DNA of 64,000 nucleotides, from positions 4,836,001 through 4,900,000 of the forward strand of contig NZ_JAPEOK010000001.1 of the NCBI RefSeq assembly GCF_026341515.1, in the 5' to 3' direction. The DNA comes from Streptomyces sp. NBC_00878 (GTDB lineage: Bacteria; Actinomycetota; Actinomycetes; Streptomycetales; Streptomycetaceae). Numbering within the stretch: the stretch's first letter is position 1; the number at the start of each line of letters is the position of its first letter. This document shows positions 1 through 64,000 of the stretch, piece after piece. The notes under the pieces were generated by a model. The model was not told where the DNA came from, did not search any database, and saw nothing but the letters and a program-made list of their open reading frames with translations. The position numbers were made by a program, and so were the translations under genes.

Positions 1-390
1 GTCCTCCAGCGGGGGCGGCGGTGTGTCGTACGAGCGGCGCCACAGCATGAACTGCTCCTCGCCGAACTCCGCGAGGGTCTGCGCCTTGTCCTTGCCCTGG
101 AGGGCGCCGTAGTGGCGCTCGTTCAGGCGCCAGCTGCGCTGGACCGGGATCCAGTGGCGGTCCGCGGATTCGAGGGCCAGTTGGGCCGTGCGGATCGCAC
201 GCTTCTGGAGGGACGTGTGGACCACGTCGGGGAGAAGGTCGGCGTCCTTCAGGAGCTCGCCGCCGCGGACTGCCTCCTTCTCGCCCTTCTCGTTGAGGTT
301 GACGTCCACCCAGCCGGTGAACAGGTTCTTGGCGTTCCATTCGCTCTCGCCGTGGCGGAGGAGGATCAGCTTGTACGGTGCGTCGGCCAT
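1..390 (-). CDS. gpmA: 2,3-bisphosphoglycerate-dependent phosphoglycerate mutase, N-terminal part
   Basis: Interconverts 3- and 2-phosphoglycerate in cytosolic glycolysis and gluconeogenesis. Read from the ATG at 390 leftwards, the frame stays open to the window edge (130 codons), so the C-terminus is missing. The catalytic histidine motif [10 protein letters not shown] lies near residues 9-18, followed by [15 protein letters not shown] and the [10 protein letters not shown] segment, all hallmark dPGM sequences. The full family protein is about 250 residues. The gene diverges from the MFS gene at 635; the 244 bp between them hold no motif I can support. Identity is near certain. Confidence 0.96.
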
Positions 391-634
391 GGCCCCGAGC
401 GTAATCGAACCCCCGGATCGCCCGCTGCCCCGCCCGGAACCCGGACAGGGGAGGGCAGACGGGAGGCAAGCGGCACAGCCGGCGGCAGGGCGAACCGCGG
501 GCGCGTGGCCGAGAGTTGGCGGCTTCTGCCAGCGGCTTCCGTTAATTGAGTGGACCCCGCCCGCTGCGTACTCGTAAGTTGCGCTCATTGCCTGAGCCGC
601 TTACACGTCGCCCATGCGCACCCGGGGGTCATCG

Positions 635-2005
635 ATGCCACTCACGTCCCTGAGACGTGTCGCCCGCGAGACCGTGTCCGGGCTCCCCCGCGAGTTCTGG
701 TGGCTGTGGACCAGCACGCTCGTCAACCGGCTCGGCGCGTTCGTCGCCGCCTTCATGGCGCTCTATCTCACCCTCGACCGCGGCTACTCCGCCTCGTACG
801 CCGGACTCGTCGCCGCGCTCCACGGGCTCGGCGGTGTCATCTCCTCCCTCGGCGCGGGCGTCCTCACGGACCGGCTCGGGCGGCGGCCCACCCTCCTCAT
901 CGCCCAGTCGTCGACCGCCGTCTGCGTCGCGCTGCTCGGCTTCGTGCACCACCCGATCACGATCGCCGCCGTCGCCTTCCTGGTGGGCATGGCCAGCAAT
1001 GCATCCCGGCCCGCCGTGCAGGCGATGATCGCCGACATCGTCCGGCCGGAAGACCGCGTGCGGGCCTTCTCCCTCAACTACTGGGCGATCAACCTCGGGT
1101 TCGCCATCTCCTCCGCGGCGGCCGGGTTCATCGCCGAGTACAGCTATCTCGCCGGGTTCCTTCTTGAGGCCGGGATGACGCTGGCCTGCGCGGTCGTCGT
1201 CTTCGCGAAGCTGCCCGAGTCACGGCCCGAGCGGGCGGCGAAGGAGGTCGGCGAACCCGAGGTCGGGCTCGGGACGGTGCTCCGCGACCGGCGTTTCATG
1301 GGCGTCGTCGGGCTGTCCTTCCTCATCGCGCTGATCATCCAGCAGGCGTTCGTGGGACTGCCCGTGGCGATGGGCCGGGCCGGGTTCACGCCCGCCGACT
1401 ACGGCATGGCGATCGCCGTCAACGGCGTCCTCATCGTCGTCCTCCAGATCCCGGTCACCCGTTTCATCGAGCACCGCGATCCGCGACGCCTGCTCGTCGT
1501 CTCCTCGCTCCTCGTCGGGTACGGATTCGGCCTCACCGCCTTCGCCGGCTCGGTCGGCGTCTTCGCCCTCACGGTCTGCGTCTGGACCCTCGGCGAGATC
1601 GTGAACGCGCCCACCCAGACGAGCCTCGTCGTTCGCCTGTCCCCGACGCATGGCCGCGGCCGGTACCAGGGCATGTACACCATGTCCTGGTCCGCGGCCG
1701 CCCTCGTCGCGCCCCTGATGTCCGGTCTCGTCATCGACCGGTACGGGGCGGAGTGGCTGTGGGCCGCGTGCGCGGTCGTCGGCACGGTGGCCGGTGTGGG
1801 GTATGGGGCGCTCATGCGGCAACTGCCGGAGCCGGATGCCCCGGACACCGTGAACGCTCCGGACACCCTGAACGCCCCGAACATCCCGAACATCCCGGCC
1901 GCCGCGGCCGTCCCGGAGGAGCCGGAGGAGCCGGAGGGCAAGGCCCCGGACGCCGCCGAGGCGTGTACTCCCGTACGTCTCAGGGATGCATCCTCGCCCC
2001 CTTGA
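635..2005 (+). CDS. MFS transporter
   Basis: Twelve-helix major facilitator protein, 456 residues, probably a proton-coupled exporter in the cell membrane; substrate unknown. The loop 2-3 signature appears as GAGVLTDRLGRRP, and hydrophobic segments run to about residue 400. The C-terminus is a hydrophilic tail rich in Pro, Ala, Asn and Glu (PNIPNIPAAAAVPEEPEEPEG) with short repeats. I prefer the ATG at 635 because it is nearer the conserved MFS core; an in-frame ATG at 614 is possible. The 3' end overlaps the convergent DUF2000 gene by 26 bp, so there is no room for a normal terminator between them. Confidence 0.88.
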   Translation: MPLTSLRRVARETVSGLPREFWWLWTSTLVNRLGAFVAAFMALYLTLDRGYSASYAGLVAALHGLGGVISSLGAGVLTDRLGRRPTLLIAQSSTAVCVALLGFVHHPITIAAVAFLVGMASNASRPAVQAMIADIVRPEDRVRAFSLNYWAINLGFAISSAAAGFIAEYSYLAGFLLEAGMTLACAVVVFAKLPESRPERAAKEVGEPEVGLGTVLRDRRFMGVVGLSFLIALIIQQAFVGLPVAMGRAGFTPADYGMAIAVNGVLIVVLQIPVTRFIEHRDPRRLLVVSSLLVGYGFGLTAFAGSVGVFALTVCVWTLGEIVNAPTQTSLVVRLSPTHGRGRYQGMYTMSWSAAALVAPLMSGLVIDRYGAEWLWAACAVVGTVAGVGYGALMRQLPEPDAPDTVNAPDTLNAPNIPNIPAAAAVPEEPEEPEGKAPDAAEACTPVRLRDASSPP

Positions 2006-2435
2006 GCACCTTGTCCACCGCGTTGCGCGGTCCGTACACCGCGAGGCCCACCAGATCCAGTTCCGCGGTCCGTACGGCCCGTACCGCCGCGCGGTTGTCT
2101 CGGTCATGGCCGGTGGTGAACAGGTCGGAGGTGAAGAGCGCGCGGGGCAGCGCCCGGGACAGCACGCGCGCGTGGGCCGCCGTCAGTGTCTCCTTCGTAC
2201 CCTCGAAGACCAGGACCGGCTGCCGGAACATCGGCAGGTAGCCGATACCGTCCGCGTCCTCGTACGGCTCTCCGATCACCTCGGGTACGGACGCCCCGAT
2301 CCCGCTCACGAGGAACGCGGTCACGTTCAGCCGCTGCCACGGCTCCAGGTCCTCCCGCAGCAGGACGGCGATCTTTGTGTCGAAGCGGACGGGTTCGGCG
2401 CGGACAGGTTCCGTGGGGAGAGGTTCGGCGTTCAT
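1980..2435 (-). CDS. DUF2000 family protein
   Basis: Encodes 151 residues beginning MNAEPLPTEPVRAEPV. The core FDTKIAVLLREDLEPWQRLNV and the later GIGYLPMFRQPVLVFEG match the DUF2000 family (a PTH2-like fold of unknown activity) as I know it. The frame stays open upstream of 2435, but that extension is Cys/Ser-rich antisense of the AraC gene and is not credible. The gene is divergent from the AraC regulator with only 49 bp between starts, so the regulator is the obvious candidate to control it. Biochemical function is unknown. Confidence 0.8.
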   Translation of the reverse strand: MNAEPLPTEPVRAEPVRFDTKIAVLLREDLEPWQRLNVTAFLVSGIGASVPEVIGEPYEDADGIGYLPMFRQPVLVFEGTKETLTAAHARVLSRALPRALFTSDLFTTGHDRDNRAAVRAVRTAELDLVGLAVYGPRNAVDKVLKGARMHP

Positions 2436-2484
2436 GCACTGAGACTGCCGAGCTCCGTACGCGCCCGTCTTGTACGTTCCTTGC

Positions 2485-3393
2485 ATGGTGCCCCAGCGTG
2501 AAGTCTCCGCCTGGCGCCCGCGCGTACCGGGTGTCGTGGAGGTTTTCCACGCCCACTTCACTGAGTACGCGTATCCGATGCACGTCCATGACGCGTGGAC
2601 GCTGCTGATCGTCGACGCCGGGGCCGTGCGGTACGACCTCGACCGGCACGAGCACGGCACCCCGCACGACTCGGTCTCGCTGCTCCCGCCGCACGTCCCG
2701 CACAACGGGTCGCCGGTCACGCCGTACGGCTTCCGCAAGCGTGTGCTGTACCTGGACCTCAGCCGGCTCGACGAGACCTACATCGGTCCGGCGGTCGACA
2801 CCCCGGACCTCGTCGACCCCGTACTGCGCCGGCGCGTCGGGCAGTTGCACACCGCCCTCGCCCACCCGGGCGACGAACTGGAGGCAGAGAGCAGGCTGAC
2901 CCTGATCGGGGAGCGGCTGCGCGGCCATCTGCGGCCCGGGGCCCGGGCAGGAAAGGGGTCGGGGAAGGGGGCGGGGAAGGGGACGGGGACTAGGACTAGG
3001 ACTAGGACGGGGGACGATCTCTCGCATCGCTCCTACCAGGCCGCCGACCGGCCCCTCGCCCACCGTCTGCGCGAACTCCTCGACGAGCGGCTCGTCCAGG
3101 GTGTGAACCTGGAGGAGGCCGCGCGGCTGTTGCACGCCCACCCCGCCCACCTGGTACGGGCGTTCAGCGGCGCCTTCGGGATCGCCCCGCACCAGTATCT
3201 GATGGCCCGCCGCGTCGACCTCGCCCGCCGCCTTCTCCTGGATGGCCGCGTGCCGGGCGAGGTGGCGGCGGAGACCGGCTTCTACGACCAGTCGCATCTG
3301 ACCCGCCACTTCAAACGGCTGGTCGGGGTGGCTCCGGGGCGCTACCGCGTCAGCGCAGGCATGGCCCGCAGAGGCCGCAGAGGCCGCAGCTAG
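2485..3393 (+). CDS. AraC family transcriptional regulator with AraC-type sensing domain
   Basis: DNA-binding regulator of 302 residues. An N-terminal cupin-like sensing domain (MHVHDAWTLLIVDAGAVRYDL, SLLPPHVPHNG) is followed by a C-terminal double HTH (LEEAARLLHAHPAHLVRAF and VAAETGFYDQSHLTRHFKR). The linker at about residues 150-175 is a Gly/Lys then Thr/Arg run encoded by a GGGGAAGG/ACTAGG microsatellite at about 2945-3010. The start is the ATG at 2485. The stop TAG lies inside a CTAG that forms the left edge of the following IS630 element, so the native C-terminus may have been altered by the insertion. Confidence 0.88.
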   Translation: MVPQREVSAWRPRVPGVVEVFHAHFTEYAYPMHVHDAWTLLIVDAGAVRYDLDRHEHGTPHDSVSLLPPHVPHNGSPVTPYGFRKRVLYLDLSRLDETYIGPAVDTPDLVDPVLRRRVGQLHTALAHPGDELEAESRLTLIGERLRGHLRPGARAGKGSGKGAGKGTGTRTRTRTGDDLSHRSYQAADRPLAHRLRELLDERLVQGVNLEEAARLLHAHPAHLVRAFSGAFGIAPHQYLMARRVDLARRLLLDGRVPGEVAAETGFYDQSHLTRHFKRLVGVAPGRYRVSAGMARRGRRGRS

Positions 3394-4740
3394 TGCTCTG
3401 ACCGGAAACGATCACCGGATTGGTGCCGACTGGCCTTGCGCCGGTTGGATGTGACGACACGTCCGATCGGCGCGGGGAGGCGCGGTGGCAGAGCCGGTCA
3501 GGGTTCGCAGGCTGACCGAGCAGGAGGGGCAGAAGCTGCAGCGGATCGTGAGGCGAGGCACCACCAGCACGGTGCGCTTCCGCCGGGCGATGATGCTGCT
3601 GGCCTCGGCGGGCGGGAACACCGTGCCGGTGATCGCGAATTTGGTCCAGGCGGACGAGGACACCGTTCGTGACATGATCCACCGCTTCAACGAGATCGGG
3701 CTGGCCTGCCTGGACCCTCGGTGGGCGGGAGGCCGTCCCCGCCTCCTCAGCGATGACGACGAGGAGTTCGTTATCCAGACAGCCGCCACCCGCCCCACCA
3801 AGCTTGGCAAACCCTTCACCCGCTGGTCGATCCGCAAGCTCGCCGACCATCTGCGGCGCAACGTCGCCCGACCGATACGCATCGGCCGCGAGGCCCTGCG
3901 CTGCCTGCTTGCGCGCCGCGGCGTGACGTTCCAGCGGACCAAGACCTGGAAGGAATCCAGCGACCCGGACTTCGACGCCAAACTGGAGCGGATCGAGTAC
4001 GCGCTGACCGAACGGCCCGACCGGACCTTCGCCTTCGCCGAGTTCGGACCGCTCGGCATCCGCCCGACCTCCGGGTCCTGCTGGGCCAGGAAGGGTCGCA
4101 CCGACCGGCTGCCGGCGACCTTCCACCGCACCCATGGGGTGACGTACTTCCACGGCTGCTACTCGGTCGGCGACGACACCCTGTGGGGCATCAACCGGCG
4201 CCGCAAAGGCATCGGGCCCACCTGGGCCGCGCTCAGGTCGATCCGTGCGGCACGCCCCGACGGTGCCCCGATCTACGTGATCCTGGACAACCTCTCCGCC
4301 CACAAGAACGCGCACATCCTGCGCTGGGCAGTCAGGAACAAGGTCGAGCTGTGCTTCACCCCGACGAACGCATCTTGGGCGAACCCGATCGAGGCGCACT
4401 TCGGCCCTCTGCGGCAGTTCACCATCGCCAACTCCAACCACCGCAACCACACCACACAGACCCGAGCACTCCACGCCTACCTGCGTTGGCGCAACGCCAA
4501 CGCCCGACACCCCGACGTACTGGCCGCCCAACGCCGCGAGCGCGCCCGCATCCGCAGCGAGAAGGGCATCCGCTGGGGCGGACGCTCACTGCCCGTCACA
4601 GCCTGACGCCTCGCTCACGACCGCCGCCGAGCCGACCACCGCACTCACCCCCGGCGCCGGGCTGGGACCGGGCTGTGCAGTGACCGGCCGCGGGCTGAGC
4701 CGTAATTCGTTTGACCGGGCCACGGGTCAACGCTGCACTG
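3393..4740 (+). mobile_element. Solo IS630-family element, right end uncertain
   Basis: The left end reads CTAG then GTGCTCTGACCGG, the same C-TA-G plus GTG layout as the intact IS630 copies elsewhere in this window, so the element probably begins at the G of 3393 after a TA target. I could not find a convincing inverted match downstream of the transposase. A degraded end near 4730-4740 (GCTGCACTG) is only a guess. The element differs clearly from the pair at 15.7 and 18.4 kb. Confidence 0.6.
3485..4606 (+). CDS. IS630-family transposase, probably catalytically dead
   Basis: A 373-residue DDE transposase with a GTG start. The N-terminal HTH (ARRLTEQEGQ-like, with VRDMIHRFNEIGLACLDPRWAGGRPRL) and the DDE region are recognisable. 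The second Asp is in VILDNLSAHKN and the final Glu in SWANPIEAHFG. The first catalytic Asp is missing: the motif that reads FAFDQFGPL in the 15.8 kb copy reads FAFAEFGPL here, with Ala at residue 185 (codon GCC at 4037-4039). One A-to-C change from GAC would explain it. On family knowledge this should abolish strand transfer. Confidence 0.9.
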   Translation: MAEPVRVRRLTEQEGQKLQRIVRRGTTSTVRFRRAMMLLASAGGNTVPVIANLVQADEDTVRDMIHRFNEIGLACLDPRWAGGRPRLLSDDDEEFVIQTAATRPTKLGKPFTRWSIRKLADHLRRNVARPIRIGREALRCLLARRGVTFQRTKTWKESSDPDFDAKLERIEYALTERPDRTFAFAEFGPLGIRPTSGSCWARKGRTDRLPATFHRTHGVTYFHGCYSVGDDTLWGINRRRKGIGPTWAALRSIRAARPDGAPIYVILDNLSAHKNAHILRWAVRNKVELCFTPTNASWANPIEAHFGPLRQFTIANSNHRNHTTQTRALHAYLRWRNANARHPDVLAAQRRERARIRSEKGIRWGGRSLPVTA

Positions 4741-4792
4741 TGGCGGGACACCACGAGTCGTGGTGCCGGTACCCGAGGAGGCAGCGGCAGCA

Positions 4793-6025
4793 ATGGAGAT
4801 CCGTTCCACGACCGACAAGGATCTCGACGTCTTCGTCGACACAGTCCATGCCGCGTTCGGGCGCTTCCCGGAAACCCCGGTCGAGGGCGGCGGGCTGTGG
4901 TGGTCGGCGCTCGAAATGGACCGCTGCCTGCTCGCCCTGACGGCGGACGGGCGGCCCGTCGGCACCGCCGCCGCGCATCCTTTCGAACTCACTCTGCCCG
5001 GTGAGATCCTCGTCCCGGCCTCCGGGGTGACCGCCGTCGGCGTCCTGCCCTCCCACCGGCGCCAAGGCGTGCTCAGTACGATGATGCGGCACCAGCTCAC
5101 CGAGTTGCGGGCCCGAGGAGAGTTCCTCTCCGTGCTGCTGGCCTCCGAGGCCCCGATCTACGGCAGGTTCGGCTACGGACCGGCGACCTACACGGCGCGG
5201 CTGACGGTGCCACGCCACCGGGCCGCTCTCGTCGTTCCCCGGGCCCGCACCGTGGCGGGCGCCCCAGCGGCCGGCTCGGACAACGGCTCGGTCGAGGTGC
5301 TGCGTCGGGCCGAGTGCGGCGAGATTCTGGAAGAGGTCTACGACCGGTATCGCCGTGCCCAGCCCGGCGCGCTGTCCCGGCCGCACCGCTGGTGGGCCTT
5401 GCGCGCGGGGCAGCCCCCGATCTCGCCGGCGCCGCGCTACGTCGCCGTTCACCGGGACGCCGACGGCGTCCCGGACGGGTACGCCAGCTACTCGATCGGC
5501 GAACCCAACACCTTGACAGTCGACGAGACCATCGCCACCGACGACGCCGTCTTCATGGCCCTGGCCCGGTACGTACTCGGACACGACCTGGTCACTCAGG
5601 TCGTGTTCCAGCATGTCCCGCCCGGGCACCCACTGCGCTGGCAGCTCGCGGACTTCCGCGCTGGCGAGGTGAGCGGCGACATGGACTGGCTCTACGTACG
5701 GCTCCTTGACATCCCGCATGCGCTGACCGCACGTGGCTGGTTCACGGACGGCGAACTCGTCCTCGACGTCGACGACCCGTTCCTCGGCGAACACGGCAGC
5801 TACCTGCTGACTGTCCAGGAAGGCAAGGCCGACTGCATCCCGACAGACCGGGAGCCCGACCTGTCCCTGGACATACGCGACCTGGGCTCGATCTACCTCG
5901 GCGGCACCGCCCCGAGCACGCTCGTGCGTGCCGGACACATCCGGGCCCACCACCCGAGCGCGGCCACCCTCGCCGACGCCCTCTTCCGCGCCGACCGTCC
6001 CCCGCACTGCCTGCACTGGTTCTGA
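4793..6025 (+). CDS. Eis-like GNAT N-acetyltransferase
   Basis: Encodes 410 residues of the enhanced-intracellular-survival (Eis) family, which acetylates amines on aminoglycosides, peptides or small polyamines using acetyl-CoA. The acetyl-CoA loop GVLPSHRRQGVLSTMMRHQL is at about residues 85-104. The conserved APIYGRFGYGPAT tyrosine (general acid in Eis) follows. The chain ends in HWF, whose terminal carboxylate is catalytic in this family. The ATG at 4793 is chosen over the upstream GTG at 4760 because GAGGAG lies 12 bases before it. The gene sits between an IS630 element and ybjN-mshA, so it may be an insertion relative to related genomes. Substrate is unknown. Confidence 0.85.
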   Translation: MEIRSTTDKDLDVFVDTVHAAFGRFPETPVEGGGLWWSALEMDRCLLALTADGRPVGTAAAHPFELTLPGEILVPASGVTAVGVLPSHRRQGVLSTMMRHQLTELRARGEFLSVLLASEAPIYGRFGYGPATYTARLTVPRHRAALVVPRARTVAGAPAAGSDNGSVEVLRRAECGEILEEVYDRYRRAQPGALSRPHRWWALRAGQPPISPAPRYVAVHRDADGVPDGYASYSIGEPNTLTVDETIATDDAVFMALARYVLGHDLVTQVVFQHVPPGHPLRWQLADFRAGEVSGDMDWLYVRLLDIPHALTARGWFTDGELVLDVDDPFLGEHGSYLLTVQEGKADCIPTDREPDLSLDIRDLGSIYLGGTAPSTLVRAGHIRAHHPSAATLADALFRADRPPHCLHWF

Positions 6026-6356
6026 CCGCGCGCTCGCCGACCCTGTAGAAGTCCCGTTAGCCCATAGTCACCCGCTGGGGCGGATGCTCCCGACGCGCGA
6101 AGGGGTGAGTGGGCGTGGCCGGGAGCGGGGGGCGGCGGCGACGGCCGGGCTGGAACAGGCGCGCCGTCACGAACGGCCGGACAACCTGGCCTCCCTGCGG
6201 CGGCTCGACGAGGAACTGCCCGCCATGCTGACTCGTCCACGGGCGGGCGGTCCGGGAATGAATCGCTGACCTGGGCATGCTGCCACGCCATGCCGGTGAA
6301 CCTATGCGGTCACAGCACTAGACCCGGCGTCGGCAGGGCATTGCAGGGCGGCGGCG
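6026..6356. other. Intergenic region without a supportable gene
   Basis: These 331 bp separate the Eis-like gene from the end of ybjN. A plus-strand open stretch ending at 6269 translates to an Arg/Glu-rich segment (LEQARRHERPDNLASLRRLD). It has no start or relatives I recognise and may be a gene remnant. I see no clear terminator. Confidence 0.4.
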
Positions 6357-6860
6357 CTAACCGTCGGTCGAACTCCGCGTCAGATGACCGAACGCGTCCA
6401 AGTTGCGCGTGGACTCGCCGCGCGACACCCGCCAGGCGTACTCCTTGCGGATCGCGGAGGCGAAACCGAGCTCCAGGAGGGTGTTGAAGCTGCCGTCGGC
6501 GGCCTCCAGGACCGAGCCGAGGAGCCGGTCGACCTCGTCGGCGGTGACCGCGGCGAGCGGGAGCTTGCCCGCCACATAAATGTCGCCGAGGCGGTCGACC
6601 GCGTAACTCACTCCGTAGAGCTTGAGGTTGCGCTCCAGGAGCCAGCGGTGGACGCCGGCCTCGTTCTCGTCCGGGTGCCGGATCACGAAGGCGTTGAGCG
6701 ACAGGGAGTGCTTGCCGACGATCAGTGAGACGGTCGTCGACAACTTGCGGGTGCCGGGGAGCTTCACCACGAAATGGCCGGGCTCAGGACACTCCCACTC
6801 GATGTCGGCGTCCTTCAGGACCCCCTCGATGGTCCCCGCCGCGCGCTCTACGTCAGCCAT
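6357..6860 (-). CDS. YbjN domain-containing protein
   Basis: Encodes 167 residues with the YbjN fold (a type III secretion chaperone-like alpha/beta domain). Typical segments are [40 protein letters not shown] and [21 protein letters not shown]. Its ATG at 6860 lies inside the 3' end of mshA with an 8-bp overlap, so the two are almost certainly co-transcribed and translationally coupled. This mshA-ybjN pairing is common in actinomycetes. Molecular role is unknown; the E. coli namesake affects stress and motility phenotypes. Confidence 0.88.
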
Positions 6861-8190
6861 GGTGGGAGCGTACGTGACGGCGGTGATCGTGCATGGCCGC
6901 CGTGTAGACGTCCGCCGTGGCGGCGGCCGCCGTGTCCCAGCCGAAGGACTTGGCGTGCCAGGCGGCAGCCGCGCCCATCCGGTCGGGGAGTGCCCGGTTG
7001 TCGGCGAAATCGCGCAGCACGCGCGCGTAGTCGACGGGATTGTGCCCCGGTACCAAAAAGCCCGTCTCCTTGTGGCGCACCGCGACGGGCAGACCGCCCA
7101 CGGCAGCCGCGAGGACGGGAGTGCCGGCCGCCTGTGCCTCTATGGCGACGAGCCCGAAGGACTCACTGTAGGAGGGCATCACGAGGACGGACGCGGCCCG
7201 GAACCAGTCGGCGAGCTGCTCCTGACCGACCGGCGGCCGGAACCGTACGACATCGGCGATACCGAGCCGGGCGGCGAGTTTCTGCAGGCCCTCGGGCTTG
7301 GCGAGGCCGCTGCCGCTCGGACCGCCCACTACGGGGACGACGATGTTCGAGCGGAGGTCGGGCCGCTCGTCCAGGAGGACGGCCACCGCGCGCAGCAGCA
7401 CGTCGGGCGCCTTGAGGGGCTGGATGCGACCGGCGAAGAGCGGTATCAGGGCGTCCTGCGGGAGGCCGAGCCGGGCGCGGGCGGCGGCGCGGCCGTCGGC
7501 CGGGCGGAAGCGGTCGAGGTTCACGCCCGGGTGGACGACCGCGACCTTGCCGGGCTCGGCGTCGTAGTGGCGTACGAGTTCGTCGGCCTCTTCGGAGGTG
7601 TTGGCGATGAGGCGGTCGGCGGCGCGCACGATCTGTGTCTCGCCGATGACCCGGGCGGCGGGCTCGGGGGTGTCGCCGTCGGCCAGGGCGGCGTTCTTGA
7701 CCTTCGCCATGGTGTGCATCGCGTGCACCAGGGGCGCGCCCCAGCGCTCGGCGGCGAGCCAGCCGACGTGGCCGGAGAGCCAGTAGTGCGAGTGCACCAG
7801 GTCGTAGTGGCCGGGGCGGTGACCGGCCCAGGCCTGCATCACCCCGTGCGTGAACGCGCAGAGCTGGGCGGGCAGGTCCTCCTTGGCGAGGCCTTCGTAC
7901 GGGCCGGCGTCCACGTGGCGTACGAGGACACCGGGCGCGAGTTCCACCTTCGGTGGGAGGGCGCCGGTCGTCGCGCGCGTGAAGATCTCGACCTCGATGT
8001 TGATCGCGGCGAGGCGCTGGGCCAGCTCCACGATGTAGACGTTCATGCCGCCGGCGTCGCCCGTACCGGGCTGGTGCAGTGGTGAGGTGTGTACGGAGAG
8101 CATCGCGACGCGGCGTGGCCGGCGGTGCAGCCTGAGCCTCGAAGAGGCCGCCGGGGAGCGGCGTCCGAGCCTGCTCACGTACTGGCTCAC
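6853..8190 (-). CDS. mshA: D-inositol-3-phosphate glycosyltransferase (mycothiol biosynthesis)
   Basis: Transfers GlcNAc from UDP-GlcNAc to 1L-myo-inositol 3-phosphate, the first step of mycothiol synthesis in the cytosol. This GT4/GT-B enzyme has 445 residues. The N-terminal [20 protein letters not shown] loop and the C-terminal [21 protein letters not shown] segment (EX7E motif) are diagnostic; GVNLDRFRP and [12 protein letters not shown] are also present. I chose the GTG at 8190 because AAGGAGGA sits just upstream. The reading frame continues to 8343, but that part is low-complexity His/Arg/Thr sequence. The gene is first in a two-gene unit with ybjN. Confidence 0.95.
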
Positions 8191-8808
8191 GTGGCGTTCC
8201 TCCTTGCTGCGGACGTGCTCTGACCGTGGTGTGGACGGGCTCTGAACTGTGGTGCGGGCACGTGTGGCCGTGGTGCGGGCATGCCTGACGGAGGACGTGG
8301 AGCGCCCTCCAGGTGCTTGAACGCCGGAGGGCCCCGCCCTCATTTCCTCTTTGCCGAATCATTACCGCCTATCGCTCAACTGTTCGGGGGTGTGGTGCGT
8401 GGTGGAGGTGGGGCTCGCCCCGGGGATCTTTCTCGCCCCCGCCGCCCCTACCCATTCCCGTCCCTTACTCGGGGGCTCCGCCCCCGAACCCCCGCTCCTC
8501 AAACGCCGGAGGGGCTGAAAGAAATGCCTCAGGCGCTAGAGAAACCCCAGGGCCGAGATGCTTAGGGGCGCGGGGCCCTGACATTTGCGGCTCCGCCGCG
8601 GGGCGCGACCAGCCACGACGAACCCGCACCTCTCGACACGAACGAGCACACCCCTAAGCCCGTCCGGCGCTTGAGGACGAGGCCGTCCAGGCCGACAGCG
8701 GGGGCCTGGGGGCGGCAGCCCCCAGCAAGGCCCACACGAGCACCGCCCACACCAGCAAGGCCCACACCAGCGAGCCTCACCACAAAGGCACCGCATACCC
8801 TTACCCCC
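8191..8808. repeat. Long intergenic region with Streptomyces-type GC-rich repeats
   Basis: There is no gene in these 618 bp between the divergent mshA and methyltransferase genes. Dispersed repeat units are visible: CTTGAACGCCGGAGGG near 8317, GGGGGCTCCGCCCCCGAACC leading into CTCAAACGCCGGAGGGGCT (8471-8517), GGGGCGCGACCAGCCACGAC (8600-8620) and the inverted form GTCCGGCGCTTGAGGACGAG near 8665-8685. Such units occur many times in Streptomyces genomes, usually near transcript ends. A related unit occurs at 12.85 kb. Confidence 0.65.
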
Positions 8809-9618
8809 ATGACAGCCCGCGCAGCGACCCCCGTGGGGACGGTCACGCGCGGCACCACCAACCCGAACCGCCTCCGCCGCATGGACCGCTGGATCGCGGC
8901 CACCCACGGCACCGAACTCCGCAGGTCGGACACCCCCGTGGCCGTCGACCTCGGATACGGCGCGGCCCCCTGGACGGCGGTGGAGCTGCTCCAACGCCTC
9001 CGTACCGTCGCTCCACGCGCGCGCGTGGTGGGCGTGGAGATCGACCCGGCCCGGGTCGCGTCCGCCAAGCCGTGCGAACGCGAGGGGCTGGCCTTCCGGC
9101 ACGGCGGCTTCGAGATCCCCCTGCCGGAACGGCCCGCCCTGATCCGCGCGGCGAACGTACTGCGGCAGTACGAGGAGGCGGAGGTCGCCGCGGTCTGGGC
9201 GCGGCTGTGCGCCCGCCTCGCTCCGGCGTGCGCCGACTCGCGGGGCGGGCTCCTCGTCGAGGGCACGTGTGACGAGATCGGCCGCCGGCACGTGTGGGTC
9301 GCGCTCGGCCCCGAGGGCCCGCGGACGGTCACGTTCGCCACCCGCCTCGGCTCCCTGGACCGCCCGTCCGACCTGGCCGAACGCCTCCCCAAGGCACTGA
9401 TCCACCGCAATGTCCCGGGCGAACCGGTGCACGCCTTCCTCCGCGATTTCGACCGCGCGTGGGCAGCCGCGGCGCCGTACGCCTCGTACGGCGCCCGACA
9501 GCGCTGGATCCGGGCCGTACGAGATCTGGCGGCGGACTGGCCGGTCACGGACGGGGCGGCGCGCTGGCGGCAGGGCGAAGTGACCGTGCGCTGGGAGGCG
9601 TTGGCGCCCGCCTCGTAA
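8809..9618 (+). CDS. Class I SAM-dependent methyltransferase, substrate unknown
   Basis: Encodes 269 residues. Motif I reads VAVDLGYGAAPWTAVELL and is followed by the acidic end of strand 2 in VVGVEIDPARV, a Rossmann-fold methyltransferase pattern. LIRAANVLRQYEEAEV corresponds to the motif IV region, and LVEGTCDEIGRRHVWVAL follows. I chose the ATG at 8809; the open frame back to 8671 is repeat-region sequence. It stands alone between a repeat-rich gap and the NlpC/P60 gene. The substrate cannot be deduced. Confidence 0.78.
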   Translation: MTARAATPVGTVTRGTTNPNRLRRMDRWIAATHGTELRRSDTPVAVDLGYGAAPWTAVELLQRLRTVAPRARVVGVEIDPARVASAKPCEREGLAFRHGGFEIPLPERPALIRAANVLRQYEEAEVAAVWARLCARLAPACADSRGGLLVEGTCDEIGRRHVWVALGPEGPRTVTFATRLGSLDRPSDLAERLPKALIHRNVPGEPVHAFLRDFDRAWAAAAPYASYGARQRWIRAVRDLAADWPVTDGAARWRQGEVTVRWEALAPAS

Positions 9619-9844
9619 GATCCGCACCTCTCTCACGGGGGCGGGCGGCGGCGGAAGCGATCTCGGTGTGACATGACGGGAACGATCTCGATGAGTCGTT
9701 CGTCACACTGGCGGGGAACGTGCGGGAGATCATCGTCGAGTGGGCAGTGAGGGGTGGGGAACGGGTGGGTGTAGGCAGTGGAGTTCCTGCCCACCTCTGT
9801 CACTTTGCGCGTCGACATGGCACGATCCCCGAGGCCTTCGTAAG

Positions 9845-9857
9845 TTACTGACGGTAA
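9845..9857. promoter_or_regulatory. Possible operator, short inverted repeat
   Basis: TTAC-TGACG-GTAA forms a 4+4 inverted repeat with a 5-base spacer, ending 20 bases before the NlpC/P60 start codon. No protein is assigned to it and a match this short could be chance. Confidence 0.25.
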
Positions 9858-9877
9858 ATCAACTTGGGGGTTCGTCC

Positions 9878-10957
9878 ATGGGATCCGGCAAGCGGAGCCT
9901 GACCACTACGGCCATGGCCCTGGCCTGCGCGGCAACCATCCTGTCCGCGCCGGGAGTGGCGTTCGCGGCCCCGACGCCCACGCCCACTCCCACGCCGACC
10001 CCGAGCGCAACGCCCCCGAGCACCAAGGACCTTGAAGCGGTCCGCATCAAGCTGGACACGCTCTACCACGACGCGGCGGTCGCCACGGACGCGTACAACC
10101 TCGCGGAGGAGCGGACCGAGCAGCAGTCGGCGCAGATCGTCGGGCTGGCCCGCGAGATCGTCGAGGGGCAGGCGCGGCTTGACCGGCTGAAGGACCGCGC
10201 GGGCGCCGCGGCCCGGGCCCAGTACCGCAGCGGCGGACTGCCGGACGAGGCCCAGTTGATGCTCAGCGACGACCCGCAGGAGTTCCTGGACGGCGCGGGC
10301 CGGATCCGCGAGGGCGCGCAGGCGACCAAGGGCCTGCTCGCCGAAATGAAGCGCACCCAGGACGACTTGGAGCAGTACGCGCGCGACGCGGCGGCCCAGT
10401 GGAAGAAGCTGGAGGCCAACCGCGAGGCGAAGGCCAAGGCCAAGAAGAAGATCAAGGAGCAGATCGCCGCCGCGAAGAAGGTCGAATCACAGCTGGAGAA
10501 GGAAGAGAAGCGGCGCCTGGCGAAGCTGGAGCAGCAGGCGGCGTACAAGGCACAGTCGGCCTGGCTGAGCTCCGTCGCCCTCGACAAGATCAGCGGCGAG
10601 GCGTCGGCCCAGGGCGAGAAGGCCGTGGAGTACGCGACGAAGCAGATCGGCAAGGCGTACGAATGGGGCGCCGAGGGGCCCGACACGTTCGACTGCTCGG
10701 GCCTGACCTCGCAGGCGTGGGCGGCCGCCGGGCAGGGCATTCCGCGCACCTCCCAGGAGCAGTGGAAGCAGCTCGACCACATCGCCGTCGAGGACATGCG
10801 CCCCGGCGACCTCATCATCTACAACTCCGACGCCAGCCACGTCGCGATGTACATAGGCGACGGCGCGATCGTGCACTCCCCCCGTCCGGGACGGACGGTG
10901 ACGATCGCGGGGGCGGGATCGATGCCGATACTCGGCGTCGTACGCCCCAATCAGTGA
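9878..10957 (+). CDS. Secreted NlpC/P60 peptidoglycan endopeptidase
   Basis: A cell-wall hydrolase that cleaves peptide stems of peptidoglycan outside the membrane. It has 359 residues. A signal peptide (KRSLTTTAMALACAATILSA, cleavage after VAFAA) is followed by a Pro/Thr run, a long charged coiled coil (about residues 45-225, with Lys/Glu-rich KAKAKKKIKEQIAAAKK) and a C-terminal NlpC/P60 domain. The catalytic Cys is in DTFDCSGLTSQAW; His is in SDASHVAMYIGDG and the third residue in AIVHSPRPG. The ATG at 9878 has TTGGGGG upstream. This coiled coil plus NlpC/P60 architecture resembles RipA/RipC-type hydrolases that are activated by partner proteins. Confidence 0.92.
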   Translation: MGSGKRSLTTTAMALACAATILSAPGVAFAAPTPTPTPTPTPSATPPSTKDLEAVRIKLDTLYHDAAVATDAYNLAEERTEQQSAQIVGLAREIVEGQARLDRLKDRAGAAARAQYRSGGLPDEAQLMLSDDPQEFLDGAGRIREGAQATKGLLAEMKRTQDDLEQYARDAAAQWKKLEANREAKAKAKKKIKEQIAAAKKVESQLEKEEKRRLAKLEQQAAYKAQSAWLSSVALDKISGEASAQGEKAVEYATKQIGKAYEWGAEGPDTFDCSGLTSQAWAAAGQGIPRTSQEQWKQLDHIAVEDMRPGDLIIYNSDASHVAMYIGDGAIVHSPRPGRTVTIAGAGSMPILGVVRPNQ

Positions 10958-11251
10958 CGCCCGACATGTGGCGGTTCACCGTATTGATGCCGTCAGTGGC
11001 GTGACGTGTCGCACGTGATGGGCGGCACTTTCCGGCCAGTCGCGCAACCTCGGTGGCGTGATGTACGTCATCCCGGACAAGCTGCGTCCTGCCCAATTGT
11101 GGTAGGGGATGCGGCATATGACGGTGGCCGCTTTCGGTGTGCCGGGCCTTCCGCCATTCCTTTGTGGCGGCGGCTGACGCTATGGTCCCCGTCGGTGGGT
11201 CGAGACCCCTCGGCCCACCATGCCCTCGGGGGGAGGGAAGGAACCAAGACG

Positions 11252-12784
11252 ATGCCCGCACCCGTACCGCGGCAGAGAGCGATCCCCGCCGTGGAAGGTG
11301 GTCAGGCTCGCGCCGCGTCTTCAACCGGCGGTCCGGCTCAGGCCGCGCCCGCACCCGGCGCCCTGCCCGGCCAGGCGCCGCCCTCGACGAGCCGTGACAC
11401 CGGCGTCGGCACCGGTGTAGACGCCGACCGTGGAAGCGACGCCCACCACAACGGCGTCCACGACGACGGCGTCCACGACGGCACAGCCCACGCCCACGTG
11501 AGCGGTGCCGCGCACGGCAATGCCCACAACGGCATGGCCCCGCTGACGCTGCTCGTGATCGAGGACGACCCGGCCGGCTCGCTGAACGTGCCCTCGCTCC
11601 TGGACTCGGGCGGCAAACCGATCCGTATCCGTACCGCCCGCAACCTCACCGAGGCCGAGCGGCTGCTGACCGACGACGTCCAGTGCATCCTGCTCGACCT
11701 CGCGCTGACGGCCGGCGGCCGACCGGTCGCCGGGGCCGAGGCGGACGACGAGCTGGCCATGCTCAAACACGTACTGCGGCTCGCGCCGCGGCACGCCGTC
11801 CTGGCGCTCACCGCGTCCGAGGACGCCGAGCGCGGCGCCGAGGCGGTACGCGTCGGCGCCCAGGACTACCTCTTCCGCGACGAGCTGGACGGCCGCCTGC
11901 TGAGCCGCGCGATCCGCTACGCGGTGGAGCGAAAGCGTTCCGACACGGCCGAGCGACGGCTCACCGAGTCCAAGCTGCGCGCGCAGGAGAACGCGCGTCT
12001 TGAGCGCGGCCTGCTGCCCACGCCTCTCCTGGAGGGTTCGTCGCTGCGGTTCGCCGCGCGCTACCGGCCCGGCCGTTCGCGCGCGCTGCTCGGCGGCGAC
12101 TTCTACGACACGGTCCGCACCCCCGACGGCACCGTGCACGCCATGATCGGCGACGTCTGCGGTCACGGCCCCGACGAGGCGGCGCTCGGCGTGGAGCTGC
12201 GGATCGCCTGGCGCGCGCTGACGCTGGCGGGCCTGTGCGGCGACGAACTGCTCTCCACGCTCCAGCAGGTCCTGGAGCACGAGCGCGACAACGACGAGAT
12301 CTTCGCGACGCTCTGCACGGTGGACATCGCCCCGGACGGCCGCCGCGCGGGCCTGTGCCTGGCCGGCCACCCGGCCCCGCTCATCTCGCGCCCGGCCCTG
12401 GCCCCCGCCCGCTCGCGCGCGGTCATCGGCACGGACGACGTCGGGACCCCTCCCCTTCTCCCTCCGGTGGCCGAGCTGCTCCCGTACGAGAACGGCGGCC
12501 CGGCGCTGGGCCTGCTGCCGAACGCCCGCTGGCCGCGCCGGCAGGTGGAGCTGGGCGGCGAGTGGAGTCTGATGCTCTACACGGACGGCCTGATAGAGGG
12601 CCGGACCGGCGAGGGCCGGGAGCGGCTGGGCCAGGACGGGATGGTGGACATGGTCCGCCGCCAGCTCGCGCAGGGACTGCGCGGCGAGGACCTGCTGCGA
12701 GCGGCGGTGAACGAGGCGCGGGACCTCAATGGCGGGGAGCTGACGGACGACGTGGCGGTACTGCTGCTGGACCGAGTGGCTTAG
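11252..12784 (+). CDS. Response-regulator receiver fused to PP2C/SpoIIE-type serine phosphatase
   Basis: Encodes 510 residues. A low-complexity Ala/His/Gly-rich N-terminus (about 95 residues) precedes a receiver domain and then a PPM/SpoIIE phosphatase, which usually dephosphorylates an anti-sigma antagonist. The receiver has the acidic pair in VIEDDPAGS and a phospho-acceptor Asp in CILLDLAL. The conserved Lys position reads GAQDYLFRDEL, with Arg replacing Lys, so phospho-signalling may be unusual. Phosphatase metal motifs are present: LLGGDFYD, GDVCGHGPDEAA, LYTDGLIEGR and LTDDVAVLLLD. The ATG at 11252 follows GGAAGGAACC. The upstream 294-bp gap shows no clear operator. The partner antagonist is not encoded nearby. 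Confidence 0.88.
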   Translation: MPAPVPRQRAIPAVEGGQARAASSTGGPAQAAPAPGALPGQAPPSTSRDTGVGTGVDADRGSDAHHNGVHDDGVHDGTAHAHVSGAAHGNAHNGMAPLTLLVIEDDPAGSLNVPSLLDSGGKPIRIRTARNLTEAERLLTDDVQCILLDLALTAGGRPVAGAEADDELAMLKHVLRLAPRHAVLALTASEDAERGAEAVRVGAQDYLFRDELDGRLLSRAIRYAVERKRSDTAERRLTESKLRAQENARLERGLLPTPLLEGSSLRFAARYRPGRSRALLGGDFYDTVRTPDGTVHAMIGDVCGHGPDEAALGVELRIAWRALTLAGLCGDELLSTLQQVLEHERDNDEIFATLCTVDIAPDGRRAGLCLAGHPAPLISRPALAPARSRAVIGTDDVGTPPLLPPVAELLPYENGGPALGLLPNARWPRRQVELGGEWSLMLYTDGLIEGRTGEGRERLGQDGMVDMVRRQLAQGLRGEDLLRAAVNEARDLNGGELTDDVAVLLLDRVA

Positions 12785-12839
12785 CAGCGACGCGCCCGCG
12801 CTCGTGCTCCGCTGGGTGCCGCCGTTTCCTGGCTGCCGG

Positions 12840-12915
12840 CCGTCCGTGGCTGGTCGCGCAGTTCCCCGCGCCCCCAAGAAGCCCGCGCCCCTAAGAAGGG
12901 GGCGCGAGTGTGCCG
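12840..12915. repeat. Streptomyces intergenic repeat unit
   Basis: GGCTGGTCGCGCAGTTCCCC followed by GCGCCCCCAAGAAG and GCGCCCCTAAGAAGGGGGCGC is the inverse of the GGGGCGCGACCAGCC unit near 8.6 kb. The final part can fold as a small hairpin and may end transcription of the convergent genes on either side. Confidence 0.6.
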
Positions 12916-12932
12916 GGGCCGGAAAGGAGAGC

Positions 12933-13283
12933 TCAGCGTCCGCCGTTGTACGGCCCGTACGGACCGTCGCTGCTGCTTCCGCCTCGGCGGCCGCCTCCGC
13001 CGCCGCCCGAAACCTGCCTGATGGCGGGCCGGACGTCCACGAAGAAGACGATCGTGGCGATGAGTCCGGCGATCTGCAGGAAGACCATCGGCACCAGCAG
13101 GTTCACGGCCACCGTGACGCCGAGGATGATCAGCCAGAACATCTTGGTCTGCTTGTTCGCGGCGCGATACGCGTCCTCGCGGGCCAGGCCGGCCATCACC
13201 AGCGCCACCACCGCGAGCACCAGCATGCCGAGGAAGATCAGCGACATGAAGCCGCCGAACGCGGTCAACAGCACTTGGCCCAC
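12933..13283 (-). CDS. DUF2516 family membrane protein
   Basis: A small membrane protein of 116 residues. Three hydrophobic segments are visible: GGFMSLIFLGMLVLAVVALV, MFWLIILGVTVAVNLLVPMV and LQIAGLIATIVFFVDVRPAI. A Gly-rich tail ends in DGPYGPYNGGR. The arrangement, length and position next to the HbhA-like and XRE genes match the DUF2516 family of actinobacteria. The function is unknown. Confidence 0.8.
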   Translation of the reverse strand: MGQVLLTAFGGFMSLIFLGMLVLAVVALVMAGLAREDAYRAANKQTKMFWLIILGVTVAVNLLVPMVFLQIAGLIATIVFFVDVRPAIRQVSGGGGGGRRGGSSSDGPYGPYNGGR

Positions 13284-13329
13284 CTACCCGATTCGAGTCC
13301 TCGTCCCTACGCGGTCACCGTACCCGCAG

Positions 13330-13372
13330 AACGGGTCGGGGACTCCGGTAGTGCCCGGAGTCCCCGACCCGT
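13330..13372 (-). terminator. Strong hairpin terminator after the HbhA-like gene
   Basis: A perfect stem of 18 bp (ACGGGTCGGGGACTCCGG, loop TAGTGC, then its complement) lies about 60 bp past the stop of the gene ending at 13431 and just before the start of the DUF2516 gene. There is no U-tract, as is usual in Streptomyces. Its stem is the strongest I noticed in the window's intergenic regions. Confidence 0.8.
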
Positions 13373-13430
13373 TCGCGTGACACCTGCCGCCTCTGACCCG
13401 GCGGCGCCACGCCTGCTTCGCCTACTTCGC

Positions 13431-14033
13431 CTACTTCGCGGGCGGCGTCGTCTTCTTCGCGGTGGTCTTACGGGCGGCCGGGGCCTTCTTGGCCGCGGTC
13501 TTCTTCGCCGGGGCGGGCTCGGCCTTGGCCTCGGCGGGCGTCTCGGCCTTGACCTCGACGGGCTCCGACTTCGGCTTCGGCTTCGGCTCGACGGCGACGG
13601 CCAGTTCCTCGATCTCCTCGGCGGCCTCGCCGCGCCAGGTCTTCACGGTCTGCTCACCGTGCTCGGCGACCTTCTCGTACGTCTCGCGCGCCTTCACGGC
13701 GTACTCGGCGGCCACGCCGACACCGCGGAGGGCGAAGTCCTGAGCCGTCTCACCGATCTTCTTCAGGTCGGTGTCCAGGGTGCCGATGAACTCGCTCACC
13801 TTGGTCTGAATGGTCTCCTGCGCCTCCTTGGCGCGGGCGGTGGCCTTCCCCTGAACCTCGTTCGGGTCGATGCCGCGTACGGCGTCGATACGGGCCGGCG
13901 CCTCGACACGCAGCTGCTCGACGATGCCGGGTACCTTCTTGGCCTGCTGAATGGCCAGGTCGGCGGTGCCGGCGGCGAAGTAGAGCGGGGTCGGGTCGCT
14001 GAAGGTCTTGCGCAGGTCGTCGGTGATGGCCAT
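13431..14033 (-). CDS. HbhA-like Lys/Ala-rich protein
   Basis: Encodes 200 residues resembling heparin-binding hemagglutinin-type proteins of actinobacteria. An amphipathic helical N-terminal region (MAITDDLRKTFSDPTPLYFA, then AIQQAKKVPGIVEQL) leads to a coiled-coil middle and a C-terminal tail of Lys-Ala-Pro-Thr repeats (KKTAAKKAPAARKTTAKKT). In mycobacteria such tails bind polyanions; in Streptomyces the function is unclear. The basic tail also resembles histone-like tails, so nucleic-acid binding is an alternative. A strong hairpin follows the stop. Confidence 0.75.
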   Translation of the reverse strand: MAITDDLRKTFSDPTPLYFAAGTADLAIQQAKKVPGIVEQLRVEAPARIDAVRGIDPNEVQGKATARAKEAQETIQTKVSEFIGTLDTDLKKIGETAQDFALRGVGVAAEYAVKARETYEKVAEHGEQTVKTWRGEAAEEIEELAVAVEPKPKPKSEPVEVKAETPAEAKAEPAPAKKTAAKKAPAARKTTAKKTTPPAK

Positions 14034-14134
14034 GGCGATGGTCCTCCGGGAATCGCTATCAGTTGAAGCGTGAGGGTTTTGAGTACTTTGAGGGTTTTGT
14101 CGTTCGTTACTCCGCGGCCGGCCGAGCCATACCG

Positions 14135-14689
14135 TCAGCCCGCGGAGGACTGCTGCTGGTCGTGAGGGTCGTTCGTGTCATGCGGGCGGTGCGGGTCATG
14201 CGGGTCGTTCTCCCCGGCATCGCTGCCGTCACCCGCACGAACCCTGTCAACGACGGCGCCCGGACCATCCGTCACGCCTGTTGCGCCAGTCGTGGCGGTC
14301 ACGTCCCCGACCGCCTTGATCTCGGCCTCGATGTCGATCTCGAACCCGTTCTCCTTGCGGAAGGACTCGTAGATCTGGAGCAGCACCTGCTTCTGCCGCT
14401 CGTTGAGCGTCGGGTCGGCGAGGATGACCGCACGCGTCTCCACCTCGTCCCGGTCACGCTCGGCGTCGAGGATCCCGGCACGGACGTACAGCGTCTCGGC
14501 GGAGATCCGCAGGGCCTTGGCGACCTGCTGCAACACCTCCGCGCTCGGCTTGCGCAGCCCGCGCTCGATCTGGCTCAGATACGGATTGGACACCCCGGCG
14601 GCGTCGGCGAGCTGCCGCAGGCTCAGATGCGCGTTGCGCCGCTGCTCCCGCAGGTACTCCCCGAGATTGCCGACGTTGAGTGATGCCAT
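14135..14689 (-). CDS. XRE-family transcriptional regulator
   Basis: Encodes 184 residues. A near-N-terminal helix-turn-helix (LGEYLREQRRNAHLSLRQLA, then GVSNPYLSQIERGLRKPSAE) is followed by a helical segment (LQIYESFRKENGFEIDIEAE) and a disordered Asp/His/Asn-rich tail (DPHDPHRPHDTNDPHD). The ATG at 14689 is chosen because it begins MASLNVGNLGEYL directly before the HTH; earlier frame is not conserved-looking. A perfect 20-bp palindrome lies 30-49 bp upstream of the start, consistent with autoregulation. Targets are unknown. Confidence 0.85.
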   Translation of the reverse strand: MASLNVGNLGEYLREQRRNAHLSLRQLADAAGVSNPYLSQIERGLRKPSAEVLQQVAKALRISAETLYVRAGILDAERDRDEVETRAVILADPTLNERQKQVLLQIYESFRKENGFEIDIEAEIKAVGDVTATTGATGVTDGPGAVVDRVRAGDGSDAGENDPHDPHRPHDTNDPHDQQQSSAG

Positions 14690-14718
14690 GCCTCCACCCT
14701 GCCCGCTCGCGCTAACTA

Positions 14719-14738
14719 TTGCAAGCACCTGCTTGCAA
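14719..14738. promoter_or_regulatory. Perfect palindromic operator upstream of the XRE gene
   Basis: TTGCAAGCACCTGCTTGCAA is a perfect 9+9 inverted repeat around CC, placed 30-49 bp before the regulator's start codon. It overlaps the expected promoter position, so it is most simply the regulator's own binding site. Confidence 0.7.
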
Positions 14739-14827
14739 AAGTGCGCTACGCCACTGCGGGTGAGTGCTTGAGACTGAGCACGATAGGTGTCGTATTTGCA
14801 GGGCAACTGTCGTGCCACCATTGCCGG

Positions 14828-15112
14828 TCAGCTGTCTGCCTTGATCTTCTTCATGGTGAGGTGGGATTCGAGGCACCGTACGCCGGTCAAGCCGCTCAAC
14901 TTGCCTGTGAGGAAGGCTTCACAGGCGGCGTGGTCGCCGACGGCGACGCGAAGGAAGTAGTCGGGGCGGCCGTACATGCGTCGGCACTCGATGACCTCGT
15001 CGAAGGCGGCCACGGCGGACTCGAACTCCTCGAAGCTCTTGCGGTCCTGGGAGTAGATCTCGACGTCGATTAGGCCCTCGAGGCCGCGGCCGAGGGCTTC
15101 CGGGTCGAGGAC
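14828..15112 (-). pseudogene. Lrp/AsnC regulator, C-terminal (RAM domain) fragment
   Basis: Reading leftwards from about 15112 the frame gives GVLDPEALGRGLEGLIDVEI, SQDRKSFEEFESAV and GRPDYFLRVAVGDHAACEAF, then LESHLTMKKIKADS and a stop at 14828. This is the ligand-sensing C-terminal half of an Lrp/AsnC regulator. The DNA-binding half that should precede GVLDPEAL is absent on this strand. A matching piece lies next door in the opposite orientation. Broken gene. Confidence 0.85.
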
Positions 15113-15114
15113 GC

Positions 15115-15177
15115 CTGCCTGCGCGGCTCAAACGCCTGGAAGAGGCCGACGTCATCGCCGGGTACCGGGCTCGTTGA
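15115..15177 (+). pseudogene. Lrp/AsnC HTH fragment in inverted orientation
   Basis: The plus strand reads LPARLKRLEEADVIAGYRAR followed by TGA. That is the end of the Lrp/AsnC helix-turn-helix and the start of the linker, which in an intact gene would join directly to the VLDPEALGRG of the neighbouring minus-strand fragment. About 60 bp of the ancestral gene therefore appears to have been flipped at this spot, beside the left edge of the mobile island. Confidence 0.75.
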
Positions 15178-15300
15178 GGGTTCTGCGCGCCGAGTGAACC
15201 GTTGCCTATCCGCCTGACGGAAGCGTCGATCAAGGCCACTGCGTGTACGAACGGGGACCGCAGTGGGCTGTCCGCGTCCTCGATGACCAGCAGCTGTCCG

Positions 15301-15371
15301 GTCTCTGTGATGTCCGGGCAGTCTCGGAGATCTCCGGGCAGGTGAGCTGATGTCTCAGTCATCTCCGGGTA
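15301..15371 (+). repeat. Phased 20-bp direct repeats, probable transposon end (copy 1)
   Basis: Three direct repeats are present: GTCTCTGTGATGTCCGGGCA (15301-15320), GTCTCGGAGATCTCCGGGCA (15321-15340) and GTCTCAGTCATCTCCGGGTA (15352-15371). The starts are 20 and 31 bp apart, about two and three helical turns. A TGT trinucleotide lies at 15295-15297, as at the tips of many Tn7-like elements. The block precedes a TnsA-like gene start by 60 bp. The same arrangement recurs at 51.38 kb. Most likely these are TnsB-type binding sites of a left end. Confidence 0.7.
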
Positions 15372-15430
15372 CGTCGCTGTGACTGTGTCCACGGTCGTCG
15401 TGGCTGGTAGGCGTCGTTCCGGAGGCCTGG

Positions 15431-15685
15431 ATGGATGCGTGTGAGGTGTCGGCGGAGGACGTCGATCTGGAGTACGTCAACGCGGGCGGGGTCCGTGAGC
15501 GCGGGGCGCTGGAGTGTCTGTGGTCGGTCCGGTTCGAGTCGGTACGGCCCGAGCGCCGGTTGCCGGCTTTCCGAGGGCGGGGCAACCGGTACGGCTGGTG
15601 CTGGTCAGCGACGTGTGGCGGGCATGTGGGCTACGAGTCGTGGCTGGACCGCGATCGCCTGATGCTGCTCGACTGCGACCCGCTA
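15431..15685 (+). pseudogene. TnsA-like transposase endonuclease subunit, 5' fragment
   Basis: The frame starts MDACEVSAEDVDLEYVNAGG and continues through VRFESVRPERRLPAFRG, TCGGHVGYESWLDRDRLM and LLDCDPLV. These are hallmarks of the actinobacterial TnsA-like heteromeric transposase endonuclease family: the FES glutamate, the GYESWLERD block and the DFDP block. The gene is cut at the CTAG of 15683-15686 by an insertion sequence. The continuation, VTSMSSQPFRLS, is now at 43.9 kb on the minus strand and rejoins in frame through CTA-GTG-ACA. A close paralogue fragment lies at 51545. Confidence 0.82.
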
Positions 15686-16955
15686 GTGCGTTGGCCACGA
15701 ACGTTCGCCGGGTCTGGTGATACGCCGGTCGATGTCCGGGGTGCCTGGGTCTGTCAGTCTCACTCTCGATAGCGACGTGGTTGTCGTGGGGAGTGAGGTC
15801 ATGCATGGCAGAGCCGGTCAGAGCACGGCGGTTGACTGATCAAGAGGGCCAGAGACTGCAGCAGATCGTCCGGCGGGGCCGCCATGAGTCCGTACGGGTC
15901 CGTCGGGCACTGATCATCATGGCGTCGGCGTCGGGCACTCCCGTGGCGGCGATCGCACGGCTGGCCGCCGCGCACGAGGACACCGTCCGGGACGTGATCC
16001 ATGCGTTCAACGAGAAGGGCCTGGCCGCGCTGGACCCTCGGTGGGCGGGAGGCCGTCCCCGCCTGATCAGCGATGACGAACGCGAGTTCATCATCGCGAC
16101 GGCCAGGACCCGCCCAGTCACGCTGGGACGCCCGTTCACGCACTGGAGCCTTCGCAAGCTCACCGAGTACCTGGCCCGCAACCGGGTCCGGACGGTGAAG
16201 GTCGGCCGGGAACGACTGCGGCAGATCCTGCGCGAGCACGGGATCTCGTTTCAGCGGACCCGCACCTGGAAGGAGTCCAGGGATCCCGACAAGGACGCCA
16301 AACTCGACCGCATCGAGCACGTGACCAGCCGTTTCCTGGACCGGTGCTTCGCGTTCGACCAGTTCGGTCCGCTGTCGATCCGGCCCTGCCACGGCTCCGG
16401 CTGGGCCGGGGAGAAGAAACCGGACCGGCTGCCGGCCACCTATCACCGCACTCACGGTATCCGGTACTTCCACGGCTGCTATTCCCTCGGCGATGACCAG
16501 TTGTGGGGCGTGACCCGCCGCCGCAAAGGCGGTGACCACAGCCTCTCGGCGCTGAAGTCGATCCGGGCCGCCCGCCCCGACGGCGCCCCCGTCTACGTGA
16601 TCATGGACAATTTGTCGGCGAACAAGACCCCGGCCATCCGGACCTGGGCCAGGAAGAACAAGGTCGAGTTGTGCCTGACGCCGACGAGCGCGTCGTGGGC
16701 CAACCCGATCGAGGCTCAGTTCGGGCCCCTGCGCAACTTCGTCATGGGCAACTCCAACCACCCCAACCACACCGTCCTGTCCTGGAAGCTTCAGGACTAC
16801 CTGCGCTGGCGCAACGCCAACGCCCGTCACCCCGACGTCCTGGCCGCCCAGCGCCGCGAACGCGCCAAGGTCCGCAGCGAACGCCAGCAACGCTGGGGCC
16901 GACCACGACCCAAAGCCGCCTGATCAAACCCGGCGAACGTTCGTGGCCAACGCAC
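15686..16955 (+). mobile_element. IS630-family element, copy A
   Basis: A 1,270-bp element with inverted ends GTGCGTTGGCCACGAACGTT, inserted at the TA of a CTAG (C-TA-element-TA-G). The sequence is identical in its transposase to copy B at 18.4 kb, which lies in mirror orientation on the other side of IS701. The CTAG it entered is the IS701 target duplication on the TnsA-like side. Confidence 0.92.
15805..16923 (+). CDS. IS630-family transposase, copy A
   Basis: A DDE transposase of 372 residues from the ATG at 15805 (MAEPVRARRLTDQEGQ). All three acidic residues appear present: Asp in CFAFDQFGPL, Asp in VIMDNLSANK and Glu in SWANPIEAQFG. The N-terminal HTH region and the RWAGGRPRL linker match the solo copy at 3.5 kb, but here the active site is intact. 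The frame remains open 24 bases further upstream from a TTG, but the ATG gives the same start as the related protein. Confidence 0.93.
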   Translation: MAEPVRARRLTDQEGQRLQQIVRRGRHESVRVRRALIIMASASGTPVAAIARLAAAHEDTVRDVIHAFNEKGLAALDPRWAGGRPRLISDDEREFIIATARTRPVTLGRPFTHWSLRKLTEYLARNRVRTVKVGRERLRQILREHGISFQRTRTWKESRDPDKDAKLDRIEHVTSRFLDRCFAFDQFGPLSIRPCHGSGWAGEKKPDRLPATYHRTHGIRYFHGCYSLGDDQLWGVTRRRKGGDHSLSALKSIRAARPDGAPVYVIMDNLSANKTPAIRTWARKNKVELCLTPTSASWANPIEAQFGPLRNFVMGNSNHPNHTVLSWKLQDYLRWRNANARHPDVLAAQRRERAKVRSERQQRWGRPRPKAA

Positions 16956-16958
16956 TAG

Positions 16959-18400
16959 TAGGGCTTGGTCAGATTCGTATCGGTGTGGGCATGTTGCGGT
17001 GGCAGGTGGGGCAGGCACCGGTCCAGAGGGCGAGGAGTGTCTGTAGCTCGCGGACGACTTGGTAGAGGCTCAGGCCGGTGCTGGGTCTTTTGGGGCCCGG
17101 GCCAGTCGTTGCAGGGTGCAGAAGGCGTGCGCGACGGAGACGAGGGTGACGTGGTGGTGCCAGCCGCCCCAGGTCCGGCCCTCGAAGTGGGCAAGTCCCA
17201 GGGCCTGCTTCATCTCCCGGTAGTCGTGCTCGATGCGCCAGCGGAGTTTGGCGAGGCGGACCAGCGTGGTCAGAGGCATGCCGGAGGGCAGGTCGGACAG
17301 CCAGAACTGCACCGGCTCGTTCTCACCGGCGGGCCATTCGGCCAGCAGCCAGCACACGGGCAGTTCCGGGCCGTCGGTGGCCTGGCGGACCTCGCGTCCG
17401 GCAGGCCGGATGCGCAAGGCCACGAAGCGGGAGTACATCCGCTTACGGCCAAAGCGGCCGGTGCCGGGCCGGGAGCCCTCTCGCCACTGCACCGGCCGGG
17501 CAGCCTTCCGGCCCGCCGCGATGACCAGCTCCTTCACCGACCGCGGCTTGTCGGGATACTTGGCCAGCGGCGGGCGTCCCGTCCCGCAGTACGGCCCGGC
17601 CACCGGCACCGCGTCGGCGGGCTGGGCCGACAGTGTGGTGGAGATCCCCACCACGTAGTTCAGGCCGCGGGCCTGCAGTCCGTGCCGGAACGCGGCAGCG
17701 TCGCCGTATCCGGCGTCCGCGACGGCCAGCGGCACCTCGATCCCCCACGAGCGGGTCTCGTCGAGCATGTCCAGGGCCAGCTGCCACTTCTCCACATGCC
17801 CGACATCGTCCGGGATGCCGCAGGCGGTGCGGCGGGCGACCTTGTCCGCATCGGCCTCCGGTGAGGCGGGATCCCATGTCCGGGGCAGGAACAGCCGCCA
17901 GTTGACCGCCGCCGAGGCGTGGTCGGACGCGAGGTGGAGTGAGACGCCGACCTGGCAGTTGGTGACCTTGCCCGCGGTGCCGGTGTACTGCCGCGACACG
18001 CATGCCGAGGCCATCCCGTCCTTGAGGAACCCGGTGTCGTCGAAGATGAGGGCCTTGGGCCCGATCGTCTCCTCCATCCGCCAGGCGAGCTGGGCCCGGA
18101 TGTGCGCCGGGTCCCAGGGGCTGGTGGTGATGAAGTTGGCCAGTGCCTGACGATTGCCGTCCTCCCCGAGCCGGGCGGCCATCGGCTCGACCGACTTACG
18201 CTGCCCGTCGGTCAGCAGCCCCCGCACATAAACCTGCCCCCACCGGCGCTGATCCTTGCGCGCGAACGGCTCGAACACCTCCGCCGCGAACGTCTCCAAC
18301 TCACCACGCACCACAGCAATCTCGTCCGGAGTCACACACTCTCAACGCCACACCGGGCCCGCAGGACACGCACCACAACAACCGACCTGACCAAGCCCTA
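16959..18400 (-). mobile_element. IS701-family element, left copy
   Basis: A 1,442-bp element with terminal inverted repeats TAGGGCTTGGTCAG. It is flanked on each side by CTAG (16955-16958 and 18401-18404), the target duplication. Its transposase is identical to the copy at 43.9 kb, in opposite orientation. Both flanking CTAGs were later split by IS630 insertions. Confidence 0.93.
17070..18335 (-). CDS. IS701-family transposase, left copy
   Basis: A DDE transposase of 421 residues. The acidic residues are in FDDTGFLKDG, VADAGYGDAAAF and the C-terminal WRIEHDYREMKQALGL block, in the usual order. The start is the GTG giving MTPDEIAVVRGELETFAAEV. The protein is the same, residue for residue, as that of the right copy (43962-45227), which is why homologous recombination between the two is plausible. 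No frameshift is visible. Confidence 0.93.
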   Translation of the reverse strand: MTPDEIAVVRGELETFAAEVFEPFARKDQRRWGQVYVRGLLTDGQRKSVEPMAARLGEDGNRQALANFITTSPWDPAHIRAQLAWRMEETIGPKALIFDDTGFLKDGMASACVSRQYTGTAGKVTNCQVGVSLHLASDHASAAVNWRLFLPRTWDPASPEADADKVARRTACGIPDDVGHVEKWQLALDMLDETRSWGIEVPLAVADAGYGDAAAFRHGLQARGLNYVVGISTTLSAQPADAVPVAGPYCGTGRPPLAKYPDKPRSVKELVIAAGRKAARPVQWREGSRPGTGRFGRKRMYSRFVALRIRPAGREVRQATDGPELPVCWLLAEWPAGENEPVQFWLSDLPSGMPLTTLVRLAKLRWRIEHDYREMKQALGLAHFEGRTWGGWHHHVTLVSVAHAFCTLQRLARAPKDPAPA

Positions 18401-18403
18401 CTA

Positions 18404-19673
18404 GTGCGTTGGCCACGAACGTTCGCCGGGTTTGATCAGGCGGCTTTGGGTCGTGGTCGGCCCCAGCGTTGCTGGCGTTCGCTGCGGACCTTGGCGCGTT
18501 CGCGGCGCTGGGCGGCCAGGACGTCGGGGTGACGGGCGTTGGCGTTGCGCCAGCGCAGGTAGTCCTGAAGCTTCCAGGACAGGACGGTGTGGTTGGGGTG
18601 GTTGGAGTTGCCCATGACGAAGTTGCGCAGGGGCCCGAACTGAGCCTCGATCGGGTTGGCCCACGACGCGCTCGTCGGCGTCAGGCACAACTCGACCTTG
18701 TTCTTCCTGGCCCAGGTCCGGATGGCCGGGGTCTTGTTCGCCGACAAATTGTCCATGATCACGTAGACGGGGGCGCCGTCGGGGCGGGCGGCCCGGATCG
18801 ACTTCAGCGCCGAGAGGCTGTGGTCACCGCCTTTGCGGCGGCGGGTCACGCCCCACAACTGGTCATCGCCGAGGGAATAGCAGCCGTGGAAGTACCGGAT
18901 ACCGTGAGTGCGGTGATAGGTGGCCGGCAGCCGGTCCGGTTTCTTCTCCCCGGCCCAGCCGGAGCCGTGGCAGGGCCGGATCGACAGCGGACCGAACTGG
19001 TCGAACGCGAAGCACCGGTCCAGGAAACGGCTGGTCACGTGCTCGATGCGGTCGAGTTTGGCGTCCTTGTCGGGATCCCTGGACTCCTTCCAGGTGCGGG
19101 TCCGCTGAAACGAGATCCCGTGCTCGCGCAGGATCTGCCGCAGTCGTTCCCGGCCGACCTTCACCGTCCGGACCCGGTTGCGGGCCAGGTACTCGGTGAG
19201 CTTGCGAAGGCTCCAGTGCGTGAACGGGCGTCCCAGCGTGACTGGGCGGGTCCTGGCCGTCGCGATGATGAACTCGCGTTCGTCATCGCTGATCAGGCGG
19301 GGACGGCCTCCCGCCCACCGAGGGTCCAGCGCGGCCAGGCCCTTCTCGTTGAACGCATGGATCACGTCCCGGACGGTGTCCTCGTGCGCGGCGGCCAGCC
19401 GTGCGATCGCCGCCACGGGAGTGCCCGACGCCGACGCCATGATGATCAGTGCCCGACGGACCCGTACGGACTCATGGCGGCCCCGCCGGACGATCTGCTG
19501 CAGTCTCTGGCCCTCTTGATCAGTCAACCGCCGTGCTCTGACCGGCTCTGCCATGCATGACCTCACTCCCCACGACAACCACGTCGCTATCGAGAGTGAG
19601 ACTGACAGACCCAGGCACCCCGGACATCGACCGGCGTATCACCAGACCCGGCGAACGTTCGTGGCCAACGCAC
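18404..19673 (-). mobile_element. IS630-family element, copy B
   Basis: A 1,270-bp mirror-image copy of element A, inserted at the TA of the CTAG between IS701 and the tniQ2 remnant. Its transposase is transcribed towards IS701, as is copy A's from the other side. The ends are GTGCGTTGGCC. Confidence 0.92.
18436..19554 (-). CDS. IS630-family transposase, copy B
   Basis: A 372-residue transposase with the same protein sequence as copy A and the same intact acidic triad (FAFDQFGPL, VIMDNLSANK, NPIEAQFG). The ATG is at 19554. Because both copies are full length and identical, their transposition was recent relative to the solo element at 3.4 kb. Confidence 0.93.
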   Translation of the reverse strand: MAEPVRARRLTDQEGQRLQQIVRRGRHESVRVRRALIIMASASGTPVAAIARLAAAHEDTVRDVIHAFNEKGLAALDPRWAGGRPRLISDDEREFIIATARTRPVTLGRPFTHWSLRKLTEYLARNRVRTVKVGRERLRQILREHGISFQRTRTWKESRDPDKDAKLDRIEHVTSRFLDRCFAFDQFGPLSIRPCHGSGWAGEKKPDRLPATYHRTHGIRYFHGCYSLGDDQLWGVTRRRKGGDHSLSALKSIRAARPDGAPVYVIMDNLSANKTPAIRTWARKNKVELCLTPTSASWANPIEAQFGPLRNFVMGNSNHPNHTVLSWKLQDYLRWRNANARHPDVLAAQRRERAKVRSERQQRWGRPRPKAA

Positions 19674-19787
19674 TAGCCCACAGGCTCGGCACGACACCCG
19701 CAGAGGTCTCCGTCCGCACCGGCCTGGTACCCCGCACCCGCCCGGGCCTGCCCACCCGGCTGCCGCTGGGGCTCCTGTACCACCTAG
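19674..19787 (+). pseudogene. tniQ2, second fragment
   Basis: After the IS630 end the plus strand reads AHRLGTTPAEVSVRTGL and ends GLLYHL at the CTAG used by IS982. It continues the N-terminal fragment now at 45340-45420 (ending GFVLRL): the CGC-CTA-GCC codons rejoin across CTAG. It parallels LRLAQHTGSSPAVIATRMGL of tniQ1. This piece lies inside the 25.5-kb inverted segment. Confidence 0.8.
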
Positions 19788-20789
19788 ATGAATGAGTCCA
19801 AGGGATGGCCTGCGGACATGAGACGAGGGCGTCCAATGTCAGTGTGTGAAGACAGACCTGGACACCCTCGCAACGGCACTCTATGCCCGGATCGACGACG
19901 AGTTGAAGGCTTCGCCGTGGCTGGCCCCGTACCGGCCCGCCGTCGGGATCGCGCCCACGCTCAGTGACGCCGAACTGGTCACCCTCGCAGTCACGTCGGC
20001 GCTGCTCGGTTACACCTCCGAGCGGCGCTGGCTGCGCCGCGTCGGGCGGGACTTCGGCCACCTCTTCCCCTACGTGCCCCAGCAGTCCGGCTACAACAAG
20101 CGGCTGCGTGCCGCGTCCTCGCTGCTCACCAGCATGATCCGGATCCTGGCCCGGGACACCTCGCTGTGGAGCGACGATGTGTGGCTGGTCGACTCCACCC
20201 CGGTCGGCTGCGGCTGCTCCCGCGAGACGGCGAAACGCTCGGACCTGGCAGGCTGGGCCGAGTACGGTTACTGCGCGTCGCACTCACGGTACTTCTGGGG
20301 GCTGCGGCTGCACCTGGTGTGCACACTCGGCGGGCTGCCGGTCCTGTTCGCCCTCACCGGCGCGAAGGCCGACGAGCGCGAGACGCTGCGCGACATGCTC
20401 GACACCGCACCCGATGCCGCAGCCGCCCGCCCCGGCCAGACGATCATCGGGGACAAGAACTACTACGGCCGCGAGTTCGAGCATGATCTTGCCGAGCGTC
20501 ACCTTCAGTTGCTGCGGCCGGCCCGCAAGGGAGAGGCCGAGCGGGCCGGGTCACACCTGTTCAAGCCCCTGCGGCAGGTCATCGAGTCGGTCAACCAGAC
20601 CCTCAAGGGACAGCTCGACCTGGAACGACACGGCGGCAAGAGCCCGGCGGGGGTAGCGGCCCGCGTCCTGTGCCGGATCCTCGCGCTCACCGCCGCGATC
20701 TGGCACAACGACAAGACCGGACAACCGATCAAGCGATCACTGACCGCCTACGATCACTGACCGCAACGACACCCCTCGGACTCATTCAT
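19788..20789 (+). mobile_element. IS982-family element inside tniQ2
   Basis: A 1,002-bp element with ends ATGAATGAGTCC and its inverse, flanked by CTAG on both sides (19784-19787 and 20790-20793). Removing it and one CTAG rejoins tniQ2 as YHL-DDEHIAGFARATRL in frame. Confidence 0.85.
19846..20760 (+). CDS. IS982-family transposase
   Basis: A DDE transposase of 304 residues with a GTG start. Typical IS982 blocks are LSDAELVTLAVTSALLGYTS near the N-terminus, VWLVDSTPVGCGCSRET with the first Asp, KADERETLRDML, and TIIGDKNYYGREFE with a further Asp. The C-terminal Glu lies in RQVIESVNQTLKGQLDLERH. The frame is intact and full length for the family (about 290-310 residues). It is carried within the tniQ2 remnant. 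Confidence 0.9.
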   Translation: MKTDLDTLATALYARIDDELKASPWLAPYRPAVGIAPTLSDAELVTLAVTSALLGYTSERRWLRRVGRDFGHLFPYVPQQSGYNKRLRAASSLLTSMIRILARDTSLWSDDVWLVDSTPVGCGCSRETAKRSDLAGWAEYGYCASHSRYFWGLRLHLVCTLGGLPVLFALTGAKADERETLRDMLDTAPDAAAARPGQTIIGDKNYYGREFEHDLAERHLQLLRPARKGEAERAGSHLFKPLRQVIESVNQTLKGQLDLERHGGKSPAGVAARVLCRILALTAAIWHNDKTGQPIKRSLTAYDH

Positions 20790-21977
20790 CTAGACGACGA
20801 ACACATAGCAGGCTTCGCCCGAGCCACCCGCCTGGCGCCCGGCGAGGTCAGCGGCATGCTCCTCGCCCCGCTCGGAGAGCGATACGGGCCACTGAACCCC
20901 GCCTTCACGCCACGCACTACCCCAACGCGGATGATCTACGACAACCCGTGGGTGCTGACCCGCTCCTCGCGCTACTGCCCCTTCTGCCTCACCGGGCACG
21001 GCGATGCGATCCAGGACCGCCACGGAGGCGCATGGCAGCGGCTGTGGCGTCTACCCGTGATTTTCCTCTGTCTCCGGCACCGACGACTCCTGTCGCACCG
21101 ATGCACCAGGTGCGGAACACTCGCGCAATTCGTCCGCACGGCAAACAGCATTGCGCGCCTGTCCGACGACTCGCTCCACCCAACACAGTGCCGCTTCACC
21201 GCACGATCGGCCTCGCACCGGCAGCCCACGGGGGCCTGTGGAGCCGACCTTGCCCGGCCAGATATCTCGCCCGGGCCTGATCCCGTCACCATGAACGTGC
21301 TGCTCCACGTCCAGCGCGAACTGGGGCACCTACTCGCGGCAGGAGGGCCAGCGACCACCATGAGCGCCGGGGCACCGGTCCCCGTTGCCCACTACTTCGC
21401 CGACCTGAGAGCTATCGTTGCCATGATCTTCCGGTCCTGGCCGGAAGCCCGCCCCTACGCCAGCACCCCCGTGCTGGTCGCCGCGCTCGACGCGGAACAT
21501 GCCGCCCGCGCCGCGCAGGCTGAGCCCCTGCTAAACAGCGCAGGCAAGAAGAAGACCTCCAAGCCCTACACCGTGCCGCCCGACGACTCCCTGGTCACGG
21601 GCGCGGTCCTGGACATCGCGGCGCAATTCCTTGGAACCCCGGACCGGCACGAAGCACGAGAGCGCCTGGCCCCGTTGGTGCTGCGCCTACGTGCCGCCGA
21701 CCGGGCACTCAGTACCTATTTGCGGCGCCCAGGCTGGATCTCGAAGCAGTTGCGGTCTGCCGTCGAGGACGAGTGGAAAGGTGCCAGTCGCCGAAGTAAG
21801 CCGTCGACATCCTCGCCCGCGTCCAGTCCAGCCGAGCCAAGGACTACGTGGCCGACTTCAACATGGCCCTGGCCCCCTGGCGGCGCGAGCCGGCTGTCCG
21901 CGACTCCATCCACCGCACACGCCAAGAACTCGGCGTCGCCGCCTGAAGCACCACCGTGCCTCGGCGGCGCACCGTGA
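20790..21977 (+). pseudogene. tniQ2, C-terminal fragment
   Basis: Resumes the TniQ family protein after IS982: DDEHIAGFARATRLAPGEVS and LLAPLGERYGPLNPAFTPRT. The zinc-binding segment follows (CPFCLTGHGDA, RLWRLPVIFLCLRHRRLL, HRCTRCGTLAQ), then a helical C-terminal region. TniQ proteins connect TnsC to the target site. Near 21795 the sequence becomes low-complexity Ser/Pro in this frame while another frame starts to look coding, so the native 3' end has probably been replaced. The gene is in four pieces counting the 5' part at 45.4 kb. Confidence 0.8.
21800..21946 (+). pseudogene. Unidentified gene 3' remnant
   Basis: In the frame different from tniQ2, 48 codons read as well-formed protein (ARVQSSRAKDYVADFNMALA, then REPAVRDSIHRTRQELGVAA) before TGA. 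There is no start and I do not recognise the family. It appears to be the tail of a gene fused onto truncated tniQ2. Confidence 0.4.
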
Positions 21978-22207
21978 CAGCGGAGCCCCCCTCGCCGAGG
22001 CTGGCCGGCAGGACGACCAGGCCGCTCGGATCGACCGGGAGCTTCGGCTTCGCACCTCAGGCCCCTTCTGCCCGTCGGATGAGATAAAGGGCAGACGGCC
22101 TGAATCGGGGCAAAGCGTCTGTGTTGTGGGCAGGGGCCGGACGGTAGGGTGAGAGCCGTTCTGTAGCGGATTCCGCGGCGCCGCAGTGCAGGTAGGGGAG
22201 GGTCGGC

Positions 22208-25200
22208 GTGGCTCTGGAGCCGAGCGTGCTCGAAAGCCGGTTCACGGACCTGGCTCTGGCGTCAGCCAATTTCGGATTCCTGCTTCCCCACGAACCGCTT
22301 CTTGTTCTTCACGGCGCATCCTGTGAGGCCCGCGCGGCTATCGCGCCCGCTGAAGCAGTGGTGGCGGCACGCCAGTTCGGTGAGGTTCTCGCCGCTGAGC
22401 TCGGCCACCGGGCCAGGGTGCGCCTGCCTACGGGCGATCAGCAGGCCCGTCTGGACCTCCTGTCCCGAGCCGGGATGCTTCCCGGGCCGGTTCTGGACGC
22501 GTTCAACGACCTTCACCGCCTCGACGGCGGCGCGCATGATGAGCGGGAGGTGGCCGCGCATCTGGTCGGGCGCTGCTTCGCGCTGGCCGTTTGGCTCTTC
22601 CGCGCCCTGACCGGCGACCCGGAACCGATGACCTTCGTCCACGCCTCAGCATCCGATCTGCAGGTTCTGGCGCAGCGGGTCGCTGCGCTGGAAGAGGACC
22701 TGCCCCGCCTGCGCCGCGAATTCGACCAGCGCGTCGCTCCCGCGCCCCTGGCGGTCGCCGAACGTGAACAGCTGATCGTCAGCGCACGCGATGCCGCCTA
22801 TGAACCGCTGCGCGAAGCCGATATTTCCGCGGAAGTGCAGCGCAGGCTCGCCAAGGCGGGATGGGACGTCCTCGGCGCTGGCGAGGAGTCTCAGCTCAAC
22901 CGCTCCCTGGGCTGCGTTCTGGTGCCCCGCCTGGGCGGAGGACTCCGCGCCGACATGCTGCTGACGGTCGGCGGACAGGTGGTCGGGATCGTCGAGTGCA
23001 AGCGGGACGGCATCGATCTCGCCGAGGCCATGGAGCAGACGGGCGCACTGGCGAAGGCCCCGGAGGGCTCCCTGCCGTGGCCTGTGTGGCGCTCGCCGCT
23101 GCCGTACCGGTATGTGAGCGATGGCCGCCGTCTTCTGTTCTGCGACGCAAATGACCCCGAATCCCACGCGCGCCTAGTCAGCGGCTTCCATCAGCCTCGC
23201 ACGCTGGCCCGCTGGCAGCGCGAAGCGGAGGCGGACGGTGTGGCGCCGACCTACCGGGCCCGCCAGGCCGCCTACCTGCAGCTGCAGGACGAGGGGTTCG
23301 ACCAGCTGCGCATTGCCCAGCGCGGGGCGGTGCGGGCCATCGAGCAGGCCCTCGCGGCCGGTCAGCGGCGCGCACTGGTGCAGATGGCCACCGGCTCCGG
23401 GGCGAGCTTCACCGGGGTATTCACCGCCTACCGGCAGCTCCACTACGCGCGCGCGGGCCGGATCCTGTTCGTGACCGACCGCAAGCTCACCGTGCACCAA
23501 CTGATCGCTCAGCTGCGCCAGTTCAGCATGCCGGACGGAGGGCGCCCTCTCGATGACGTGTACCACGTCCAGGAACTGACCGCGCACGGCCTGGCCCCGT
23601 CGGCTTCCGTGGCCGTGGCCACGGTGCAGCGTCTGTCGGCCATGCTCGCCGGCACGCCAGCACCCGAGGACGGATCCGAGAGCGTGGCGGCGTACGAGAC
23701 CGCCGAACGGCAGGCGCATTCCGATGCCACGCCCCTGGAAGTGTCCTACTGCGAGGCGCTGCCGCCCGACGCGTTCGATCTCATCATCGTCGACGACTGC
23801 CACCGCGCGCTGTACGGACAGCGACGTGCCCTTCTTGAATACTTCGACGCTCCCGTCGTCGGATTCAGCGCGACGCCGACCGCTACCGTGCTGGGATTCT
23901 TCAAGGGCAACCTGGTCGAGTCCTACAGCTATGAACAGGCCGTCGCCGACGGCGTCGCCGTGGACTACTCCGTCTACCAGATCCAGGTCGACGGCGACCG
24001 GCAGCCGGCGTTTGCCACCCCCGTCGACGCGGTCGGTGTGCAAGCCCGCAGCTCGCGCCGCGCCCGTTACGAGGACCTGGACGAGGAGCTGGCCTTCACC
24101 GTAGGGCAGGGTCCGGCAAGGGCTGTCCCCTCTGAGCGCCTGGCCAAGGTGGTGACGGCTTTCCGTAACGCGCTGCCGACCCTGTTCCCCGGCCGAATGC
24201 AGCACGGCGGCGGGCTCCTCGCGGTTCCCAAGACCGTGGTGCTGGCGCAGGACGGACTGCATGCGGACGAGGTCGTGGAGCGCGTCCGCGACGTGTTCGG
24301 CGCCGGGGACGTCTTCTGCCGGCGGATCACGCCGCGCGACGCTTATGCGGCGGAGCTGCTGCGGGAGTTCCGCACGACACCGCAGTTCCGGATCGCGGTC
24401 GTGACGGATCTGATCTCTGGGAACAGTGACATGCGGGTGATGGAGTGCCTGCTGATCCTGCGCGAGGTGCGCTCCGCCGCCTACTACGAGCAGCTGCTGG
24501 CCATGGGAACGCAGACCATCTCGTCCGCGGAGTTGCGCGCCGTCACCCCGGGAGCGGATGCCAAGGCGCAGCTCGTGGTCGTCGACGCGGCGGGCGCTTC
24601 GCGTCACCTCCAGCCGCTGGTGAACGTGACGGATGCATCCGGGCAGAGGGGACGGGCCGCCTTGGAGCGCCTGCTGCACCGAGCCACTGACGGCCGGGCG
24701 ACGCCGCAGGAGACAGCCGAACTCGCCATCCGGCTCGCCCGGCTTATCCCCGCGCTCAGTGACGCCGACGGCGCCGAGATCCGCAAGCTGGCGGGCCGGC
24801 CTCTGCAGGAGCTGGTGACCCGTCTCCTCGACTCGGTCGACTCGGATCACCTGGCATCGCTGCGCCGGGCGGGAGGCAAGAGAGCCGTCGAGGACGAGCG
24901 GCGGGAGGCCCTCTACCCGCTCACCGAGGACCTCCAACTCCAAGAGGTGCTGCTCGACCTGTACGACCGGCCGGCCCTTGCTCGGGGAACGACATCCGGC
25001 AGCCGGGGTCGCCGCCAAGACAAGACAGTGGGCCGGCGTCTGGCCGAGTTCGTCGAGCGGTCCGGACCCTTTAACTCCGCCCAGCTGTGGTGGATCGAGA
25101 AGATCGCGGATGTGGTGGCCACCGAGACGCGCTTCGACCCGGCGTATCTCGACAGCATCCCCTTCTCGGCGCGCGGCGGCACGGACGGCTTCCTTGACGC

Positions 25201-25258
25201 CTTCGGGCCCGACGCCGCGATCGACCTCCTGGACGAACTGCGCAGGGCCCTAGCGTGA
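22208..25258 (+). CDS. HsdR-like type I restriction subunit with degenerate helicase motifs
   Basis: Encodes 1,016 residues with HsdR architecture: an N-terminal DUF4145-like region, a PD-(D/E)xK nuclease (Asp249 in GLRADMLL; Glu263-Cys-Lys265 in GIVECKRDG), then an SF2 translocase. The nuclease core looks intact. The motor does not: the Walker A position reads QMATGSGASFTGV (residues 392-403), with Ala399 where Lys is invariant, and motif II reads VDDCH (528-532) instead of VDECH. GFSATPTATVLGFF (motif III region) is kept. The GTG start follows AGGGGAGGG. It is first of a five-gene operon with hsdS, hsdM, an ATPase and an HNH gene. It is either a dead motor or a repurposed subunit. Confidence 0.82.
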   Translation: MALEPSVLESRFTDLALASANFGFLLPHEPLLVLHGASCEARAAIAPAEAVVAARQFGEVLAAELGHRARVRLPTGDQQARLDLLSRAGMLPGPVLDAFNDLHRLDGGAHDEREVAAHLVGRCFALAVWLFRALTGDPEPMTFVHASASDLQVLAQRVAALEEDLPRLRREFDQRVAPAPLAVAEREQLIVSARDAAYEPLREADISAEVQRRLAKAGWDVLGAGEESQLNRSLGCVLVPRLGGGLRADMLLTVGGQVVGIVECKRDGIDLAEAMEQTGALAKAPEGSLPWPVWRSPLPYRYVSDGRRLLFCDANDPESHARLVSGFHQPRTLARWQREAEADGVAPTYRARQAAYLQLQDEGFDQLRIAQRGAVRAIEQALAAGQRRALVQMATGSGASFTGVFTAYRQLHYARAGRILFVTDRKLTVHQLIAQLRQFSMPDGGRPLDDVYHVQELTAHGLAPSASVAVATVQRLSAMLAGTPAPEDGSESVAAYETAERQAHSDATPLEVSYCEALPPDAFDLIIVDDCHRALYGQRRALLEYFDAPVVGFSATPTATVLGFFKGNLVESYSYEQAVADGVAVDYSVYQIQVDGDRQPAFATPVDAVGVQARSSRRARYEDLDEELAFTVGQGPARAVPSERLAKVVTAFRNALPTLFPGRMQHGGGLLAVPKTVVLAQDGLHADEVVERVRDVFGAGDVFCRRITPRDAYAAELLREFRTTPQFRIAVVTDLISGNSDMRVMECLLILREVRSAAYYEQLLAMGTQTISSAELRAVTPGADAKAQLVVVDAAGASRHLQPLVNVTDASGQRGRAALERLLHRATDGRATPQETAELAIRLARLIPALSDADGAEIRKLAGRPLQELVTRLLDSVDSDHLASLRRAGGKRAVEDERREALYPLTEDLQLQEVLLDLYDRPALARGTTSGSRGRRQDKTVGRRLAEFVERSGPFNSAQLWWIEKIADVVATETRFDPAYLDSIPFSARGGTDGFLDAFGPDAAIDLLDELRRALA

Positions 25259-26607
25259 TGAATGAGGTGCCTGCCGGCTGGAGGATCGTCCGGCTGGCCG
25301 ACGTGCTGAGTGAACCGTTGGTCAACGGCCGGTCCCCGCGCCCCGGCGAGGGCGGATTGCCCGTACTGCGCATGCCGGCGCTGCGGGCAGTCACCGTGGA
25401 CTTCACCCAGTCCAAGAGCAGCAACCCGCGGGACAACGGCCACGCGATACTGCTGGCCGACCACGGGGATGTGCTGGTCGGCCGGGTCAACGGCTCACAT
25501 TCCTTGGTCGGCGAGGGCGCGCTGGTGGACGGCCCCCCGGCCCCGACGGCCATCCCTGACACCATGATCCGAGTACGCGTACGCCCCGATGTCCTCGATC
25601 CGCGCTACCTCGCACACCTGTGGAAGTCGCCGGTCATGCGGCGCCAGATCGAGGCACGCGCCCGCCAGGGCGGCGCAGCGATCTGGCGGATCAACCAGCG
25701 TGATCTGGCCGCCGTCCTGCTGCCGCTGCCCCCTGTGGGGGAACAGCGCCGGATCGTCGGCCTGTTGGAGGACCACCTCGCCCGCATCGACGCCACCACG
25801 ATCCGCGCCCACAGCGCTCTCGACCAGGCCGACGTCCTTAGCCGCGCCCTGACCGCGCGGGCAGGGCGCGGCGCTCTCACCGATACCGCTCGGGTTCCCG
25901 CGGACCTGCCCCGGGTTGCCGGCGCAGGGGACGGGACACTGCCCGACCTGCCCGAACGCTGGCGGTGGACCCGCCTGCACGATGTCGCCGAGGTCACCCG
26001 CGGTATCACCCCACCCGGCACGCAGGAGTGGAATCCCGCCGATACGGACGTCTCCTGCCTGCGAGTCGCCAACGTGCAGCGCGGCCGCCTGGACCTGAAC
26101 GACGTCCGCACGATCCGGCTGCTCCCGTCACGGGCCGAGGCAGCCCGACTGCGGGCGGGTGATGTGCTGCTGACCGGCGGCGGATCGATCGACAGTCTGG
26201 GCCGCGGCTGGATCTGGGAGGACCAGCTGCCCCACTGCGTCCCCCACAGCCACGTCTTCCGTGTCCGGATCACCACCCATCAGCTCCACCCCGTCCTGCT
26301 GGCCTGGCACGCCAACGGCCTCGGCCGCCAGTGGTGCCACCGCAACGCCACCCAGAGTGCGGGGCTGGCATCCATCAGCCTGGCCAGGATCCGGCTCATG
26401 CCGGTGCCGGTTGCTCCCGTAGACGAGCAGCACCATCTGGTCGCGGTGGTCCAGGCACACACCGCGGCCCTGAACGCGGCCTGCGCTGCAGCCGAACGCG
26501 CTCTCGAGGTGGCCGGACGGCTACGGCGTAACCTCCTGGAACGCGCCTTCACCGGTCACCTGTCCCCTCCGCTCTCCCCGTCCGGGCGACAGGAGTATGT
26601 GCTGTGA
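25258..26607 (+). CDS. hsdS: Type I restriction-modification specificity subunit
   Basis: Recognises the two half-sites of the DNA target in a type I complex. It has 449 residues with two target-recognition domains. Repeat 1 begins NEVPAGWRIVRLADVL and closes with PPVGEQRRIVGLLEDHLARI. Repeat 2 begins LPERWRWTRLHDVAEVTRGI and closes with PVDEQHHLVAVVQAHTAALN. The ATG at 25258 overlaps the hsdR stop by one base (TGATG). The stop overlaps the hsdM GTG by four bases. Both TRDs look complete, so the complex should still have defined DNA specificity. Confidence 0.87.
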   Translation: MNEVPAGWRIVRLADVLSEPLVNGRSPRPGEGGLPVLRMPALRAVTVDFTQSKSSNPRDNGHAILLADHGDVLVGRVNGSHSLVGEGALVDGPPAPTAIPDTMIRVRVRPDVLDPRYLAHLWKSPVMRRQIEARARQGGAAIWRINQRDLAAVLLPLPPVGEQRRIVGLLEDHLARIDATTIRAHSALDQADVLSRALTARAGRGALTDTARVPADLPRVAGAGDGTLPDLPERWRWTRLHDVAEVTRGITPPGTQEWNPADTDVSCLRVANVQRGRLDLNDVRTIRLLPSRAEAARLRAGDVLLTGGGSIDSLGRGWIWEDQLPHCVPHSHVFRVRITTHQLHPVLLAWHANGLGRQWCHRNATQSAGLASISLARIRLMPVPVAPVDEQHHLVAVVQAHTAALNAACAAAERALEVAGRLRRNLLERAFTGHLSPPLSPSGRQEYVL

Positions 26608-28103
26608 ACCCCACCGTCTCCTCCCGCCCCGGACACGACCAGGCCCTGGTGGACCGGCTGTGGAACTACGCCAACGTGCTGCGCGACAACGGCACCTCGG
26701 GCCTGGAGCTCATCGAGCAGCTCTCCAGCCTGATCGTCCTCAAGCGCGCCCATGAACAACGCCAACGCCCCCTCAACGGGCAGGACATCCTCGGCTTCGA
26801 CGCATGGGAGCAGCTCACCTCGACCGAGCGCGACTACCTCATCCCGGCGTACGAGCAGATCCTGGGCCAGCTCGCCGCCCGGCCCGGAACGCTCGGGCTG
26901 CTCTTCCGGCGGGCACAAAACCGCATCCCGGACCCTGCCCTCCTGCACCGCTTGATCGTCGACGTGGTGGACCGCTACCAGTGGTCCTCAGCCGACATCG
27001 GCGCTGTCTTCGAGGCGCTGCTGGCCCGCATGAGCACAGACACGAAGACCGGCGCCGGCCAGTACTTCACGCCCCGGCCGCTGATCGAGGCGATCGTGCA
27101 GTGCATGCAGCCCGGCATCGACGACACGGTCTCCGACCCGGCCTGCGGCACCGGTGGTTTCCTGATCAAAGCCTTCGACTACATGGTCGACCACTTTCCT
27201 TCAGGTGTCACCGCGGCTCAGCGCAAGCGGCTCGGCCAGGGGGCCTTCTTCGGCACCGAACTCGTCGACGCCACCGCGCGGCTGGCCACGACGAACCTCG
27301 TCCTGCACGGCGTCACCCGGGCCGACGAGACCCACCCGTGCATCACCGTCGGGGACGCGCTGGCCCGCCCACCGGCGCGGCGGGCGACGCTGGTGCTCAC
27401 CAACCCTCCGTTCGGGCGCCGCTCCACCAGCGAGGAGCCCTACCGGGAGGACTTCTGGACCCTCACCACCAGCCGGCAGCTCAACTTCCTCCAGCACATC
27501 CACAGCCTGCTGGAGACCGACGGCCGCGCCGCTGTCGTGGTGCCCGACAGTGTGCTGTTCGAAGGCGGGCCGGGTGAGTTGATCCGGCAGCGACTGCTGT
27601 CCGCGTGCGACGTCCACACCCTGCTGCGGCTTCCCACGGGCATCTTCTACGCGGGCGGTCTCAAGGCCAGCGTCCTGTTCTTCGACAAGCCCGAACCGCG
27701 CCCCGATGGCAGCCCGTCCACGACACGGTTGTGGGTGTACGACCTGCGCTCCCCGCACACGACGACGGCCAAGCCCATGACACCAGCCGGTCCCGACTAC
27801 AGCGACTTCGTGTCCGCCTACCGGCCCGGCCGACCCCGCAGCGAACGAGTCGAGATTCCCCGCTTTCGCTCCTTCGCCGTCCAGGACCTGCTCGCCCGGC
27901 CCGGCGTCAACCTGGACGTTCACGTCGCCGAACCCCCGCCCGGGCCCTTCGCACTGGAAGAGCCCGAGGCCGACCTGTACCGCATGGCCCAGGAGATCAC
28001 CGCTGAACTGGGCGCCGCCCTGGCCGAGTTCGCCTCCCTGACTGAAGCACTGCGCCCCTACGGTGTGCACGCGGACGGCCCGGATCGTGAGGCGGAGCGG
28101 TGA
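26604..28103 (+). CDS. hsdM: Type I restriction-modification N6-adenine methyltransferase subunit
   Basis: Methylates adenine in the bipartite site using SAM. It has 499 residues from a GTG overlapping the hsdS stop (GTGA). The HsdM N-terminal helical domain is followed by TGAGQYFTPRPLIEAIV, motif I DPACGTGGFLIKAF and motif IV LVLTNPPFGRRS. All catalytic motifs are intact, unlike those of the partner HsdR-like helicase. The 3' end is followed 34 bp later by the start of the ATPase gene. Confidence 0.92.
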   Translation: MNPTVSSRPGHDQALVDRLWNYANVLRDNGTSGLELIEQLSSLIVLKRAHEQRQRPLNGQDILGFDAWEQLTSTERDYLIPAYEQILGQLAARPGTLGLLFRRAQNRIPDPALLHRLIVDVVDRYQWSSADIGAVFEALLARMSTDTKTGAGQYFTPRPLIEAIVQCMQPGIDDTVSDPACGTGGFLIKAFDYMVDHFPSGVTAAQRKRLGQGAFFGTELVDATARLATTNLVLHGVTRADETHPCITVGDALARPPARRATLVLTNPPFGRRSTSEEPYREDFWTLTTSRQLNFLQHIHSLLETDGRAAVVVPDSVLFEGGPGELIRQRLLSACDVHTLLRLPTGIFYAGGLKASVLFFDKPEPRPDGSPSTTRLWVYDLRSPHTTTAKPMTPAGPDYSDFVSAYRPGRPRSERVEIPRFRSFAVQDLLARPGVNLDVHVAEPPPGPFALEEPEADLYRMAQEITAELGAALAEFASLTEALRPYGVHADGPDREAER

Positions 28104-28137
28104 CGGCGACCAGGAGCACCTTGACCGGGGGGATGCC

Positions 28138-29778
28138 GTGCGGCTGCTGCGACTGAGACTTCCCTCCTACCGGGGCCTGCGTCACTTCGAGCTGGACCTC
28201 ACCGGCGCCCTCGATGGCGGCCATGCCATTGCCACCCTGATCGGCCCCAACGGCGGCGGAAAGTCCCGGGCCCTGCACGCGCTCGCCGAGATCTTCGGCG
28301 CCCTGCACCGGCCGGGCCGCCGTGCGGCCTTCGCCTTCGAACTCGACTACGAGGTCCACGACAGGACGGTCCGGGTCGTTCAGACCTCCCCCGACACCTC
28401 ACCCGAGCTGACCGTGGACACCTCCCTGGGCCGGCCGATACGCGCGGCCCGCGCAGTGTGGACGCAGCATCTGCCCGATCACGTCTTCGGCTACCAGGCG
28501 CACGCCCAGGCTCCCTGGACCAGCGAGTTCGACCAGCACCGCCGCTTCGCCGCCCGCCGCGTCGGCCAATGGCGCCGGCAGTGGATGACGGACTTCGACC
28601 AGTGGCGCGCACACCACGCCCCGAACGAAGGCGAGCTGTGGACCGAGCAGCTCACCCTGCCCATCAACTGCCCCCTGTACACACCGGTGTTCCTGTGTAC
28701 GCCCGCGCATCTGCCGCTGCTGCTCCTCGCGCAGACCACTCACTGGGCCGACTCGTTCGGCACCTACCTGCGCCGCCATTCCTACCTGCAGCGGGTGGCC
28801 TCCGCGGTCCTGCGGATCCGAGCGCCACGCACCGCACGCGCCCCGCACCTGGCTGCCCTCCCGTACTGGGGCCTGGGCGGGCCTGCCCGCACCCTGTTCG
28901 CGGCCGCCGCCGAATCGGGGCGGTTCGGTCTCATCCCCGACGCAGACCCGGTGGACGGGGCCGGTAGCCCGGCCGACGGGTTCCAGATTGTCCTGGGCAC
29001 CGCGGAGGACGTCCGCGCCTTCCGTAACCTCTTCGACAGTGACCTGTCGATGTTCGGCCTGCTGGCCACCCTGCTGGATGCCGGCTACCTCACCGTCGAC
29101 GTCCGCCTGGACAAACCCGGCGCGCTCACCGTCGGCCTGGACGATCTGAGCTCGGGGGAGCAGCAGCTCCTGACCATTTTGGGCCTGCTGAGACTACAGC
29201 GGGCGCATGAGTCGCTGTTCCTTCTGGATGAACCCGACTCCCACTTCCACCCCGAGTGGAGCCGACGCTGGTACTCCTCCGTGCGCAGCGTGCTGGGACC
29301 GCATCAGCACTCGCAGTTCCTCACCGCCACCCACGAACCGCTCCTGGTGTCCAACATGACCCGCGAGCAGATCCGCGTCGTCACCACCGACGCGGAGGGC
29401 CAGGCCAGCGCGGTGATACCCCGGGCCAACCCGCGCGGACAAGGCGCCGGCGGCCTGCTGACCACCGACCTGTTCGGCCTGCCCACCCAACTCGATGAGC
29501 ACACCCAGGAACTGATCGACCGCCAGTACGCGCTGCTTCCCGAGGCGGCTGGCGACCCGGTCAAACAGGCTGCACTGCGCGATGTCACCGCCCAGCTGGA
29601 GACCATGGACTTTCCCAACTCCGACCGTGATCCGCTCGTGGCGGCCTTCCTCGCCGAGCTCCACCGCAGACGCCTCGCGCTCCTCGAGGCCGCCCACGGC
29701 CCCAATCCGCCCTCGCCCGAACGACTGCAGGCCTTGGTCGCCGAGCTGTTCCACGAGCGCTTCTCGTCGGTGATCTGA
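28138..29778 (+). CDS. ABC-type (AAA_21/PtuA-like) ATPase in the restriction operon
   Basis: Encodes 546 residues. Walker A IGPNGGGKSRALHALAEIFG is at residues 35-54, the ABC signature LSSGEQQLLTILGLLRLQRA near 337-356, and Walker B LFLLDEPDSHFHPEW immediately after. The D-loop and H-motif (FLTATHEPLLVSNM) are also present. Between them is a long insertion. This is the SMC/RecF-like ATPase type found in Septu (PtuA), Gabija-like and other defence systems. I prefer the GTG at 28138 because GGGGGGA precedes it. The stop is 5 bp before the HNH gene, so it is a probable ATPase-nuclease pair. Confidence 0.8.
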   Translation: MRLLRLRLPSYRGLRHFELDLTGALDGGHAIATLIGPNGGGKSRALHALAEIFGALHRPGRRAAFAFELDYEVHDRTVRVVQTSPDTSPELTVDTSLGRPIRAARAVWTQHLPDHVFGYQAHAQAPWTSEFDQHRRFAARRVGQWRRQWMTDFDQWRAHHAPNEGELWTEQLTLPINCPLYTPVFLCTPAHLPLLLLAQTTHWADSFGTYLRRHSYLQRVASAVLRIRAPRTARAPHLAALPYWGLGGPARTLFAAAAESGRFGLIPDADPVDGAGSPADGFQIVLGTAEDVRAFRNLFDSDLSMFGLLATLLDAGYLTVDVRLDKPGALTVGLDDLSSGEQQLLTILGLLRLQRAHESLFLLDEPDSHFHPEWSRRWYSSVRSVLGPHQHSQFLTATHEPLLVSNMTREQIRVVTTDAEGQASAVIPRANPRGQGAGGLLTTDLFGLPTQLDEHTQELIDRQYALLPEAAGDPVKQAALRDVTAQLETMDFPNSDRDPLVAAFLAELHRRRLALLEAAHGPNPPSPERLQALVAELFHERFSSVI

Positions 29779-29783
29779 CGCCG

Positions 29784-30908
29784 ATGAGACACGTCAACAT
29801 GCAAGGGCTCACCGCCCCGCCGGCCTGGGCAGCCAAGGCCAAACGCACCCTCGACGCGGTCAGGGCCGCCGTCGCTGCCGGCACGGAGCGTGAATTCAAT
29901 TCGCACTGGGCCGAGGACGCCGTACGCGACTTGCTCCTCGGTCTCGTCGGCGTCAAGTGCTGGTACTGCGAGACCCTCATCGTGCGCGCGGACATCACCG
30001 TCGACCACTTCCGGCCGAAATCCGAAGTACTCGACGTGCCTGGCCACCCGGGCTACTGGTGGCTGGCTTACGAGGTGTCGAACTACCGCATCGCCTGCAA
30101 GCATTGCAACAGCGGCGGAGCCCGCTACAACGGTGTCCGGGAAGGCCGCGCCAAGGGCAGCCAGTTCCCGCTCATAGGCGGAACCCGCGCCCGCACATCA
30201 GTCGACGACCTGAACAACGAACAGCCGCTGCTCCTGGACCCGGCTCGCCCCAGCGACCCCGACCTGCTCGGCTTCGACTTCGCTGGCTACGCCCGGCGCA
30301 GCAGCACCCCTTACTCGCCGGCCGAAACGAACCGCGGTCTGTGCCGCGCCGACGAAACCATACGGATTCTGGCGCTCAACGACTCCCACCTCGTCCCGCT
30401 CCGCGGCCGCCTCATGCGGGAGGTCACCGTACTCGCCCGCTACGGGGACAAGACCGACATCCAGCAGCTGATCGACGACAAGGTGGGACCCAAGGCGCCC
30501 TACAGTTCGGCAGCCTCCATGGCCCTGGCCCTGCAGCGCGCCGTCGACCAGCCGGCCGCCGCGCCCGCCCCGGCCGCAACGACGGCCGGCGCCGCGCCCA
30601 CCATCGACCCGGCACGCTCCCGAGTCGACCTGCACGACCTGCTGCAACATCTGGACCCGGACGACCTGAAGGCCGGTATCACCCTCACCGGCCGGCACGA
30701 GAAGAAGGTCCACCGGGCAGTCCTGAACCACGAGGGCCAGATCGACGTCGGGGGCCGCCCCTGGCGCACCCCGACCACCGCCGCCCGAGTCGCCACCGGC
30801 AGCAACAAGATCGACGGCTGGGATTTCTGGTGGCTGACCATCGCCGGGGTGGGGCAGACCCTCGCTGAGTTCCGCGCCACGCACCACCCGCCCACCGCAC
30901 CGACGTGA
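29784..30908 (+). CDS. HNH endonuclease (TIGR02646/PtuB-like)
   Basis: Encodes 374 residues. The zinc and catalytic core is GVKCWYCETLIVRADITVDH followed by FRPKS, YWWLAYEVSNYRIACKHCNS: Cys59-x2-Cys62, Asp74-His75, Asn100 and Cys105-x2-Cys108. This ordering is that of the TIGR02646/PtuB family of HNH nucleases that partner an ABC-type ATPase. The C-terminal third is a separate region with Ala/Pro-rich linker and no known match. It closes the operon; transcription then meets the convergent STAND gene about 100 bp on. It is the likely effector nuclease. Confidence 0.8.
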   Translation: MRHVNMQGLTAPPAWAAKAKRTLDAVRAAVAAGTEREFNSHWAEDAVRDLLLGLVGVKCWYCETLIVRADITVDHFRPKSEVLDVPGHPGYWWLAYEVSNYRIACKHCNSGGARYNGVREGRAKGSQFPLIGGTRARTSVDDLNNEQPLLLDPARPSDPDLLGFDFAGYARRSSTPYSPAETNRGLCRADETIRILALNDSHLVPLRGRLMREVTVLARYGDKTDIQQLIDDKVGPKAPYSSAASMALALQRAVDQPAAAPAPAATTAGAAPTIDPARSRVDLHDLLQHLDPDDLKAGITLTGRHEKKVHRAVLNHEGQIDVGGRPWRTPTTAARVATGSNKIDGWDFWWLTIAGVGQTLAEFRATHHPPTAPT

Positions 30909-31010
30909 GACACGGGTACGGCGGTGAGGACGATGACGCGGTCCGGCCGGTATCTACGCTCTGTCCGGTAGCCGGCGTGGCTCAGCAGTGCTGGCAGGTG
31001 ACGGGCCTTG

Positions 31011-34000
31011 TCACCGCTTGCGCGGCTTGCGGCCCTGCTGGCGGCGGGTGCGCTTCGGAGGACGGGCACCGTCCAATGCCACAAATGCGGCGGTCAGCAG
31101 TCCGGAGGACGCGGCGGTGTGGAAATGCTCCGCGAAGGCCTGCGGCGAAGCGAACGCGGGGCGCCGCTCGGCAGGTTCCTGGAGCATGAACCCGAACCCG
31201 TAGAGCACCAGGACGCGTTTGCTGGTGGCGGCCGCCTGAAGCCAGCGCGGCGGCAGGCTGGTCTGGGCGCGGGCCCAGACGGTCCCCTTCTGGTCGCGCA
31301 GTTCCATGCGGTTGCCGCGCTGGTACAGCCGCCAGTCAAGAAGGGCGGGGATGGACATGGCCTCGGGGATGATGCGTCGAAAGCCTGCGCCGCTGATGCG
31401 GTGGACCTGGTACTCCATGGCGGGCGCCCCGGTCAGGGGCATGGCGGTGAGCATGTAACGCGGCTCCATCAGCACGATCGGTGTCCTGGGGGGCCGCTCG
31501 CCGTCCTTGCTGTCACCGTCGGTGTGTGGATTACGGATGATGCCGACCGACTGGAATGGGGGCTGGCCGCTGAGGGTGCAATGGACATCGGCCAGCGCCG
31601 CCTCGGCGGTCTGGCGGAGGTAGGTGCTCTGCTCGGGGAGCATGCGCTCCAGGTCGAAAACCTCCTCGCCCCTGGCGTGAACATGGTCGTGGATCTGCTT
31701 GCTGGTTATGGTCTTGACCCGTTCCAGCAGGGCCCGAAACACCTGCTCCCACGGCGCGGCCGCATCGATGCCGCCGGCATCGAAGCACTGGTCGCGGAGT
31801 TCGACGATCAGAGTGACGAAGTCGTCCGTGTCATGGTGCGCGGCGGCGTCGACCGCCTTGAGGAGCGTGAACCGGGCCCGCTCGTGCTCGCGCAGTGCGG
31901 CATCGAGATGCTCGATGCCGCACTCCGTCAGCACCCGGCGCAGGAGCGCTGCGGCGGTCTCGTCGGTGGACTCGATCCACACCAGGGCGCAGGCGAGACC
32001 GACGTTGTGGACGAAGTCCTGGACGGAGGAGCGATACAGCGACCGCGGTCCGGTGTAGGGGAGGAACGTCTCGAACTCCGCTTCGGCCTCCTGCCAGCGG
32101 CGCTGGTAGACGAGCGCCTCGATGAGGTGGCGTGTGACCTCCGCGGCGTGGAAGGAGCGTGCGTGGCTGTGATGGGTGTGGGGAAGCTGGCTGCGGGCGA
32201 GGTGCTCGACGCCCTGCAGATCGCCGTCGCCGAACAGGTGGGCGACCTGTTCGGCCTCGAGCCGCTCGGCGACCGCCGCGGTCTTCGGCAGCCGGTCGGC
32301 CAGCGTGGTGAACGCTTCGAGCGCGGGGCGCAGGCGCGGATCGTCGGGGTGGGTGCTGGCAAGGTTGCGCAGGACGATGAGCGCCTGCGTGGCCAGGAGC
32401 GCCGCGGCCGGCTCGCCATCCGGTTCACCAGGCAGCTGCTCGATGTACTCCACCAGCGGCGACAGCAGATTCACGGCCTGCTCCACCGGATCGGAGGTGT
32501 CATGGTGCGCGTACATCTGGGCCAGTGAGATGCGGGTCTGCGCGATTAGCAGCGTGTTGGGGTCGGCCAGGTCCTGAAGCCATTCCAGTTCCAGGTGCAG
32601 CAGCCGCATCGCCTGGTCCAGCTGCCCCTGGATGTACTCGAATCCGGCGAGGTTGCCGATCAGGAGCGCGGTGTCGTTGTCCTTGACCTCGCTGGCTTGG
32701 ATATGGCTCGCCAGGGCCGCCGCGTGCGGGGCGATCTCCCAGGCCAGGTCGCCGTCGCCGAATTCGAGGGCCGCGCCCAGCCAGCGCGCGGTGTGGAAGG
32801 CGCTGCGTGAGAGCGCCGTTTCCACCTGGCCTCCCTGGGTGAGGCGCTGGCGCAGCAGATGCTGCAGGACGGTGTTCATCGACACGGTGTCGTCGCTGTC
32901 GGCGAACCCAGAGATGCGGGAGGTGAGCGGCTCGTCGTAGCGGACGAAGGACACCTGGATCAGTGCCCGGATGATCTCCCGTACCGGCACGGTGGTTTCG
33001 TCCAGAACGACGGCTTCCTTGCCTGCGGGCACGATGCCCGGCGGGATGAGCGCGCAGGCCATCGCCAGGTGCACCGGAATGCGCTGGGCGGCGAAGTTGC
33101 ACAGGAATCCGAGGACTTCGTGTACCTGGTTCGGTAACTCGCCGTCGTCGGCGGTGTTGTGGGCCAGGCGTTCCAGGCTCAGTTCGACGGTGGCGGCCAG
33201 GGTCCGCGGATAGCCGGAGGGTTTGGATCTCTTGTCGGCCAGGGCCCGATCGAGCAGAAGGGTACGGAATTGCTTCAGACGCTCGACAGGGATCCGGCAG
33301 GTACGCATGTATCCGCAGGCCAGCTCGATGGCCAGGGGCCATCCCTCCAGTGTTTCGGCCAGAGCGTCCAGGTCTTCCCGCCAGGTGGCCGTCGCCTTCT
33401 CGTCCAGGTCGAGGCGGCGGGTGAGGAGTTCCACGGCCTGGGCGTGGTCCATCCGGGACAGGACGACGCAGGGCATGGCGTGCCAGCCGGCGCTGTCGAT
33501 GGACGTGAACAACACATCGCCGCGGCCCAGCCGAGGGATCCACGCATCGACGTCGGCTGGGGCGGCGTCGTCGAAGACGAGCAGCCAGCGTCCGGGCAGC
33601 GCCGCGAGCAGTTCGTGGACTTGTTCGCGAAGGTAGGGCGTGCTCGCGGAGGCCGGGCTGTCGTGCGTGTGCCCGTTCAGGTGCCCCCAGATGCGCCTAA
33701 AGGAGCCGGCCAGGGCCTCATCGGTGGCCGCCTCAGCCCACAGGACGAGGTCGTAGCGGTCGGCGTGTGCGGCGACGTACGCGGCGGCCGTGCTCGATTT
33801 CCCGATCCCCGACAGTCCGGACAGAACACAGGAGTTGACCGACCGATCGCGCGGGTCGGCCGGGGCCAGGGCCTTGGTGATATCTGCGAGCAGGCCCGGC
33901 CGGGGGATGTCGGGCACGGGCGCGAGCGGGCCGAACACACTGCCCCAGTCCTGGCGTCCCAACGCGCGCACCAGCACGTCGTCCTCCACCAGCGCGGCGT

Positions 34001-34682
34001 CGGTGAAGTCGGCGATGGTCCAGTACGCCTGGTGGGGGTCGGACGCGCGACGCATGATCTCGGCGACCAGGTGCCCCGTGATCAGCCCCGCCGAGCGGCT
34101 GCCGAGACCGGCACGATGGTGGGCCCTGCGCTCTCGCAGTCGCTCGTGCAGGTTGTGGCGAATGTCCTCCACGTCCCGGGCGTCGACTACTACCCGGGCG
34201 CGGGCGAGGCGTTCCAGGTCCTGCTCGGACAGGGCCGTCAGGCGGGCCGTGGCGGAGGAGGCCCGCTGCAGCAGCTGCGCCAGCTGCGACCTGAGCTGAC
34301 CGGGGTCGGCGGGCGGGGCGTTGAGGATCGTGGCCAGAGTCCGGCAGTTGCGGTCGGGCATTGCAGCTGTGATCAGCTCGTACCGTTCGGCCTCGACCTT
34401 GCAGACCAGCTCGGCAAGGATGGTGAACGCGTCCGGGGCGCTGACCTGTCGGCCCGGCGAAGCGCTCTTGACCTGTGCGGCGAGCAGACAGTCGCCTTCC
34501 CTGTCGACAAGGTCGAAGTCGACCACGTCGACCGCCGCGGTCGAGGTCGTGTCGGTGGGCCCCTCGATCCGGCAGCCGTGGATCCGTTCCTGATCCGATG
34601 CGGTCAACATCGCTTCGAGCGTGCGCAGGTACTGGTATTGAAACCCGCGGGCTGCTATCCGGCCGCCGTCCATCCGCACCAT
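31011..34682 (-). CDS. Nuclease-STAND NTPase-helical repeat protein (Avs-like defence sensor)
   Basis: Encodes 1,223 residues. The N-terminus (GFQYQYLRTLEAMLTASDQE, VDVVDFDLVD, CLLAAQVKSA) looks like a PD-(D/E)xK nuclease of the DUF4297/Cap4 type. A STAND/NB-ARC NTPase follows: Walker A LSGLSGIGKSSTAAAYVA near residues 287-304 and Walker B RWLLVFDDAAP near 368. The remaining 700 residues are helical repeats typical of ligand-sensing STAND C-termini, ending in a basic tail. I chose the ATG at 34682 because GGGGG precedes it. In family terms, recognition of a phage protein by the repeats would trigger oligomerisation and DNA cleavage. Confidence 0.75.
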   Translation of the reverse strand: MVRMDGGRIAARGFQYQYLRTLEAMLTASDQERIHGCRIEGPTDTTSTAAVDVVDFDLVDREGDCLLAAQVKSASPGRQVSAPDAFTILAELVCKVEAERYELITAAMPDRNCRTLATILNAPPADPGQLRSQLAQLLQRASSATARLTALSEQDLERLARARVVVDARDVEDIRHNLHERLRERRAHHRAGLGSRSAGLITGHLVAEIMRRASDPHQAYWTIADFTDAALVEDDVLVRALGRQDWGSVFGPLAPVPDIPRPGLLADITKALAPADPRDRSVNSCVLSGLSGIGKSSTAAAYVAAHADRYDLVLWAEAATDEALAGSFRRIWGHLNGHTHDSPASASTPYLREQVHELLAALPGRWLLVFDDAAPADVDAWIPRLGRGDVLFTSIDSAGWHAMPCVVLSRMDHAQAVELLTRRLDLDEKATATWREDLDALAETLEGWPLAIELACGYMRTCRIPVERLKQFRTLLLDRALADKRSKPSGYPRTLAATVELSLERLAHNTADDGELPNQVHEVLGFLCNFAAQRIPVHLAMACALIPPGIVPAGKEAVVLDETTVPVREIIRALIQVSFVRYDEPLTSRISGFADSDDTVSMNTVLQHLLRQRLTQGGQVETALSRSAFHTARWLGAALEFGDGDLAWEIAPHAAALASHIQASEVKDNDTALLIGNLAGFEYIQGQLDQAMRLLHLELEWLQDLADPNTLLIAQTRISLAQMYAHHDTSDPVEQAVNLLSPLVEYIEQLPGEPDGEPAAALLATQALIVLRNLASTHPDDPRLRPALEAFTTLADRLPKTAAVAERLEAEQVAHLFGDGDLQGVEHLARSQLPHTHHSHARSFHAAEVTRHLIEALVYQRRWQEAEAEFETFLPYTGPRSLYRSSVQDFVHNVGLACALVWIESTDETAAALLRRVLTECGIEHLDAALREHERARFTLLKAVDAAAHHDTDDFVTLIVELRDQCFDAGGIDAAAPWEQVFRALLERVKTITSKQIHDHVHARGEEVFDLERMLPEQSTYLRQTAEAALADVHCTLSGQPPFQSVGIIRNPHTDGDSKDGERPPRTPIVLMEPRYMLTAMPLTGAPAMEYQVHRISGAGFRRIIPEAMSIPALLDWRLYQRGNRMELRDQKGTVWARAQTSLPPRWLQAAATSKRVLVLYGFGFMLQEPAERRPAFASPQAFAEHFHTAASSGLLTAAFVALDGARPPKRTRRQQGRKPRKR

Positions 34683-34900
34683 CGAACCCCCAGTTCGTCC
34701 AACGCCGCTCAGATCAAAGGAGGTTAGCGACTGCGTCTGACAATCACCCCTGTCGTCGCGGGCGCGCACAACGCGGCCGGTCGGCACAGGGTCCGACACC
34801 CCGATGATGCCTTTTAACCCCCGCTACGGCAGCGTAAGCGGGTCGGCCGCGCTGGAACCCGCCCATGCAGATCCCTGTCACGGCCGCGATGCGGCGGTGC

Positions 34901-35347
34901 TCACAGCGATTCGGTCCACTCGCCGGGCTCTTCGAGCACATACGAGGCGTCGGTCGCCGGCGAGTCGCGCGCTGTCCGGCCGTGCGGCGCAGGGGGCTCC
35001 GGGACGGTCGCCGCCTGCGGAATCGCGACGGCGCAGGCGGCGCAGACGTCGGCGAGGTGCCAGGTCCGGCCCTGGTCCGCCCGGATCAGCACCAGCCGCA
35101 GGGCGCCGTTGCACGGGCCCTGGCGCTGGTGCCAGACGCAGGACCGCTCGCGGCACTGACACGTACGTAGATGCGGCTCCAGGCCGGATTCCCGTACGTG
35201 GCGCGCCAGATGCCGCCGCATCTCCTCCCCTCGCGGGACACCCGCGGCAGGGCCCGGTCCGGGGCAGGCGCTGCACATCAGCAGGGGCCGCCCGGCCGGA
35301 CTGCTGATGGTGACCGTCCAGGCGCGCGAAGGCAGGGCGGTGGTCAT
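34901..35347 (-). CDS. Small Cys-rich, probably zinc-binding protein
   Basis: Encodes 148 residues from the ATG at 35347, preceded by GGAGGG. Several paired cysteines (MCSACPGPG; TCQCRERSCVWHQRQGPC; VCAACAVAI) suggest one or two zinc sites. I do not recognise the family, though similar small proteins sit beside XRE regulators in Streptomyces. It diverges from the XRE gene at 35511 across a region with three copies of a 17-bp element, so the pair is probably co-regulated. Confidence 0.65.
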   Translation of the reverse strand: MTTALPSRAWTVTISSPAGRPLLMCSACPGPGPAAGVPRGEEMRRHLARHVRESGLEPHLRTCQCRERSCVWHQRQGPCNGALRLVLIRADQGRTWHLADVCAACAVAIPQAATVPEPPAPHGRTARDSPATDASYVLEEPGEWTESL

Positions 35348-35413
35348 CGGATCCCTCCAAGCCGTCATCAGATCGTCGCTGGCCTTCGACCCGGGCGACG
35401 CTCGGAGAGGGTA

Positions 35414-35496
35414 GTGCAGACCTCTGCCCTCACGGGGCGTCTCGGTATCGCCACAAATAGGGCAGAGGTCTGCACTGTCAGGGCAGGGGTCTGCAC
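35414..35496. promoter_or_regulatory. Three 17-bp operator copies between divergent genes
   Basis: AGGGCAGAGGTCTGCAC occurs at 35459-35475, as AGGGCAGGGGTCTGCAC at 35480-35496, and inverted as GTGCAGACCTCTGCCCT at 35414-35430. The two direct copies are 21 bp apart, two helical turns. They lie between the Zn-protein gene and the XRE gene and are most simply XRE binding sites. Confidence 0.75.
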
Positions 35497-35510
35497 CGTC
35501 CGATGGTGAG

Positions 35511-35774
35511 GTGACGATCTTTCCGCCGCCGGACCCCGACCCGACGGCGCTCCGGCAGGCCCTCGCCCGGCACCGTGCCGAGCGGGGCTGGAGCTATGAC
35601 GAGCTCGCCGCCCGCAGCGGCCTGTCGCGCCGCACCCTCATCGAGGTCGAACAGGGCCGCACCATCGGATCACTCGGTACCTGGCACGCCCTCGCCCACG
35701 CCTTCGGTATTCCGCTGGGCGAGCTCCTGGATCCCCTGTGTACGGGGCACGAGCCTCCGGGATCCGAGCGCTGA
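35511..35774 (+). CDS. Small XRE-family regulator
   Basis: Encodes 87 residues from a GTG, almost entirely one Cro/C1-type helix-turn-helix: LRQALARHRAERGWSYDELA, ARSGLSRRTLIEVEQGRTIG, then HALAHAFGIPLGELL. The closest operator copy ends 14 bp before the start, so autorepression is likely. The gene lies between the two STAND defence genes and could regulate one of them, but that is inference. Confidence 0.82.
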   Translation: MTIFPPPDPDPTALRQALARHRAERGWSYDELAARSGLSRRTLIEVEQGRTIGSLGTWHALAHAFGIPLGELLDPLCTGHEPPGSER

Positions 35775-35992
35775 CCTGAGGGAGGCAAGGCCCACCCGAA
35801 GGGGACGCGGCGTTCGGGCGCTCGTGCCCAATTCGAGTATCTGATCCTTTCCTGTCACTGCGCAGAGGCAAGATGGCGCAGCCCGTCGGTGGGCACGTGT
35901 GCGCGCCCGGCATGGCGTGCCGTCAGGCGGCTCCCACCCGACCGCCTGGCAGTGCGGCACGTGGTACCGCAGCCGGATACGCCGGGAGGCCA

Positions 35993-38668
35993 CTACCAGG
36001 GCACATTGCGGAGCGAGGGAGTGTCGCCTTGCGCGGGCGTCAGGGGCTGGAGCTGGCCGAACCAGATGCGCCAGGTGAAGAGGAGGCACGCCAGACCCGG
36101 GACGCAGAACATGAGCCACACCAGCCACGCTGGAGGGAAGTAGGCCGGCAGAGGCCAGGCGTCATGGAACAGCGCGCCCATGCACACGTCCATGAGCACG
36201 ACGAGTGGCGGACCGATCCAAGTCGCCCCGGCCGTCCAGTCCAGCCGGCCGCTGCCCCAGTACGCGGCAAAGGTCATGCTGAAGCCGACGTGTGCCGGGA
36301 TGTAGAGCCAGCCAGCCCACCCTTCTCCCAGCCCGTTGGAGTAGGCGACGCCGACCGTGGAGGCGGTGATGGCCAGCAGGTAGACCATGCTGACCGTGGT
36401 GAGCAGCAGCCGGACGTGCCACTTCACGACCTGCTTGACCAGGACGTAGTCGCGGCGCCCTGCGGGTGCGCGGCTGGTTGGTGACCAGCTGCCGCCCGAC
36501 GGCTCGCCTTCCCCGGTGCCCGTGTGGTCGAGGAGGGTGGTGAGGCTGGTCCCGGCGGCCACGCAGTCCTCGGCCCGCTGCACCAGGTCGGCCGCCCGCT
36601 CGTAGACGGCGGTGTCCGCGCCAGGCTGAGCTGCGCGGACGCTGACCGCCTGCCGGGTTCCGTTCAGCCAGTGGGCGGCATCGTCGGTATCCAGCTCGGC
36701 GGCGGCCTGGACGGCCAGGGGCAGCAGCTCGTCGGGGGCCGCGGCCACGGCCCGGTGGGCGCCCTCGGCAAGCGCGGGATCCTCCGCGCTGACACGGGCG
36801 ACAACGTGGAGGGTCTGGGTGCGCTGCGCGGGCTTGAGGGTTTCGTGCTGCAGGAACTGCTCGACGAATTCGTGCCCGCTGTCGGTCTCGACCTCGGTGA
36901 GCAGGGCTGCGGCCAGCGGCTCGCCGACCGCGCCCCAGTGGGCGCCGTCGGTGCTGGGGTAGGCCGCGGTGAGGATGTCATCCAGCGCGGCGAGGACTCG
37001 CTGGTCGGGCGGAGCCGAGGGGCCGTAGCCGCTGTGATGGGAGTCGTACCCGGCGCGGATAACGGCCTGCCCGTCGCGGATGGTGGCCGCCCCGGCGAGG
37101 AACTGGGCGGTGATCAGACTGCGGATCAGCTTGGTGTCCACCGCACCCTGCGGAAGACGGGCCTCGGCGATCTTGCGGACGTAGTTCTCCTCATGTGCCA
37201 GGAGCACGTCCATGGGATGGTCACGGTCGGCGAAGTCCGGGTTGGCGTGGACCAGGACGTCGGCGAGGGCCGCGATGTGGTGGTAGATGACCGGATGCGG
37301 CCCCGAGTTCGCGATGCGGGCGCCGTACGCGGCCGGCGCATCCGCGAGAGCGCCCTCGCGCCAGCTCTCGTCCGCGTGTCCGGCGAGGCGGAGCTGTTCG
37401 ATCCGGTGCGCGAAGGCCGTCTTGGCGCATCGGTAGATGTCCGTGCCGGGCTGGCCACCGTAGGCGTCGTCGGGGGTGACGGCGAAGGTGTGGGCGACGG
37501 GGCCCGCGTGCAGGGCGCGCAGTTCGCGCTGTTTGGACGGCCACCAGCCGTCCCGGCGGCGGGCCAGGAGCAGGACGCGCACCGTGTGGCCGTCGTGCTG
37601 TGAGGCCAGGGCCGCCATCAGGTCGGCGAGTTGACCATCCCGGCTCTCGGCCAGGTCCACGATCACCAGCAGCGGGTAGCGGGAGGAGGCGAGCAGGCCG
37701 TAACCGGCGTGGGGCGGTCGGTCGGTGAGGAAGCCGCCGCTCCATGGACGCCGGTCCGCGTCCTGGGGAAGCGGGACGGCCAGGCGCTGCAACACCTCGG
37801 CGAGCAGGCGGGTTTTGCCGGTGCCGCCCAACCCGGTCAGCGCGGCGACGTCCACCCGGTGTGCCGTACGGCACCAGGTCACGATCTCGTCGATCAGGTG
37901 GGACATGCCAGTGAGGGCGACGGTGCGCGCATGCGGATCGAGCAAGTAGGAGGAGGACAGCACCGGTTCGGGCGGGCCGTGCAGTAGGGGTTGCAGGTCG
38001 GCCGCCTGCAGCTGGGGCAGCAGGCCCGTGTGCTTTGCCACGGCGCGGCAGAAGCCGTCGGCTGCCATCAGCTGGGAGGCTGGCAGGGCCATCAGACTGC
38101 GATCCCACTGCTTGTCGACCGTGCGCACCAGCCCGACCAGCAGCCCCTGGCAGGTGACCCCCGCCCCGGACAGTCCCTTCCAGTTCTCGTAGAAGCGGGG
38201 CAGCGCCCCCAACACCTCGAACCCGTACAGCATCGAGCGTGAACCGGTGTGCGGTGCGATCGTTCCGTCCACCGTTTTCAGGTCGTCGACGAAACGCTCC
38301 GGATCCGCACCGGCTTTGCGGCGCATGGCCTTGGGAAAGCCCGACATGGTGCACTGCGGGCGATGGCCGGGATCGCTGCACACCAGCTCGCCGAACCGCA
38401 CTGTGGTCATCCCCGCGCCGACGGCATCACGGTCCGCCTCCAACAGCGCCGCATCAAGGCGAGGATCGCTCCACACCACGCGGGCTGGGGTGAACTTGGT
38501 GTTCTGCAGGTCCCGGACCGCCACGTCGCGGGGCGTGGGCTGGGCGACGTGCAAGGCGGTCAGGATCAAGCCGGGGGCGATGAGGTAGCCGGTGCCGTAG
38601 GATTCCTCGCCGCTGCTTGTGCCTTGTACTTCTACGGTGCGCCGTTCCGATCCCCCGATCATCGGCAT
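35993..38668 (-). CDS. Trypsin-like protease-STAND NTPase-membrane protein
   Basis: Encodes 891 residues. The N-terminal trypsin-like domain has a complete triad: His40 (LILTALHVAQ), Asp72 (WSDPRLDAALL) and Ser167 (WKGLSGAGVT). A STAND-type NTPase follows, with Walker A ALTGLGGTGKTRLLAEV (Lys285) and Walker B YPLLVIVDLAES (Asp338). A helical region and, near residues 745-875, four hydrophobic segments (LLLTTVSMVYLLAITASTVG and PPAWLVWLMFCVPGLACLLF among them) place the C-terminus in the membrane. The start lies 5 bp after the trypco2 stop. Such trypsin-STAND genes belong to predicted NTP-dependent conflict systems that act by proteolysis on infection. Confidence 0.8.
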   Translation of the reverse strand: MPMIGGSERRTVEVQGTSSGEESYGTGYLIAPGLILTALHVAQPTPRDVAVRDLQNTKFTPARVVWSDPRLDAALLEADRDAVGAGMTTVRFGELVCSDPGHRPQCTMSGFPKAMRRKAGADPERFVDDLKTVDGTIAPHTGSRSMLYGFEVLGALPRFYENWKGLSGAGVTCQGLLVGLVRTVDKQWDRSLMALPASQLMAADGFCRAVAKHTGLLPQLQAADLQPLLHGPPEPVLSSSYLLDPHARTVALTGMSHLIDEIVTWCRTAHRVDVAALTGLGGTGKTRLLAEVLQRLAVPLPQDADRRPWSGGFLTDRPPHAGYGLLASSRYPLLVIVDLAESRDGQLADLMAALASQHDGHTVRVLLLARRRDGWWPSKQRELRALHAGPVAHTFAVTPDDAYGGQPGTDIYRCAKTAFAHRIEQLRLAGHADESWREGALADAPAAYGARIANSGPHPVIYHHIAALADVLVHANPDFADRDHPMDVLLAHEENYVRKIAEARLPQGAVDTKLIRSLITAQFLAGAATIRDGQAVIRAGYDSHHSGYGPSAPPDQRVLAALDDILTAAYPSTDGAHWGAVGEPLAAALLTEVETDSGHEFVEQFLQHETLKPAQRTQTLHVVARVSAEDPALAEGAHRAVAAAPDELLPLAVQAAAELDTDDAAHWLNGTRQAVSVRAAQPGADTAVYERAADLVQRAEDCVAAGTSLTTLLDHTGTGEGEPSGGSWSPTSRAPAGRRDYVLVKQVVKWHVRLLLTTVSMVYLLAITASTVGVAYSNGLGEGWAGWLYIPAHVGFSMTFAAYWGSGRLDWTAGATWIGPPLVVLMDVCMGALFHDAWPLPAYFPPAWLVWLMFCVPGLACLLFTWRIWFGQLQPLTPAQGDTPSLRNVPW

Positions 38669-38673
38669 GGCCG

Positions 38674-39009
38674 CTAGTCCAGGCCCAGTCCGGCCAGGGA
38701 CCCGCCGCGGCCACCCGCCGTGTCCCCGATCTCAAGGTCGTTTCCGTCCGCGTCGGGGGCGACGCTGAGGGTGACCGTCATGCGGTGGGTGGCGGTCCGT
38801 GACCGCTCCCCTTTCGCGTCAGCGGAGACGACGAACGCCTTCACACCTCCGCCCGCCGACGCGGTGTGCCGCAGTTCGATCCCCAGGTCGAGGACGACGT
38901 CCTTGACGGTGAACCGGATCGGCGAGCCCGCCCCATCACGCTGGGCTGCGGCCAGCCCGTCGCGCACCGCTTTGATCGCATCCGACAGCTCAGCCGGCTC
39001 CAACTCCAT
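38674..39009 (-). CDS. Trypco2 (trypsin-co-occurring domain 2) protein
   Basis: Encodes 111 residues from the ATG at 39009, preceded by AAGGGGGA. The sequence MELEPAELSDAIKAVRDGLA, FTVKDVVLDLGIELRHTASA and GVKAFVVSADAKGERS matches the small trypco2 domain that is found beside trypsin-like conflict proteins. It is the first gene of a two-gene operon with the trypsin-STAND gene (5-bp gap). Its role in such systems is thought to be as adaptor or protease substrate, but this is not proven. Confidence 0.78.
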   Translation of the reverse strand: MELEPAELSDAIKAVRDGLAAAQRDGAGSPIRFTVKDVVLDLGIELRHTASAGGGVKAFVVSADAKGERSRTATHRMTVTLSVAPDADGNDLEIGDTAGGRGGSLAGLGLD

Positions 39010-39216
39010 ATATCCCCCTTGATCGTTGACGTGCTGCGCCAGTGTGCCCCCGCAGAAGGTGCTGCGGAAGTGCGCCGCCAGCCGAATACCCGCCCACCAA
39101 CGACGCGATACCGCCGCGGCCCCGAATCCTGCCCGGCCCGAGCTCCGTCGGCCGCGGCGGGCCACAGGAGCGGGGACCGGGCCGCGATGCGGCTACCCGC
39201 GCGGCATCGCGTCAGC

Positions 39217-40647
39217 TCACCGCCGCACGGTCACACCGGCCGGCGTCCGCACCGCCGCGCGGTCGAGTTCCTCGAAGATCTGCTCGCGCAGCCGGGTGCG
39301 CGAGCCGGGGGTCTGCAGGCGCCCATAGCGCGTCTCGAACCCTGCCAGGTGCGCACGGATACGCTGGTAGAGATCCGGGTGGCGGCGTACGAGCTCGTCG
39401 TAGGCCTGGTCGCCGGCTTGCTTCAGCAGTGCATGGCTGGGATCGCCGCGCTCGGCGATGGACAGCCCATCGTTGAGCGTGGTGATCAGACGTACGGCCT
39501 CGGCGCGGCGCTGCAGCAGCGCCGCGAACAGCCGCCGCCGGGCCTGGAGTTGCTTCAGCTGCGCGGTGGTGCGGGGAGTCGGCGTGCGGGTCAGATCGGT
39601 CAGATGCTTGGTGTGTGGGTTGTCCGCGCCCGGGGCGACGGCACGCAAGCTCTCGTTGAGCTGATCGCGCCAGCGGTTGAGTACCAGGGGATGACACAGC
39701 ACGTCATCGCGTTCGTCCTGGCGGCCGGCGTCGGTGAGCAGCCGCTTTCGAAACGCCGACTCGTCGAGTGCGAGGACGGAGCGGACGGCGTCGTTGAGCG
39801 GTGCGATGAGCCACCCGTTGTCGATGCAGCGGGTGATCTTCTCCTGAATGCAGCGGATCGGTGCGGCTGCCGCGGCGGGCACCCCTGCCGCGGTCGCGAA
39901 CTCCAGGACCAGGGCGTCCTTCTCGGCGCTGAGGTAGCGGCCCAGCCAGGCGCGTGCCACGCGCCGGGAGTCATCGGTGGCGGGCGGGAACGGGAGCACT
40001 CCCGCGGTGGTGAGCTCCTCGACGCGCTGGGCCTTCAAGCGCCGCTCCGCTTCCCGCAACTGCTGCCATACCGCCTGCTGCTGAGCCTTGAGATTCCGGG
40101 CCGTCTCATCACACTGGCCGGACAGGATCCGGATCTCGCGTCTGATCTGCCGGTCGTACAGCGCGTAGGTGAGGGCGTCGATGCTGTGCTCGATACGGTC
40201 CGGGCCGTACAGCAGCTCGTCGAGACCCGTGCGGCGCACCCCGCACGCCTGCGCGGTCACCACTTTGGCCAGGTCGAGGAAGCTGACGCTGATCAAGTCC
40301 GACAGTTGGGGCAGGGGCAGTCGCCACGGCTGCGGGTGCGGCATCCGCACGGCGCGCAGGCCCGCCGCGTCAAGGCCGAGGCCGCTGCGTCGCTGCACGC
40401 TGCGGTGATGGGGTTCGCGCAGGTCGAGGGCGAAGCGGACGTTGAGATAGCGGAGGGTGCGGCCACGGTGCAGCGCCGTGGTCGGACGGTCCCGCAAGGT
40501 CCGGCAGGGGGCGTACTGCGACGCCCCGCAGGTCGGGCACGCGATCGTCGCGATGTCCGACGAGGTCACGTTCCACAGGGCCCGGCGCACCGGCCCCGAG
40601 GACCACGTCTGCTCGTCGAAAGCTGCGTCACTCAGTCGGGTAGGCAT
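39217..40647 (-). CDS. Zinc-knuckle protein of unknown function
   Basis: Encodes 476 residues from the ATG at 40647 (MPTRLSDAAFDEQTWSSG). An N-terminal segment ATIACPTCGASQYAPCRT followed by LHRGRTLRY resembles the short CPxCGA-x-PC-x-H-x-R zinc knuckle seen in actinophage and Streptomyces proteins that bind nucleic acid. The remaining 380 residues are mostly helical and charged (LKAQQQAVWQQLREAERRLK, QARRRLFAALLQRRAEAVRL) and I do not recognise them. It lies alone between the trypco2 operon and the CBASS pair, in the same orientation as both. It is a candidate new defence gene by position only. Confidence 0.6.
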   Translation of the reverse strand: MPTRLSDAAFDEQTWSSGPVRRALWNVTSSDIATIACPTCGASQYAPCRTLRDRPTTALHRGRTLRYLNVRFALDLREPHHRSVQRRSGLGLDAAGLRAVRMPHPQPWRLPLPQLSDLISVSFLDLAKVVTAQACGVRRTGLDELLYGPDRIEHSIDALTYALYDRQIRREIRILSGQCDETARNLKAQQQAVWQQLREAERRLKAQRVEELTTAGVLPFPPATDDSRRVARAWLGRYLSAEKDALVLEFATAAGVPAAAAAPIRCIQEKITRCIDNGWLIAPLNDAVRSVLALDESAFRKRLLTDAGRQDERDDVLCHPLVLNRWRDQLNESLRAVAPGADNPHTKHLTDLTRTPTPRTTAQLKQLQARRRLFAALLQRRAEAVRLITTLNDGLSIAERGDPSHALLKQAGDQAYDELVRRHPDLYQRIRAHLAGFETRYGRLQTPGSRTRLREQIFEELDRAAVRTPAGVTVRR

Positions 40648-41287
40648 GCGCCGCAACCTGCCAGCCACCCCGCGGGCGCGCAGGCGCACGCATCCCGCAC
40701 GTCCCACGCACGGGTCACGCGTCGCGTACGAACGTTCCCTTCCGGGCTGTGTGTTCGGCGGCTCCGGTGGGGGCGCAAACCCGATGCCTGCTGATGGACG
40801 CGACAGCCGCAGTGCTGGGCCCGGCGGGCGCCTTCACCGCGTTCACCTACCTCCACGCCGTACCCCTGACCCCCGCCAGCCGGTTCCGCGGACTACTGGC
40901 CGACCGCTTAGAGGAGGTCGTGCCCAGCCGGACCGTCTGGCGCAACACCCCCCGCCTTCGTCCTGCACGCACGCAGACCCCGCGTGACAGGGCATCAAAG
41001 CACCGAGCCTGCTGACTCATCGTCGGAGCAGAGTTGAAAGTCCTGGGAGCCTTGCTGAAGAAGCGACGGGCCGGGCAAGCGCGCCTCGCGTGGAACACAC
41101 CGCACCTGGCCGCGCCGGACACACTGACCCTCACCAGCCCCGCGTTCGGACACGAAGGCGCGATTGGGAATCGGGCTCGGTCCGAAAGCCGCAGCCGCAC
41201 AGTAGGAAGGACGAATGGGGCCCAGCGCGAGGTTCTCGCTCAACTCTGCCCGGCGCTACGACCACGAAGAGTCACCTTATCCTGGGC
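40648..41287. other. Intergenic region with one doubtful short reading frame
   Basis: These 640 bp separate the zinc-knuckle gene from the 3' end of the CD-NTase gene. A plus-strand frame at 40794-41015 (73 codons, MDATAAVLGPAGAFTAFTYL) has no ribosome-binding site or match I know and may be a remnant. GC content falls towards 41280 as the lower-GC CBASS genes begin. Confidence 0.35.
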
Positions 41288-42622
41288 TCAGCTGATGATG
41301 ACGTCGTGGTGATCAGTGGCTAGGACACGGCCGTTTTTAACGATGTAGACCTCCACATAGTGTTGTCCTTTCCAAGATGTTGACTCCTCGCGGGTTCTGC
41401 TTCGGTCCTCATCGAGAACGATCGCGCCTCGGAGTTGATCGCGCGCAGCGGCTTCGGGGCCGCGATTCCTGACCTTCCAATAGAGGTCGTACGGCTCTGG
41501 AACATCGGTGGTGATTGTGAAGCGCAGGCTCTGAAGGACGCTCACTCGACGGAGACGGCGTAGGGGGCCGTTCCGAAAACCACTCTTCGGGAGAACCTGA
41601 GCGTTGATCCGTACTTTGTACCCTCCTCGCCAGCTGAAGCCAAACTCTTCGATGTACTGCTCGTGCGGGGCACGAGCTTCGCGGGTCGGTTGAATATCCG
41701 AGGATGCCGTCAGAGACTTCTGAACCGAGCTCGGTTGCTGGAACGAGTCGCCAAAGACGCGCTGCCATGCTGCAAGGCTCAGCGCTTTGCCCTCCTCATC
41801 ATAGGCCTCGGTTACCCATGAGCTATACAGCTTGATCTTCTTTCGGAAGTTCTCGTATTGCTCCTGGTTCCAGCGGTGGTTGAACGTTGTCTCCGGACAG
41901 CTTGGGTCGGCGAGGGTCGGCATGAGCGGGTACAGGTCTAGCCAAGCGCTCAGATCGGCCAGAATTACCTTTAGAGCTGTGGGAGTGTCGCTGTAGCGCG
42001 TAGCTTCGTGCCAGGTTTGGATTCGTTCGCCAAGCAGAGTCGTGAGAATTACGGACGGTACGCTGAAGGTCTGCTTGTAGTCTCGTACATATTTCATCAG
42101 CCTGATGACGCGCCGCAGTTGGCCGTTGGCCAGACTATCCTTCTCCTTCATCCAGTCCGTAAATCCCTGAGGGTTGGTATCTTCGAAATCATTCTCGGCG
42201 TAGTTGACGATAACCTCGCGGCCGTCCGCCAGAGTGATGTAGGGCACCACGTCGACGTGGCAGTCACCCGCGTAGACGATGCGGCAGCACCGGTTCTTCT
42301 TGGTTACCTTCGACTTGTAGGTGGCGGATCGCTTGAACGCAGCCCGGACCTCCCGCAAGTAGTCTTTTGGCTTCCAGTCCTCCACCTCATCCAGATGTAG
42401 GAGGAAGTCTGCGTCAAACTCGTGATTGTTGAATGGCCTGATGATTGTGCGGTGAGCCCAGGACCCCTGCGGAATGTGCGTCCTGTAGAGGCTGCCGATT
42501 TGACTGTCAGCCTTCAGAGTTGATGTAATTGCGGCCACGCGATCGTCGAGTTTATCTAGGCGTGTCTGGTTGAGATTTACAGTGTCCGTAAGGAATGCGC
42601 TGAAGTAAGCCAGCAGTTTCAT
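41288..42622 (-). CDS. CBASS CD-NTase (SMODS nucleotidyltransferase with AGS-C sensor)
   Basis: Makes a cyclic oligonucleotide alarm on phage infection. It has 444 residues. The polymerase-beta active site is GSWAHRTIIRPFNNHEFDAD (Gly53-Ser54, Asp70, Asp72), with the third Asp at 124 in CHVDVVPYI. The C-terminal 110 residues (LRFTITTDVPEPYDLYWKVR, then GQHYVEVYIVKNGRVL) match the AGS-C domain found at the end of many such enzymes. The ATG overlaps the cap5 stop by 4 bp (ATGA). Base composition is visibly lower in GC than surrounding genes, which suggests separate acquisition. The product nucleotide cannot be predicted. Confidence 0.85.
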   Translation of the reverse strand: MKLLAYFSAFLTDTVNLNQTRLDKLDDRVAAITSTLKADSQIGSLYRTHIPQGSWAHRTIIRPFNNHEFDADFLLHLDEVEDWKPKDYLREVRAAFKRSATYKSKVTKKNRCCRIVYAGDCHVDVVPYITLADGREVIVNYAENDFEDTNPQGFTDWMKEKDSLANGQLRRVIRLMKYVRDYKQTFSVPSVILTTLLGERIQTWHEATRYSDTPTALKVILADLSAWLDLYPLMPTLADPSCPETTFNHRWNQEQYENFRKKIKLYSSWVTEAYDEEGKALSLAAWQRVFGDSFQQPSSVQKSLTASSDIQPTREARAPHEQYIEEFGFSWRGGYKVRINAQVLPKSGFRNGPLRRLRRVSVLQSLRFTITTDVPEPYDLYWKVRNRGPEAAARDQLRGAIVLDEDRSRTREESTSWKGQHYVEVYIVKNGRVLATDHHDVIIS

Positions 42623-43770
42623 GAAATCTCCAGCGCGACTGTGTAGCGCCCGTCGGTTCGGTCGTAGATGGCCATCTTCGGGTGCACATGAGAGTCGTGA
42701 ACCCGTCCCAACGCCACGGCTGCCGAAACCGGGGCTGCGGCTAGAACGTGCAGGATTCGCATGTGCTTGTGCTGGGCTTCCATGCTGGAGAGCATTGAGC
42801 GCAGCGAGTTTGTGAATTCGCTCAGCGTTTCCAGTGAGTCGATTACATCGACGGAGGGCACCGTGCCAGCAGGGTTGATCACCCAGCGTGGTAGTTCCCG
42901 GAGATTCTCGGGAAGTTCGTCAGCCTGGATTGAGCCGGAGATGTTGAGTACCAGGACTCCCTCCTCGGCGTCCTGCGGGGGGTTCTGCGGTGAGGTGGTG
43001 GTGAAGCTCGTGCTGGGCGCCGGGTTGTCGGGCCAGTTCCAGGCTTCTGTACTGCGGTGCCGTTGGTAGATAGTGACGGCAAAGGTGTCGTCGAGGCGCG
43101 AGCCGAAGTAGACGAGCAACGGCAGACGCGCGAAGCCGAAGGCGCTGACGTGTTGCACGGTGTCCTCGCGCAGTGCTTCGGCGAGCCGACGTTCAAGAAT
43201 CCGATCGATGTGCCGCTTGCACTGTTCCCAGTAGGCCGACTCGGACTCCTCCTCTCCGATCACGTTACGGAGGTCGATCTCGAAGCCGTCGCCGTGCAGG
43301 CTCAATGGGAAATCGGGGAACCGCCCTTCTGAGCGGATCACCGCCTCGGCGGCCGTCGGCTTGGTCAGCTCAACTTCGTAGCCCCGCACCGGCCCGATCA
43401 ACCGGATCACCGCGGTTCCGTTTTGGGGGCTGAGGCCAGTCATGCGTCGAATCCATGCCTCGCGCTTGCGCTTGATCGTCCGCAAGCGCTCCACCGTCAT
43501 GAGGTTGAGTGACCCCTTGCGGTCGATCTCGTTGTGCTCACCTCGACACAGAAGCATCAGGTTGTCAGCGAGGTCGCGCTTGTCTTCCGGGAGCGGGTCC
43601 ATGCCCCGTGGAGAGCCAGGTGCTACGTCACGGCCCACGATGTGGGCCAGTTCCCCGAGGGTGAAGTCCTTGTAGGTGAGCTTGCCTTCGAGCAGGTAGT
43701 TGCCGCAGAACTCGCACCGTCCCCCGGCTCGGACCCAAGCCTTCAAGCGTTCTGTGTCAGAGATGGCCAT
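42619..43770 (-). CDS. cap5: CBASS effector nuclease Cap5 (HNH-SAVED)
   Basis: Cleaves DNA when its SAVED domain binds the cyclic nucleotide made by the adjacent CD-NTase. It has 383 residues from the ATG at 43770. The N-terminal HNH domain has Cys19-x2-Cys22 (GGRCEFCGNYL), His43 (LGELAHIVGRD), Asn70, Cys75 and His79 (NLMLLCRGEHNEID). The C-terminal half (residues about 190-383), with ISGSIQADELPENLRELPRW and HVLAAAPVSAAVALGRVHD, is a SAVED sensor. It is first in the CBASS operon. Only about 120 bp separate its start from IS701 right copy, so its promoter lies next to that insertion. I ignore the open frame upstream, which runs into IS701. Confidence 0.87.
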   Translation of the reverse strand: MAISDTERLKAWVRAGGRCEFCGNYLLEGKLTYKDFTLGELAHIVGRDVAPGSPRGMDPLPEDKRDLADNLMLLCRGEHNEIDRKGSLNLMTVERLRTIKRKREAWIRRMTGLSPQNGTAVIRLIGPVRGYEVELTKPTAAEAVIRSEGRFPDFPLSLHGDGFEIDLRNVIGEEESESAYWEQCKRHIDRILERRLAEALREDTVQHVSAFGFARLPLLVYFGSRLDDTFAVTIYQRHRSTEAWNWPDNPAPSTSFTTTSPQNPPQDAEEGVLVLNISGSIQADELPENLRELPRWVINPAGTVPSVDVIDSLETLSEFTNSLRSMLSSMEAQHKHMRILHVLAAAPVSAAVALGRVHDSHVHPKMAIYDRTDGRYTVALEIS

Positions 43771-43829
43771 ATGCCCTCTTCTCGCGCATCTTCCCATCGA
43801 AGACGGAAGTGCATACAGAGAAGCACGCG

Positions 43830-43895
43830 CCACTGACAGTCGGTGGCCCTCGGCACAGGACAGCCGGAACGGCTGTGAGGACATGCTTGTCACTA
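43830..43895 (-). pseudogene. TnsA-like gene, 3' fragment
   Basis: Reading leftwards from the CTAG beside IS701, the frame gives VTSMSSQPFRLSCAEGHRLS, the segment that should follow LLDCDPLV in the TnsA-like fragment at 15431-15685. The paralogue at 51545 reads VAGMSSQPFQLSWAGPDG at the same place. Recognisable family sequence then stops, so the gene was already truncated before the IS insertions. Confidence 0.75.
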
Positions 43896-43896
43896 G

Positions 43897-45338
43897 TAGG
43901 GCTTGGTCAGGTCGGTTGTTGTGGTGCGTGTCCTGCGGGCCCGGTGTGGCGTTGAGAGTGTGTGACTCCGGACGAGATTGCTGTGGTGCGTGGTGAGTTG
44001 GAGACGTTCGCGGCGGAGGTGTTCGAGCCGTTCGCGCGCAAGGATCAGCGCCGGTGGGGGCAGGTTTATGTGCGGGGGCTGCTGACCGACGGGCAGCGTA
44101 AGTCGGTCGAGCCGATGGCCGCCCGGCTCGGGGAGGACGGCAATCGTCAGGCACTGGCCAACTTCATCACCACCAGCCCCTGGGACCCGGCGCACATCCG
44201 GGCCCAGCTCGCCTGGCGGATGGAGGAGACGATCGGGCCCAAGGCCCTCATCTTCGACGACACCGGGTTCCTCAAGGACGGGATGGCCTCGGCATGCGTG
44301 TCGCGGCAGTACACCGGCACCGCGGGCAAGGTCACCAACTGCCAGGTCGGCGTCTCACTCCACCTCGCGTCCGACCACGCCTCGGCGGCGGTCAACTGGC
44401 GGCTGTTCCTGCCCCGGACATGGGATCCCGCCTCACCGGAGGCCGATGCGGACAAGGTCGCCCGCCGCACCGCCTGCGGCATCCCGGACGATGTCGGGCA
44501 TGTGGAGAAGTGGCAGCTGGCCCTGGACATGCTCGACGAGACCCGCTCGTGGGGGATCGAGGTGCCGCTGGCCGTCGCGGACGCCGGATACGGCGACGCT
44601 GCCGCGTTCCGGCACGGACTGCAGGCCCGCGGCCTGAACTACGTGGTGGGGATCTCCACCACACTGTCGGCCCAGCCCGCCGACGCGGTGCCGGTGGCCG
44701 GGCCGTACTGCGGGACGGGACGCCCGCCGCTGGCCAAGTATCCCGACAAGCCGCGGTCGGTGAAGGAGCTGGTCATCGCGGCGGGCCGGAAGGCTGCCCG
44801 GCCGGTGCAGTGGCGAGAGGGCTCCCGGCCCGGCACCGGCCGCTTTGGCCGTAAGCGGATGTACTCCCGCTTCGTGGCCTTGCGCATCCGGCCTGCCGGA
44901 CGCGAGGTCCGCCAGGCCACCGACGGCCCGGAACTGCCCGTGTGCTGGCTGCTGGCCGAATGGCCCGCCGGTGAGAACGAGCCGGTGCAGTTCTGGCTGT
45001 CCGACCTGCCCTCCGGCATGCCTCTGACCACGCTGGTCCGCCTCGCCAAACTCCGCTGGCGCATCGAGCACGACTACCGGGAGATGAAGCAGGCCCTGGG
45101 ACTTGCCCACTTCGAGGGCCGGACCTGGGGCGGCTGGCACCACCACGTCACCCTCGTCTCCGTCGCGCACGCCTTCTGCACCCTGCAACGACTGGCCCGG
45201 GCCCCAAAAGACCCAGCACCGGCCTGAGCCTCTACCAAGTCGTCCGCGAGCTACAGACACTCCTCGCCCTCTGGACCGGTGCCTGCCCCACCTGCCACCG
45301 CAACATGCCCACACCGATACGAATCTGACCAAGCCCTA
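43897..45338 (+). mobile_element. IS701-family element, right copy
   Basis: 1,442 bp with TAGGGCTTGGTCAG inverted ends and intact CTAG duplications at 43893-43896 and 45339-45342. Its transposase is identical to that of the left copy but the element lies in opposite orientation. One flank is the TnsA-like 3' fragment and the other the tniQ2 5' fragment, two genes that should not be neighbours. Confidence 0.93.
43962..45227 (+). CDS. IS701-family transposase, right copy
   Basis: A 421-residue DDE transposase with a GTG start, the same protein as the left copy. The acidic residues lie in FDDTGFLKDG, VADAGYGDAAAF and WRIEHDYREMKQALGL. The gene is intact and presumably functional. Confidence 0.93.
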   Translation: MTPDEIAVVRGELETFAAEVFEPFARKDQRRWGQVYVRGLLTDGQRKSVEPMAARLGEDGNRQALANFITTSPWDPAHIRAQLAWRMEETIGPKALIFDDTGFLKDGMASACVSRQYTGTAGKVTNCQVGVSLHLASDHASAAVNWRLFLPRTWDPASPEADADKVARRTACGIPDDVGHVEKWQLALDMLDETRSWGIEVPLAVADAGYGDAAAFRHGLQARGLNYVVGISTTLSAQPADAVPVAGPYCGTGRPPLAKYPDKPRSVKELVIAAGRKAARPVQWREGSRPGTGRFGRKRMYSRFVALRIRPAGREVRQATDGPELPVCWLLAEWPAGENEPVQFWLSDLPSGMPLTTLVRLAKLRWRIEHDYREMKQALGLAHFEGRTWGGWHHHVTLVSVAHAFCTLQRLARAPKDPAPA

Positions 45339-45339
45339 C

Positions 45340-45420
45340 TAGGCGCAGTACGAATCCGGTAAGGGCCTCGTCGGGTAGCGGATCAAGGCTGCGGGGCAGG
45401 GGACGCACGTCGCACGTCAT
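45340..45420 (-). pseudogene. tniQ2, N-terminal fragment
   Basis: 27 codons from the ATG at 45420: MTCDVRPLPRSLDPLPDEAL, then TGFVLRL, ending at the CTAG beside IS701. The sequence parallels PRPLPRTLAPLEDESLVGLI of tniQ1. The start is two bases after the tniQ1 stop, so it was the next gene of the tns operon. Its continuation is at 19674-21977 within the inverted segment. Confidence 0.82.
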
Positions 45421-45422
45421 TC

Positions 45423-46643
45423 TCACCCCGCTTCCGCTGCCGGCGTCTGCGAAGCGCCGCGGGTAGCAGCCCTGCGCGGCCGCGGAGCCAGGCCGAGAAT
45501 ACGGCTCAGGGGTGGGGATACCCCGAGATCTTTCACGTGCCTGGAGCCGAGCGCGTGGCATTCCTCGACTTCACGCCGGTAGAGGGCAACGAGCTCGGTT
45601 CGTTCCTCAGAGCTGTCCGTCGCTCTGAGGAGTCGGTCCGCGATCCCCAGAATGGCACCGGTCGCGAGTGCCGTGGCGGGAGGCGCGAGGAAGTAGTCGC
45701 GGGCCGGAGCTCCCATGACCCGACTGCGAAGGCCCCGGGAACTTCGGTGGCGACCTGCAGCGTCGCGCTCAATGGCCCTGGCCAGCACCTCCGTTGCCGC
45801 CAGAGGGCGCGCCTGAGGCCAGGACGCGTAGATCAACGCGGTGACGGCCCGCAGGTCCATGAAGTACTGCGCCACAGAGACAAGTTCCCCACAGCTCAGG
45901 GTCTCGGCCGGACCGTCGGGAGAAAGCAGTGCATCAATACGCCTCTGGACACCGATGCTCTCCTCTCGTGTCGCACGGTCCTTCGCCACGATGCGGCCGC
46001 GCGATCTGTCGGTCATGTAAGCGCCGCACACAGCCCTTTCCCTGAAGTCGGTCTGGAAGATGGACGGTGCGCGACACTGGATGGGGTGCAATCCTTCATA
46101 GGTGGCATGAGCGATGAGTCCCTGCCGGGTGGCGTGGGCGGGACGCCCACAGGAGGGGCAGCAGCGTCGGAGCGTGCGGCGGTGCTCGACGCAGACGAAG
46201 ACCACCGGCAGGTGCCAGTGCCTCTTCCACGAGCCACCGAGTTCGGCACCTAGAGGGTTGTCCTTTCCGGCCAAGCAGCGCTCGCAGAACTGCGTGCTAC
46301 GCAGGTTGACCCATCGCCGGGGGTTAGTGAGGAGTTGAGGCCCGTACCACGGAGCGTGCGCTTGGCTCAGTGGTCCATAGCGCTCGCCGAGGGGAGCCAG
46401 CAAGAGGTTCTCCATCTCGGATAGCGACAGGCCCGCCACATGCGCAGCTTCGGCGAGCCGTTGCGGAGGGAGGGCAAGAATCGATCCCGCCGGCACATGG
46501 ATTCCCACCCTGTCCGTGAGGCCCATGCGCGTGGCGATGACCGCGGGTGAACTCCCCGTGTGCTGGGCCAGGCGCAGAATCAGTCCCACGAGCGATTCGT
46601 CCTCGAGGGGCGCGAGAGTACGGGGCAGGGGTCGTGGGGTCAT
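45423..46643 (-). CDS. tniQ: TniQ family target-selection protein 1
   Basis: Encodes 406 residues. TniQ/TnsD-type proteins link target DNA to the TnsC ATPase. The N-terminal TniQ segment (PLPRTLAPLEDESLVGLILR) is followed by LLLAPLGERYGPLSQAHAPW and the zinc-binding motifs FCERCLAGKDN and HRRTLRRCCPSCGRPAH. It overlaps the tnsC stop by 4 bp (ATGA). It is intact, unlike its tandem paralogue tniQ2, so it could still support one targeting route. Confidence 0.88.
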   Translation of the reverse strand: MTPRPLPRTLAPLEDESLVGLILRLAQHTGSSPAVIATRMGLTDRVGIHVPAGSILALPPQRLAEAAHVAGLSLSEMENLLLAPLGERYGPLSQAHAPWYGPQLLTNPRRWVNLRSTQFCERCLAGKDNPLGAELGGSWKRHWHLPVVFVCVEHRRTLRRCCPSCGRPAHATRQGLIAHATYEGLHPIQCRAPSIFQTDFRERAVCGAYMTDRSRGRIVAKDRATREESIGVQRRIDALLSPDGPAETLSCGELVSVAQYFMDLRAVTALIYASWPQARPLAATEVLARAIERDAAGRHRSSRGLRSRVMGAPARDYFLAPPATALATGAILGIADRLLRATDSSEERTELVALYRREVEECHALGSRHVKDLGVSPPLSRILGLAPRPRRAATRGASQTPAAEAG

Positions 46644-47953
46644 GCCTCGGCCGCCGGAGGAGTGCCGCGGTCGTCCAAGACCGTGTTCCGCCTCTTCCGG
46701 GGCTTCACGCTCTTCGTCTCCACCTTCCGCTCCGGCCCCTGCTCCGGTTCCGGGGAAGTGTGAACGTCGGGGATCTCACCGGATTCGGCGTCCCGTACGC
46801 CGTACTGGCCGGGGATGTTGCCCAGGTTGATGGTGATCTCGTCGAGGAGGCTGGTGGTCAGGTCCTCCAGACCGCTCTCCATGGCCTTGGTTAGTCCGTC
46901 CTCGATCAGCCGCCGTAGGAGGCCGACGATGCCGTGGGTCCGGCGGCGGAGGTACTCGGGCATCGCCCCTTCAGACAGCGTGCCCGGTCCGGCGTTGAAA
47001 AGCCGGATCTGGTTCTCCGTGGCTTCGAGGTGATCGACGAATGCTGCGGTCCCGGCGTCCGTGGTGAAGTCGAACGGGTCGAGGTTGACCAGGTCGAAGC
47101 GGCGTTCGGTCTGGGTGGAGGCGTCGGGGTTGTAGCTCTTGCCCTTCTTCAGCGGCTCGTAGACCCACTGCTTGGTGCGCGGGTCGTGCCAGCCTTCCCT
47201 CAGCAGGCCGGAGCGGGGGATGTTGACGCCGATGAGGACGAGCGTGACGTCCAGGTCCATCAGGCCCCGGATGAGGTCGAGGGTGTCCTGGTCGTCCTCC
47301 CTGTGCATTTTCAGACGGGTGATGTCGTCGACGATCAGGACGGTGGTGGCGTGCGCCTTGATCGATGCGCGGACGTTGCGGATCATGCCGCGCAGGTTCT
47401 TTCCGTAGGGGGCGCCGTAGTAGTCGAGGATCGCCTCGCACAGGCCGATCGGGGTGGCCTTGACCGGGGTCTGGCAGTAGGCGACCGGCGCGATGATGTC
47501 CCGAGTGCCGGGCATCGGGTCGAAGTAGTAGGCGCGGTTCTGCTCGAACAGGAGGCGCACGGTGTCCTCGAATTCGACGGCGGTTCGGCAGGCGGTCTCG
47601 GTCTTGCCTTGGTAGCCGCCGCCGTTGATCATCAGTCCGTCGAGGGTGCTCGGACCGATGCGCATCGCATTGTTCTGGATCCGGGCGCGCATGAGCGTGG
47701 TGACCACCGCGCTCATCGGGGTCTCCTCCATCCGCATGTTGACGTGCGTGGCGGCCCGGTGCAGGTCGTACAACGACTTCTTGCGCGGGCTCATCAGCCT
47801 GTATTCGGCCACGGAGATCTTCTTGACCGGCACGAACAGTTCGCGGGTCCTGCGGAACTCCTGCCAACCCTCATGGGTCGTTCGGTCCGGTCGGGGCCCG
47901 AGGCGCAGGAACGGTACGGGCTTCTCCGTCTCCTCCCAGGTGTGGTCACTCAT
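46640..47953 (-). CDS. tnsC: TnsC-like AAA+ transposition regulator
   Basis: Encodes 437 residues from the ATG at 47953. This AAA+ ATPase communicates between target-site protein and transposase. Walker A is INGGGYQGKTETACRTAVEF (Lys117), Walker B is ATTVLIVDDITRLKMHRE (Asp209-Asp210) and sensor 1 is LVLIGVNIPRSGLL. The start lies in the 3' end of tnsB (8-bp overlap). A charged C-terminal tail after residue 395 may contact partners. The gene order tnsA-tnsB-tnsC-tniQ identifies the role. Confidence 0.88.
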   Translation of the reverse strand: MSDHTWEETEKPVPFLRLGPRPDRTTHEGWQEFRRTRELFVPVKKISVAEYRLMSPRKKSLYDLHRAATHVNMRMEETPMSAVVTTLMRARIQNNAMRIGPSTLDGLMINGGGYQGKTETACRTAVEFEDTVRLLFEQNRAYYFDPMPGTRDIIAPVAYCQTPVKATPIGLCEAILDYYGAPYGKNLRGMIRNVRASIKAHATTVLIVDDITRLKMHREDDQDTLDLIRGLMDLDVTLVLIGVNIPRSGLLREGWHDPRTKQWVYEPLKKGKSYNPDASTQTERRFDLVNLDPFDFTTDAGTAAFVDHLEATENQIRLFNAGPGTLSEGAMPEYLRRRTHGIVGLLRRLIEDGLTKAMESGLEDLTTSLLDEITINLGNIPGQYGVRDAESGEIPDVHTSPEPEQGPERKVETKSVKPRKRRNTVLDDRGTPPAAEA

Positions 47954-50297
47954 CTCGCTCCTCGTCCGTCGCTTGCGCATCCAGGCTTTGCTGGTCTGTG
48001 GCTGGTGCGTCGGGTGGGGTGTCGTCGTCCGCGATGACGAAGAGGTTGCGGCCACGACGGCTGGAACCCAGCGGGGCCGACTCCGACAGCTTTCGTGGCC
48101 CGGCCGCCTCGCGCCTCCTGCGCCGGTGGGCATCCAGGCTCTCGGTGGCCTCCCGCGCCCTCTCCCGCCACGGCGGTTCCGTTTCACGCGCACCGACAGC
48201 GGCCAGACGTGGAGGTGCGTCCGTCGCCTGCGACGGCTTCGGCCGGTCCGCGGCCGCCGCCCGAGCTTGGGTGATTTCCCGTGCGTGCTGGGTGCGCTGG
48301 GACTTGGTCAGCTGGGACGGCCAGTTCGCGACCGGGTCGACCGCGCCCAGCATCTCCAGGAGGACCGGGACGAGGTCACTGTCGGAGCGCGGCTTCAGCC
48401 CCGCTTCCCGTACGCGCGTGAGGAGTTCCTCGACCCGTGCGTCCCCGAAGGCCGGCATCTCGCCCTCCGGAGGCAGGCCCGTCCAGCGCAGCTCATGCCA
48501 CTCGTGCGTATCGGGATCATGGAAGAACACCATCCGCCGGTCCCGCGGTTCGCGGTGGATGACCCACTGCTTCTTGTACCGGCCGCCCCTGGCGGATTGC
48601 AGGTCGGGCTGGTGCAGCAACTCCGCGTCGTACCAGAGCCCTTTGACCTTCACACCCCGCCGGTAGATCCTCTTCACGTGGTGCTTGGGCAGGAAGCGGT
48701 AGTACGTCTCCGGTGACGGGATGTCCAGGTCGAAGCCTTCCTGTGCGAAGGAAGCGGCGAACAGGGTGTTGGGGCTGTGGTCGCCACCCGGATCCCAGCA
48801 CGGGGCGAACTCACCGAGCCTGCGGTTCTGCCAGATACCCACGACCCAGGTGGCGATGAAGTTTTCCATCTGGCTGAGGGTCAGCACAGCGTCGCCCTCC
48901 GGGTCGGCACCGCGGTCGGCGACGTCGACTCCCGTGTAGCCGGGCAACTTCTCGAACACCAGCGAGCGGATACCACCGAAAGTGCGTTCCACCGCGGCCT
49001 TGTCCTGGGGGCGTAGGACGCGAGCCGGCAGGATCCGGCAGCCCATCGCCTCCTGGACGTCCACAAGATGGTGGTTACGGTAGACGGAGCCGTGGTCGGA
49101 GGTGATGGTCTCGGGGTTGAAGAACGGCAGGGCGGCCACCTTGTGACCGGCGAACTCGGCGACCACGGCGGCCGGCAGCCCTGGGTAAGGCCACTCCATG
49201 TCCTCACCCCACTCCTCGCGCATGGGCAGCGGCAGCATGACGTCGCGCAGCATCATCGCGACATCCACTGAGGAGTCCGACACCAGCGTGAGCCGGAAGG
49301 CGCAGATGGAGTGGGTGTAGACGTCCAGCGCCAGGGTGAAGTGGACGGTGACCGGATCTCCGAAGACGTTCTCGCGGACCATCACCGGCAGGATCGTCGT
49401 GTCCAGCGCGACGACCTGCCCGGGGCGGGTCACGAGCACGTGCCCGTTCTTGGTGGGGAGTTCGGCCGAGCGCTCGTACTTCGGTCGGGCCCCGCCCGGT
49501 CCGAACCATTCCTTCCACACTCGCAGCAGCGTGTGATAGCTCGGGACCTTGATCTCCCGCCCCTTGCTGCCCTCCTCGTTCTCCTCCTGGTCCTCGGCCT
49601 CGTTTGCGTCCTCGAAGGTCTCCCGCACATAGCGCCGGATCATGATCTCGCGGGTCCGTGCACTCACGCGGGACCGGTGCTGCTGCGTCTCCTGCCGTAC
49701 CGCGAAGATCGCCTCACGGACCTCCTCGCTGATACTCGGATGTCCCCCACTCGACCGCAGCCACCGATGATCGGCGCAGCCCACGATCCCGTACTTTCTG
49801 CGCCGTTTCTCCCAGCGCTCAAGGGTGCGCGCCCCGACATGGGCGACGCCCAGGAGCAGCTTCGCCTCGTCGGGCCGCAACGCCGACAACTCGGCGGCCT
49901 TCGCCTCCCGCCGCTCGGTCAGCGTCGTACGGTCCGAGTCGTACTCGGGACGCGGCTCTCCCGGTTCGGGACGGAACGGATCACCCCTCCGGAAACCGCA
50001 GTTGATCTCCATCAGATGAGCGAAGCGCTGTTCCATCAGGGGACGCTTCTCCGGCTTCACATCGCTCCACGAAGCCAGCTGACGCCCGCGGTTCGCCCCC
50101 TCCGCCGCCGTACGCGACGACGGCCTGCACCGCGGGTGATTGACCAGGAAGCGGAAGCTCACCCGCTGGCGCTCACCGTCCGCCCGCACCAGCTGGACCC
50201 GCCCCAGATGCGCCTCCTGCCGCTCGACCAGCCACTCCACATCGTCGAGCACCACGCCTGCTCCGGGCGAGAGATCCAGCGCGGCAGCCCCGTTCAT
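47946..50297 (-). CDS. tnsB: TnsB-like DDE transposase (rve/Mu type)
   Basis: Encodes 783 residues from the ATG at 50297. It joins transposon 3' ends to target DNA. The N-terminal DNA-binding HTH domains (KLLLGVAHVGARTLERWEKR) precede the retroviral-integrase-like core. The catalytic residues are near Asp299 (GQVVALDTTILPV), Asp401 (ETITSDHGSVYRN) and Glu437 (QDKAAVERTFGGIRSLVFEK), a D-D-35E spacing. The C-terminal tail after about 650 is charged and probably binds TnsC. The ATG overlaps the tnsA stop (ATGA). A short acidic stretch (ANEAEDQEENEEGSK) interrupts the N-terminal part. Confidence 0.9.
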   Translation of the reverse strand: MNGAAALDLSPGAGVVLDDVEWLVERQEAHLGRVQLVRADGERQRVSFRFLVNHPRCRPSSRTAAEGANRGRQLASWSDVKPEKRPLMEQRFAHLMEINCGFRRGDPFRPEPGEPRPEYDSDRTTLTERREAKAAELSALRPDEAKLLLGVAHVGARTLERWEKRRRKYGIVGCADHRWLRSSGGHPSISEEVREAIFAVRQETQQHRSRVSARTREIMIRRYVRETFEDANEAEDQEENEEGSKGREIKVPSYHTLLRVWKEWFGPGGARPKYERSAELPTKNGHVLVTRPGQVVALDTTILPVMVRENVFGDPVTVHFTLALDVYTHSICAFRLTLVSDSSVDVAMMLRDVMLPLPMREEWGEDMEWPYPGLPAAVVAEFAGHKVAALPFFNPETITSDHGSVYRNHHLVDVQEAMGCRILPARVLRPQDKAAVERTFGGIRSLVFEKLPGYTGVDVADRGADPEGDAVLTLSQMENFIATWVVGIWQNRRLGEFAPCWDPGGDHSPNTLFAASFAQEGFDLDIPSPETYYRFLPKHHVKRIYRRGVKVKGLWYDAELLHQPDLQSARGGRYKKQWVIHREPRDRRMVFFHDPDTHEWHELRWTGLPPEGEMPAFGDARVEELLTRVREAGLKPRSDSDLVPVLLEMLGAVDPVANWPSQLTKSQRTQHAREITQARAAAADRPKPSQATDAPPRLAAVGARETEPPWRERAREATESLDAHRRRRREAAGPRKLSESAPLGSSRRGRNLFVIADDDTPPDAPATDQQSLDAQATDEERDE

Positions 50298-51160
50298 GAG
50301 ACGCCTCCCGCCAGCACCACCCGCGTCCGGTCGGTCAACGGCTGCGAGAGGTCGATCCCGAGCCTGCGGTGCCACAGCAAGTGCAGCAGCTGGGCACGCG
50401 CCACCGGCCAGTACGTCTGCGCGGCCGCCAACTCCCCGAACGTCACGCCACCCTCGGCCTGAGCCAGCAGGTCAGCCTGGACACCGAACACGTCACGCGT
50501 CGGACGGCGCTTTCCGTACAACGCGTCGAGCGTGGACCGCACATGCGGCCGCCACTCGGCTGCAACCACGTAATGCCACCCGCAGGCCACCGCCACTTCA
50601 TCAGCCGCCGCAAAGGACTCCAGGTCTTCGGGCTCGATCAGATGCCGGGGCCGGACATCGATCAGCCATGTCCCTGCGCGCGTGACCGCGAGAAAGTCGG
50701 GCGTGTGTCTGCGCCACTTCTCCGCCGTACGAAACCGAATACGCAGGGGCTGCGCCAGCACCTCGACCAAATCGCCGGCAAAGTCCAGGGCGACCAAGAA
50801 CTGGTCCTCTTCGAGGCTCTCGAACCCATGCAGCCGCCCGGTCGCCATCAAAGACTCCAGACCGGGCCGGTGCCTCTGCTCCCGCCGCCAGGTAAACCCT
50901 CGCATCGGCCCACGACCCGCCACCGGTACCTGCCCCAGGTGCCGGACCGGTCCCGTCACCTCGTCCCCCGCGTACTTCCAGGTCGCGGTCCACCGGTCCG
51001 CCCAGCCGACGGACAGATCCAGGTCACCCCGGCCCGCATCCAGCGAGACCGGCACCAGCAGATCCGTCCACAGACACCGGTGGGACCACAGGGGCCCAGC
51101 CGCATGCGGCGACGTGTCCGGGCGGGTCCCCGGCCCTCCGCCAGCCTGCATGTCACTCAT
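50294..51160 (-). CDS. tnsA: TnsA-like transposon end endonuclease
   Basis: Encodes 288 residues from the ATG at 51160 (MSDMQAGGGPGTR). In Tn7-like systems TnsA cuts the 5' ends of the element so that it moves by cut-and-paste. The core HGFESLEEDQFLVALDFAGD, RHTPDFLAVTRAGTWLIDVR follows the TnsA fold: Glu in FES, Asp in TPDF, then a basic IDVRPR where Tn7 TnsA has QxK. It is the first gene of the tnsABC-tniQ operon. An unrelated-looking TnsA-like family is present as fragments at 15431 and 51545, so the island has two kinds of TnsA. Confidence 0.78.
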   Translation of the reverse strand: MSDMQAGGGPGTRPDTSPHAAGPLWSHRCLWTDLLVPVSLDAGRGDLDLSVGWADRWTATWKYAGDEVTGPVRHLGQVPVAGRGPMRGFTWRREQRHRPGLESLMATGRLHGFESLEEDQFLVALDFAGDLVEVLAQPLRIRFRTAEKWRRHTPDFLAVTRAGTWLIDVRPRHLIEPEDLESFAAADEVAVACGWHYVVAAEWRPHVRSTLDALYGKRRPTRDVFGVQADLLAQAEGGVTFGELAAAQTYWPVARAQLLHLLWHRRLGIDLSQPLTDRTRVVLAGGVS

Positions 51161-51209
51161 GACCCCAGGTAAGCGCTGCACCTCGCCGTGGGCGGCCAGT
51201 CTTCAGGGT

Positions 51210-51365
51210 TGGCGACAACTTGCCCGCAAAGAGCAGGGGACACGTCAAGAAGGATGCGAATCTGGCGACAGTTGTCCTGCTCAGCCCCTCAAGAAGCGCC
51301 AGGTCGACGCATCGAGTTCACGACACCTACCGTGCTCAGTCTCACTCGTGACGCCAACTGTCCGT
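51210..51365. repeat. Weak repeated motif upstream of tnsA, possible TnsB sites
   Basis: TTGGCGACAACTTGCCCG (about 51210), CTGGCGACAGTTGTCCTG (about 51258) and TGACGCCAACTGTCCG (about 51350) share a GGCGACA-x-TTG/GTCC core. They lie between tnsA and the second block of 20-bp repeats, where an end of the tnsABC element would be expected. Support is by eye only. Confidence 0.3.
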
Positions 51366-51383
51366 TCCCAGTAAACGTGTCCT

Positions 51384-51485
51384 GTCTCTGTGATGTCCGG
51401 GCAGTCTCGGAGATCTCCGGGCAAGTGAGCTGACGTCTCGGTCGCCTCCGGGCATTTGGTGGGGCGTCTCGGTCTTCTCCGGTTA
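51384..51485 (+). repeat. Phased 20-bp direct repeats, probable transposon end (copy 2)
   Basis: Four repeats: GTCTCTGTGATGTCCGGGCA (51384-51403), GTCTCGGAGATCTCCGGGCA (51404-51423), GTCTCGGTCGCCTCCGGGCA (51435-51454) and GTCTCGGTCTTCTCCGGTTA (51466-51485). The starts are 20, 31 and 31 bp apart. The first two are identical to those at 15301-15340. The block lies 60 bp upstream of another TnsA-like start, in the same orientation as copy 1. Confidence 0.75.
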
Positions 51486-51544
51486 CGCGGCCTCTGTGCT
51501 GACTACGGCCGTCGTGGCTGGTCGGCGTCGTACCGGAGGTCCGG

Positions 51545-51870
51545 ATGGATGCGCGCGAGGTGTCGGCGGAGGACGTCGAGCTGGAGTACGTCAGCGCGTC
51601 CGGGGCGCGTGAGCGGGGACCTCTGTGCCATTTGTGGCCGGTCCGGTTCGAGTCGGTACGGCCCGAGCGCCGGTTTCCGGCTTTTCGAGGTCAAGGCAAC
51701 TGGTGCGGCTGGTACTGGTCGGCGACGTGTGGCGGGCATGTGGGCTACGAGTCGTGGCTGGAGCGTGATCGCCTGATGCTGCTCGACTTCGACCCGCTGG
51801 TGGCGGGCATGTCCTCCCAGCCGTTCCAGCTGTCCTGGGCCGGGCCGGACGGGAAGCGGGTGCGGCATCC
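51545..51870 (+). pseudogene. TnsA-like transposase endonuclease subunit, truncated paralogue
   Basis: The frame reads MDAREVSAEDVELEYVSASG, WPVRFESVRPERRFPAFRGQ, HVGYESWLERDRLMLLDFDP and AGMSSQPFQLSWAGPDGKRV, then departs from the family just where the catalytic PDF motif should come. It is the same gene as the fragment at 15431, truncated at nearly the same position. The following sequence belongs to something else. Confidence 0.78.
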
Positions 51871-52405
51871 GCCACAAACTCTGGATCGGCAAGAACGTCA
51901 GCACGCCGGAACACCAGCTCGACGTGTCCGCAGGCCCCGACATCGTCCGCGCCCAGAATCGCTACTGGCGCCTTCGCCGACGCCGCGGCCCGCCGTTACC
52001 GACATCTGCGAGGACGCCACCGCCCGTCTCTGGCGCGGCCTGGCCCAGCACCACTACCGGCTTTCCCGCCGAGCCGAACTCCTGAATCTGGCCCCCACCA
52101 TGTCGACAACGGACCCGGACCGGGCAGCACCCTGGCTACTCGCCGCCGGCTATCCCGAACGTGTCGCACTGATCAGCCTGTTCGCCTCCGCCCCATGGAG
52201 ACAGCTGGCCGCCAGCGATGATCTCATCCTCTTCACCGACGCCATCGCCGAATTCGACCGGAGCTTCCCCACTGAGGCGCGGCTTCGCGGCACCAGCCGC
52301 ACCTGGCTCGGCAAGTCCATCGCCGCCACGGCCAAGCAGATCGAAACCCTCCTGTCCGCTGCCGAGAGCACACCCCCACACCCAACAGAGGCAAGTACGC
52401 CTTGA
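51871..52405 (+). pseudogene. Remnant of an unidentified gene joined to the TnsA-like fragment
   Basis: At 51.87-51.98 kb the best coding frame is GIRHKLWIGKNVSTPEHQLD and the following residues. From about 51990 the frame shared with the TnsA-like start takes over: ARLWRGLAQHHYRLSRRAEL, then APWLLAAGYPERVALISLFA to a stop at 52405. A frameshift therefore splits a gene whose 5' end was lost to the mobile element. A truncated product could start at the ATG near 52099. The family is not recognised. Confidence 0.5.
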
Positions 52406-52436
52406 CAATCCTGAACTGTCAAGACGTACTTGCCTC
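52388..52436. promoter_or_regulatory. Long inverted repeat abutting the Clp-N/HTH gene start
   Basis: Two 20-base arms, GAGGCAAGTACGCCTTGACA (52388-52407) and TGTCAAGACGTACTTGCCTC (52417-52436), match at 19 of 20 positions around a 9-base spacer and end exactly before the ATG at 52437. The left arm contains TTGACA, so a promoter may overlap. Likely an operator for the HTH protein encoded next. Confidence 0.7.
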
Positions 52437-53135
52437 ATGTCTCTTCCAGACCTGGACGATCTCATCGCGGAAGTCGACCGGAGATGCGACACCGCGCACC
52501 GCCCCGGCGGACAAGAACAGCCCGACTGGCTCGCTCTGCTCACGGTCGCCGCCCAACTCGCAGGCCAACTACAGGTGCTGGCAGACGACCTAGTCGAGGA
52601 CTACGTCGAGCACTGCCGGATGCACGGCAACTCATGGACAGACATCGGCACCGCTCTGGGCGTGACCCGTCAGGCGGTCCAGCAACGCTTCCAGGCTCCT
52701 CACAAGCGCTACAGCCCCGAGACGATGACCCATGACCTCCGCCAGGCGATGGTCCACGTCAAGCAGGCGGCGGTGCACCACCGCAACAACTACATCGGCA
52801 CCGAGCACCTGCTCTGGGGGCTGACCGCGGAGGACAACAGCGCCACCCGGCTCCTGCAGACCGCCGGCGTCTCACCGGAGACGGTCCACCAGTCCGTCGG
52901 AACCCGGCTGAGCATGGGGGCTTCCCAGGCGGCCGAACGGATCGCCTGGACCCCCTACTCCCGCAAGGCCATCGACATCGCGGAGGCACGGTCCGAGCAG
53001 CACGGATCCGACCGCATCGACTGCGAGGACCTGCTGATCAGTCTTGCCCGGGTCGGCCGCGGAGTGGCCGCCGCTGTCCTGACCGACGCCGGCTTCGACC
53101 CGGCAGCGCTCGACCCCGCGCCTGCCGAAACCTGA
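52437..53135 (+). CDS. HTH plus Clp N-terminal (Clp-R) domain protein
   Basis: Encodes 232 residues. A helix-turn-helix (SWTDIGTALGVTRQAVQQRF, about residues 62-81) is followed by two Clp-N repeats (VHHRNNYIGTEHLLWGLTAE; GSDRIDCEDLLISLARVGRG), the substrate/adaptor-docking fold of ClpA/ClpC without an ATPase. The combination is a known actinobacterial regulator type of unclear role, perhaps a transcription factor controlled by Clp proteases or their adaptors. A long palindrome touches the ATG and leaves no room for a Shine-Dalgarno, so a leaderless transcript is plausible. Confidence 0.82.
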   Translation: MSLPDLDDLIAEVDRRCDTAHRPGGQEQPDWLALLTVAAQLAGQLQVLADDLVEDYVEHCRMHGNSWTDIGTALGVTRQAVQQRFQAPHKRYSPETMTHDLRQAMVHVKQAAVHHRNNYIGTEHLLWGLTAEDNSATRLLQTAGVSPETVHQSVGTRLSMGASQAAERIAWTPYSRKAIDIAEARSEQHGSDRIDCEDLLISLARVGRGVAAAVLTDAGFDPAALDPAPAET

Positions 53136-53298
53136 GTTCAGCAACAGCCCAGGGACAACAACCCGGACTGCGTGAGCGAGGCCCACCTGCCCGGCTGCCG
53201 ACTCACACAGTCCGTGCTGGCCACTTGGGCTCGGATCAGTCCTTCGACCCAATGTCACCCATCTCGAAAAGTTGCATCTGCTCGGTAGCCTTCGGCTC

Positions 53299-53801
53299 CA
53301 TGGGTGATGTGAAGATCATTGTTGAACGCCGATGCGCCCCCGACCCGATCGACTACGAGCGCCTCGTCTCGCTGATCGAGTCCACCGGCGAACGTGTCGT
53401 GCTCACTGAGGCCGACGTGCCGGTGAGTGTCCTGTTCCCGGCAGGGGGTGGTGGCCGAGTTGGAGCACTGGGCCCGTGCCGAGTACTCCGCTCCCTCACC
53501 GATATCGCAGGAAGGGGAAGAGCAGGACGCGGACGAGCCGACCTGGGACGTTGGCCGGCTCCAGGTCGAGCCGTTGGCCGGCCCGAAGGAGTACGGACCC
53601 TACATCCGGTACGTACGCTCAGATGGCAGTCGCGTGAGCTTCGCCCGGAGCGGGGTGGTGGTGGCGGTGCAGCTGACTGCCGACGAGGCGGCGTGGCTTG
53701 AGGACAGTGCCATGCACACGCGCCAGGGATACATGGGCCCCAAGCAGGCAGCGGCATTCGAAGAATTCCTGGCCCGACAGCCACCGGCCGGCGAGCAGTG
53801 A
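53299..53801 (+). pseudogene. Phd/YefM-like antitoxin gene with a frameshift
   Basis: The first frame (53299 on) reads MGDVKIIVERRCAPDPIDYE, ERLVSLIESTGERVVLTEAD and VPVSVLFPAG, an antitoxin-like core. At the GGGGG run near 53446 the coding pattern passes to another frame that reads GVVAELEHWARAEYSA and continues to a stop at 53801 through RYVRSDGSRVSFARSGVVVA. One extra or missing G would join both parts. No toxin gene follows. It could be a real pseudogene, a phase-variable tract or a sequencing error. Confidence 0.55.
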
Positions 53802-54263
53802 CGCAGTCCAGAGACCCACGCGAGTCTGGCTGACCCCGTCGCCACGGGGACAGCACCCCGGGTCCCCATCGCCGCCTCCGGGCAAGCCGAAGCACGAGCC
53901 GAACCGCGAGCCGAACCGCGAGCCGATCCACAACGATCCCCGGTTCCGCTGGGCCGGCCCTCGTCGTCGCGTCAGCCTCACAAGCACTATCGCGAGAATG
54001 CCTCTACGCGGACCCGCACCCGGCTCTGCCACCAGGTGAATCCCTGCACCGGTGCCATGACTACCTACGGACGGAGTTCAGTTCCGGAACGGAGTCCGGT
54101 TCCGGCACCGGACGACGGGGCCACACCGTCGCACCAGTCGACTCGCCTCTGCAGCGCCAACTCGCATGTACTCCGGCCCGCCCTCATCACATCTAGGTGA
54201 TCCCCAAGCCGAACTCGGGCGCCGTTCATCAGGCTGCCCGCGAGCACTGGCGCCACCCCAGCC
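53802..54263. other. Intergenic region without a recognised gene
   Basis: These 462 bp run from the broken antitoxin-like gene to the 3' end of tetR. A GCCGAACCGCGA repeat occurs near 53898-53925 and TTCCGG-rich short repeats near 54070-54105. No coding frame, RNA or terminator is supportable. Confidence 0.45.
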
Positions 54264-54917
54264 CTACACCGTCCGGTACGCCCGGAGAAAGGTCCGTACC
54301 CCCTCGACGACGAGTGGCCGGACGCGGGCGTCCTCCGTGGCGTTCGCGGAGCCGAGTCTGTCCAGCGCGACGCCGAAGGTCAGGGCGATGAACTGGTCGG
54401 CCGCGAGGCGGGGGTCGGGGACGTCGAGCAGGCCGGCCTCGGCGAAGGCGGCGAGCCGCTCGGCGAGTGCCTCGTCGGGGGTGTCGGCCATGGAGTTGTA
54501 GCCCTGGTGCGGCAGGTGGCCGGATTCGGCCCGGACCAGTCGTTGCAGCGTTGCGTACTCCGCCGAGCCGAGCATGTCGGTCGCGATGCGCATCGAGAAC
54601 GCGACCAGGGCGTCCTCCAGGTCGGCGGCCTCGGTGCGGTCGGTGAGGGTGTCGTCGAGGGTGCGCCTGATCGTGGCAATCAGCGACTGGCCGACGGAGT
54701 CGACAACGGCTCGAAGCAGCGTCTGCTTGTCACCGAAGTAGTCGTAGACCGTCCGCTTGGACACCTCGGCCCGGGCGGCGACCGCGTCGACGCTGGACCG
54801 GTCGAAGCCGTCGGCAAGGAACAGCTCTCGGGCCGCCGAGAGGATGGCGGCCCTCTTCCGCGCGGACCCCTCGCGCAGCGTCTTCGTGGTCGGTGTCTTC
54901 GTGGTCGACATGGGCAC
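54264..54917 (-). CDS. TetR family repressor
   Basis: Encodes 217 residues. The N-terminal HTH is typical (KRAAILSAARELFLADGFDR, then VSKRTVYDYFGDKQTLLRAV), with a TetR_C-type ligand domain behind it (ESGHLPHQGYNSMADTPDEA). It is divergent from an MFS efflux/monooxygenase operon, and a palindrome just upstream of its start is its likely operator. The usual logic is that it represses itself and the efflux genes until a ligand binds. The start may be the ATG at 54917 or the one at 54911. Confidence 0.9.
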   Translation of the reverse strand: MPMSTTKTPTTKTLREGSARKRAAILSAARELFLADGFDRSSVDAVAARAEVSKRTVYDYFGDKQTLLRAVVDSVGQSLIATIRRTLDDTLTDRTEAADLEDALVAFSMRIATDMLGSAEYATLQRLVRAESGHLPHQGYNSMADTPDEALAERLAAFAEAGLLDVPDPRLAADQFIALTFGVALDRLGSANATEDARVRPLVVEGVRTFLRAYRTV

Positions 54918-54929
54918 ATCCTAGCCGTT

Positions 54930-54947
54930 CTACACTGCACGGTGTAG
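54930..54947. promoter_or_regulatory. TetR operator palindrome
   Basis: CTACACTGCACGGTGTAG (CTACAC, 6-base spacer, GTGTAG) starts 13 bp upstream of the repressor start codon and lies between it and the divergent MFS gene. It has the size and symmetry usual for TetR operators. Confidence 0.72.
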
Positions 54948-54956
54948 TGTAATTCT

Positions 54957-55010
54957 GCCTCACGACGCCTGCCTCACGACGCCTGCCTCACGACGCCTGC
55001 CTCACGACGC
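54957..55010 (+). repeat. Tandem 14-bp repeat between tetR and the MFS gene
   Basis: CACGACGCCTGCCT is repeated three times without change (54961-55002), preceded by GCCT and followed by a partial CACGACGC copy. It is in the shared upstream region, so copy number could affect spacing between operator and MFS gene. Confidence 0.85.
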
Positions 55011-55141
55011 GTACCGACTCGTACGCCCGCACCGCCCGGCGGAGCCGTGCATGCGCCAACTCGGGTACCGCTTCCCCGGATTCACCCGCCGGACGACCCC
55101 AGACCCGTCCGCAAAGCACCGCAATGATGGAAAGGACGTCC

Positions 55142-56542
55142 ATGACCGCGACTCTCGCTCCCCCGGTCCGTATCAGTAAGGCCGCTGTCTGGGCCTTCGG
55201 CATGCTGGCGGTCGCGACCGGTGCCCTGGAGTCGGTGGTGACGCCGACGCTGCCGCTCCTGCAACGCGAGCTGGATATGAGTCCCGCCGAAGGGGCGTTA
55301 CTCAGCATCACGCTCCTCATCACCGGCGCGCTCGTCACACCGCTCGCGGGCAAGTTCGGCGACCGCTACGGCGGAAAACGGGTCCTGATCCGGCTGATGG
55401 CCGTGGTCTCGGCCGGTGGTTTTGTGTCCGCCCTCGCGCCGAACCTGCCCGTGCTGCTGCTCGGTCAGGTGCTGCAAGGGGCGATGGTGGGCGCGCTGCC
55501 CCTGACGTTCATCCTGGTGCGCGAACACCTCCCCGCGGAAGAGTCGAAGGTGGCCATCGGAGTGGTCAGCGGGCTGTTCGTCGGGGGCGGGATGGCGGGC
55601 ACGCTGTCGGCCGGGCCCGTCGCGGAAGGGCTGTCCCGGCACTGGATGTTCGCGCTGCCGACGATCGCCGTCATCGGGGCCACCCTGCTGGTGAACAGGC
55701 TGATGCCGCACGATCCGCCGAGCCGGTCGGACGGCGCCGGGGTCGACTGGCCCGGCCTGGTCCTCCTCAGCGGGACGCTCGTCACGCTCATGCTCGTACT
55801 CAAGCTGGCGCCCGACATCGGCGGCTCGCAGCCACTCGTGCTCGGAGCCCTCGTCGTGATTCTGGCCGCCTTCGGGACCGGATGGGCGGCAGTCGAGCGA
55901 CGCGCGGCCTCGCCGATGGTCGATCTGCGCATGCTGGCGCGGCCGACGGTGTGGAGGTCGTGCGTACTGACGTTCATGATCTGCGTCGGTACCTCGGCGG
56001 CGGTCCATCTCGTCCCGCAGTTGTTCGCGGTGTCCGGCGACGAGTACGGGTTCGGGGCCGGCGCCACCGAGATCGGCTTCTTCCTGCTGCCCGGCGCCGT
56101 CGCCGCGTCGCTGGCCGGGCCGATCGGTGGGATCGGGGCCCGGCGCTTCGGCTCGCGTGCCGTGGTCACCGTCGGGATCGTCATCATGGCCGTCGCCCTG
56201 ATCGCCCTGGCGGCCGTGCACTCCGAGGTCTGGCACCTCGTCATCGGCAAGGCGGTGATCGCGCTCGCCAACGGCCTGTGCGTTACGGCGCTGGTGACCA
56301 GCACCGCCACCTCCGTCGATCACGGTGACACCGGCATCGCCACCAGCCTGGTCCTCGTAACTCGCGTGATCGGCTTCGCCGTTGGTGTGCAGGTCAGCGG
56401 TGCGATCCTCACCGCCGGAACCCCTTCCGGGTCGAAGGTCCCGGCCGAATCCTCCTTCGTCACCGGCTTCGTCATAGCCGGCGTCGTCACGGCACTGTCC
56501 CTGCTTGTCGCCCGCACCATGAGCAAAGGAGTCAAGGAATGA
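55142..56542 (+). CDS. MFS drug efflux transporter (DHA2, 14-helix type)
   Basis: An inner-membrane proton antiporter of 466 residues from the ATG at 55142 (AAAGGA upstream). Conserved blocks are PTLPLLQRELDMS, GKFGDRYGGKRVL (motif A) and LLGQVLQGAMVGALPLTFIL (motif B/C region). It overlaps the monooxygenase start by 4 bp (ATGA) and diverges from tetR. A TTA leucine codon at 55298-55300 (EGA-L-LSI) makes translation likely to depend on the bldA tRNA, which would restrict expression to later growth. It probably exports an antibiotic-like compound; the exact substrate is unknown. Confidence 0.9.
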   Translation: MTATLAPPVRISKAAVWAFGMLAVATGALESVVTPTLPLLQRELDMSPAEGALLSITLLITGALVTPLAGKFGDRYGGKRVLIRLMAVVSAGGFVSALAPNLPVLLLGQVLQGAMVGALPLTFILVREHLPAEESKVAIGVVSGLFVGGGMAGTLSAGPVAEGLSRHWMFALPTIAVIGATLLVNRLMPHDPPSRSDGAGVDWPGLVLLSGTLVTLMLVLKLAPDIGGSQPLVLGALVVILAAFGTGWAAVERRAASPMVDLRMLARPTVWRSCVLTFMICVGTSAAVHLVPQLFAVSGDEYGFGAGATEIGFFLLPGAVAASLAGPIGGIGARRFGSRAVVTVGIVIMAVALIALAAVHSEVWHLVIGKAVIALANGLCVTALVTSTATSVDHGDTGIATSLVLVTRVIGFAVGVQVSGAILTAGTPSGSKVPAESSFVTGFVIAGVVTALSLLVARTMSKGVKE

Positions 56543-57885
56543 CCCGCAGTGAGCTGTCGAGGGGCATCCGCACAAGGGATATCCGTATGCGGGACATCCA
56601 TACGACGCCGAGGCGCACGGTCCTGATATCCGGGGCCAGTGTCGCGGGGCCCGCCCTCGCGTTCTGGCTGAACCGTTACGGATTCGCGGTCACGGTGGTC
56701 GAGAAAGCGGGCGCGCTTCGCTCCGGCGGTTACCCCATCGACGTACGCGGCACCGCACTCGAGGTCGTCCGGAAGATGGGAATCCTGCCGCGACTGCGGG
56801 ACGCGCACATCGACCTGCGGCGGCTGACCTTCCTCGAAGGGGACGGCGGCGAGGTGGCCTCGGTCAACCCGCACACCGTCACCGGCGGTGTCGCGGGACG
56901 GGACCTGGAAGTGCGGCGCGGGGATCTGACCGACGCTCTCTACGCGGCGGTCCGTGACGACGTGGAGTTCTTGTTCGACGACTCCATCGAGACCCTCGAC
57001 CAGTCCGACCAGCGCGGCCCGTCCAGCCCGTCCAGCCCGTCCGGCCACGGAGTCGACGTCTCCTTCCGCGGGGGCGGCAGGCGTATGTACGACATGGTGT
57101 TCGGCGCGGACGGTCTGCACTCTCGTACCCGCGAGTTGTTGTTCGGCCCCGAAGAGCAGTTCCACCGGTATCTCGGCTACTGCTTCGCCGGGTTCACCAT
57201 GCGCAACACCTTCGGGCTCTCCCACGAGACCGTGATGTGGAACAGCCCGGGCAGGGCCGCGGCACTCTACGCCGTGGGCGACAACGACGACGTGCACGCC
57301 TTCCTCAACTTCGCCCACCCTGAACCGCCGTACGACGCGTTCCGGAATCCGGAAGCCCAACGGGACCTGGTCGCCGCGGTCTTCGCCGACGCCGGGTGGG
57401 AGGTCCCGGGCATGCTGGCCGCCATGCGCGACGCGGATGACCTGTTCTTCGACGCGGTCAGCCAGATCCGTATGCCCCGCTGGTCCAGCGGCAGGGCCGC
57501 GCTGGTGGGCGACGCCGCGTACGCGCCCTCGTTCCTCACCGGACAGGGCTCCAGCCTCGCGCTCGTCGGCGCGTACATGCTCGCCGGTTCCCTGGCCGAC
57601 CACCGGGACCACACCGCGGGCTTCGCCGCCTACGAACACCGCACCCGTGAGTTCGTGACCGTGAACCAGGATCTGGTCGGCGAAGGCGATGCCACACTCT
57701 TCCCGACCACGGCTCGGGCCCTGGAACAGCGCAACGACATGCTGCGCAAGCTCAGCGCCATGCCCTCCGGGGAAGGACGAGCGGAGGGACGCACGGAGGG
57801 ACGCACGGAGGGCCGAGCGGAAGGCCGACCGGCCCATTCGGCCCTCACGCTGCCCGAATTCATGCCCATGGCTTCATGCCCATGA
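56539..57885 (+). CDS. FAD-dependent aromatic monooxygenase (PHBH-type)
   Basis: Encodes 448 residues. The dinucleotide fold begins TVLISGASVAGPALAFWLNR and ends with an acidic residue in VTVVEKAGALRSGG. The second FAD motif is VFGADGLHSRTREL and the third is RAALVGDAAYAPSFLTGQGS. The class is the same as Tet(X)-like and polyketide-tailoring hydroxylases. The N-terminus carries an Arg-rich 25-residue extension; the C-terminus contains EGR repeats (GRAEGRTEGRTEGRAEGR) encoded by a GAGGGACGCACG-type repeat near 57780-57830. Co-translation with the MFS gene suggests detoxify-and-export or tailoring-and-export. Confidence 0.88.
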   Translation: MTRSELSRGIRTRDIRMRDIHTTPRRTVLISGASVAGPALAFWLNRYGFAVTVVEKAGALRSGGYPIDVRGTALEVVRKMGILPRLRDAHIDLRRLTFLEGDGGEVASVNPHTVTGGVAGRDLEVRRGDLTDALYAAVRDDVEFLFDDSIETLDQSDQRGPSSPSSPSGHGVDVSFRGGGRRMYDMVFGADGLHSRTRELLFGPEEQFHRYLGYCFAGFTMRNTFGLSHETVMWNSPGRAAALYAVGDNDDVHAFLNFAHPEPPYDAFRNPEAQRDLVAAVFADAGWEVPGMLAAMRDADDLFFDAVSQIRMPRWSSGRAALVGDAAYAPSFLTGQGSSLALVGAYMLAGSLADHRDHTAGFAAYEHRTREFVTVNQDLVGEGDATLFPTTARALEQRNDMLRKLSAMPSGEGRAEGRTEGRTEGRAEGRPAHSALTLPEFMPMASCP

Positions 57886-57961
57886 CGTGACCCCGGGCAC
57901 GTACGCCGATGACGGGCTCTCCTCAATCCTCGCTCCCTGGCCCCGTCGGCGTGGGCAGTTG

Positions 57962-58060
57962 TCAGTCGACGGACGCCATGAAGCTCAGCATCCTGCGGTC
58001 GATCTCCGCGTGGTCGATCTGCGGTCCGTGGCCCGTGACCGCGCCTGGTCCCCGGCGCCT
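57962..58060 (-). pseudogene. Alpha/beta hydrolase, C-terminal remnant
   Basis: The minus strand reads GHGPQIDHAEIDRRMLSFMA followed by SVD and a stop at 57962. This is the C-terminal catalytic-His helix of an alpha/beta-fold hydrolase; the rest of the gene is missing. The remainder of the 57886-58208 gap contains nothing recognisable. Confidence 0.6.
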
Positions 58061-58208
58061 CGCGAACGGCCGTTCTGATCATTGTGCGCAGTTCCGGCAC
58101 GGTGATGCGGCTGGTTGACGGGGGCTGCCTCGCCGCGGGCCGCGCTGTTGGGAGCTGCCCGCCGCTTGGGCGCCGCTCTCGGCGGGGCGGGTGCATAGGA
58201 TCGTTGGC

Positions 58209-58973
58209 ATGGCACTGCGACCTGTTCAGGTGAACATCAAGGCTGTTGACGGCTTGGCGGTCGGCCGGTTCTGGGCGGAGGCGCTCGGCTGGAGGGCTTA
58301 CAGCCCCGGCGTGACCACTTACGTCGGACCCGCCGGCGGTCCAGTCGACGGCCCAGCCGACAGCCCCGTCTGGCCGGACCCGGTCGCCGTCTGCATCGAC
58401 GTCGTTCCCGTCCCGGAGCCCAAGACGGCGACGAAGAACCGTACGCACCTCGATCTCGCCACCACCTCAGCGGCGCATCAGACGGAGTTGGTCGCGCGGC
58501 TCCGGGCGCTCGGTGCGACGCCCGCCGACGTGGGCCAGGGAGAGGTGCCGTGGACGGTCCTCGCCGACCCGGAGGGCAACGAGTTCTGCGTGCTGGAGCC
58601 TCGGGATGTCTACCGGGACACCGGGCCGATCGCCGCGGTGGTGGTCGACTGCGTGGATCCGCGGGCCATGGCCCGGTTCTGGGGCGAGGCGATGGACTGG
58701 ACCCTGCACGAGGTGGCCGACGATCATGCGACGCTGCGCTCCGCCAAGGGGGTCGGCCCGTATCTCGAGTTCCTCCGCAAGCCCGGTGCGAAGACCGTGC
58801 CGGACCGCGTCCATCTCGACCTGCTGCCGTACCCCGGTGACGACAAGGAAGCGGAGGTGGCCCGGCTGCGGGCCCTCGGCGCCACCGACCTCGACCTCGG
58901 CCAGGGCGACGTCCCGTGGACGTGCCTGACCGATCCGGAGGGCCACGACTTCTGCGTCCTCGCCCTGCCCTGA
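58209..58973 (+). CDS. VOC superfamily protein, two glyoxalase-like domains
   Basis: Encodes 254 residues with two Glyoxalase_6-type domains in tandem: residues about 5-135 (QVNIKAVDGLAVGRFWAEAL ... VLADPEGNEFCVLEP) and 140-254 (VVVDCVDPRAMARFWGEAMD ... LTDPEGHDFCVLALP). The duplication of FW-EA and DPEG-x-x-FCVL blocks is clear. VOC proteins act in drug binding or metal-dependent catalysis; the metal ligands are not clearly complete, so a binding role is also possible. The ATG at 58209 follows a short spacer from TAGGA. Confidence 0.82.
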   Translation: MALRPVQVNIKAVDGLAVGRFWAEALGWRAYSPGVTTYVGPAGGPVDGPADSPVWPDPVAVCIDVVPVPEPKTATKNRTHLDLATTSAAHQTELVARLRALGATPADVGQGEVPWTVLADPEGNEFCVLEPRDVYRDTGPIAAVVVDCVDPRAMARFWGEAMDWTLHEVADDHATLRSAKGVGPYLEFLRKPGAKTVPDRVHLDLLPYPGDDKEAEVARLRALGATDLDLGQGDVPWTCLTDPEGHDFCVLALP

Positions 58974-58986
58974 GGCGGAGCCTCTA

Positions 58987-59016
58987 CGACAGCGACAGCG
59001 ACAGCGACAGCGACAG
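58987..59016 (+). repeat. CGACAG hexanucleotide repeat
   Basis: Five perfect tandem copies of CGACAG follow the VOC gene, then CTGCGA/GCTGCGACTGC runs (59025-59050) that can pair with it. It is the only notable sequence between the VOC and GNAT genes. Confidence 0.85.
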
Positions 59017-59127
59017 CCGCATCGGCTGCGACTGCGGCTGCGACTGCGTCGCTCTCGGTCGAAACCCTGCTGCCCCGCCCTGGCGGAAAACCGCGGGGCG
59101 TACCCACAGCCTGGGGAATCATGAAGC

Positions 59128-60078
59128 ATGCGCCCTGATGACTGGCACCTCACCCAAGACGTCGACGACTTTCTCGCCCGAGCCGGAGACTTCCTGCGCT
59201 CCCGGCCCGGCTTGCACGTCATGCCGCTGACGTGGGCCGCGAGGCTGAAAGCACGCGGAGCGGACGCGTTCGGCGCCGAAGCCCCCGTCTTCGGCGTACT
59301 GGAGCAAGCGGGTGAGGTCCATGCCACCTTCTACCGCCTCCCGCCTCGCGCCCTGTGCCCCACCCCGCTCACACCAGAGCAGGCCGACATCCTTGCCGCC
59401 CACCTGGCCGCCCTCGGGCACTCCCTCCCCGCCGTCAGCGCGGACCACAGCAGCGCCACCGCTTTCGCCGAGGCCTGGCAGCGGCACACCGGGGCGACGC
59501 CGGAAATCCGCGACACACGGCTCTGTCTGTACCGCCTCGGCACGCTCACCCCACCGGATCCGCACCCGGCAGGCCGGGGCCGCGTCCTGGGCGAGCAGGA
59601 CCTTGAGCAGGTCATGTTCTGGTGCGGCGAGTTCGCCAAGGCCGTTGGGGAGGACGTCTCCATCGACGCCGACTCCTGGGCCGACACGCGCTTCGCCGAC
59701 AAGCGCTACACGCTCTGGGAGACCCCGGACGGCACTCCCGTCTCCATCGCCGGCATGAACCCGATGATCGGCGGCCAGGTCCAGGTGGACATCGTCTACA
59801 CCCCGGCCGGCCTACGCGGTCGCGGCTACGCGGGCGCCGTTGCGGCGGAGGTGAGCCGGGCTGCACTGGCTGCCGGCGCGAGGGACGTCGTCCTGTTCGC
59901 GGACTTGGCGAACCCCACCAGCAACGCCCTGTACCAGCGCCTGGGCTACCGCCCGCTCACCAACTGGGCGACGTACGACTTCTCGGCCGACTTCTCAAGT
60001 GCCGCACCGGAAGTCGGTCAGGAACAGCGGGTCCTGGCCGACCGCCTGCCAGAGACACCGGTCGGGACCGGTCAGTAA
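59128..60078 (+). CDS. GNAT family N-acetyltransferase
   Basis: Encodes 316 residues. The C-terminal GNAT domain has the acetyl-CoA-binding loop in VYTPAGLRGRGYAGAVAAEV and the ANPTSNALYQRLGYRPLTNW block that marks the end of the fold. The N-terminal half (about 150 residues) is divergent and may be a second, degenerate GNAT-like fold. The start is the ATG at 59128; no strong ribosome site precedes it. The substrate is unknown. Confidence 0.82.
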   Translation: MRPDDWHLTQDVDDFLARAGDFLRSRPGLHVMPLTWAARLKARGADAFGAEAPVFGVLEQAGEVHATFYRLPPRALCPTPLTPEQADILAAHLAALGHSLPAVSADHSSATAFAEAWQRHTGATPEIRDTRLCLYRLGTLTPPDPHPAGRGRVLGEQDLEQVMFWCGEFAKAVGEDVSIDADSWADTRFADKRYTLWETPDGTPVSIAGMNPMIGGQVQVDIVYTPAGLRGRGYAGAVAAEVSRAALAAGARDVVLFADLANPTSNALYQRLGYRPLTNWATYDFSADFSSAAPEVGQEQRVLADRLPETPVGTGQ

Positions 60079-60113
60079 CAAAGAAGCCAACGCCGCCGCC
60101 GGTCCGTAGCGTG

Positions 60114-60536
60114 ATGAGTATGGATATCAAGCTTGCACAGTGCTTCATCGCCGTCGACGACCACGACAAGGCGCTCGCCTTCTACCGCGATGTGCTCGGT
60201 CTCGAAGTGCGCAACGACGTCGGATTCGAGGGGATGCGCTGGGTGACCGTCGGCTCGCCGTCGCAGCCGGACGTCGAAATCGTCCTGGAACCGCCGCTCG
60301 CGGACCCGAACGCCACGGACACCGATCGCCAGGCGGTCGCCGAGCTGATGGCCAAGGGCCTGCTGCGCGGCGTCATCTTCCGGACCGGCGACTGCGACGC
60401 CACGTTCGAACGGATCCGCGCCGCGGGCGGCGATGTGCTGCAGGAACCGATGGACCAGCCGTACGGCGTACGCGACTGCGCCTTCCGCGACCCGGCCGGG
60501 AACCTGCTGCGGTTCATCCAGCCGCGCGGCAAATAG
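60114..60536 (+). CDS. VOC family (glyoxalase/bleomycin-resistance-like) protein
   Basis: Encodes 140 residues, beginning MSMDIKLAQCFIAVDDHDKA. The single vicinal-oxygen-chelate domain shows the paired module pattern (ALAFYRDVLGLEVRNDVGFE; VEIVLEPP; CAFRDPAGNLLRFIQPRG). The start is the ATG at 60114, 36 bases after the GNAT stop, so the two may be co-transcribed. Whether it is enzyme or binding protein is unclear. Confidence 0.84.
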   Translation: MSMDIKLAQCFIAVDDHDKALAFYRDVLGLEVRNDVGFEGMRWVTVGSPSQPDVEIVLEPPLADPNATDTDRQAVAELMAKGLLRGVIFRTGDCDATFERIRAAGGDVLQEPMDQPYGVRDCAFRDPAGNLLRFIQPRGK

Positions 60537-60643
60537 CGGAGCACCAAAAGAGCCGGCGGGCAGGAGTGCTCGGTGACCGTGAGGGAAGCGGTCGCCGCGC
60601 TGCCTGCTGTGCCCGGCCGCTGTGGCCACCGTGACCAATACGG

Positions 60644-61069
60644 CTACCAGATGATGACCCCGCCGCCGACTCCCAACGCCCGGCGAGCCGCGTTCACGAT
60701 GTTGTCCAGGCGGCGGCTCACGTCGTCAGCGTGCTCGGCGTGGGACTTTCGTGACGCCGTTCTCGCCTCCGCGGATCCCGCCTCCGCCGATCCCGCCTCC
60801 GCCGTCATGTGATCGGCGATCCGCGCGAGATGGGTGCGGATCAGGTCGCACTCGGCGAGGAAGTCGGACACCTCGTCCGGCGCCACGGCCAGGTCCTCGA
60901 CGGCCAGCCGCGGAAAGAACCGAGCGCCCAGCGCACGAACGGCCTCCGACCCCCACACCTCCGTACGCCACCGCTCCCAGCCGGCCACGTCGGAGCACCC
61001 GGGCGGAACGTCCAGCACTTCGATGCCGCCCTCCGCTCTGGGCACGTACACATCGACCGACAGACTCAT
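60644..61069 (-). CDS. Conserved hypothetical protein
   Basis: Encodes 141 residues from the ATG at 61069 (MSLSVDVYVPRAEGGIEVLD). It has a compact region (WERWRTEVWGSEAVRALGAR, VAPDEVSDFLAECDLIRTHL), a short AEAGSAEAGSAEA repeat and a C-terminal helix. It is probably cytosolic. I know no function for this family. An upstream in-frame extension to 61237 looks non-coding. Confidence 0.6.
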   Translation of the reverse strand: MSLSVDVYVPRAEGGIEVLDVPPGCSDVAGWERWRTEVWGSEAVRALGARFFPRLAVEDLAVAPDEVSDFLAECDLIRTHLARIADHMTAEAGSAEAGSAEARTASRKSHAEHADDVSRRLDNIVNAARRALGVGGGVIIW

Positions 61070-61716
61070 GGCAGGGAGTCGACCACGGACGGGCCCCGCC
61101 GGTCCACCGCATCCGGTCCACGCGCCCCGCCCGTCCTCGCCCCGGAACGGTGAGGCCCGAACAAGGTCTGGAAACAGCGCATTGCCTGACCGCTCCCTTT
61201 CCCTTACCCTTTTCCCCGTGACTGCCGGGTCGGCCATGGGCCATCAGCGAGTAGGGTTCCCGGCCTCCGAGTGAGGCCCGGGCGGGCCAGAGGGCCGCCC
61301 TTTCTGATTTCGCGCACTGAGCGCTCGTACGGAGTTCTTGTACGGAGTTCTTGTACGGGGTTCTTGTACGGGGTTCTTGCACGAGTGCCCCGCCATGCCG
61401 TGCGTTGCCGTGCACTGCCATGCCATGCCATGCCGCGCCGAGCCATGCCGCAGCACGTCGCGGCGCAGCATCGCCCCGCATGCCGTTGTGCACGCCGTTG
61501 TGCATGCCATTGCGCGTACCTGCACGTCTCCCCGCCGGTCTACCGGTCTGCCGGTGTCGCCCGTCGACACATGCCCTGCCGGTGCCCCGCCGGGAATTCG
61601 TGCGCCTTCGTCTCTTCACCACCATGCCGTTACCACGGGCGTACCTGAATTCGCCCCGTGGCGATTCGCCATGCCTCAATCCAGAACTAACCCAGTCAAC
61701 GAGAAGAAAGAAGAGA
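61070..61716. repeat. Intergenic region with tandem 13-mers and GCCAT-rich tract
   Basis: There is no credible gene in these 647 bp. Four tandem copies of a 13-mer, GTACGG(A/G)GTTCTT, occupy 61327-61378. A tract of CCATG/CCGTG/GCATG units follows (about 61391-61515). The long forward frames that cross it are low-complexity Cys/His/Met repeats and are rejected as genes. Functional role unknown. Confidence 0.7.
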
Positions 61717-62571
61717 ATGCCCAACGACTTCAATGTGCCGGTCATCGAGGAGTTCCGCGCCAATGCGGGTCAGGTCGGCGGCTATTTCGAAGGAGCCCGG
61801 CTGATCCTGCTGACCACGACGGGAGCACGCTCGGGGAAGCCGCACACCACCCCGGTCGGCTACTACCCCGACGGCGGCGAGAGCGTGCTGGTCATCGCCT
61901 CGGCCGGCGGCGCGCCGACGCACCCGGCCTGGTTCCACAACCTGGTCGCGCACCCTCAAGTCACCGTGGAGACCGGGGTGTTCACGTACGAGGCGAAGGC
62001 GGAGGTGCTCTCGGGCGCCGCCCGGGACAAGGCCTTCGCCCGCGCGGTCGAGGCCGACGCCGGCTGGGCGGAGTACCAGGCGAAGACCACTCGGGTGATA
62101 CCGGTGGTCGCCCTCCACGAGATCGCCGTCGACGGCCCGCCGAACGTCAACGCCTCCTCGATGGGCGAGGCGCTCAAGGCCATCCATGACGCGTTCCGCC
62201 GTGAACTCGCCCTGATCCGCAAGGAGTTCACCACCGCCGGCGCCACCCTCGGTGCTCAGCTCCGCGTCAACTGCCTGACCCTCTGCGCGGGCCTGCACAA
62301 CCACCACACCGGCGAGGAACACGGCATCTTCAAGTTCCTCGCCGACAGCCACCCCCAACTCGCCCCCGCCCTGGACCGCCTGCGCGAGGAACACGGGCGC
62401 ATCGCCGCCCTGACCGCGGAGTTGAAGCGGATCGTCGGCGACGGCTCCGCGGATCCCCAGCACGCACGCCGGGAGGTCGAGCGCCTCACCGCCGAGCTGG
62501 AGGCCCATCTGACGTACGAGGAGGAGCAGTTGATCCCCGCACTCGACGCGCTGGCCGGGCTGACCCACTAG
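61717..62571 (+). CDS. Fusion of F420-dependent nitroreductase-like (DDN) and hemerythrin domains
   Basis: Encodes 284 residues. The N-terminal half (LILLTTTGARSGKPHTTPVG, VIASAGGAPTHPAWFHNLVA, HPQVTVETG) is a DDN/split-barrel domain of the F420 quinone/nitro reductase type. The C-terminal half is an HHE hemerythrin: FRRELALIRKEFT, CAGLHNHHTGEEHGIFKFLA, LREEHGRIAAL and LTYEEEQLIPAL supply the His/Glu iron ligands. It therefore may link deazaflavin redox chemistry with a di-iron site that senses or binds O2 or NO. The ATG at 61717 follows AAGAAGAGA. A bidirectional hairpin follows the gene. Confidence 0.85.
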   Translation: MPNDFNVPVIEEFRANAGQVGGYFEGARLILLTTTGARSGKPHTTPVGYYPDGGESVLVIASAGGAPTHPAWFHNLVAHPQVTVETGVFTYEAKAEVLSGAARDKAFARAVEADAGWAEYQAKTTRVIPVVALHEIAVDGPPNVNASSMGEALKAIHDAFRRELALIRKEFTTAGATLGAQLRVNCLTLCAGLHNHHTGEEHGIFKFLADSHPQLAPALDRLREEHGRIAALTAELKRIVGDGSADPQHARREVERLTAELEAHLTYEEEQLIPALDALAGLTH

Positions 62572-62647
62572 TTCGGTCTGCGCGGCAACGGCTGGGCGAC
62601 CCCGCGGACGTCCAGCCGCTCACCGGCACACCGAACGACATCAAAGA

Positions 62648-62680
62648 GGAGGGCGGCCCGATCCGCCGGCCGCCCCCTCA
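62648..62680. terminator. Bidirectional hairpin between convergent genes
   Basis: GGGCGGCC (62651-62658) pairs with GGCCGCCC (62669-62676) around a 10-base loop, extended by flanking G-A/T-C pairs. It lies between the convergent ends of the DDN-hemerythrin and MFS genes. Confidence 0.7.
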
Positions 62681-62710
62681 CCAGAACCAGAACCAGAACC
62701 TAACGAAGCA

Positions 62711-63934
62711 CTACCAGTCCGTGGCGGCGGGTTCCGGCAGGACGCCCGGGCGCGTACCGGGGACGGCCGGCTGTCGTTTGTCGTGCCTGCCCAGCGCCGC
62801 GAGGGTCAGGGTCACGGTGACCGATGCGACCGCCATCAGTGTCATCGCCGTTGCCGGGGAGGTCAGTTGGGCGAGTGCGCCCGCGATGACGGCACCGACG
62901 CCCTGCATGGCGGCCATGCCGGTGGCGTGCAGGCCGAGAGCCTGGCCCGCGAGGTCGTCGGGGGTGAGGGACATCAGGCGTTCCTGCAGGACCAGGCTCG
63001 CGGCGAAGCCGACGGAGGCGACGGTGACGGCCACGGCCGACAGCGTCACTCCGGGCCGCAGGACGAAGAACAGGTAGGGAACCGCAAGCAGCAGACGCAG
63101 CGGGGTCGCGAGACGGGAGCGCAACGCGGGCGGTACCAGGCGCCCCACCGCCATGTCGCCCGCGAACATGCCCAGCGCCCCGAACGCGTAGAGCATGCCG
63201 GCCGCTTCGGGAGCGTAGGAGACATAGAGCGAATCGCCGCCGACTATCAGGCCGTTGGGGACCCACAGGCCCAGGTAGACGAGGCGACGGGGGCGTGAGG
63301 ACCACAGGAGGGCGTTGGTGCGCCAGGTCGCCGAGACGGACGGGCGGCCGGATGCGCGCGGTGGGCGGGCCGTGAGGCCGAGGCGGGTGACGAGGGCCGA
63401 CAGCACGTACAGCGCTGCTGCAAGGAGCAGGCACGTCCTCGGGGACAGGATCACCAGCAGTGCGCCGCCCGTCGCGAACCCGGCCATCTGCACCAGGCCC
63501 CAGAGCATGTTGTAAACCGAACGCCCCAGGACATAGCCGTCCTTGGTCAGGATCTCGTTCAGCAGTCCCCCGCGTACGCCCCCGCCCAGCGACGCGACCA
63601 GGCCCTGCAGGAGTACGACGGCGAAGACCCCCCAGACCGGCAGTCCGGGCAGCGCCAGCACCGCTGTGCCGACCGCAAAGGCGAGGGTGAGGGCGGTCAG
63701 GATCGCGCGCGGGGGCAGGCGGTCGGCGCCCGAGAGCAGGACCGCGCCGCCCAGCAACTGCGCCAACTGCGGGGCGAACATGCTCACCGCCGACAGGAGC
63801 GGGGAGCCGGTGGCCCGGAAGACCAGCGTGCCGAGGGCCAGGCCACCGATCGTCTGGGCGGCGGCGAAAGCACCGAAGGAGAGCAGGAACGGGGTGAACT
63901 CCGGGGTGCGGAACAAGGAGCGGTAGCTGCGCAT
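62711..63934 (-). CDS. MFS transporter
   Basis: Encodes 407 residues with about 12 hydrophobic helices (FLLSFGAFAAAQTIGGLALG, LLLAAALYVLSALVTRLGL, LQERLMSLTPDDLAGQALGL among the segments). The family is that of MFS_1 exporters with weak motif A. The ATG is at 63934. The substrate is unknown. The last 66 bases of the window, upstream of this gene, show no clear motif. Confidence 0.85.
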   Translation of the reverse strand: MRSYRSLFRTPEFTPFLLSFGAFAAAQTIGGLALGTLVFRATGSPLLSAVSMFAPQLAQLLGGAVLLSGADRLPPRAILTALTLAFAVGTAVLALPGLPVWGVFAVVLLQGLVASLGGGVRGGLLNEILTKDGYVLGRSVYNMLWGLVQMAGFATGGALLVILSPRTCLLLAAALYVLSALVTRLGLTARPPRASGRPSVSATWRTNALLWSSRPRRLVYLGLWVPNGLIVGGDSLYVSYAPEAAGMLYAFGALGMFAGDMAVGRLVPPALRSRLATPLRLLLAVPYLFFVLRPGVTLSAVAVTVASVGFAASLVLQERLMSLTPDDLAGQALGLHATGMAAMQGVGAVIAGALAQLTSPATAMTLMAVASVTVTLTLAALGRHDKRQPAVPGTRPGVLPEPAATDW

Positions 63935-64000
63935 GGGCCGAAGTCTCGGAGCAACTCAGGGGCCCTGTTTACTGTTTCGCCGACACGCGAAACGTCGCAC

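What the first reader, a model, noticed from the sequence alone, without database searches (positions are those of the whole stretch)
22208..30908. Type I restriction operon with an inactivated HsdR motor and an added ATPase-HNH pair: candidate new defence system
hsdR, hsdS, hsdM, an ABC-type ATPase and a PtuB-like HNH nuclease lie in one tight operon. HsdR keeps its PD-(D/E)xK nuclease (D249, E263, K265), but the Walker A Lys is Ala (TGSGAS) and motif II is DDCH. HsdS and HsdM look intact. One reading is that the methylation-sensing complex no longer translocates and that the ATPase-HNH pair supplies the effector step, a merger of type I modification with a Septu-like module. The frame is intact over 1,016 codons, which argues against simple decay.
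Basis: partly seen in the sequence, partly recalled or inferred. Interest (0 to 1): 0.85.

Follow-up and report, generated by a model that had tools for sequence, protein, structure and literature searches.

The report
Disarmed restriction enzyme coupled to Septu
A Streptomyces-type five-gene antiviral cassette in which a classic DNA-cutting restriction enzyme has lost its motor, and in many relatives also its DNA-marking residue, while an attached toxin-like pair stays intact, suggesting the old enzyme now acts as a sensor for that pair.

Summary
Five tightly packed genes (22208-30908) encode HsdR, HsdS, HsdM, PtuA and PtuB. This state is conserved: 37 of 37 clusters of its clade lost the Walker A Lys, motif II Glu and both motif VI Arg, while 37 of 37 keep the nuclease triad; 48 of 48 outgroup clusters are intact there. 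In 394 genomes of the window's family, 6 of 6 dead-motor HsdRs but 2 of 34 with a Walker A Lys adjoin PtuAB. A second lineage lost the motor independently and also lost nuclease residues, with HsdS fused to HsdM. HsdM lost the NPPF Asn in 19 of 21 clusters paired with motor-degraded HsdRs, though not in this window. PtuA and PtuB motifs are intact in 13 of 13 cassettes. Best reading: a type I complex repurposed as a non-translocating sensor or guard for a Septu effector, comparable to EcoprrI-PrrC, Ronin and retron-PtuAB. The mechanism is inferred, not shown. New variant of a known kind.

The parts
22208..25258 (+). HsdR-like subunit, PD-(D/E)xK residues kept, SF2 motor motifs I, II, V, VI degraded
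   Evidence: Pfam ResIII/SWI2_SNF2/EcoEI_R_C; residues; AF2 model pLDDT 81 whose best PDB matches are HsdR structures 3h1t and EcoR124I, at low TM-score
22937..23008 (+). HsdR nuclease region with D249, E263, K265
   Evidence: conserved 37 of 37 in the clade
23381..23416 (+). HsdR Walker A region QMATGSGASFTG, Lys replaced by Ala399
23780..23815 (+). HsdR motif II region LIIVDDCHRALY (Glu to Asp530)
24482..24520 (+). HsdR motif VI region YYEQLLAMGTQTI (both Arg lost: M766, Q769)
25255..26607 (+). HsdS specificity subunit
   Evidence: Methylase_S, PADLOC Specificity_I 220 bits
26604..28103 (+). HsdM, N6 methyltransferase; DPACGTGGF and NPPF present in this copy
   Evidence: N6_Mtase 184 bits; motifs
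28138..29778 (+). PtuA, ABC-type ATPase (ORF open from 28063; GTG 28138 likelier start)
   Evidence: PADLOC PDLC00294 1006.9 bits; Walker A, signature, Walker B, H-switch intact; start
29784..30908 (+). PtuB, HNH nuclease with C-terminal RAMA domain
   Evidence: PADLOC PDLC00327 562 bits; HNH motifs; RAMA 268-366
22136..30909 (+). unit of nucleotide homology shared with other genomes: the five genes and about 70 bases upstream
   Evidence: blastn blocks: L042 22136-30892, L003 22138-30909, L043 22183-30909 (plus a separate block 34992-35766), L002 21802-30944; L001 is similar further out on both sides

Best explanation
The five genes are one defence unit. HsdR, HsdS and HsdM still assemble a type I-like complex on DNA, but the complex no longer translocates. 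It serves as the sensor and restraint of PtuAB, whose HNH nuclease, gated by the PtuA ATPase, is the main effector (on tRNA or phage DNA, by analogy with characterised PtuAB). The likeliest trigger is the phage's interference with the type I-like complex (an anti-restriction protein or DNA mimic) or an altered DNA-bound state of it. In this window HsdM may still methylate, and the HsdR nuclease may still cut as a second, non-translocating effector. Shown here: gene content, conservation, linkage, repeated loss of RMS catalytic residues, intact PtuAB motifs, purifying selection. Inferred: complex formation, restraint of PtuAB, trigger, target.
For: Motor loss in 37 of 37 clusters of the clade, 48 of 48 outgroup clusters intact. 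The 40 HsdR rows from 394 genomes were all read: 6 of 6 dead-motor rows have PtuAB next door, 2 of 34 rows with a Walker A Lys do (PtuA sought at E <= 1e-50). Trees of HsdR and PtuA suggest that PtuAB linkage precedes motor loss and that the Walker A Lys was lost at least twice. PtuA and PtuB motifs intact in 13 of 13 cassettes; PtuA dN/dS lowest (0.09-0.24), HsdR 0.23-0.39 over eight pairs. The cassette moves as a unit. Precedents: retron-Eco7 PtuAB stops growth when expressed without its retron partner (PMC11555353, passages); PtuA Walker and PtuB HNH residues are required in a Septu (PMC13096335, passages); EcoprrI restrains PrrC, and Ronin and PARIS sense anti-restriction proteins (PMC12409349, passages).
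Against: No interaction, toxicity or phage data for this cassette. The HsdR D-E-K triad is invariant in the clade (37 of 37), which a purely structural HsdR would not need. This window's HsdM has kept or regained NPPF, so it may be an active methyltransferase. A distant plasmid locus has M-S-PtuA-PtuB with no HsdR annotated nearby, so HsdR is not part of every such unit. One relative (L067) keeps only broken PtuA/PtuB and no R, S, M.
Confidence: 0.5

Rival explanations
1. DNA-triggered two-nuclease system: M-S recognises unmethylated sites, R clamps there without translocating, and site binding switches on PtuAB (and the R nuclease) against the phage DNA.
Against: 19 of 21 HsdM rows paired with a motor-degraded HsdR lack the NPPF Asn, so self-marking by their own HsdM is doubtful; one lineage lost HsdR nuclease residues too.
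Confidence: 0.22
2. HsdR (and in relatives HsdM) is simply decaying; PtuAB is an ordinary Septu pair that happens to sit beside a dying restriction operon.
For: Motor and methylase residues are lost stepwise; one genome (L067) has only broken PtuA/PtuB remnants with neither R, S nor M.
Against: Frames intact over long divergence; dN/dS 0.23-0.39 for HsdR over eight dead-lineage pairs; nuclease triad 37 of 37; R, S, M, A and B all present in 11 of 11 dead-motor cassettes read, two of which were found through PtuA; fused S-M ORF open in 5 of 5 lineage-3 loci.
Confidence: 0.1
3. The HsdR ATPase still works with unusual motifs, and the system is an ordinary type I enzyme plus an accessory PtuAB.
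For: Motif III (SATP) and the Q-motif Gln are kept in this window; 28 of 37 have Arg, a basic residue, at the Walker A position; lineage 3 keeps the second motif VI Arg, and L044 keeps motif II Glu.
Against: Motifs I, II and VI changed together in 37 of 37, with Ala at the Walker A position in this window; Walker A Lys is also lost in 5 of 5 loci of a second lineage.
Confidence: 0.08
4. Modification-dependent reading: PtuB's RAMA domain senses methylated phage or host DNA and the RMS complex positions PtuAB on it (type IV-like).
For: RAMA-type C-terminus recognisable in 13 of 13 PtuB, weakest in L048; above Pfam's cut-off in L047.
Against: Three of the four PtuB scored are under the cut-off; no methyl-binding data for a bacterial RAMA domain seen here; the plasmid relative's PtuB is only 287 aa (not scanned against Pfam).
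Confidence: 0.1

Closest known systems
EcoprrI-PrrC (type IC R-M with embedded anticodon nuclease)
   Same: Type I genes in one operon with a linked nuclease effector; PrrC is held by the R-M enzyme and activated when phage Stp inhibits it (PMC3874165 and PMC12409349, passages)
   Different: EcoprrI is an active restriction enzyme; here the motor is dead by sequence, and the effector is the two-protein PtuAB, not PrrC
Ronin (R-M-like system that lost its restriction part and carries toxin RonA)
   Same: Modification subunits proposed to sense anti-restriction proteins and to activate a toxin (PMC12409349, passage)
   Different: Here HsdR is kept as a protein but disarmed, HsdM catalysis is often lost as well, and the effector is an ATPase-HNH pair
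Septu (PtuA-PtuB) and retron Ec78/Eco7 PtuAB
   Same: PtuA and PtuB homologues with intact Walker, signature and HNH motifs
   Different: Inside an R-S-M-A-B cassette in 10 of 11 genomes with a close PtuA; PtuB has an extra RAMA domain; no reverse transcriptase among the five genes
Classical type I R-M (nearest HsdR families of the same bacterial family)
   Same: HsdR, HsdS, HsdM domain make-up and order R-S-M
   Different: Motor motifs I, II, V, VI lost; PtuAB attached
[quoted passage not shown]
   Same: The association of such ATPases with restriction loci is recognised in the family name (97.4 bits, cut-off 300) and cited as previously reported in PMC12839542 (passage)
   Different: PtuA here is far below the TIGR04435 cut-off; no mention of a disarmed type I RMS complex in the passages read

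Membership tests
Type I restriction-modification | HsdR, HsdS and HsdM homologues in one operon | tested here: met
Type I restriction-modification | HsdR SF2 motor motifs (I Lys, II Glu, VI Arg) for ATP-driven translocation | tested here: not met
   A399, D530, M766, Q769
Type I restriction-modification | HsdR PD-(D/E)xK nuclease residues | tested here: met
   D249, E263, K265; Lys lost in 5 of 5 lineage-3 loci and Glu and Lys lost in P0042/P0045
Type I restriction-modification | HsdM catalytic NPPF and AdoMet motif | tested here: met
   this window NPPF, DPACGTGG; not met in 27 of the 45 nearest HsdM rows
Type I restriction-modification | Methylation of a bipartite site and cleavage of unmethylated DNA | not testable with these tools
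   needs long-read methylation data and a restriction assay
Septu | PtuA (ABC ATPase) and PtuB (HNH) homologues, adjacent | tested here: met
   PDLC00294 1006.9 bits, PDLC00327 562 bits
Septu | Catalytic Walker A/B and HNH residues | tested here: met
   13 of 13 cassettes; their requirement from PMC13096335 (passage)
Septu | Works as a stand-alone two-gene system | tested here: inconclusive
   of 11 genomes with a close PtuA, 10 have R-S-M-A-B and 1 (L067) is a remnant without R, S, M; function untested
EcoprrI-PrrC type guard | R-M operon linked to an ATPase-nuclease effector | tested here: met
EcoprrI-PrrC type guard | Effector is PrrC | tested here: not met
   PADLOC and NCBIfam give PtuA and PtuB
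EcoprrI-PrrC type guard | R-M complex restrains the effector; anti-restriction protein releases it | not testable with these tools
   needs toxicity and trigger experiments
Ronin | R-M-like locus without restriction component and with RonA | tested here: not met
   HsdR present; PtuAB attached; RonA itself was not searched for
MADS | MAD2, MAD3, MAD5 models above cut-off | tested here: not met
   MADS2 74.6 of 720, MADS3 30.9 of 420, MADS5 36.8 of 400 bits

The most novel reading that the evidence does not exclude
A restriction enzyme has been disarmed, at least twice, into a decoy: an RMS complex kept as bait that phage anti-restriction proteins or DNA mimics must touch, with PtuAB as the trap. 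Motor, methylase and (in some lineages) nuclease were discarded step by step while the complex and the trap stayed; in this window's own subclade the methylase Asn may have come back.
Probability: 0.3. Interest if true: 0.9.

Novelty: new variant of a known kind. Interest (0 to 1): 0.72.

Why it matters
It gives a family in which successive stages are present in sequenced genomes: intact type I plus PtuAB; motor partly lost; motor lost; motor and methylase residue lost; motor, nuclease and methylase residues lost with HsdS and HsdM fused. That makes it directly testable whether a restriction enzyme can evolve into a sensor for an abortive effector, and what the sensor detects. It also suggests that annotation pipelines may count such a locus as both type I R-M and Septu where there is probably one system.

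Tried and rejected
PtuB structure: an alignment of four sequences gave mean pLDDT 43; only the RAMA part (about 300-360) is usable, so no claim on the HNH domain rests on it. HsdR fold search: the best matches are HsdR structures but with low TM-scores and large rmsd, so it only confirms the family. The phylum-wide PtuA search found only the window's own genome among 396 at E <= 1e-30, so spread outside the family rests on named protein hits (Sphaerisporangium, Nocardia). The plasmid collection gave one distant hit. The tree used 47 of the 97 proteins plus 24 locus rows; its 'WA' label was off by one residue, and corrected counts are, where P0093 and P0095 were left out as partial. The HsdM tree left out partial P0183. 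L023 did not appear and was read separately. The Fisher p of 7e-6 ignores relatedness and is not used as a probability. L047-L048 dN/dS is saturated, and dN/dS is by a simple counting method. In the second HsdR of L061 the Walker A region is itself unusual (PATGKT) but was counted as having the Lys. Papers PMC7544218 and PMC12318543 are not held. Literature searches that could have shown a description of this cassette; none of the listings showed one, but only listings and passages were read, lists were capped, and most subscription papers are not held. Rejected: MADS membership (scores far below cut-off).
Full report
What is there. The window lies on the largest contig of an 11.1 Mb genome; the nearest named proteins are from Streptomyces, so the unnamed family searched below is taken to be Streptomycetaceae. 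Between 22208 and 30908 five genes follow one another on the + strand: HsdR (1016 aa), HsdS (450), HsdM (499), an ABC-type ATPase and an HNH protein (374). Pfam, PADLOC and NCBIfam identify HsdR, HsdS and HsdM as type I subunits and the last two as PtuA and PtuB of the Septu group (PDLC00294 1006.9 bits, PDLC00327 562 bits). PtuA probably starts at GTG 28138, not 28063. PtuB has a C-terminal RAMA domain (31.1 bits, slightly under Pfam's cut-off of 35.2; three relatives 35.1, 31.8 and 47.5).

Beyond that, motif VI reads AMGTQ in place of GRGxR and motif V SGNSDM in place of TGTDV. Motif names are standard SF2 knowledge (recalled).

Is it conserved? A protein search listed 97 homologues (only the 7986 candidates sharing most words were scored). 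Two partial ones (P0093, P0095) were dropped. Of the other 95, 37 clusters around the window have lost the Walker A Lys (R 28, A 8, Q 1), motif II Glu (D in 37) and both motif VI Arg in 37 of 37, yet keep the nuclease D, E, K in 37 of 37. Three clusters (P0034, P0037, P0038) keep the Walker A Lys but have lost the second motif VI Arg; two of them also have Asn for the first motif II Asp, and one has lost the nuclease Lys. Two (P0042, P0045) keep the Walker A Lys but have lost motif II Glu and the nuclease Glu and Lys. Five clusters related to the intact PtuAB-linked loci and 48 outgroup clusters are intact at all of these positions; two of the 48 have Ile at one motif V position. A coordinated, conserved loss next to a conserved nuclease is not random decay.

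Linkage. The HsdR search over 394 genomes of the window's family gave 40 rows in 35 genomes at E <= 1e-50; the PtuA search over the same genomes gave 8 genomes at E <= 1e-50, each within about 6 kb of an HsdR row. All 40 HsdR rows were read: 6 have a dead motor and all 6 adjoin PtuAB; 34 keep the Walker A Lys and 2 of them (L047, L048) adjoin PtuAB. More distant PtuA would be missed by that threshold; in 13 sister loci (L049-L061) tblastn with the window's proteins finds no PtuA or PtuB within 19 kb. A genus-wide search (392 genomes, partly the same) added two dead-motor cassettes (G987, G1011) and one remnant with broken PtuA/PtuB and no R, S, M (G914). Matching contig lengths tie 12 HsdR clusters (one of them, P0023, is L003) to PtuA clusters, including P0034, P0037, P0038 and P0042 and the intact P0044; for the megabase contigs this shows the same contig, not adjacency.

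The unit moves as one. Nucleotide homology of the window with L042, L003 and L043 begins at 22136-22183 and ends at 30892-30909 (L043 has one further block at 34992-35766); L002 starts about 330 bases further upstream, and L001 is similar well beyond the cassette on both sides. Four lineage-3 loci match L044 from 7544-7579 to 16324 only.

History. On HsdR trees (71 rows, 34 rows, motif columns left out and a mixture model) and on a PtuA tree (64 rows) the motor-degraded lineages form one group, split into lineage 3 (L044, L045, L046, L065, L066) and the rest, with the intact PtuAB-linked group outside it. This suggests that the linkage is older than the motor loss. Since P0034, P0037, P0038 and P0042 keep the Walker A Lys but group with the window's clade, lineage 3 (Lys to Arg in 5 of 5) lost it independently. 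Lineage 3 has also lost the first motif VI Arg and the nuclease Lys in 5 of 5, keeps the second motif VI Arg, and L044 keeps motif II Glu; HsdS and HsdM are fused in one ORF of 967-970 aa in 5 of 5 (Pfam check on L044). The first HsdR tree warned of a long-branch join between lineage 3 and the core; the PtuA tree and the second HsdR tree, without that warning, agree.

The methylase. In the 45 nearest HsdM rows, 18 have NPPF and 27 have TPPF (17), APPF (7) or SPPF (3); the next 75 listed rows have NPPF in 75 of 75 (120 of 7998 hits were listed). Lineage 3 has DPPL or DPPM in 5 of 5. The window, L001, L002 and L042 have NPPF, nested among T/A/S forms: either regained by a small codon change or lost many times in parallel. 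NPPF as the m6A catalytic motif is from PMC9613975 (passages); that T or A in place of N abolishes activity is recalled knowledge of N6-adenine methyltransferases, not tested here, and SPP/DPP forms occur in other methylases (recalled).

What does not decay. In 13 cassettes (the remnant L067 left out) PtuA keeps Walker A, the signature LSSGEQQ/LSAGEQQ, Walker B and the H-switch, and PtuB keeps CWYCE, DHxRPK and CxxCNS. dN/dS is lowest in PtuA (0.09-0.24) and still well under 1 in HsdR (0.23-0.39), HsdM (0.16-0.44) and PtuB (0.28-0.46) over eight pairs within dead-motor lineages. So R and M are constrained although catalytic residues are gone.

How it probably works. PtuAB of retron-Eco7 stops growth when expressed without its retron partner and depletes tRNA-Tyr (PMC11555353, passages); a two-gene Septu cleaves tRNA-Tyr on T6 infection and needs PtuA Walker and PtuB HNH residues (PMC13096335, passages). 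[quoted passage not shown] EcoprrI holds PrrC until phage Stp inhibits it, and Ronin and PARIS also sense anti-restriction proteins (PMC3874165, PMC12409349, passages). By analogy the disarmed RMS complex is most likely the sensor and restraint of PtuAB. Against a purely silent complex stands the invariant nuclease triad of the window's clade: there HsdR may be a second, non-translocating nuclease. A DNA-triggered version, in which unmethylated sites switch on PtuAB, remains open for this window, whose HsdM looks intact.

A distant relative supports the modular view: on a Pseudoalteromonas plasmid HsdM (NPPF), HsdS, PtuA and PtuB stand together with no HsdR annotated in 17.9 kb or in the 14.2 kb before the record's origin, in a gene table that is incomplete by design.

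Novelty. The association of such ATPases with restriction loci is not new (TIGR04435 name; PMC12839542 passage), nor is the guard principle. I saw no description of a conserved, stepwise disarmed type I complex tied to PtuAB in the listings. I rate it a new variant of a known kind.

Noticed in passing
window 31011-34799 (-) and 35993-38668 (-): Two large NTPase proteins next to the cassette: a 1262-aa FxSxx-TPR-like protein (144 bits, cut-off 300) and an 891-aa trypsin plus weak nSTAND protein, suggesting a defence island.
   Followed up: no
window 17070-21977: Three DDE transposase genes and a TniQ-domain gene directly upstream of the cassette.
   Followed up: no
L068:1091-6885 (Pseudoalteromonas plasmid NZ_CP032092.1): M-S-PtuA-PtuB with no HsdR annotated nearby, close to a TnsA C-terminal-domain gene; its PtuB has altered HNH cysteines.
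   Followed up: partly
L044, L045, L046, L065, L066: HsdS and HsdM fused in one ORF of 967-970 aa in the lineage with degraded motor, nuclease and methylase motifs.
   Followed up: partly
L049, L053, L055, L057, L058: Sister type I loci with intact HsdR show two separate hsdM matches, possibly the two-M kind of type I system.
   Followed up: no
L061 second HsdR, L075, L076: HsdR proteins with a Walker A Lys but no recognisable D...ExK at the aligned place, the reverse of the window's case.
   Followed up: no
L067:13124-15038: Remnant of the cassette: truncated PtuA and PtuB split over two frames, no R, S or M match.
   Followed up: no
window 26604-28103, motif IV: The window subclade's NPPF is nested among TPPF/SPPF/APPF relatives, so the methylase Asn may have been regained.
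   Followed up: partly
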